Origin: a virus
Length of the DNA stretch: 23,353 nucleotides
Direction: 5' to 3' (one strand)
IMG/VR virus record: IMGVR_UViG_3300040815_000257
Coordinates: 1 to 23,353 of that record
Below the pieces are notes generated by a model that was given only the letters and a program-made list of their open reading frames with translations, was not told where the DNA came from and searched no databases. The translations under genes were made by a program, and so were the position numbers. Positions 1-23,353 of the stretch are shown here, in pieces; position 1 is the stretch's first letter, and each line of letters starts with the position of its first letter.

Positions 1-2018
1 CCGTGACTCATCCTTTACTAGCAGAAGCTGCGACACAATTTCAGGCGCAAGCGTTTAACGAATTGCTACCAGCGGGTGGTCCTGTTCGAACAGTGGTGAT
101 GGGCAAAGAGACGCGGGAGAAAGTTAGTCAAGCGCGTCGTGTAAAGAGCTTTATGAATTACTACGTCACTAATGTGATGGAAGATTACACGCCGGACATG
201 GACCAGATGTTGTTCTATTTGCCATTGGCGGGTTCGACCTTCAAGAAGACTTACTATGATGAAACGATGGGTCGTGCGGTATCCAAGTTTGTCCCAGCGG
301 AGAACCTAGTTGTTCCGTATGAGACGGCTGATTTGGATACGTGTCCAAACATTACGCAAGTTTTTAGAATGAGTCTTAATGACTTGAGAAAAAAACAGAT
401 CGCTGGTTTTTATCGGGATATTGATGTTATTCCAGGTCAGTCCGATATTAGCGGCGTGACGGAAGAATTAAATAAAATCGAGGGCGTTGAGCCTTCGCAG
501 ATTGATTATGATTGTACGTTGCTTGAGTGCCACGTAGATTTAGATCTAGAGGGTTATGAGGAACTGGGTGATGATGAGGAACCTACGGGTATTAAGATTC
601 CTTACATTGTTACGATCTCTGAGGACAATGGTCAAGTTTTATCTATTAGAAGAAACTATTCGGAAGAGGATGAGTTAAAGAAAAAGATTCAATACTTCAC
701 TCATTTTAAGTTTTTACCCGGCTTTGGTTTCTATGGACTAGGCTTGATACATACCATTGGCGGTTTGTCACGGACGGCTACTGCTGCGTTGAGGCAATTA
801 ATCGATGCGGGTACTTTGTCCAATCTTCCGGCTGGTTTCAAAGCCAGAGGACTTCGTATCAGAGACGATGATAATCCACTTCAGCCCGGTGAATTTAGAG
901 ATGTGGACGCTCCGGGCGGTGCCATCCGTGACTCCCTTATGCCTTTACCGTTTAAGGGTCCTGATCAAACGTTGTTTCAACTTTTAGGTTTTGTTGTTCA
1001 AGCGGGTCAGAGATTTGCCACTATTACCGATATGAAGATAGGTGACGGCAATCAAAATGCTGCGGTAGGAACTACGATTGCGATGTTAGAGCAAGGCTCT
1101 CGTGTGATGAGCGCAGTGCATAAACGTTTGCATTATGGTATGAGGCAGGAGTTTAAGATTTTGTCTCGTGTGATGAGCGAGAGTTTACCTCAAGAATATC
1201 CATACTCTGTTGAAGGCGCAGATGCAAGCGTGATGCGTTCGGATTTTGATGATAGAGTGGACGTGATTCCGGTAAGTAACCCTAACGTATTCAGTCAGGC
1301 GCAACGTATCGTACTAGCGCAAACAAAACTACAATTGGCGGGTGCTGCACCGGAATTACACAACATGCACGAGGTTTACCGTGACATGTATGAAGCGCTA
1401 GGCGTTACCGATACGGATCGAATTATGAAGTCTGTACCGGAAGAAGAACCAAGACCTATAGACCCCGCACAAGAAAACATTGATTCTTTAGACATGTTGC
1501 CTCTAAAAGCTTTTGATGGACAGAACCATCAAGCGCACATTACGGCACACTTAGTTTTTGGATCTAGCCCAATGGTAGGCTCTTTGCCGCCGGTTGCTAT
1601 GTCTTTACAGAAACATGTGATGGAACATGTAAAGATTGCGGCGCAAGAACAAGCGATGGCTACTCTTTCACAACAACCGTCGGCGCAGCTTTCCCCCGAA
1701 GACGAAATGCTGCAAATGGAACAATTAGTAGCGCAGTTTGTCGCAGAGGGTATGCAACAAGTTAAACAAGTTTCAGGGCAATTATCCGGAGCAGGACAAC
1801 CGGACCCACTGGTAAAACTTAAAGAAGCTGAGTTGCAGCTTAAAGCCCAAGCTGAACAGAATGACGCTCAGTTGGACTCTCAGAAACTTAATTTGGATGC
1901 TCAAGCCCTTCAAGCCAGAAAATCTCAGTTCCAGCAAAGGCTTCAATCACAGGAGTCTCAAACTGCGGCTAGAATACAATCGGCTATGGAGCGTGAGTTA
2001 CTTAAACAAAGGTCTTAG
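1..2018 (+). CDS. P22-type portal protein, 5' partial
   Basis: The portal is the dodecameric ring at one capsid vertex through which DNA is packaged and ejected, and it docks terminase and then the neck adaptors. At least 671 residues are visible. The frame is open through the left edge, and the GTG at 3 is only the first start-like codon, so the true N-terminus is probably upstream. The N-terminal part carries patterns typical of marine P22-like portals (FYLPLAGSTFKKTYYD near residue 71, then KFVPAENLVVPYETADLDTCP). The middle is the mixed alpha/beta wing and clip, with GFGFYGLGLIH near residue 240. The last roughly 90 residues are Gln/Ala/Glu-rich and helical, compatible with a barrel coiled coil. 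P22 portal is about 725 residues, so only a short piece appears to be missing. Terminase would be expected just upstream, outside the window. Confidence 0.88.
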   Translation, partial: VTHPLLAEAATQFQAQAFNELLPAGGPVRTVVMGKETREKVSQARRVKSFMNYYVTNVMEDYTPDMDQMLFYLPLAGSTFKKTYYDETMGRAVSKFVPAENLVVPYETADLDTCPNITQVFRMSLNDLRKKQIAGFYRDIDVIPGQSDISGVTEELNKIEGVEPSQIDYDCTLLECHVDLDLEGYEELGDDEEPTGIKIPYIVTISEDNGQVLSIRRNYSEEDELKKKIQYFTHFKFLPGFGFYGLGLIHTIGGLSRTATAALRQLIDAGTLSNLPAGFKARGLRIRDDDNPLQPGEFRDVDAPGGAIRDSLMPLPFKGPDQTLFQLLGFVVQAGQRFATITDMKIGDGNQNAAVGTTIAMLEQGSRVMSAVHKRLHYGMRQEFKILSRVMSESLPQEYPYSVEGADASVMRSDFDDRVDVIPVSNPNVFSQAQRIVLAQTKLQLAGAAPELHNMHEVYRDMYEALGVTDTDRIMKSVPEEEPRPIDPAQENIDSLDMLPLKAFDGQNHQAHITAHLVFGSSPMVGSLPPVAMSLQKHVMEHVKIAAQEQAMATLSQQPSAQLSPEDEMLQMEQLVAQFVAEGMQQVKQVSGQLSGAGQPDPLVKLKEAELQLKAQAEQNDAQLDSQKLNLDAQALQARKSQFQQRLQSQESQTAARIQSAMERELLKQRS

Positions 2019-2020
2019 CG

Positions 2021-2173
2021 ATGAATGACTTTATGGAGGTTTGGCCTATACTTTCTGGTTTGATAGCTGTTGCCGCTATTGCGGTTGCTTTTCGTGCTGA
2101 AATTACCGCAAGGGTCAAAAGCTTGGAAGAAAAAGTAAAAACTCTTTTCGATATGATAAATAAAATAAAATGA
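2021..2173 (+). CDS. Small membrane protein with coiled-coil tail
   Basis: A 50-residue ORF starts with ATG two bases after the portal stop and ends two bases before the next gene. It has one hydrophobic segment at about residues 8-24 (WPILSGLIAVAAIAVAF) followed by a charged helical tail (residues 25-50, RVKSLEEKVKTLF) with heptad-like spacing. This TM-plus-coiled-coil layout recurs in small phage lysis-region proteins (XhlA-type haemolysins, DUF2730-like proteins, antiholins), but no family can be assigned from sequence alone. The next gene has the same layout, so the two may pair through their tails. There is no signal peptidase or lipobox motif, so a spanin role is not supported. A small lysis accessory protein is plausible but unproven. 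Confidence 0.6.
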   Translation: MNDFMEVWPILSGLIAVAAIAVAFRAEITARVKSLEEKVKTLFDMINKIK

Positions 2174-2174
2174 A

Positions 2175-2441
2175 ATGAAAAACTTTGACTTATCCAAAGC
2201 GCTGGCCAGTTTAGTCCCTGTTTTACTAGCAGCTATGTGGTGGGTTATTTCTAGCATTGGCGAGATCACATCAGACATTCAGTTAATTCGAGCGAATCAA
2301 ATGCAATTGATTAGCCCTCAAGGAGTCATTGTTCCAAGCCCCGGAAATGCCTTTGCGAGGCAAGAACTGAAAGAAGAAATACTTTATCATATACATGACC
2401 TGAAAGTTCGGGTTAAATTGTTAGAGGAAAGAGGAAAATAA
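2175..2441 (+). CDS. Small membrane protein with coiled-coil tail (XhlA-like layout)
   Basis: The protein has 88 residues. A hydrophobic segment lies at about residues 10-28 (ALASLVPVLLAAMWWVISS). A linker around residues 45-57 contains SPQGVIVPSPGNAF, and the C-terminus is a charged helix (residues 60-88, ELKEEILYHIHDLKVRVKLLEERGK with heptad hydrophobics). It follows the 50-residue TM protein directly and precedes a proline/glycine-rich protein. Together with the holin and endolysin downstream, this suggests a membrane-associated accessory of lysis. A connector on the cytoplasmic membrane is an alternative. No enzymatic motif is seen. Confidence 0.65.
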   Translation: MKNFDLSKALASLVPVLLAAMWWVISSIGEITSDIQLIRANQMQLISPQGVIVPSPGNAFARQELKEEILYHIHDLKVRVKLLEERGK

Positions 2442-2443
2442 AT

Positions 2444-2956
2444 ATGTTTAGTTCAGCACTCATGTCAATGATCCCCCAAATGGTAGCAAGTGGGCAATTT
2501 AAAAAAGTAGACACTCCGGATTCGTCCCCTGGAGGAGGAATGTCTACTATGGTTCAACCTCAAGTTATGAAGGTAGGTCCTATGCAGGGCGCTGGAATAG
2601 CTGTTGCAACTCCGGGAGGAGCTCCTGCTGTTGTACAAGGGGGTGGTTTTAACAGCGGCGGTTTAATGTCTTTGTTGGCTGATCCTGCTATACGAGAAAG
2701 ACTTAATCTGTCTACTCCCACACCAAACGTTGAACCGGTGGCTCAGGAACCCGTTACAGAAGCCCCCGTTCAAAATACCCTTGCGCAACAATTTTTGAGT
2801 AGCCCGGAGTATGAAACGGCATACGGTAGTTATTTAAACAGACTTTCTAATCCACAACCATTTATTAGCCCGTATCAAGCTTTTGTAGATGCCCGGATGG
2901 AAAGAGAGCGGTCTGGAAACAGATCTTATGTTAATCCTTTTAGGAGACCAGCATGA
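2444..2956 (+). CDS. Gly/Pro-rich hypothetical protein
   Basis: This 170-residue protein is not recognised. The N-terminal 85 residues are low in complexity and rich in Met, Gly, Pro and Val (MVQPQVMKVGPMQGAGI, then GGAPAVVQGGGFNSGG). They are followed by a Pro/Glu/Val linker (residues about 88-110) and a compact C-terminal segment with aromatic residues (FLSSPEYETAYGSYLNRL at about 118-135, then PFISPYQAFVDARMERERSG). The disordered linker and small C-terminal domain suggest a minor virion or assembly factor rather than an enzyme. The stop overlaps the next start by ATGA at 2953, implying translational coupling. An AGAGGAAA Shine-Dalgarno lies just upstream of the start. It could be a virion accessory protein or a lysis regulator; neither is shown. 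Confidence 0.7.
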   Translation: MFSSALMSMIPQMVASGQFKKVDTPDSSPGGGMSTMVQPQVMKVGPMQGAGIAVATPGGAPAVVQGGGFNSGGLMSLLADPAIRERLNLSTPTPNVEPVAQEPVTEAPVQNTLAQQFLSSPEYETAYGSYLNRLSNPQPFISPYQAFVDARMERERSGNRSYVNPFRRPA

Positions 2957-3150
2957 AATCAAAAGTAAAATACATGGGCTCGGCCCCAAAAAATTCACCT
3001 AAAGCCGTAGAGTATGCAGACATTAAAGATCAAGGTCGTGTGCCTTATGGAAAAACTGCGGAGCCTCCGATGGCCGGGGACACTGTAAAGCGTATGACTA
3101 TGCGTGGAGCGGGAGCCGCGATCAAAGGTACAAAATTTAACGGTTGTTAG
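2953..3150 (+). CDS. Small basic protein with C-terminal RGAGAAxxGxxF motif
   Basis: A 65-residue basic protein starts within the stop codon of the gene before it (ATGA). The first 45 residues are Lys/Pro-rich with no predicted helix pattern. The C-terminus, residues 46-65, reads KRMTMRGAGAAIKGTKFNGC and ends on a cysteine. The RG-x-GAA-x-x-G-x-x-F pattern recurs in tiny ORFs next to portal genes of marine phages (recollection of the family pattern, not a search). Related RG-x-GA strings occur in the 107-residue protein at 9611 and the 56-residue protein at 10505 of this window. The function is unknown. The small size and positive charge allow nucleic-acid or capsid binding, but nothing in the sequence proves it. 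Confidence 0.7.
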   Translation: MKSKVKYMGSAPKNSPKAVEYADIKDQGRVPYGKTAEPPMAGDTVKRMTMRGAGAAIKGTKFNGC

Positions 3151-3167
3151 CTTTTAAGGAGATGCTT

Positions 3168-3332
3168 ATGTCTTTCAACATGTTAGAAAAAGTCGTACAA
3201 AAATTTTTAGACCTTTTAATTTGGTCGGTAGAAGTTGTTCAAGAATTAATTATTTGGTGTTATTCCAAGGTCAAACAATTTGTTATTTGGATTCTTTCTA
3301 AGTTCGGAATTAATATTTGTAAATGTGACTGA
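3168..3332 (+). CDS. Small hydrophobic/amphipathic membrane protein
   Basis: The protein has 54 residues when read from the ATG at 3168. That start is chosen because AAGGAG at 3156-3161 sits six bases upstream; a TTG at 3144 or ATG at 3162 in the same frame would extend it but has worse spacing. It alternates hydrophobic runs with single charged residues (FLDLLIWSVEVVQELIIW, then KQFVIWILSKFGINI) and ends in CKCD. This is compatible with two short membrane-associated helices or one long amphipathic helix. The position directly before a GTA-type holin suggests a holin partner, pinholin or antiholin, but there is no family match. Two C-terminal cysteines (residues 51 and 53) could form a disulfide or bind metal. 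Confidence 0.6.
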   Translation: MSFNMLEKVVQKFLDLLIWSVEVVQELIIWCYSKVKQFVIWILSKFGINICKCD

Positions 3333-3344
3333 TATGGGGGGTAA

Positions 3345-3746
3345 ATGGCCTTACTTAATGCACTCATTGGCCCGGTAACAGGGCTTTTAGACAAGTTTGT
3401 TGAAGATAAAGATCAGAAAGCAGCGTTAGCACATGAGATTTCAACGATGGCGGACAGGCATGCACAAGAACTTGCCCTTGCACAAGTTGAAGTCAATAAA
3501 GCGGAAGCAGCTAGTGGATCTGTCTGGAAAGGCGGCTGGAGACCTTTTGTGGGTTGGGTGTGCGGCACTGCCTTTGCTTATCATTTTGTCATTCAGCCTT
3601 TGGCTATTTTTGTCGTTGCTGCCTATGGTATGGAGATACCTGCGCTACCTGAGTTTGACATGGGGCAGTTAATGACCGTGTTGATGGGTATGTTAGGACT
3701 AGGTGGACTTCGTAGTTTTGAAAAATATAAACATGTGGCTAAGTAA
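3345..3746 (+). CDS. Holin of the 3-TM GTA-release type
   Basis: This 133-residue protein matches the layout of the three-helix holin family described from gene transfer agents (GTA_holin_3TM). It starts with a short amphipathic segment (ALIGPVTGLLDKF), then a charged helix rich in Ala/Gln/Glu (residues about 25-55). The signature WKGGWRPFVGWVCGTAFAYHF (tryptophans at 61, 65 and 70) leads into the first membrane segment. Further hydrophobic segments (about 80-95 and 106-121, LMTVLMGMLGLGGLRS) precede a Lys-rich end. The protein would assemble in the inner membrane and form holes that let endolysin reach peptidoglycan. Its stop overlaps the next start (TAATG at 3744-3748). The endolysin is one gene away, making this a compact lysis pair. 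Confidence 0.88.
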   Translation: MALLNALIGPVTGLLDKFVEDKDQKAALAHEISTMADRHAQELALAQVEVNKAEAASGSVWKGGWRPFVGWVCGTAFAYHFVIQPLAIFVVAAYGMEIPALPEFDMGQLMTVLMGMLGLGGLRSFEKYKHVAK

Positions 3747-3883
3747 TGGCAAAACTTAAATTAGATATTGCTCCTTTAAACCGAATTAAAAAGAAAACAT
3801 CTATAGGCAGTTCCATTAATTCAAGGCCTCGAAGTAAACAGGCTAAGATTAGTTTTAAAAAATACAGGGGTCAAGGGCGATGA
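3746..3883 (+). CDS. Tiny Lys/Arg-rich peptide between holin and endolysin
   Basis: A 45-residue ORF is coupled on both sides: its ATG overlaps the holin stop (TAATG) and its TGA overlaps the endolysin start (ATGA at 3880). About one third of the residues are Lys or Arg, and there is no hydrophobic membrane stretch. The C-terminus reads KISFKKYRGQGR. The double overlap argues that it is a real translated gene, or at least a translational bridge keeping ribosomes on the message between holin and endolysin. A cationic peptide here could also act on membranes or nucleic acid. No family is recognised. Confidence 0.55.
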   Translation: MAKLKLDIAPLNRIKKKTSIGSSINSRPRSKQAKISFKKYRGQGR

Positions 3884-4329
3884 CTTTTAAACTGTCTAGC
3901 AGAAGTCTTCGTCGTTTAGAGGGTGTAGACACAGAACTGGTTAGCGTTGTAAAAAGAGCCATAGACCTAACCGCCATTGATTTTGGCGTTTCAGAAGGTC
4001 TTAGAACTTTAAGCCGACAAAAAGAATTAGTTGAAAAAGGGGCTAGTCAAACGCTTAAAAGCAAACATCTCGAAGGAAACGCGGTTGATTTAGTAGCGTA
4101 TATAGGTCCTAGAGTTAGCTGGGAATTAAAAGTATACGATGATGTTGCGGATGCTATGCGGCAAGCTGCTAAAGAGCTTCAGGTCACACTTCGATGGGGA
4201 GCAGCGTGGCATAAGAACTTAACTGATTCGGAAGGTTCGGCAGAATCTTTAATGAATGAATACATTGATTTAAGAAGATCACAGGGTAGACGACCCTTTA
4301 TAGATGCCCCTCATTTTGAACTTGCATAA
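3880..4329 (+). CDS. Endolysin, M15-family peptidase (L-Ala-D-Glu / D-Ala-D-Ala type)
   Basis: This 149-residue protein is a small zinc peptidase of the VanY/M15 fold, which cleaves peptide cross-bridges or stems in peptidoglycan. The expected metal-ligand pattern is visible: SKHLEGNAVDL gives His63 and Asp70 (SxHxxGxAxD), and the C-terminal DAPHFEL gives His145 with Asp142/Glu147 nearby. An upstream SEGLRTLSRQKELVEKG (residues 38-54) matches the substrate-binding segment of phage M15 enzymes, including Arg42 and Gln47. There is no signal peptide or SAR segment, so export depends on the holin upstream. The length is normal for a single-domain phage endopeptidase. It is translationally coupled to the 45-residue peptide. 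Exact bond specificity cannot be set from sequence. Confidence 0.9.
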   Translation: MTFKLSSRSLRRLEGVDTELVSVVKRAIDLTAIDFGVSEGLRTLSRQKELVEKGASQTLKSKHLEGNAVDLVAYIGPRVSWELKVYDDVADAMRQAAKELQVTLRWGAAWHKNLTDSEGSAESLMNEYIDLRRSQGRRPFIDAPHFELA

Positions 4330-4386
4330 AAACTAGCTTTTCTTGTATAGGATATGATAAGATAATCTACGATTTTATTAGACTAT

Positions 4387-4596
4387 ATGCGAGGAGAGAT
4401 GGATGAGATATATGTAGCGGAAGCTGTTTTTAGGATTATTCGTGATAGACGGGCCGCAATCATAGATTTACTGCAATATGGGAACGTCAAATCAATGGAA
4501 CAATATCGTGAACTTATGGGAAACATAGATTCCTTAAATCACGTTGAACAGGAACTCAAGGGCCTGCTAGAAAAACAGGAGCAATCTGATGACTAA
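4387..4596 (+). CDS. Small helical hypothetical protein
   Basis: The protein has 69 residues from the ATG at 4387, or 65 from the ATG at 4399. GAGGAG at 4391-4396 lies inside the longer version and only two bases before the second ATG, so the start is uncertain. The sequence is almost wholly helical (VAEAVFRIIRDRRAAIIDLL, then QYRELMGNIDSLNHVEQELK) with heptad hydrophobics near the C-terminus, suggesting a coiled-coil dimer. The 3' end overlaps the GroES-like gene by 8 bases, so the two are probably co-expressed. A 57-base gap separates it from the endolysin. Function unknown; a head-assembly helper is only suggested by position. Confidence 0.65.
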   Translation: MRGEMDEIYVAEAVFRIIRDRRAAIIDLLQYGNVKSMEQYRELMGNIDSLNHVEQELKGLLEKQEQSDD

Positions 4597-5014
4597 AAAA
4601 GTAAAAGAAGAAAAACCTAACTTGGCTGAAGCGTATGTAGATAAGCCCAGCCTAAACCCTGAATTAATAAGCGCTTCTTTATTGGAGAGATTACCTCAAC
4701 CTACTGGTTGGCGGGTATTAATTCTTCCTTACAAGGGCAAAGCTAAAACGGACAGCGGTATTTTCCTGCCGGATGAAGTTCAAGACAAAAAACAAGTATC
4801 TACTCAAGTAGGGTACGTTTTGAAACTAGGTCCTTTAGCTTACAAAGATACAGAAAAGTTTCCGTCTGGGCCTTGGTGCCAAGAGAAACAGTGGGTGATG
4901 TTTGCTCGTTACGCTGGGTCTCGATTTCAAATAGACGGAGGAGAAGTCAGAATTCTTAATGATGATGAGATTCTAGCTTCTATTCTAGATCCTGAAGACA
5001 TTCATCACTTATAA
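4589..5014 (+). CDS. GroES-like co-chaperonin (Cpn10)
   Basis: This 141-residue protein looks like a phage co-chaperonin of the Cpn10/gp31 type, which caps the host GroEL chamber and helps fold the coat protein. After a 35-residue leader, the Cpn10 core begins at GWRVLILPYKGKAK (residues 40-53). The segment TDSGIFLPDEVQDKKQ (about 54-69) corresponds to the GroES mobile loop; its GIFL matches the GIVL-type hydrophobic tripeptide that contacts GroEL. VGYVLKLGPLAY (74-85) and FQIDGGEVRILNDDEILASI (113-132) are the later beta-barrel strands and C-terminus. AGGAG at 4577-4581 sits seven bases before the start. The gene is placed directly before scaffold and capsid genes, fitting a role in coat folding. 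Host GroES is about 97 residues, so this has N-terminal and roof extensions. Confidence 0.87.
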   Translation: MTKKVKEEKPNLAEAYVDKPSLNPELISASLLERLPQPTGWRVLILPYKGKAKTDSGIFLPDEVQDKKQVSTQVGYVLKLGPLAYKDTEKFPSGPWCQEKQWVMFARYAGSRFQIDGGEVRILNDDEILASILDPEDIHHL

Positions 5015-5024
5015 GGAATAAATA

Positions 5025-5891
5025 ATGGCCGAAACAGAAGCTAATTACGAAGTAGAACCCGATACTGAAGTAGAGGTCTTAGAAGGAGAAGACACCTCTA
5101 AAGAGGTAGACCTTCGGGCGGACAATGAAGATTCGGGGGAGGATCAGTTTAAAAAAGCTGAATCCGCCACTCAGAAGCGCATAGATCGATTAACTAAAAA
5201 GATGCGAGAAGCTGAACGAAGAGAGCAAGAAGCAATTAACTATGCTCGTCAGGTTCAGACCGAATCTTCCCAGATTAAAGAGCGGATGAGTAACTTAGAC
5301 AATAACTATGTGTCTGAGTTTAGTACCCGTGTGGGCGCTCAAATGGATCAAGCAGAAGCGGATCTTTCCCGGGCTATGGAGCTAGGTGACACTAAATCGG
5401 CGGTAGAAGCACAGCGAAAAATAACAACGCTGGCTATTCAAGCAGATAGAGCCGAGCAAGCTAAGGCACAACAAGCTCAATACGCGGAACAAGCTAAGGT
5501 TCAACAGGCTTCGCAAGCCTTTACACAAGCCCCTCGTGCTAAAAGGCCGGACCCTAAAGCAGAGGATTGGGCCCTTAAAAATAAATGGTTTGGGGATGAT
5601 CAAGCTATGACGTATGCTGTTTTTGGCATACATAAGAAATTGATAGAAGATGAAAAGTTTGACCCGCAAAGTGATGAGTACTATACTGAACTTGATCGAC
5701 GGATGATGGAGGAATTTCCTCATAAGTTGAAAGGCTCGAACAAACGTCCCGCTCAGACGGTTGCTTCTGCCTCAAGAACCGCAACAACTGGGCGCAGTGG
5801 GAGAAAGGTTCGTCTCACCCCGAGCCAAGTCGCAATAGCGAAAAAATTGGGTGTGCCACTTGAAGAATACGCGAAATACGTGAAGGAGTAA
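5025..5891 (+). CDS. Capsid scaffolding protein
   Basis: This 288-residue protein has the composition of a procapsid scaffold, which guides coat assembly and leaves before or during packaging. Residues 1-45 are very acidic (EVEPDTEVEVLEGEDTSKEV). Residues about 48-165 form a long charged, Ala/Gln-rich coiled coil (RIDRLTKKMREAERREQEAI onward). A folded or flexible middle follows, with RPDPKAEDWALKNKWFG near residue 173. The C-terminus is basic and ends in a short helix-turn-helix (RLTPSQVAIAKKLGVPLEEY, then AKYVKE), the region that binds coat in P22 and similar scaffolds. It lies between GroES and capsid genes, as expected. No protease motif is visible, so scaffold removal by a phage protease is not indicated here. 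Confidence 0.82.
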   Translation: MAETEANYEVEPDTEVEVLEGEDTSKEVDLRADNEDSGEDQFKKAESATQKRIDRLTKKMREAERREQEAINYARQVQTESSQIKERMSNLDNNYVSEFSTRVGAQMDQAEADLSRAMELGDTKSAVEAQRKITTLAIQADRAEQAKAQQAQYAEQAKVQQASQAFTQAPRAKRPDPKAEDWALKNKWFGDDQAMTYAVFGIHKKLIEDEKFDPQSDEYYTELDRRMMEEFPHKLKGSNKRPAQTVASASRTATTGRSGRKVRLTPSQVAIAKKLGVPLEEYAKYVKE

Positions 5892-5896
5892 TAGAG

Positions 5897-6367
5897 ATGA
5901 CAGAACAAACTAAGATCGACAGAGCCCCTCGCGCTAATAAAACTAGGGAGAAACAAGCCGTGCGTAAACCTTGGGCTCCCCCCTCTGTATTAGATGCACC
6001 GCCTGCACCGGACGGTTATACGCATCGTTGGATTCGAGCGGAAACGCGAGGATTTGATGATCAAAAAAACGTCAGTTCGAAATTAAGGGAAGGTTGGGAA
6101 TTGGTCCGTAAAGACGAATATCCTGATTTTGAAGGTCCCGTAGTTGAATCAGGTAAATATTCAGGTGTTTTTGGGCAGGGTGGTTTAATTCTTGCACGAA
6201 TGCCATTGGAAACCGTAGCAGAAAGAACTGAACACTTCAGAAGACGAAGTCAAGATCAGATTGATGCGGTAGACCATGACATGATGCGCGAGAACTCACA
6301 TTCGACTATGACGATCAATAAACCTGATCGTCAATCTCGTGTAACTTTTGGTGGTCCGAAAAAATAA
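5897..6367 (+). CDS. Conserved head-module protein, unknown function
   Basis: The protein has 156 residues. A basic, disordered N-terminus (1-30, RAPRANKTREKQAVRKPW) is followed by a compact centre: GYTHRWIRAETRGFDDQKNV at 40-59, then LREGWELVRKDEYPDFEGP at 63-81 and YSGVFGQGGLILARMPLETV at 88-107. A basic helical region follows (AERTEHFRRRSQDQIDAVDH), and the last residues are SRVTFGGPKK. The same centre recurs between scaffold and coat genes in marine phages as I remember them, but I know no assigned function. AAGGAG at 5882-5887 overlaps the end of the scaffold gene and drives this start nine bases later. Position suggests a minor capsid or procapsid protein. Confidence 0.72.
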   Translation: MTEQTKIDRAPRANKTREKQAVRKPWAPPSVLDAPPAPDGYTHRWIRAETRGFDDQKNVSSKLREGWELVRKDEYPDFEGPVVESGKYSGVFGQGGLILARMPLETVAERTEHFRRRSQDQIDAVDHDMMRENSHSTMTINKPDRQSRVTFGGPKK

Positions 6368-6397
6368 GTAGGGCTGCTCTTTTAGGAGAAAAATATC

Positions 6398-7048
6398 ATG
6401 GCAAATGCAACAACAGCCTATGGTCTTCGTCCTATTGGGCTAGTTGGAAGTGGTGCAAACTCAACAGGTGTAACTGAGTATGAGATTGCTTCTAACAACA
6501 CTAATGCTATTTTTCAGTACTCCATCTGCGTTCCTCTAGCAGCGGGTGTTATTGATCAAGCTGGTGCCACAGATGGTGGAACCACGCAAGCATTGGGTGT
6601 CCTAATGGGCGTTCAGTACCATGATTCTGTACAGAAAAAACCTGTATGGATTAACTACTGGCCTGGTTCAAACTCTGTCAGCGTAGACACTAACTATCCA
6701 GTTAAAGCCTTCGTAGCAGATAACCCAAACCAGCTATTTAAAGTGGCTTCAGATGCTTCATTGACAGATCGTGCAACTGCACTAGCTGCCGTGTTTGCAA
6801 ATGCGTCACTGGGTACCTCTGCACGAACTGGAAGCACCGATACCGGTAATTCCAATAGTGCTTTAGGCGTTTCTACTATTGCAGGTACTGCGACACTGCC
6901 ACTTAGGGTTGTCGGTATTATGGATGATGAGGCTAACAGCGATTATACCGCTGCTGGTATTCCTCTTATAGTTAGATTAAACGCACATTTCAACGCCGGA
7001 ACCCGTAGGTTTGATTCACAAACCACTGCGGATTCTACCGGCATTTAA
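6398..7048 (+). CDS. Probable capsid decoration/stabilisation protein
   Basis: The protein has 216 residues. The N-terminus MANATTAYGLRPIGLVGSGA and the centre QALGVLMGVQYHDSVQKKPV (about residues 65-84), followed by NYWPGSN, belong to a recurring marine-phage family encoded immediately upstream of the coat gene. It is rich in Gly, Thr, Ser, Ala and beta-branched residues, has no charged helices, and is probably a beta-barrel that binds the capsid surface. A decoration role is inferred from composition and position, not demonstrated. AGGAGA at 6384-6389 lies eight bases before the start. The gene's stop is part of the strong Shine-Dalgarno of the coat gene, which would tie expression of the two. 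It could instead be a head fibre base. Confidence 0.68.
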   Translation: MANATTAYGLRPIGLVGSGANSTGVTEYEIASNNTNAIFQYSICVPLAAGVIDQAGATDGGTTQALGVLMGVQYHDSVQKKPVWINYWPGSNSVSVDTNYPVKAFVADNPNQLFKVASDASLTDRATALAAVFANASLGTSARTGSTDTGNSNSALGVSTIAGTATLPLRVVGIMDDEANSDYTAAGIPLIVRLNAHFNAGTRRFDSQTTADSTGI

Positions 7049-7053
7049 GGAGG
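7047..7053 (+). promoter_or_regulatory. Strong Shine-Dalgarno of the capsid gene
   Basis: AAGGAGG is a full match to the anti-Shine-Dalgarno sequence of 16S rRNA and overlaps the TAA of the decoration gene at 7046-7048. It sits eight bases before the capsid ATG at 7062. It is the best ribosome site seen in the window, which fits the need for hundreds of coat copies per virion. Confidence 0.8.
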
Positions 7054-7061
7054 GTTAGATA

Positions 7062-7967
7062 ATGGCTATTTCTCGCGCACAACTGGCGAAAGAGCTAGAA
7101 CCCGGCCTTAATGCCTTGTTCGGGCTCGAATACAACCGTTACGAAAATGAGCATGCTGAAATCTTTGAAGAAGAGTCTTCTGACAGAGCTTTCGAAGAAG
7201 AAGTAATGCTTGCCGGTTTCTCTACAGCACCTGTTAAAAACGAAGGCAATGCCATTAGTTTTGACGATGCACAGGAAACATTCACGGCTCGTTACACACA
7301 CGACACAATCGCGCTTGCTTTCTCGATTACAGAAGAGGCTGTCGAAGACAACCTTTACGATCGACTTGCTTCGCGTTACACAAAGGCTCTTGCACGTTCA
7401 ATGGCCCAGACAAAGCAAATCAAGGCGGCTTCTATCTTGAACAATGCGTTCAATACGGCCAACCCTGTAGGTGATGGTGCAGCACTTTGCTCCGCCGCTC
7501 ACCCAAGCCTTTCTGGGAACCAGCGTAACTTGTTGTCAGTAGCAGCAGACCTCAACGAAACTTCGCTTGAGCAGATGCTTATTGACATTGCAGGGCTTAC
7601 CGATGAACGTGGTCTAAAGATTGCGGTTCGTGGTACAAAGTTAATTATCCCTAAAGAACTGCAATTCATTGCAGAACGGGTTATTAACTCCAACCTACGT
7701 CCCGGATCAGCGGACAACGATCTTAATGCGACAAAGAGCATGGGAATGCTTCCTGAAGGAGCGGTAGTAAACCACTTCCTAACGGACACCGATGCTTTCT
7801 TCATTAAGACGGATGCACCTAACGGCTTCAAATACTTCAACCGTTCGCCTATTAAAACGGCAATGGAAGGGGACTTTGATACCGGTAACATGCGATTCAA
7901 AGCACGAGAGCGTTACAGCTTTGGTGTTTCTGATTGGCGTTGTGTATTCGGTACACCGGGTGCATAA
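7062..7967 (+). CDS. Major capsid protein, Mu gpT-like HK97 fold
   Basis: The 301-residue coat protein forms the icosahedral head. The sequence follows the Mu gpT-like family: an N-terminal helix (RAQLAKELEPGLNALFGLEY) and an E-loop/spine region around residues 45-110. The conserved FTARYTHDTIALAFSITEEA (73-92) and YTKALARSMAQTKQIKAASI (about 104-123) follow. The P and A domains contain CSAAHPSLSG, then LNETSLEQMLIDIAGLTDE and LIIPKELQFIAERV. The end is strongly conserved (NHFLTDTDAFFIKTDAPNG, then FKARERYSFGVSDWRCVFG). No N-terminal delta domain is needed because a separate scaffold is encoded upstream. Expression should be high: it has the best Shine-Dalgarno in the window and is followed by an intrinsic terminator. 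Confidence 0.92.
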   Translation: MAISRAQLAKELEPGLNALFGLEYNRYENEHAEIFEEESSDRAFEEEVMLAGFSTAPVKNEGNAISFDDAQETFTARYTHDTIALAFSITEEAVEDNLYDRLASRYTKALARSMAQTKQIKAASILNNAFNTANPVGDGAALCSAAHPSLSGNQRNLLSVAADLNETSLEQMLIDIAGLTDERGLKIAVRGTKLIIPKELQFIAERVINSNLRPGSADNDLNATKSMGMLPEGAVVNHFLTDTDAFFIKTDAPNGFKYFNRSPIKTAMEGDFDTGNMRFKARERYSFGVSDWRCVFGTPGA

Positions 7968-8007
7968 CCTCTTGTAAAATAAGAATAAATCTTGTTTTGT
8001 AAGATAT

Positions 8008-8041
8008 GGAAGGGATAGGTAAAACTATCCCTTTCTTTTTT
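8008..8041 (+). terminator. Intrinsic (rho-independent) terminator after the capsid gene
   Basis: AAGGGATAG (8010-8018) pairs perfectly with CTATCCCTT (8025-8033) around a six-base loop (GTAAAA, 8019-8024). A GU and a GC pair extend the stem to 11 pairs (8008-8035). A run of six T follows at 8036-8041, and the sequence downstream stays T-rich. It lies about 40 bases after the capsid stop. It would end or thin the head-gene transcript and make capsid mRNA the last gene of that unit. Confidence 0.9.
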
Positions 8042-8065
8042 GTTTAATTTTTTGTATGCTATACC
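8037..8065 (+). promoter_or_regulatory. Possible promoter for the downstream genes
   Basis: The 151-base gap between capsid and the next gene is the longest non-coding stretch in the window. After the terminator it holds an extended -10-like element TGCTATACC (8057-8065). A T-rich stretch (TTTTTG, 8037-8042) sits 17 bases upstream as a weak -35. A new promoter is logical directly after a strong terminator, but the -35 is poor and a phage-specific late promoter cannot be ruled out. The remaining 53 bases to the next ATG would be 5' leader. Confidence 0.3.
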
Positions 8066-8118
8066 TAACCTGACAGTTGCAATGGTGCGACTGACACTTG
8101 CCAAGACAGGAGAAAAAA

Positions 8119-8601
8119 ATGGCTAATACAACGTTTAGTGGACCGGTTCGGTCCGAAAATGGTTTTTCTACCATTGTTAAAAGCAGCACTACCGGTGCTG
8201 TAACTAACTCAATGACTTTTTCAGAATACACCGCAACAATTACGGTGGCTAATGGTGCGACCACGGGTAAAGAAGCGGCTATTGGGATACCGTCTAATTT
8301 CATTCCTATGGGTGTGGTAATTGCCGTTACTACAGCTTCGGGAAATGCCGTAAATCTTGTTGACATAGGTACCGACGCAGACACGGATGGTTTTGTTGAT
8401 GGCATTACAGTTGCCTTAAATAGTACCGGATTTAAAGGATTTTTTCCTTGTAACGGTGTTTTAGGTATGTCCGGAGGTTCTACTACAGTCGCTACCGCTA
8501 CTGCCGATGAAGTTGAGCTAGTGGTCTCTGGTGATCCCGGTAGTGATACGGTTATTGTTTGCAAATTCATAGGAATTGCCGGGTCTTCTGACGATTCATA
8601 A
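8119..8601 (+). CDS. Small beta-rich probable virion protein
   Basis: The protein has 160 residues from the ATG at 8119, chosen because AGGAG at 8108-8112 lies six bases upstream; an in-frame TTG at 8098 would add seven residues without a ribosome site. The N-terminus MANTTFSGPVRSENGFSTIV is a recurring opening in marine phage structural modules. The body is Gly/Thr/Val/Ala-rich (GVVIAVTTASGNAVNLVDIG, then DTDGFVDGITVALNSTGFKG) with several predicted beta strands and the end VIVCKFIGIAGSSDDS. It is the first gene after the capsid terminator. A decoration or head-surface role is the simplest guess. No enzyme motif is seen. Confidence 0.72.
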   Translation: MANTTFSGPVRSENGFSTIVKSSTTGAVTNSMTFSEYTATITVANGATTGKEAAIGIPSNFIPMGVVIAVTTASGNAVNLVDIGTDADTDGFVDGITVALNSTGFKGFFPCNGVLGMSGGSTTVATATADEVELVVSGDPGSDTVIVCKFIGIAGSSDDS

Positions 8602-8613
8602 TAGGAGCCTTAA

Positions 8614-8886
8614 ATGTCTGATTCTGATGTAAATTCAAAACGTGTTACGTCTACAGGTTCTCTTGCTGTAGGTCCTGCGCGTATTCGACAGATTCAGTTA
8701 AAAACCGCCGCAGGTACTCCCCGCCTTACCCTTACTGACGGGTCTGGCGGAGCTACGGTTCTTGATTTGGATTTTAATGCGTCAACCACACATTCGGTTA
8801 ATATTCCATCTAACGGGATTAGAGTTAACGATATATTTATATCGGTGGCTACTAACTTGACGGCTATAACTGTTTTTTATAATTAA
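8614..8886 (+). CDS. Small beta-sandwich-like protein
   Basis: The protein has 90 residues, preceded by AGGAG (8603-8607) six bases from the ATG. The pattern RVTSTGSLAVGPARIRQIQL, then SGGATVLDLDF and IPSNGIRVNDIFISVATNLT with the end ITVFYN, is a run of short beta strands. It is familiar from small proteins of marine phage structural regions, where the function is not known to me. The sequence has no cysteine and few charges, unlike the basic proteins that follow. A trimeric or pentameric capsid-surface or connector protein is possible. Confidence 0.7.
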   Translation: MSDSDVNSKRVTSTGSLAVGPARIRQIQLKTAAGTPRLTLTDGSGGATVLDLDFNASTTHSVNIPSNGIRVNDIFISVATNLTAITVFYN

Positions 8887-8889
8887 GAT

Positions 8890-9174
8890 ATGGCGACAAC
8901 CAAAGACGTAACTCGAACTCCAAGCGGAAAAATTAAATACCGGGGGGAAACTTTTCCCGGATTTAATAAACCTAAAAGGACTCCGGGCGCAAACAAAAAG
9001 TCGGCGGTTCTTGCTAAAAAAGGAAGTGAAATAAAATTAGTAAGGTTTGGTGATCCAAATATGTCTATTAAAAAAGATCAACCCGATCGTCGTAAAAGTT
9101 TTAGAGCTAGACATAAATGTGACACGTCGAAAGATAAATTTAGCGCCAGATATTGGTCGTGCAAAGCTTGGTAA
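8890..9174 (+). CDS. Basic conserved protein with C-terminal His/Cys motif
   Basis: The protein has 94 residues, is strongly basic, and opens the Lys-rich island. The N-terminal half (KIKYRGETFPGFNKPKRTPG) and middle (KLVRFGDPNMSIKKDQPDRR) lead into RARHKCDTSKDKFSARYWSC, with His75, Cys77 and Cys91 as possible metal or thiol positions, and it ends CKAW. The same C-terminal string is familiar from small proteins in marine phages and possibly algal viruses, but I know no assigned function. No clear Shine-Dalgarno precedes the ATG, which is four bases after the upstream stop, so reinitiation is likely. Nucleic-acid binding is a guess based on charge and the RH-C...C motif. Confidence 0.75.
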   Translation: MATTKDVTRTPSGKIKYRGETFPGFNKPKRTPGANKKSAVLAKKGSEIKLVRFGDPNMSIKKDQPDRRKSFRARHKCDTSKDKFSARYWSCKAW

Positions 9175-9178
9175 AAAT

Positions 9179-9370
9179 ATGGCTCATTTAACTCCAGAAG
9201 AAGTTTTAAGCAAACTGGCTCACCACGAGATGAAGTGTGATCTTCGGTACAAAAACATTGAAGAAAGACTAGATTCTCAAAAGGAAGACTTAAAAGGTCT
9301 TAGCAACAAATTGTGGTTTTTAGTCGTTTTAATTATTGTAACTCCAATGGTACACCGTTTGTGGGGTTAG
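9179..9370 (+). CDS. Small tail-anchored coiled-coil membrane protein (XhlA-like layout)
   Basis: The protein has 63 residues from the ATG at 9179, four bases after the upstream stop; a longer reading from 9047 would overlap the 94-residue gene and is not favoured. Residues 1-42 are a charged helix (EEVLSKLAHHEMKCDLRYKN, then IEERLDSQKEDLKGL) and residues 44-58 are hydrophobic (KLWFLVVLIIVTPMV), ending HRLWG. This helix-then-anchor layout matches XhlA-type proteins that assist holins at the membrane. It is about 5 kb from the main lysis genes, so it may do something else, such as membrane attachment of the island's products. Confidence 0.68.
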   Translation: MAHLTPEEVLSKLAHHEMKCDLRYKNIEERLDSQKEDLKGLSNKLWFLVVLIIVTPMVHRLWG

Positions 9371-9371
9371 T

Positions 9372-9611
9372 ATGGGCTCTAGAGTAAAAACAGGTCCTAA
9401 GCCTTCTCCTTGCGAAGTCACGTACTATAGAAAAGGTGGTGCGGTATCTAGCAAGTCAAAAGGAAGTAAAATTTGTCCCGAAGGTAAAGCTTGGGCAAAA
9501 AGAACTTTTGATACTTATCCTAGCGCTTACGCTAATTTAGCTGCTTCAAAGTACTGTAAAGACCCTAATTACGCTAAGAAGTCTAAAGGCGGAAAGAGAA
9601 AAGGCAAGTAA
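9372..9611 (+). CDS. Lys-rich conserved small protein with three cysteines
   Basis: The protein has 79 residues. A basic N-terminus with GSRVKTGPKPSPCEVTYYRK and a GGAV string leads to the conserved core ICPEGKAWAKRTFDTYPSAY, then ANLAASKYCKDPNYAKK (about residues 34-70). The C-terminus is a run of Lys/Gly (SKGGKRKGK). Cys14, Cys35 and Cys63 are the only cysteines. The core pattern is familiar from virus genomes, including large algal viruses as I recall, always without a function. It starts two bases after the membrane protein and its stop overlaps the next start (TAATG at 9609), so it is co-translated with the neighbours. A DNA-condensing or capsid-internal protein is conceivable. Confidence 0.75.
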   Translation: MGSRVKTGPKPSPCEVTYYRKGGAVSSKSKGSKICPEGKAWAKRTFDTYPSAYANLAASKYCKDPNYAKKSKGGKRKGK

Positions 9612-9934
9612 TGGGTAAGTTGCAAGATTGGGTAGATGAGGAATGGGTCCGCATAGATAGCTCAGGTAACATTGCGGGAGCTTGTGGTACGTCAAAAAAC
9701 AAGAAAAACCCAGATCGCTGTTTGCCTAAAGCTAAAGCAAAAAGTTTAAGTAAAGAACAAAGAGCTTCTACCGCAAGAAAAAAGAAAAAAGAAGGTGCTA
9801 AAGGAAAACAAGTTGTAGCTAATACTTCGTCCGCTAAAGTAACAAAGATGGAAAACGGAGGAGCGGTTATTGCTAGAGGTTGTGGAGCGGTTTTAAATGA
9901 ACGAAGAAAATTAACCAGCGGCGCGGTTAGTTAG
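9611..9934 (+). CDS. Lys-rich conserved protein with C-terminal RGxGA motif
   Basis: The protein has 107 residues. The N-terminal part LQDWVDEEWVRIDSSGNIAG, then CGTSKNKKNPDRCLPKAKAK (Cys25, Cys37) and SLSKEQRASTARKKKKEGAK, forms one recurring domain. A linker (VVANTSSAKVTK) is followed by ENGGAVIARGCGAVLNERRK (residues 81-100), which carries the RG-x-GA motif shared with two other small proteins in this window. It is coupled to the upstream gene by TAATG. The arrangement of a basic Cys domain plus a short RG tail suggests a structural or nucleic-acid-binding role. No catalytic residues are evident. Confidence 0.75.
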   Translation: MGKLQDWVDEEWVRIDSSGNIAGACGTSKNKKNPDRCLPKAKAKSLSKEQRASTARKKKKEGAKGKQVVANTSSAKVTKMENGGAVIARGCGAVLNERRKLTSGAVS

Positions 9935-9936
9935 TT

Positions 9937-10521
9937 ATGCGCTTGGAGTTTATAGGAGATCCTTTAGAAAAAGCAGTAGCGAAAGAAATAATTGCTTGGT
10001 CTAAAGATGTTTTAGAAAAACCTAGCAAATTTTTTAACGGTTTACCCCCTTGTCCTTATGCAAAACAAGCGTGGATGAAAGACAAAGTTGCTTTAGTTTT
10101 TAAAAAAGAAAAAACGTACCAAGACCTGTATTCGGTTATTTCTTGTTTTGACGATAAATTTGATTTAGCTATATTGGTAGATTTAAATAGCGATAAAACT
10201 TCAGAAGAGTTTCATGATTATTTAAATGAACTAAATGGGGCTATTGCTAAAGGTTTTTTTATTGATAAAGACATATGGGTAGTAGGGTTTCATCCAGATG
10301 ATGAAGCGGCAGAGTTTGCAGAAGAGGTAGATTTTGAAGCTTTAGTGGAGGTGGAGTACTCTTTAATTTTTATTCAGAGGCTGTCTAAGTTGCAAGAGTC
10401 TGCATACAAAATTAAGAAAAAAGGGTATTATGCTAACTATAATGAGGAGTACAATTCTTCTTATATCTTTAAACGTAGAGAAGAACTTTACAGGAGATTA
10501 AAAAATGGCGATGGCACCTAA
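9937..10521 (+). CDS. Conserved protein with CPYA and FHPDD motifs (DUF1415-like pattern)
   Basis: This 194-residue protein is unlike its neighbours: acidic, aromatic and apparently a folded alpha/beta domain. Ordered features are an N-terminal helix with AKEIIAWSKDVLEKP, GLPPCPYAKQAW (C39-P40-Y41-A42), FDLAILVDLN (75-84), FHDYLNELNG (92-101), IWVVGFHPDDEA (113-124), and VEYSLIFIQRLSKLQ (138-152) followed by KKGYY. The order of a CPxA cysteine motif, a DYL helix, a FHPD string and a basic segment resembles the DUF1415 family of bacterial proteins of unknown function, but only distantly and by eye. AGGAG near its 3' end serves the next gene. An enzymatic or redox role is possible; none is shown. 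Confidence 0.72.
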   Translation: MRLEFIGDPLEKAVAKEIIAWSKDVLEKPSKFFNGLPPCPYAKQAWMKDKVALVFKKEKTYQDLYSVISCFDDKFDLAILVDLNSDKTSEEFHDYLNELNGAIAKGFFIDKDIWVVGFHPDDEAAEFAEEVDFEALVEVEYSLIFIQRLSKLQESAYKIKKKGYYANYNEEYNSSYIFKRREELYRRLKNGDGT

Positions 10522-10675
10522 AAAGATGCGCGGCGGCGGTATGGTTAAAAAGATGCGCGGCGGCGGTATGGTTAAAAAAATGAAAAAAGGGGGCGAGGCT
10601 ACCAACAGCATGAGCGTTGCGGAGCTTCGTGAAAAAGCTAAAGCAAAAGGGTATAAATTAGTTAAGGCCACCTAA
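10505..10675 (+). CDS. Small basic protein with tandem MRGGG repeats and SAP-like tail
   Basis: A 56-residue ORF begins inside the end of the CPYA gene (17-base overlap). It is supported by AGGAG at 10492-10496 eight bases before the ATG at 10505; ATG at 10511 is an alternative start. Residues 6-23 are two exact copies of KKMRGGGMV and a third, degenerate copy begins KKMKKGGE. The C-terminal half, MSVAELREKAKAKGYKLVKA, resembles the short helix-turn-helix of SAP or Rho-N-like motifs that bind nucleic acid. Similar RGGG plus AELR peptides occur in marine phages as I recall. A DNA- or RNA-binding accessory is the likeliest role, at low certainty. Confidence 0.68.
   Translation: MAMAPKKMRGGGMVKKMRGGGMVKKMKKGGEATNSMSVAELREKAKAKGYKLVKAT
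10520..10573 (+). repeat. Two perfect 27-bp tandem repeats in coding sequence
   Basis: Unit 1 is 10520-10546 and unit 2 is 10547-10573. They are identical at every base and in frame, each encoding KKMRGGGMV. A third copy starts at 10574 but diverges after six to nine bases. Zero synonymous change between the two units indicates a recent duplication or ongoing slippage. Confidence 0.95.
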
Positions 10676-10677
10676 TT

Positions 10678-11349
10678 ATGGCTACTTCCGGAAGCAAAGA
10701 TTTTGAGTTAGATGTAGCCGATTACATCGAAGAGGCGTTTGAGCGTTGTGGCTTAGAGGTCAGGACGGGTTACGACTTAAAGACCGCTAAACGGTCGCTT
10801 AATCTTATGCTTGCTGATTGGGCTAACCGTGGGCTAAACCAGTGGACTATTAAACAGCGATCATTGACGCTTGTTACTAATGACGGAGAATACGATTTAT
10901 CCGCCGACGTAATAGACGTGTTATCGGTTGTTATTAGGGTGTCAGGAACAGACTATTCTTTAGAGCGATTAAGCCGAGACGAATATTTGACAATACCTAC
11001 CAAGACTACATCGGGTCGCCCTAATCAGTTTTTCTTAGACAGGCAGCTTACCCCTAACCTAAAAGTGTGGCCCGTTCCGGACAGTTCGACCTCGTATACC
11101 GTTTATTATGATGCTTTGACACGGATGGATGATGCGGACACTTTTACTAACACGATGGATTTGCCCTTTAGGTTTTACCCTTGTTTAGCGGCAGGTCTAG
11201 CGTATTACCTGTCTTTAAAGAAAAACCCTAAGATGACTCCGATGCTAAAAACAATATATGAAGAAGAGTTTCAAAGGGCCGCTGAGGAGGATCGAGATAG
11301 AGCTTCCTTTAATGTTGTTCCTAAAATGAGTTACTACCGGTCCGGATAA
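10678..11349 (+). CDS. Head-tail adaptor, P22 gp4-like tail accessory factor
   Basis: This 223-residue protein fits the P22 gp4-type adaptor that binds under the portal after packaging and starts tail assembly. The N-terminal helical part (VADYIEEAFERCGLEVRTGY, then LKTAKRSLNLMLADWANRGL) is the conserved helix bundle. A beta segment follows (QRSLTLVTNDGEYDLSADVI), then GRPNQFFLDRQLTPNLKVWP at about residues 116-135 and a C-terminal helix (LAAGLAYYLSLKKNP). It ends with a basic, Tyr-rich tail (PKMSYYRSG). P22 gp4 is about 166 residues, so this is longer. It is the first gene after the small-protein island and is followed by two further neck genes with coupled starts. Confidence 0.72.
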   Translation: MATSGSKDFELDVADYIEEAFERCGLEVRTGYDLKTAKRSLNLMLADWANRGLNQWTIKQRSLTLVTNDGEYDLSADVIDVLSVVIRVSGTDYSLERLSRDEYLTIPTKTTSGRPNQFFLDRQLTPNLKVWPVPDSSTSYTVYYDALTRMDDADTFTNTMDLPFRFYPCLAAGLAYYLSLKKNPKMTPMLKTIYEEEFQRAAEEDRDRASFNVVPKMSYYRSG

Positions 11350-11654
11350 TGGCTAAATTTGCTTCAGGTAAAGATTCTTACGCCATTTGCGATAGGTCGG
11401 GGTTACGTTATCCCTATAAAGTAATGCGCACAGAGTGGAATGGTTTGCGGGTCGGGCCGGATCAATATGAGCCAAAACACCCTCAGTTAGGTCCTTTTAG
11501 AAAGGTGGTTGATCCTCAAGCTTTGCAAAACGCTAGACCTGACCGAACGGAACCTATGGATGTTTATGTTGGCCTTCCAACTGTCGAAAATGAAAATTTA
11601 AGACCAGCTACCGGTTTTGGTCAAGTTGGTTTAGTTACGGTGACAACATCATGA
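11349..11654 (+). CDS. Small conserved neck-module protein
   Basis: The protein has 101 residues, with its ATG overlapping the gp4-like stop (TAATG). The conserved region is YAICDRSGLRYPYKVMRTEW, then NGLRVGPDQYEPKHPQLGPF (about residues 10-52), followed by DPQALQNARPDRTEP. This string is common beside neck genes of proteobacterial and marine phages, but its function is not known to me. The C-terminus ends GQVGLVTVTTS, the same VTVTT ending as the gene at 21728, with 18 of 20 bases around the stop and next start identical. ATGA at 11651 couples it to the next adaptor gene. It is probably a minor neck or tail protein. Confidence 0.75.
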   Translation: MAKFASGKDSYAICDRSGLRYPYKVMRTEWNGLRVGPDQYEPKHPQLGPFRKVVDPQALQNARPDRTEPMDVYVGLPTVENENLRPATGFGQVGLVTVTTS

Positions 11655-12301
11655 GTTTTACTTACTCTCAGTTAAAACAAGCAATACAGGATTACACAGA
11701 AAACGATGAGACTTCGTTTGTAAATAATCTTTCTATTTTTATTCAACAAGCGGAAGAACGAATATTAAAGAACGTTCAGTTAAGCTTGTTTCGAAAAAAT
11801 GTTTCTGGAGGATTTACGGCTTCCAACAAATACTTGACTGCGCCTAGTGATTTTTTAGCCCCGTTTTCATTATCTTTTGTAAATGCAAGTAATGATCATG
11901 TATTTTTAGAATTTAAAGATGCCGATTTTATTCAAAGTTTTAATCCTAACGGTGCTACGGAGGGCAATCCAAGATATTACGCTGTTTTTGATTTAGACCA
12001 TTTTATAATTGGACCGACACCTAATGCAGCAAGCGCAGTTGAATTACATTATTTTTATCGTCCAGCTAGTTTGACAGCGGGTGCCGATAGCGGAACTACG
12101 TGGCTAAGTGAAAATGCTCAAATAGCCATGCTTTATGGAAGCTTGTTAGAAGCGTATACTTACATGAAAGGCGAGCAAGATTTAGTAGCTTTGTATGAAA
12201 AACGTTTTGGTGAAGCTTTAGTTGGAATGAAAATGTTGGGTGAAGCTAAAGAAGTTACCGATGAATATAGGGTGGGTAAAGTTATTAGGGCTAAACAATG
12301 A
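11651..12301 (+). CDS. Probable second head-tail adaptor (SU10 adaptor-like)
   Basis: This 216-residue protein shows an N-terminal helix pair (TYSQLKQAIQDYTENDETSF, then FIQQAEERILKNVQLSLFRK) followed by a beta region (KYLTAPSDFLAPFSLSFVNA, then HVFLEFKDADFIQSF). Next come RYYAVFDLDHFIIGPTPNAA and YFYRPASLTAG, and a C-terminal helical part with MLYGSLLEAYTYMKGEQDLV. The order matches connector proteins of the SU10 or lambda gp6/HK97 adaptor type that sit below the portal. The assignment is by pattern. It starts in ATGA overlap with the previous gene, and the next start overlaps its stop, so the neck genes are made together. It could be the ring contacting the gp10-like hub. Confidence 0.65.
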   Translation: MSFTYSQLKQAIQDYTENDETSFVNNLSIFIQQAEERILKNVQLSLFRKNVSGGFTASNKYLTAPSDFLAPFSLSFVNASNDHVFLEFKDADFIQSFNPNGATEGNPRYYAVFDLDHFIIGPTPNAASAVELHYFYRPASLTAGADSGTTWLSENAQIAMLYGSLLEAYTYMKGEQDLVALYEKRFGEALVGMKMLGEAKEVTDEYRVGKVIRAKQ

Positions 12302-12597
12302 GTATTCCTGCGTTAGATTTAAATGTTACACCTACTTTTACTGTCGATGTAAAAACTACAAGCAATCGTGGTTTTACTCCGGAAGAAGTAGCGGAACGCT
12401 GTGCAGAAAAAATTATATCTATTTCTGATACGGCAAATCCTGTAATACGGGACCAAGCAAGAGCTTTTAAGAAACATTTAATTAAAGTCCTATCTTTTTA
12501 CATGAGAGAAGCTATTAAAAGTGATAGAACCACTATTTATAACGCTTTGTCTGATGCAGGACATCAAGATTTAGCTGAATTAACAAGGAGAATTTAA
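12298..12597 (+). CDS. Small helical protein of the neck module
   Basis: This 99-residue protein starts in ATGA overlap with the adaptor. The N-terminal 30 residues are beta-like (IPALDLNVTPTFTVDVKTTS), then a helical domain follows: FTPEEVAERCAEKIISISDT, ANPVIRDQARAFKKHLIKVL and FYMREAIKSDRTTIYNALSD, ending AELTRRI. Proteins with this GFTPEEVAERC...FYM pattern lie beside neck genes in marine phages. No function is established that I know of. It could be a chaperone or a minor connector subunit. AAGGAG inside its 3' end (12585-12590) serves the next gene. Confidence 0.7.
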   Translation: MSIPALDLNVTPTFTVDVKTTSNRGFTPEEVAERCAEKIISISDTANPVIRDQARAFKKHLIKVLSFYMREAIKSDRTTIYNALSDAGHQDLAELTRRI

Positions 12598-12598
12598 C

Positions 12599-13048
12599 AT
12601 GGCTTTTTCAGGTAACTTCATGTGTACTTCCTTTAAAAAGGAATTGATGTTTGGAGCACATGACTTCGCAAACGGAGCAGACACGTTTAAGATGGCGCTT
12701 TACACGTCTTCTGCTAGTTTAAATGCGTCTACAACAGCATATACTACAAGTAATGAAACGAGTGGAACGGGGTACACGGCAGCGGGTCAAAATTTGACTA
12801 ATGTTGATCCCACGATCAGTGGTACAACGGCTTTTACCGATTTCACAGATGAAACGTGGAGTTCTTCTAGTATTACAGCGAGAGGTGCTTTAATTTATAA
12901 TAGCACTCCAAACACAACTTCAATTTCTTTAACCAATCCAGCGGTTATTGTTCTTGATTTTGGTTCGGATAAAACTTCTACTACAGGAGATTTTACTGTA
13001 GTTTTTCCAACAGCCGATGCAAGTAATGCCATAATAAGGATTGCGTAA
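12599..13048 (+). CDS. Beta-rich probable tail/fibre-associated protein
   Basis: This 149-residue Thr/Ser/Gly-rich protein follows AAGGAG (12585-12590) eight bases upstream of the ATG. Recognisable strings are MCTSFKKELMFGAHDF, DTFKMALYTSSASLNASTTA (residues about 28-47), ETSGTGYTAAGQNLTN, and the end segment ITARGALIYN...VIVLDFGSDKTSTTGDF...AIIRIA. The family is widespread in marine phage structural regions and looks like a single beta-sandwich. It stands at the start of the fibre genes and couples by TAATG to the repeat protein that follows. A virion surface or fibre-attachment role is inferred. Confidence 0.7.
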   Translation: MAFSGNFMCTSFKKELMFGAHDFANGADTFKMALYTSSASLNASTTAYTTSNETSGTGYTAAGQNLTNVDPTISGTTAFTDFTDETWSSSSITARGALIYNSTPNTTSISLTNPAVIVLDFGSDKTSTTGDFTVVFPTADASNAIIRIA

Positions 13049-13521
13049 TGGCTAACGCTGTTGTCTCTTTCATTGGCTGGAACAGTTCAGCTTCTGCTTG
13101 GGGCGACGCAGGTTGGGGCGAAGATGCGGCATTAACGGGTTTAACAGCATCGGTTGGCTCGGTAACCGTTTCAGCTAACGCAGGCGCGAATGTTACCGGG
13201 CTACAAGCACAGAGTGCTTTAGGTTCTGTAACGGTAATAGGTCAAGCAAATATACCAATTACGGGGTTAGCGGCTACTTCGACAGTTGGCGCAGTAACAG
13301 TAACAGCCGCATCAGATGTCACTACAACAGGAGTTTCCGCCACATCCGTTGTAGGTTCAGTCACTGCTCAAGGTGGTACGGAAATATCCGTTACTGGTTT
13401 AGTTGCAACTGCTGCTGTGGGGAACGTCTTGGTTTGGGGAAATATTGTACCAAACCAAAATCCAAGTTATAGTACGGTACAACCGTCTCAATCCCCTAAT
13501 TGGGAAAAAATAGCCGCATAA
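13048..13521 (+). CDS. Fibre-like protein of five ~22-residue VTV repeats
   Basis: The protein has 157 residues. After a Trp-rich start (WNSSASAWGDAGWGEDAALT), five repeats begin at T-G positions 30, 50, 72, 94 and 116. They follow the pattern T-G-(L/V)-x-A-x-x-x-V/L-G-S/A-V-T-V, with spacing of 20 to 22 residues, as in a stacked beta fibre or beta-solenoid. The C-terminus is VLVWGNIVPNQNPSYSTVQP, then PNWEKIAA, a Pro/Trp tail seen at the end of similar marine phage proteins. No enzyme motif is present. It is most likely a slender fibre or connector. The repeat core matches the VTVTT endings of the genes at 11349 and 21728. Confidence 0.75.
   Translation: MANAVVSFIGWNSSASAWGDAGWGEDAALTGLTASVGSVTVSANAGANVTGLQAQSALGSVTVIGQANIPITGLAATSTVGAVTVTAASDVTTTGVSATSVVGSVTAQGGTEISVTGLVATAAVGNVLVWGNIVPNQNPSYSTVQPSQSPNWEKIAA
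13135..13420 (+). repeat. Degenerate ~66-bp coding repeats (five units)
   Basis: The five protein repeats span residues 30 to about 124. At DNA level they are diverged (for example GGCTCGGTAACCGTT, GGTTCTGTAACGGTA and GGCGCAGTAACAGTA), so they are older than the perfect repeat at 10520. Unit length is 60 to 66 bases. Confidence 0.8.
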
Positions 13522-13531
13522 GGTGTAAAAA

Positions 13532-14722
13532 ATGCCCAGTACATATACTACTAATAACGGTATTGAACTTATAGCCACCGGGGAACAATCGGGAACCTGG
13601 GGTGATACTACAAATACCAATTTAAGTCTTTTAGACACGTCTTTAGATGGACAAATATCCATTACGCTAGGTGCCACCGGATCTTCCGGATCGCCTAATC
13701 TTTTACCTATTAATAACGGAGCTACCTCTAATGGTAGAAACCGTTTGGTTATTTTTGCGGATGGAGGAGATTTAGGCGGCACCGCTTTTGTTCAACTTAC
13801 TCCTAACGATTCTGAAAAAATTATTTACATAAGAAATAATTTATCTGGAAGCAGAAGCATTTTAGTTTTTCAAGGAACGTATAATGCGTCAAACGATTAC
13901 GAGGTCCCTGCCGGAACCACTGCGGTGGTTTATTTCAATGGCGGCGGCTCTGGTGCTGTTGCCGGTAATGTGTTTAACAATGCTTATTTTGATAGCCTTC
14001 GTCTCGGTTCTGTCTCAGTTACAGCGGTTCTTGATGAAGATAACATGTCTTCCAATAGCGCTACTGCATTGGCTACGCAACAATCGATCAAAGCGTATGT
14101 AGATACCCAAGTTACGGGAGAAGACTTAGATTTTGCAGGAGGTAGCGGAACAGGCGCAGTAGATTTAGATAGCCAGACCTTTACTGTTGCTGGAACCGCT
14201 AATGAAATAGAAACTTCTGCGAGTGGGCAAACTTTAACGGTAGGTTTACCTAATGCAGTAACTATTGCGACCTTAACGCTAACAAATGATTTAGCTGTAT
14301 CCAGTGGCGGAACAGGATCATCTAATGCTTCTGACGCTAGGACAGCATTAGGGTTAGCCATTGGTTCTGACGTAGAGGCATTTGACGCGGATATCCTGAA
14401 AGCTGACACAGCAGATACGCTAACAGCGCCATTCCGAGGGACGATAACAACAGACAATGATTTATCATTTGATCAAAACGTCACCAACAACTTCCAATGC
14501 ACACCTTCGGGCGCAGGGACATTAACCTTTACAAATCACACCGCAGGGCAGAGTGGGTTTATACTTTTGATTAACTCTGGCGGTCACGCTATTTCTGCTG
14601 CTGGCACAACTAAAATTAACGCCACAGACCTAACAGCAATATCTGTTGCAGGCACTTACACGTTAAGTTATTTTGATAACGGCACTAATGCCTATGTGTC
14701 AGTGAGTAGGAGTTTTGGATGA
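13532..14722 (+). CDS. Tail fibre protein
   Basis: The protein has 396 residues. The N-terminus STYTTNNGIELIATGEQSGT, then WGDTTNTNLSLLDTSLDG, is a common attachment domain of phage fibres. A beta domain follows to about residue 160 (RNRLVIFADGGDLGGTAFVQ, then YIRNNLSGSRSILVFQGTYN). Around residues 164-192 the strongly conserved string VTAVLDEDNMSSNSATALAT, then QQSIKAYVD, marks the shaft joint of marine phage fibres. SGGTGSSNASDARTALGLAI (260-279) is a typical collar/shaft repeat. The C-terminal domain (from about residue 300) has different wording and base use and looks exchanged. The stop overlaps the giant fibre start by ATGA at 14719. It is probably a trimer attached to the tail hub. Confidence 0.85.
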   Translation: MPSTYTTNNGIELIATGEQSGTWGDTTNTNLSLLDTSLDGQISITLGATGSSGSPNLLPINNGATSNGRNRLVIFADGGDLGGTAFVQLTPNDSEKIIYIRNNLSGSRSILVFQGTYNASNDYEVPAGTTAVVYFNGGGSGAVAGNVFNNAYFDSLRLGSVSVTAVLDEDNMSSNSATALATQQSIKAYVDTQVTGEDLDFAGGSGTGAVDLDSQTFTVAGTANEIETSASGQTLTVGLPNAVTIATLTLTNDLAVSSGGTGSSNASDARTALGLAIGSDVEAFDADILKADTADTLTAPFRGTITTDNDLSFDQNVTNNFQCTPSGAGTLTFTNHTAGQSGFILLINSGGHAISAAGTTKINATDLTAISVAGTYTLSYFDNGTNAYVSVSRSFG

Positions 14723-17700
14723 GTTTGCTGCCTGTTGGCTTTGGTTCTGCTGCTGATGATGACTATGAAATTACAGATAGTCTTAGACTGCGTAGTTCTG
14801 CCACTGCTTATTTAAGTAGGACTCCAGCAAGTGCTGGTAACCAAAAAACACATACTTTTAGTGCTTGGTTTAAACGAGGTGATTTATCATCGTCCCAGTT
14901 TCTTTTCACAGCTATTCAATCAAATGCTGCTAATTACTGGCAATTGTGGATCCATTCAACAAACCAAATTTATTTATCTACTCTTCCGTTAGTGTCTGGA
15001 GGAACCTGTTTTATTACAACAGGATTGTTCAGGGATCCTTCCGCTTGGTATCACATCGTTTTACAGTTTGATACAACAAATGCAACTGCTGCCGACAGAG
15101 TAAAACTTTATATAAACGGTGAAAGAGTTACAGCATTTGCTACAAATAACATTTCATCTATTTCTTTGAACGCTGATGGTTATTTAAACAGTGCTGTTGA
15201 ACATAACATTGGAAATAGGCAACCATACACAAATAATCCTTATGACGGATATATAACAGAAGTAAACTTCATTGACGGTCAAGCATTAGCTCCAACAGAC
15301 TTCGGTAAGTTCGATGCCAACGGTACTTGGAAAGCTAAACGGTACACAGGCACATACGGTACTAATGGTTTCTATCTACCGATGAAGCCAACAACACAGG
15401 CTGAGTTACAAAACACAGTGCTGTACACAGGCACGGGAGCTTCACAAAGTATTGATGGCTGTGGTTACGCGCCTGATTTTGTTTGGCTTAAGAGTCGTAA
15501 TGCTGCTTACAGTAATGCTTTATTTGATTCCATTAGAGGAACAAGTAAATGGCTAACCAGTAATGGTACTAATGCAGAAGCTACTGTTAGCGGAGTTGCT
15601 TCTTTTGACTCTGATGGTTTTACATTAGGAGCAGATACAGGGCAAAATAACTCAGGGACAACCTACGTAGCGTGGACATGGGACGCTGGAGATAACCAAC
15701 CCAGCACAGGTCACAGTAGTTTGCTTTACACAGGATCGGGGGCAGCACAATCAATTAAGGGCTTTGGATTTAGTCCTGATTTAATTATATTTAGAAATCG
15801 TGCAGCAGCTTCTCCTTTGCTTATAGATTCAGTAAGAGGTGCGCATCAAGAATTACAACCAAACTCTACTGGTGCTGAAACTTCAAACAGCGGTACTCGA
15901 ATTGCAAGCATTGATGCAGATGGTTTTAGTCTTGCGAACACAGCAGTAGGTGGATTAAATGCTAGTGGAAATGAATATGTCGCATGGGGCTGGGATGCTG
16001 GTGACGGTGATCCAGTAAGTAACACTGATGGTTCTATAACCTCAACAGTAAAAGCAAATGACGCTACTGGAGTTAGTATTGTTAGTTGGGAAGGATCATC
16101 AGCTACTGCAACGGTTGGACACGGGTTATCAACCGCTCCAAAAGTAATAATTGCAAAAAACAGAGATGCTTCTACAGAGTGGCCTGTTTATCACGATAGT
16201 GTTAATAGTGGTGGAGGTTCTTATCTTAGGCTTAACGGTACTTATGCCAATACTTCTAGCAGTATTATTTGGACAGGTAGTCCTACAAGTAGCGTCATAA
16301 ATGTAGGTAGCTATTCGTATGTAAACTCTAATAGCATGATTGCCTACTGTTTCTCAGAAGTCTCAGGCGTATCTAAGTTTAGTACTTACACAGGTACAGG
16401 ATCATCAGGTAAGGCAATAACTGGTTTAGGTTTTAGACCAGGATTTTTGATGATTAAAGAAACTTCTAGCACAGGGAACTGGGCTATTGTCGATGGAACT
16501 AGGTCGCCATTTGGTGAAGTTACTGGTGACTACCTATATGTAAATTTATCCCAAGCTGAAGGTGGGGGTTCTGCTCCATTACAATTTGACTCAGACGGTT
16601 TTACTATTAACAGTGGAGACTCAGATACAAACTCTTCAGGTCAAACCTACGTCTACATGGCGTTTAAAGGTAGTTACTCAGACCACGTTAGCCCACTGAA
16701 TGATGATGGCTCAATAGACAGTCGAGTCAAAGCAAATACAAGTAAGGGTTTTAGTATTGTAAGTTATGAAGGTACTCCAAATGGAACGGTTGGTCACGGT
16801 TTATCTACTGCTCCAAAAGTAATTATCCACAAAGATAGAGACTATTCTGTTAACTGGCGAGTGTTTCATTATCTTATGTCTGGATCAGAAGATTACAACC
16901 CAACAGACAATTTACATTTAAATACAACTAATGCGTATCCTCCTGGAGTAGGCGCAGCATCACGAATTAATGGAGTTACTAGTAGTACATTTACAAGCAC
17001 CGGAGGCTTTACAGGGTCAGAGCAAATAGCCTACTGTTTCTCAGAAGTAGCAGGTTACAGTAAGTTTGCTAGTTACACAGGAAATGGATCTACAACTGGG
17101 CCAACCATTACTACAGGATTCCGTCCAGGCTTTGTTATGGTTAAAAGCAGCACAAATTCAAGTACTGATTGGTTAATACTAGACGGCACAAGAAGTCCTA
17201 ATAATACAAGGAACAAAGTTTTATTTGCTAACTTAGGTAATGCAGAGGCTGGTACAGGTTACGGAGACATGGATGTTTCTGACACAGGGTTCCAGATAAA
17301 AACAAACGGAGCTTCTTCAAACGCAAGCGGTCAAACCTACATTTACATGGCGTTTGCTGAAACTGCTGATGCTGTATTTAACTTTGATGCGTCTGGTAAC
17401 AAGAACAACTTTGATGCTAACAACATCAACAGTAACGCTGAGTCTGAATCTACTTATGATTTAATGAAGGATACACCAAGTCTGGTCGATGAGAACGCTG
17501 GTAACTTTGCTACGTTGAATCCATTAGATATATATCCAGGTAGGCAATTTGCAGTTGACGGTAATTTAAAGTGGAACGACACTTCTGGTGGGTCATGGGG
17601 TCGATCAAATATATCTGTCACAAGTGGAAAATGGTATTGGGAAGTTTCAGGTTTTAGTACAACCAACTGGTTTATCGGTGTTAGTGATGGGACTAAATCC

Positions 17701-19065
17701 ATAACTAATTACTACGCCTATTATGTGGGTGCACCGACTGCTTTAGTTTATTTAATTAATGGAAATACTTACATTGCTGGATCAAACGCATCTTTTGTTA
17801 GTGCATTTGCAACAACTGATGTTGTAGGTTTTGGTTTAGATGCCGATGCAGGTTCTTTAGCTGTTTATAAAAATAATGTATTGCAGGGAACAATTACTGG
17901 ATTAAGTTACGGTAGTTATTCTCCAATGGTCGCACCACCTGCTGCGGGTAATTGTGTGTACAACTTCGGACAACGCCCACTTGCTTACACACCACCAACA
18001 GGATTTTTAAAGATCAACACATTTAACCTGCCTGACTCAACTATTGAGGATGGATCAGATTACTTTAATACTGTGTTGTATACAGGGGATAATGCGTCAG
18101 GCAGAAACATACCTACAGGATTTCCAGGTGGTTGGACTTGGATAAAAAATAGGAATGCAGCTAACTCACATACATTGTCAGATATTGTACGAGGCGATGG
18201 AAAAACATTATTTACTAATGCAACAAATGCTGAAGTAGATTACGGGTCAAACGGAATAGATTTTGTATCTGACGGTTTTGATGTAACACACAATGCTACT
18301 AATAATTTATTTAATGTATCTGGAAGAACTTACGTATCTTGGAACTGGAAAGCCAACGGCTCTGGTGTCAGTAACACAGCTGGAGACGTAAACTCCACAG
18401 TCTCTGTAAACACTACGGCTGGATTTAGTATTGCTACAGCTACAACTGTTTCTTCTTATGGCTCTTTTCCTTTTACAATTGGACACGGTTTAGGAACTGC
18501 ACCAGCAATGGTCATTTATAAGTCAAGAACCAGTTCTGGACAAAACTGGTGGGTTTGGCACAAAGATTTACCTAACGCAGCAACAGGAAGAGGGATACTT
18601 TTAAATTCAACTGGCGCTGAAGTAAACGGTGGCTACTTTGCTTCTAACCCAGCTACAGCTACAACAATGGGTATAAATTCTGCTGCTCTTATTAATGACA
18701 ACGTTGTAATGTACAGCTTTGCAGAAGTAGAAGGCTACTCATCATTCGGTAGCTACACAGGCAACGGCAATGCTGAGGGCCCCTTTGTCTACACAGGATT
18801 TAAACCTGCTTTTGTTGTCACCAAACGTAACGGATCTTCTGGTTGGCCTATGCATGACGATAAAAGAAGTCCTTACAATGTTACAGAAGCAAGTTTGTAT
18901 GCAAATGCTGCCGATGCCGAAGTCAACCCATCAACAGAAGACATAGATTTTCTATCCAACGGCTTTAAAATGCGAGGAACAACAACTGCTAGGAACAGCA
19001 GCGGTTCAACTTACATCTACATAGCATTTGCCGAGAACCCATTTAAGAATTCTAACGCGAGGTAA
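14719..19065 (+). CDS. Giant modular receptor-binding protein (LamG, repeats, SPRY)
   Basis: This 1448-residue protein is the largest in the window. Residues about 20-215 form a LamG/concanavalin-type domain (KTHTFSAWFKRGDL, WYHIVLQFDTTN, VKLYINGERV, YDGYITEVNFIDGQALAPTD). Six A-type units begin with YTGxGxxxxI near residues 235, 335, 557, 785, 1119 and 1345, with DSIRG or DGTRSP, then DSDGF and TYVxWxW/TYxYMAF. Three B-type units contain VGHGLSTAPKVIIxKxRD near 465, 689 and 1254. A SPRY-like domain lies at about 915-1090 (GKWYWEVSGFSTTNWFIGVS, then YKNNVLQGTI and PMVAPPAAGNCVYNFGQRP). Such lectin and SPRY folds bind sugars or proteins, fitting adsorption to the host. Base use differs from flanking genes. 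It starts inside the previous stop, so it depends on fibre translation. Confidence 0.85.
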   Translation: MSLLPVGFGSAADDDYEITDSLRLRSSATAYLSRTPASAGNQKTHTFSAWFKRGDLSSSQFLFTAIQSNAANYWQLWIHSTNQIYLSTLPLVSGGTCFITTGLFRDPSAWYHIVLQFDTTNATAADRVKLYINGERVTAFATNNISSISLNADGYLNSAVEHNIGNRQPYTNNPYDGYITEVNFIDGQALAPTDFGKFDANGTWKAKRYTGTYGTNGFYLPMKPTTQAELQNTVLYTGTGASQSIDGCGYAPDFVWLKSRNAAYSNALFDSIRGTSKWLTSNGTNAEATVSGVASFDSDGFTLGADTGQNNSGTTYVAWTWDAGDNQPSTGHSSLLYTGSGAAQSIKGFGFSPDLIIFRNRAAASPLLIDSVRGAHQELQPNSTGAETSNSGTRIASIDADGFSLANTAVGGLNASGNEYVAWGWDAGDGDPVSNTDGSITSTVKANDATGVSIVSWEGSSATATVGHGLSTAPKVIIAKNRDASTEWPVYHDSVNSGGGSYLRLNGTYANTSSSIIWTGSPTSSVINVGSYSYVNSNSMIAYCFSEVSGVSKFSTYTGTGSSGKAITGLGFRPGFLMIKETSSTGNWAIVDGTRSPFGEVTGDYLYVNLSQAEGGGSAPLQFDSDGFTINSGDSDTNSSGQTYVYMAFKGSYSDHVSPLNDDGSIDSRVKANTSKGFSIVSYEGTPNGTVGHGLSTAPKVIIHKDRDYSVNWRVFHYLMSGSEDYNPTDNLHLNTTNAYPPGVGAASRINGVTSSTFTSTGGFTGSEQIAYCFSEVAGYSKFASYTGNGSTTGPTITTGFRPGFVMVKSSTNSSTDWLILDGTRSPNNTRNKVLFANLGNAEAGTGYGDMDVSDTGFQIKTNGASSNASGQTYIYMAFAETADAVFNFDASGNKNNFDANNINSNAESESTYDLMKDTPSLVDENAGNFATLNPLDIYPGRQFAVDGNLKWNDTSGGSWGRSNISVTSGKWYWEVSGFSTTNWFIGVSDGTKSITNYYAYYVGAPTALVYLINGNTYIAGSNASFVSAFATTDVVGFGLDADAGSLAVYKNNVLQGTITGLSYGSYSPMVAPPAAGNCVYNFGQRPLAYTPPTGFLKINTFNLPDSTIEDGSDYFNTVLYTGDNASGRNIPTGFPGGWTWIKNRNAANSHTLSDIVRGDGKTLFTNATNAEVDYGSNGIDFVSDGFDVTHNATNNLFNVSGRTYVSWNWKANGSGVSNTAGDVNSTVSVNTTAGFSIATATTVSSYGSFPFTIGHGLGTAPAMVIYKSRTSSGQNWWVWHKDLPNAATGRGILLNSTGAEVNGGYFASNPATATTMGINSAALINDNVVMYSFAEVEGYSSFGSYTGNGNAEGPFVYTGFKPAFVVTKRNGSSGWPMHDDKRSPYNVTEASLYANAADAEVNPSTEDIDFLSNGFKMRGTTTARNSSGSTYIYIAFAENPFKNSNAR
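16342..17048 (+). repeat. DNA-level repeats inside the giant fibre gene
   Basis: GCCTACTGTTTCTCAGAAGT occurs identically at 16342-16361 and 17029-17048, 687 bases apart. About 675 bases also separate two copies of ACGGTTGG...CACGG...TTATC...GCTCCAAAAGTAAT (first at 16111, second at 16786). The protein units that contain them diverge elsewhere. This gives near-identical patches that could recombine and change unit number. Confidence 0.85.
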
Positions 19066-19067
19066 TT

Positions 19068-19607
19068 ATGTACTACTTAGGAAGCACAGCACTAAGACAG
19101 AACTCTAGCTTCGAGATAGGTGGCACAGTCTATCCGAGCAACTGGTTACAGCAGTCAACCGAGGACGAGAAGACAGCTATAGGTATCACATGGGTTGATG
19201 ATCCAGTAAGGGCTGATGACAGGTTCTACTGGAATGGTGACGCTACTATGCCTAAGGCACTAGAGGATGTCGATGCTGTTGATGAGAACGGTGATCCAAT
19301 GTGGGTGCAAGAGTTAGACGAAACACAAGATCCACCTGCGATGGTAGACACTACTGAGCGTCTGGTGACTAGAGGTTTAAAACACTCTTGGACGGCACAG
19401 GTTAAAAACACATCAGGCACGATGCTGGCTCAGACTGATTGGATGGTGACTCGTAAAGTTGAGAGAGACATAGATATACCAGCAGATGTAGTCACTCAAC
19501 GTGCTGCTATTGTGACTGAGTGTACTCGATTAGAAACAGCAATTACCAATGCCGCCAACATGGACGCTTTTATAGCAGTAGTACAAGATCAACGTTGGCC
19601 TAAGTAA
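19068..19607 (+). CDS. Probable tail fibre assembly chaperone
   Basis: This 179-residue protein directly follows the giant fibre, the usual position of fibre assembly chaperones. The N-terminal half has a small-domain pattern (YYLGSTALRQNSSFEIGGTV, then YPSNWLQQSTEDEKTAIGIT). The centre is acidic, and the C-terminal part WMVTRKVERDIDIPADVVTQ, then RAAIVTECTRLETAITNAAN and ending QRWPK, resembles helical tails of phage fibre-assembly and DUF4376-like proteins. GAGGT precedes the start. Base use matches the giant fibre, suggesting that the two were acquired as a pair. A fibre-tip protein is an alternative. Confidence 0.6.
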   Translation: MYYLGSTALRQNSSFEIGGTVYPSNWLQQSTEDEKTAIGITWVDDPVRADDRFYWNGDATMPKALEDVDAVDENGDPMWVQELDETQDPPAMVDTTERLVTRGLKHSWTAQVKNTSGTMLAQTDWMVTRKVERDIDIPADVVTQRAAIVTECTRLETAITNAANMDAFIAVVQDQRWPK

Positions 19608-19613
19608 AAACGT

Positions 19614-21728
19614 ATGCCTTTAACCAAGCTTCAATTTAAACCCGGAGTTAATCGAGAGACAACCTCTTATAGTAATGAAGGCGGTTGGTTTGATTGCGAT
19701 AAAGTTCGTTTTAGGTTTGGCTTTCCAGAAAAAATAGGTGGCTGGGAAAAAATATCAGGTTCTTTTTTCTTAGGCTCTTGTCGTGCATTACACCCTTGGG
19801 TTGCCTTGGATGGCAGTAAGTACATAGGGGTTGGCACTAACCTTAAATATTACATAAATGAGGGTGGTGGTTATAACGATATTACCCCGTTAAGAACCAC
19901 GACTGCTGCGGGAGATGTAACTTTTTCGGCCAAGGCTAATACACTAGCCTCTAACGTCGCGGCGGATGATTTAAGTATAACTTTAACCAGCGCTTCGGGT
20001 TTCCCCGAAAGTGGAAGAATAAAGATAAACAATGAAATTATCACTTATGCTTCTATTTCAACAAACACTTTAACAGGTTGTCTTCGCGCTCAGAATAGTA
20101 CAAGCGCAGCGGCGCATAGTTCTGGGGCAGCGGTAACTTGCGCCACGTTAACTATTACGGATACAAATCACGGCGCTTTAGAAAACGATTTTGTTACTTT
20201 TTCGGGGGCGGCTAGTTTAGGAGGACAAATAACTGCGGCTGTTTTAAATCAAGAGTATGAAATCGTTTCAGTTCTTAGTTTAAACAGCTACCTAGTTGAA
20301 GCTCGAACAGTTTCTACTATAAACAGTATTACTACGACATCGGGTCTAAACCCTACTTACGTTTTTGCCACTTCTAGCGATACGGGTAATGGGGGCTCCA
20401 GTACAGTCGGCGCTTATCAAATAAACACGGGGCTGGACACTTCGGTATCGGGTACAGGTTGGGGAGCAGGAACATGGGCCCGTGGAACGTGGGGTTCGGC
20501 GGCCTCAACGGTTGCAGCGGGACAACAGCTTCGAGTTTGGTCGCACGATAATTTTGGTGAAGATTTACTGATTAACGTTAAGGATAACGGCCTTTATTAT
20601 TGGGATAAAACTTCAGGAACATCTAGTAGAGCGGTATCTTTAAACAGTTTAAGCGGTGCAAATACTACGCCTACTATAGCCAAACAAGTTTTAGTTTCGG
20701 ACAGGGACCGTCATATTATTGCTTTTGGTTGTGATTCACAAACCAATCCGGGGGTACAAGATCCTCTTCTCATACGGTTTTCTTCTCAAGAAAGTCTTAC
20801 CGATTGGGCGTCAACCCCAACTAATACTGCGGGAGATTTAAGGATAGGCTCAGGATCTGAGATTATTACCGCAGTAGAGACGAGACAGCAGGTGCTGGTC
20901 TTTACGGATGTTTCTTTGCATGCGATGCAGTTTTTGGGTCCACCCTTTACCTTTGGTATTAATACTCTATCGGAGAACATAACTATTGCGGGGCCTTTAG
21001 CGGTTACGGCGGTAGAGGACAACGTTTTCTGGATGGGTCAGGAAGAGTTTTATGTCTACAGTGGTACGGTTCAAAGAATTCCTTGTACTGTTCGTGATTA
21101 CGTATTTAGCGATTTAAACGAGGCTCAATTTACAAAAGTAGCCGCTTCGATTAACGCGGCTTATTCTGAGGTCTGGTGGTTTTATCCTTCGAGTTCTAGT
21201 GACGAATGTGACCGATATGTAGTGTTTAACTACCAACAAAACATATGGTATTACGGAGAGTTAAATCGAACAGCTTGGATGGATCGAGGGGTTGAGTCTA
21301 ATCCGATAGCGGCAAGTACTGACCATGCGTTGTATTACCAAGAGTTTGGTTTAGATGATGGTAGTGTAACGCCTTCTGCGGCTATTTCTTCTTACATTGA
21401 AAGCAGTCAGGTAGACATTGCAGACGGAGATAACTTTATGTTCATCCGACGGTTAATACCAGACATGACTTTTAGGAACAGCACTAACTCAACGCCTACC
21501 GCTACGATGACTTTGGAAGTTCGTAATTTTCCGGGAGCGGCATACAACACAGTAACTAATAGTACGGTGACTAAAACAGCTTCTGTTCCGGTAGAGCAGT
21601 TTACTAACGAGGTGCATGTAAGGCTTAGGGGCCGCTCTATGGCGTTTAAAATTGCCAGCGAGGACACGGGTATTGCTTGGAGATTAGGTTCTCCACGGGT
21701 AGAGGTTAAACCGGACGGGCGTAGATAA
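19614..21728 (+). CDS. Tail hub / DNA-stabilisation protein, P22 gp10-like
   Basis: The 704-residue N-terminal signature KLQFKPGVNRETTSYSNEGG, then WFDCDKVRFRFGFPEKIGGW and LHPWVALDGSKYIGVGTNLK, is that of marine phage proteins equivalent to P22 gp10, the beta-propeller hub that closes the neck and holds the needle. The propeller appears split: residues about 104-175 are an inserted module (NTLASNVAADDLSITLTSAS, GFPESGRIKINNEIITYAS), and residues about 180-235 another (TDTNHGALENDFVTFSGAAS). The rest continues with FGEDLLINVKDNGLYYWD, LIRFSSQESLTDWAST, FWMGQEEFYVYSGTVQRIPC and RYVVFNYQQNIWYYGELNRT. The C-terminus (residues 620-704) is a beta domain. P22 gp10 is about 470 residues; the inserts explain much of the excess. 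No Shine-Dalgarno is seen. Confidence 0.72.
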   Translation: MPLTKLQFKPGVNRETTSYSNEGGWFDCDKVRFRFGFPEKIGGWEKISGSFFLGSCRALHPWVALDGSKYIGVGTNLKYYINEGGGYNDITPLRTTTAAGDVTFSAKANTLASNVAADDLSITLTSASGFPESGRIKINNEIITYASISTNTLTGCLRAQNSTSAAAHSSGAAVTCATLTITDTNHGALENDFVTFSGAASLGGQITAAVLNQEYEIVSVLSLNSYLVEARTVSTINSITTTSGLNPTYVFATSSDTGNGGSSTVGAYQINTGLDTSVSGTGWGAGTWARGTWGSAASTVAAGQQLRVWSHDNFGEDLLINVKDNGLYYWDKTSGTSSRAVSLNSLSGANTTPTIAKQVLVSDRDRHIIAFGCDSQTNPGVQDPLLIRFSSQESLTDWASTPTNTAGDLRIGSGSEIITAVETRQQVLVFTDVSLHAMQFLGPPFTFGINTLSENITIAGPLAVTAVEDNVFWMGQEEFYVYSGTVQRIPCTVRDYVFSDLNEAQFTKVAASINAAYSEVWWFYPSSSSDECDRYVVFNYQQNIWYYGELNRTAWMDRGVESNPIAASTDHALYYQEFGLDDGSVTPSAAISSYIESSQVDIADGDNFMFIRRLIPDMTFRNSTNSTPTATMTLEVRNFPGAAYNTVTNSTVTKTASVPVEQFTNEVHVRLRGRSMAFKIASEDTGIAWRLGSPRVEVKPDGRR

Positions 21729-22024
21729 TGTCCAGAAATCTGGTATTACCGTTTTTTCCGATACCTCCTAGCGAATATGACCGTCAGTATTTATCAGAAG
21801 TGGTTCGTTCTTTTTCGGTTTACTTGGAACAAATGCAAAACCCGGGTGAGGGCAGAAACACGGCTCTTGTGCTTACAAACTTACAAACAGATGACAGCGG
21901 ATTGGAAAATGGGGCTTTGTTTCAACAGGCAGGATTTGTTAAAATAACATTAGTTAATACACCTCATGCCCGTGGTCAGCAAGCAACTAGCTCTGTAGGG
22001 AGCGTAACGGTGACAACGACATGA
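21728..22024 (+). CDS. Small protein in the tail-needle position
   Basis: The protein has 98 residues, with its ATG overlapping the hub stop (TAATG). The sequence LPFFPIPPSEYDRQYLSEVV, then RSFSVYLEQMQNPGEGRNTA and LVLTNLQTDDSGLENGALFQ, recurs in marine phages, but the function is unknown to me. Helical residues 18-37 could form a short trimer. The C-terminus HARGQQATSSVGSVTVTTT matches the repeat core of the gene at 13048 and the ending of the gene at 11349. In P22 the needle gene follows gp10, so a minimal needle or plug is possible from position. ATGA at 22021 couples it to the zinc-ribbon gene. Confidence 0.7.
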   Translation: MSRNLVLPFFPIPPSEYDRQYLSEVVRSFSVYLEQMQNPGEGRNTALVLTNLQTDDSGLENGALFQQAGFVKITLVNTPHARGQQATSSVGSVTVTTT

Positions 22025-22254
22025 GTGATGACACAGTTTTTACGATGGACAATGGCTCTAAGTGGAAGCCTTCCACCTCCACAGAGCTTATTCATTGCGC
22101 TAATTGCGGCAATGCGGTGGACACCCCAGCAGAATTACTATCATATCCGTCTGGAAATTGCCCAGATTGCGGTAATTCATGGACGGGAGGGGAAAGTAAA
22201 AGTACAATAATTCAAGTAACTATGCCTCAAAGCATATCAGGTGGAGCAGGATAA
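22021..22254 (+). CDS. Small zinc-ribbon protein
   Basis: The protein has 77 residues, translated from an ATGA overlap. Four cysteines are placed as a zinc ribbon: Cys26 and Cys29 (CANCGN) and Cys47 and Cys50 (CPDCGN), 17 residues apart. The N-terminus (FTMDNGSKWKPSTSTELI) and Ser/Gly-rich C-terminus look flexible. A structural zinc site in a tail or neck protein, or nucleic-acid binding during ejection, are both possible. Its stop overlaps the following start (TAATG at 22252-22256), so it is made together with the probable ejection protein. No known family name can be assigned. Confidence 0.75.
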   Translation: MSDDTVFTMDNGSKWKPSTSTELIHCANCGNAVDTPAELLSYPSGNCPDCGNSWTGGESKSTIIQVTMPQSISGGAG

Positions 22255-23353
22255 TGGCTGAAATGACCGCAGAAATGGATCAAATGCAAGTCCCTGACGG
22301 GGGTGTAGCTAGTTTCATGATGTCCGACGAGGACATTGCTAGTTTAGAACGCGAAGAAGATCAACAGGTAGCTGAAGAAGTTTACGGCGGCGAGGGCATT
22401 AGTCAGTTTACTGATACAGCGGCCCAGATGGCTTCTCTAGGCCGTTTTGGCGATGACGTTATTGTTCACGCTCAGACGGGTGAGTTGGTTATTCCTAAAA
22501 AGATTCTAGACGACAACCCAGAAATAAAAGAAGCCGTGTTTCAACAACTTATGGCTCAAGGGATTGAAGACCCTGAGCAGTATGTTGTGGGTTCTGGCTC
22601 GGCTTCCATTAATCCAGAGACAGGTTTAGCGGAATATGGATTTGGTAGCTTTTTTAAACCAATAAGAAGAGCTATTTCTAAGGTCGCTAAAGGCGTAAAA
22701 AACGTAGCCAGCAAGGTTGTTAAGGTAGCCAAAAAGGTTGCTCCGATTGTATTGCCGATTGCGCTTACTTTAGCTTTTCCGGCTCTTGGCGCGTATGGCG
22801 CGGCCCTCGGTTCAGGTATTGGAACCCTAATTCAAGGCGGCAGTTTTAAAGACGCGCTTAAATCTGCGGCGATTTCGGGTGTGACGGCGGGAGCTTTTAA
22901 AGGTTTTGAGAGTGTAGCCGCTGGCAAACCATTTAGTGAAGGTTTTACGGGAGCTTTTAGTGCTCCTGGAGCACGTTTTTCTCAAGTAGGCGGTCAGTTA
23001 AAGAGTGGTTTTAGTGGTGACGGGTTTAACTTCGGGCAAAAATTTGCGGGAGTGGGTTCTGCTGGGCCAACGGGCGAAGCGCCTTCTGATGCTAGGGGTG
23101 CCGATTACCAAGGCCTTTCAGATTCGTCTTTTGACCAAGTAAATAACCCCGGATTAACCTCCGAACAGATTCAAGCACGAGATCTTTCCATTTCTAACGC
23201 TAATAATAGTATGTCCGGCTACAATACATCGGGAGCGCCTGACTCGTCTATGGCGGGGCGAGCTAACATGACAACCAATAACGTAGCCGGTAATAACTTT
23301 GCCGGTAATAACGTAGCCGCTAATAACGTAGCCGCTAATAACGTAACCGATAA
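22254..23353 (+). CDS. Probable DNA-ejection/internal virion protein, 3' partial
   Basis: At least 366 residues are visible, open to the right edge with no stop. Residues 1-50 are acidic. A conserved block RFGDDVIVHAQTGELVIPKK (about 64-83), then ILDDNPEIKEAVFQQL and GSGSASINPETGLAEYGFGS, is a common start of large marine phage virion proteins. It is followed by a basic Lys/Val repeat region (AISKVAKGVKNVASKVVKVA) and a hydrophobic, Gly/Ala-rich stretch (IVLPIALTLAFPALGAYGAA, about residues 164-183, then LGSGIGTLI). This fits a membrane-active ejection protein like those encoded after the needle in P22. The visible C-terminus enters an NNVAA repeat. A tape-measure-like or internal core role is an alternative. 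Confidence 0.72.
   Translation, partial: MAEMTAEMDQMQVPDGGVASFMMSDEDIASLEREEDQQVAEEVYGGEGISQFTDTAAQMASLGRFGDDVIVHAQTGELVIPKKILDDNPEIKEAVFQQLMAQGIEDPEQYVVGSGSASINPETGLAEYGFGSFFKPIRRAISKVAKGVKNVASKVVKVAKKVAPIVLPIALTLAFPALGAYGAALGSGIGTLIQGGSFKDALKSAAISGVTAGAFKGFESVAAGKPFSEGFTGAFSAPGARFSQVGGQLKSGFSGDGFNFGQKFAGVGSAGPTGEAPSDARGADYQGLSDSSFDQVNNPGLTSEQIQARDLSISNANNSMSGYNTSGAPDSSMAGRANMTTNNVAGNNFAGNNVAANNVAANNVTD
23277..23353 (+). repeat. 15-bp tandem repeats at the right edge
   Basis: Five in-frame units start at 23277, 23292, 23307, 23322 and 23337, encoding NNVAG, NNFAG, NNVAA, NNVAA and NNVTD. The window ends on AA, which would begin a sixth AAT codon if the array continues. The third and fourth units are identical. 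The period of five and N-N-V-A-x pattern is like a loose pentapeptide repeat, though V replaces the usual L. Confidence 0.85.

Follow-up and report, generated by a model that had tools for sequence, protein, structure and literature searches.

The internal proteins of phage T4 and the Dar proteins of phage P1 (not to be confused with gene P1 below) are coupled to the head and packaged with the DNA, and some of them are small and basic. Neutralization of the phage genome is generally credited to ions and polyamines rather than to proteins. Dense phage DNA is said to offer basic proteins little space, and evidence of a sizeable neutralizing contribution by such proteins is stated to be lacking (PMC3281028). 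In the algal giant virus Chrysochromulina parva virus BQ1, DUF5872 and DUF5754 are gene-list entries in the genome (PMC12085832); both families, together with DUF6321, have until now been known as names alone. Our study examined a stretch of viral DNA of 23,353 nt (IMG/VR record IMGVR_UViG_3300040815_000257; the whole stretch is called the window) with six small genes between the capsid and neck genes, three of which appear to belong to an exchangeable cassette that includes relatives of these families.

A sequence-only reading had described six tightly packed genes of 94, 63, 79, 107, 194 and 56 residues, and ORFs of all these lengths were recovered between positions 8890 and 10675, on the plus strand like the genes that flank them. 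P1 (8890–9174) encodes a basic protein of 94 aa (phrog_7595) and fills what we call slot X of the cassette. P2 (9179–9370) encodes a 63-aa coiled coil with a C-terminal hydrophobic segment. P3 (9372–9611; 79 aa, phrog_27331) and P4 (9611–9934; 107 aa, phrog_23735) are both basic and would correspond to the N- and C-terminal halves of DUF5872, with a linker and a tail added in P4. P5 (9937–10521; 194 aa, phrog_28122) is an acidic alpha/beta protein, and P6 (10505–10675; 56 aa) is basic, with M-R-G-G-G-M-V-K-K repeats and a SAP-like C-terminus that scores below threshold. The upstream boundary is the major capsid protein gene (7062–7967), followed by a cement-type protein (8119–8601), assigned from its position beside the coat as in Pam1-like phages, and by a small phrog_28102 protein (8614–8886) that is duplicated in some relatives. 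The downstream boundary is a neck adaptor gene (10678–11349). At the island junctions, adjacent genes either lie 1–4 nt apart or overlap, by 1 or 17 nt; translational coupling of the six genes is therefore likely, and the adjoining neck genes are packed equally tightly. Four proteins are strongly basic, as had been proposed (pI 10.5 for P1, 10.1 for P3, 10.2 for P4 and 10.7 for P6), P2 is near neutral at 6.9, and P5, at 5.0 and with a predicted model of pLDDT 85, agrees with the acidic folded protein that had been anticipated. Net charges of P1, P3 and P4 are +18, +16 and +14. The conserved cysteines ascribed to the four basic proteins did not hold up for two of them, as P6 has none and those of P1 are absent from a large branch of its family; given this Cys-less branch, a zinc finger formed by the P1 cysteines is unlikely. 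Median dN/dS values of 0.13–0.41 across all six families indicate that the genes are real and under purifying selection.

The island had been set against a P22-type assembly plan, and its position between the coat-side genes and the neck adaptor was upheld. The plan itself, however, is that of an SU10/Pam1-like podovirus and not strictly that of P22, because a Pfam profile search matched the coat to Phage_capsid_4, the portal to SU10_portal and the adaptors to SU10_adaptor. Named or cultured relatives sharing the window-type coat are DSL-LC04, HTVC023P, HTVC027P, 023Pt_psg01 and CRP-901, and the neck gene of DSL-LC04 carries the annotation Pam1 adaptor. The two SU10_adaptor matches of the window, at 10678–11349 and 11651–12301, are distinct neck-region proteins and may be adaptor-like paralogues. 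Elsewhere in the window, a protein of 1448 aa (14719–19065) that contains a SPRY domain and four DUF7483 stretches is probably a tail protein, and a GroES-like co-chaperonin (Cpn10; 4589–5014) lies in the head cluster and is conserved beside the scaffold gene in relatives. A holin of the GTA 3TM type (3345–3746) and an M15 peptidase (3880–4329) form a probable lysis pair between the portal and scaffold genes, and a 77-aa protein with a zinc-ribbon-like CxxC...CxxC pattern (22021–22254) lies close to the window end. The small protein at 2953–3150 has the C-terminal end MRGAGAAIKGTKFNGC, and its RGxGAAxxG type of tail also occurs in small proteins upstream of the coat in about 20 related contigs. 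No protease gene was recognized in the searched parts of the window. A related contig with the entire six-gene island, coat and adaptor was binned to an Oceanicoccus MAG, which is a possible hint of the host, the binning being uncertain.

Conservation was assessed in two samples. The first consisted of IMG/VR contigs retrieved by the coat protein alone, from which the 55 loci that also had the adaptor were retained; the second comprised 80 loci picked by P3–P4 rather than by the coat. Within the island of the 55 coat-selected loci, P3 and P4 were each found 48 times and always as a pair, whereas P5 was found in 34, P2 (counted with a profile built from aligned segments) in 33, P6 in 32 and P1 in 28. 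The gene order MCP-P1-P3-P4-adaptor was seen in 27 of the 55 and MCP-DUF6321-P3-P4-adaptor in 21. The arrangement is thus conserved far beyond chance, yet only part of it is constant. An obligatory unit of six genes is ruled out, as P2, P5 and P6 are lacking in many relatives in which the other three are retained; the cassette is P1, P3 and P4, and the remaining genes come and go. The shared job proposed for all six therefore survives for P1 or DUF6321 with P3 and P4, which move jointly and are mutually dependent, and not for P2, P5 and P6, each of which occurs in only 32–34 of the 55 relatives.

In relatives lacking P1, the slot was filled by another basic protein that matches DUF6321 above its cut-off (49–55 bits against 28.5). 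Counted over the entire coat-selected loci, P1 was present in 29, DUF6321 in 23, neither in 3 and both in none. Exactly one of the two accompanied P3–P4 in all 49 loci bearing that pair, and P3–P4 was absent from all 3 loci with neither partner (Fisher P=1.4e-12, a value that overstates independence, as the loci are related). A tree of coat and adaptor required about eight in-place swaps between P1 and DUF6321, and well-supported branches make three of these unavoidable. The tree offered too few pairs for a strict paired test, which gave P=0.25. The second sample contained P1 in 40 loci, DUF6321 in 27, neither in 13 (several of them truncated near the contig start) and both in none. As 71 of these 80 loci had no window-type coat, adaptor, portal or scaffold, and only nine had any, the mutual exclusion holds beyond the phage group of the window. 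The P1 family also occurs widely in the absence of P3–P4.

The pair itself appears to be one protein, DUF5872, split into two genes, as indicated by a joined match in gene order and by phage ORFs in which the halves are fused. In roseophage CRP-2, P3 matched profile positions 1–51 of DUF5872 (E=3.9e-11) and P4 positions 55–98 (E=3.6e-4); fusing the two sequences as they follow in the genome gave a single match (1.2e-18), against two pieces when reversed (5.8e-15). In the window, neither P3 nor P4 alone matched DUF5872, and joined they aligned colinearly over profile positions 11–107 (E=6.6e-4), with a score of 20.7 bits, under the curated 27.5 of PF19197. Both halves were found in one ORF in three other phage contigs, at 44–46 bits, which is above this cut-off. 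The familiarity from algal viruses that had been sensed in these proteins was therefore justified for P3–P4, as DUF5872 is listed in an algal giant virus, and the link of P1 through DUF5754 is weak. P4 proteins carry a recurring tail motif, ARGCG..RRK.T, and the window P4 ends in ARGCGAVLNERRKLT; in 023Pt_psg01 that tail is on P3 (positions 4847–5041 of its locus). As a transferable packaging tag the motif was rejected, because 193 occurrences are on P4 and one is on another protein, this P3.

The P1 family was represented in 175 phage records. Window P1 matched neither DUF6321 (PF19846), where the curated score was not reached, nor DUF5754 (PF19058), although 12 of 49 P1 homologues gave weak matches to the latter (best E 0.012, all under cut-off), which makes a relation to DUF5754 a lead. 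The predicted fold is compact, with beta hairpins and two helices (pLDDT 86); comparison of the model with PDB structures returned a single row with Z 2.5 and identified no known fold, and P1 had no significant PDB sequence match. More informative is the setting of the domain. In ICP1 it is fused C-terminally to an XkdF-type capsid protease, in Aeromonas phage 2L372X, Vibrio phage 1.101.O and roseophage CRP-6 it lies N-terminal to such a protease, and in one further contig it is fused to the C-terminus of a portal. Much of the basic stretch has been lost in ICP1, 2L372X and 1.101.O, so the domain may bind by means other than charge. Where P1 homologues stand alone, the genes around them include members of the scaffold, head morphogenesis, minor head, portal, major head and head protease families, and P3–P4 in unrelated phages are found beside terminases, portals, major head proteins and head–tail adaptors of many families. 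In CRP-2, a P1 that is 83 % identical to that of the window is followed by P3 and P4, and the cassette region examined held no recognized homologue of the window head genes. In one coat-selected relative P3-P4-P1 has shifted as a block to upstream of the coat, and in HTVC027P and 023Pt_psg01 the block has likewise been relocated as a unit. Because the trio is kept beside differing head-gene families, the cassette of P1 (or DUF6321), P3 and P4 appears to move as a unit between the head modules of many unrelated marine phages.

The three optional genes are of a different character. The start of P2 is an ATG within a longer TTG ORF from 9047, and homologues favour this 63-aa start; against the GTA head formation family NF048001, P2 scored below threshold (E=0.0019). 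P5 is a homologue of DUF1415. An hhalign comparison gave a probability of 93.3 % (E 2.7e-7), with 137 columns in register, including the CPFA/CPYA and FHP motifs, and 27 of 58 P5 homologues matched DUF1415 at E<0.05 (best 1.4e-5); P5 itself scored 14.8 bits against PF07209, under the curated 26. No significant PDB match for P5 was returned by sequence or by Foldseek alone. The P5 model aligned best with AglA, over 150 residues (Z 7.8, rmsd 3.6; the next unrelated entry had 4.3), although a Z below 8 can reflect a common arrangement. AglA is a thiolate-ligated haem enzyme with Cys44 as the ligand (PMC12866846). This cysteine sits in PPYPC, and Cys39 of P5, invariant in 58 sequences, belongs to a PPC at the start of helix 2 (40–47) in the model. 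Membership of YqcI/YcgG found no support at the sequence level: PF08892 gave no match and hhalign against one member was not significant (E 0.21). Haem binding by P5 is thus a hypothesis, and the AglA-like fold a separate lead. P5 is thus a phage gene with ties to DUF1415 of bacteria and possibly also to the YqcI/YcgG fold of thiolate-haem enzymes; in one bacterial class, DUF1415 was present in 14 of 56 genomes. In HMO-2011, P1- and P5-related genes lie close together (positions 2524–4513 of the locus) and a basic protein containing GGM directly precedes P5, so that P5 and P6-like genes may pair outside the phage group of the window too.

Taken together, this evidence suggests that P1 (or DUF6321), P3 and P4 form a three-part, horizontally moving head module whose products would be located in the head, probably inside the capsid, and would bind DNA, a reading to which we assign a probability of about 0.5. 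Co-occurrence, mutual exclusion, P3–P4 fusion, head-gene neighbourhoods, P1 fusions and charge are what was observed, and from them we infer a position within the virion, binding to DNA and ejection. The small cationic proteins would be made together with the capsid and enter the procapsid, the P1 domain being the part that other phages carry in one chain with the capsid protease or with a portal. There they would bind the packaged DNA, help to neutralize or organize it, and perhaps exit the head along with it. P3 and P4 would act as a single split protein, and P2, P5 and P6 as optional helpers. Condensation of DNA in the head, one of the jobs suggested by the sequence-only reading for all six genes, fits the head setting, the protease and portal fusions and the charge, for the trio and not for the six; with binding as the conditional step, handling of head DNA is the most likely job of the trio. 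The cassette is not essential to the head, because it is absent from 3 of the 55 phages with this backbone, and position in a head cluster is by itself no proof of location in the virion. Among the matches listed, a literature search returned no virion proteome of any relative and no DNA-binding data for any member.

Three other explanations share part of this evidence. The trio might consist of head-carried effectors, packaged and injected in the manner of the T4 internal or phage P1 Dar proteins and acting in the new host through anti-restriction or nucleoid takeover. Such effectors would suit the head-gene setting, the joining of the P1 domain to protease or portal, and proteins that are small and basic, and the swapping of P1 and DUF6321 could mirror differing host targets. 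We nevertheless consider this unlikely, as arms-race genes often evolve fast and P3–P4 are highly conserved (median dN/dS 0.13–0.18), the presence of the same families in an algal virus argues for a host-independent job, and no tie to known anti-defence families was found in Pfam, PHROGs or NCBIfam. Less probable still is a role in procapsid assembly alone, in which the trio would dock scaffold, portal or protease and be absent from the mature virion; the protease and portal to which P1 is joined are both internal procapsid parts, and scaffolds are among the neighbours of P1 homologues, but one cassette beside unrelated coats, portals and terminases is hard to explain for a specific docking factor, and so strong a positive charge suggests a nucleic acid partner. 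Equally improbable are late non-structural genes, such as DNA- or RNA-binding regulators, parked in the head operon and linked by transcription timing alone, for although P2, P5 and P6 are variable and in CRP-2, CRP-235, HTVC106P and HMO-2011 related genes sit among other small genes upstream of the terminase or near a peptidase gene, this would account neither for the P1 fusions to protease and portal nor for the strict dependence of P3–P4 on P1 or DUF6321.

In summary, the reading of the trio as a head module handling DNA can tentatively be extended, at odds that we consider clearly poorer, to a capsid-internal nucleoprotein module of exchangeable P1/DUF6321 and split DUF5872, common to giant algal viruses and to tailed phages with many unrelated types of head; this would be a previously unrecognized, general form of protein-based organization of packaged viral DNA. 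If the reading is true, the trio represents a mode of phage genome handling about which little is known, and a widespread, exchangeable basic set that is tied to head genes and has kin in giant viruses makes a protein role in phage DNA neutralization directly testable. No description of the cassette rule, the P1/DUF6321 exchange or the DUF5872 split was found in the literature searched for these families, in which two papers name DUF5754 and one names DUF5872. Compared with known systems, the trio has no sequence relation that we could find to the T4 internal or phage P1 Dar proteins, and its packaging would be the shared feature. The virion DNA-binding proteins of PBCV-1 (A278L, A282L, A437L and others) are basic and bound to packaged DNA (PMC3281028), as the trio may be, although they differ from the trio proteins. 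The P5 model appears to share the helix–strand order of AglA and YqcI/YcgG, with Cys39 in a place that may be comparable to that of Cys44 in AglA, but no match at sequence level was found. DUF6321, the occupant of slot X in 23 of 55 loci, shares an RRKSFxAR..W-C end with P1 and otherwise shows very weak similarity, and DUF5754, from the same algal giant virus as DUF5872, has a residue pattern like that of P1, which is no member by the curated test. With DUF5872 (PF19197) of that virus the likeness follows gene order, P3 corresponding to the N-terminal and P4 to the C-terminal half, in two separate genes in the window and in a single chain in three phage proteins. DUF5872, DUF6321 and perhaps DUF5754 are thereby placed in one shared setting, with an initial hypothesis about their function.
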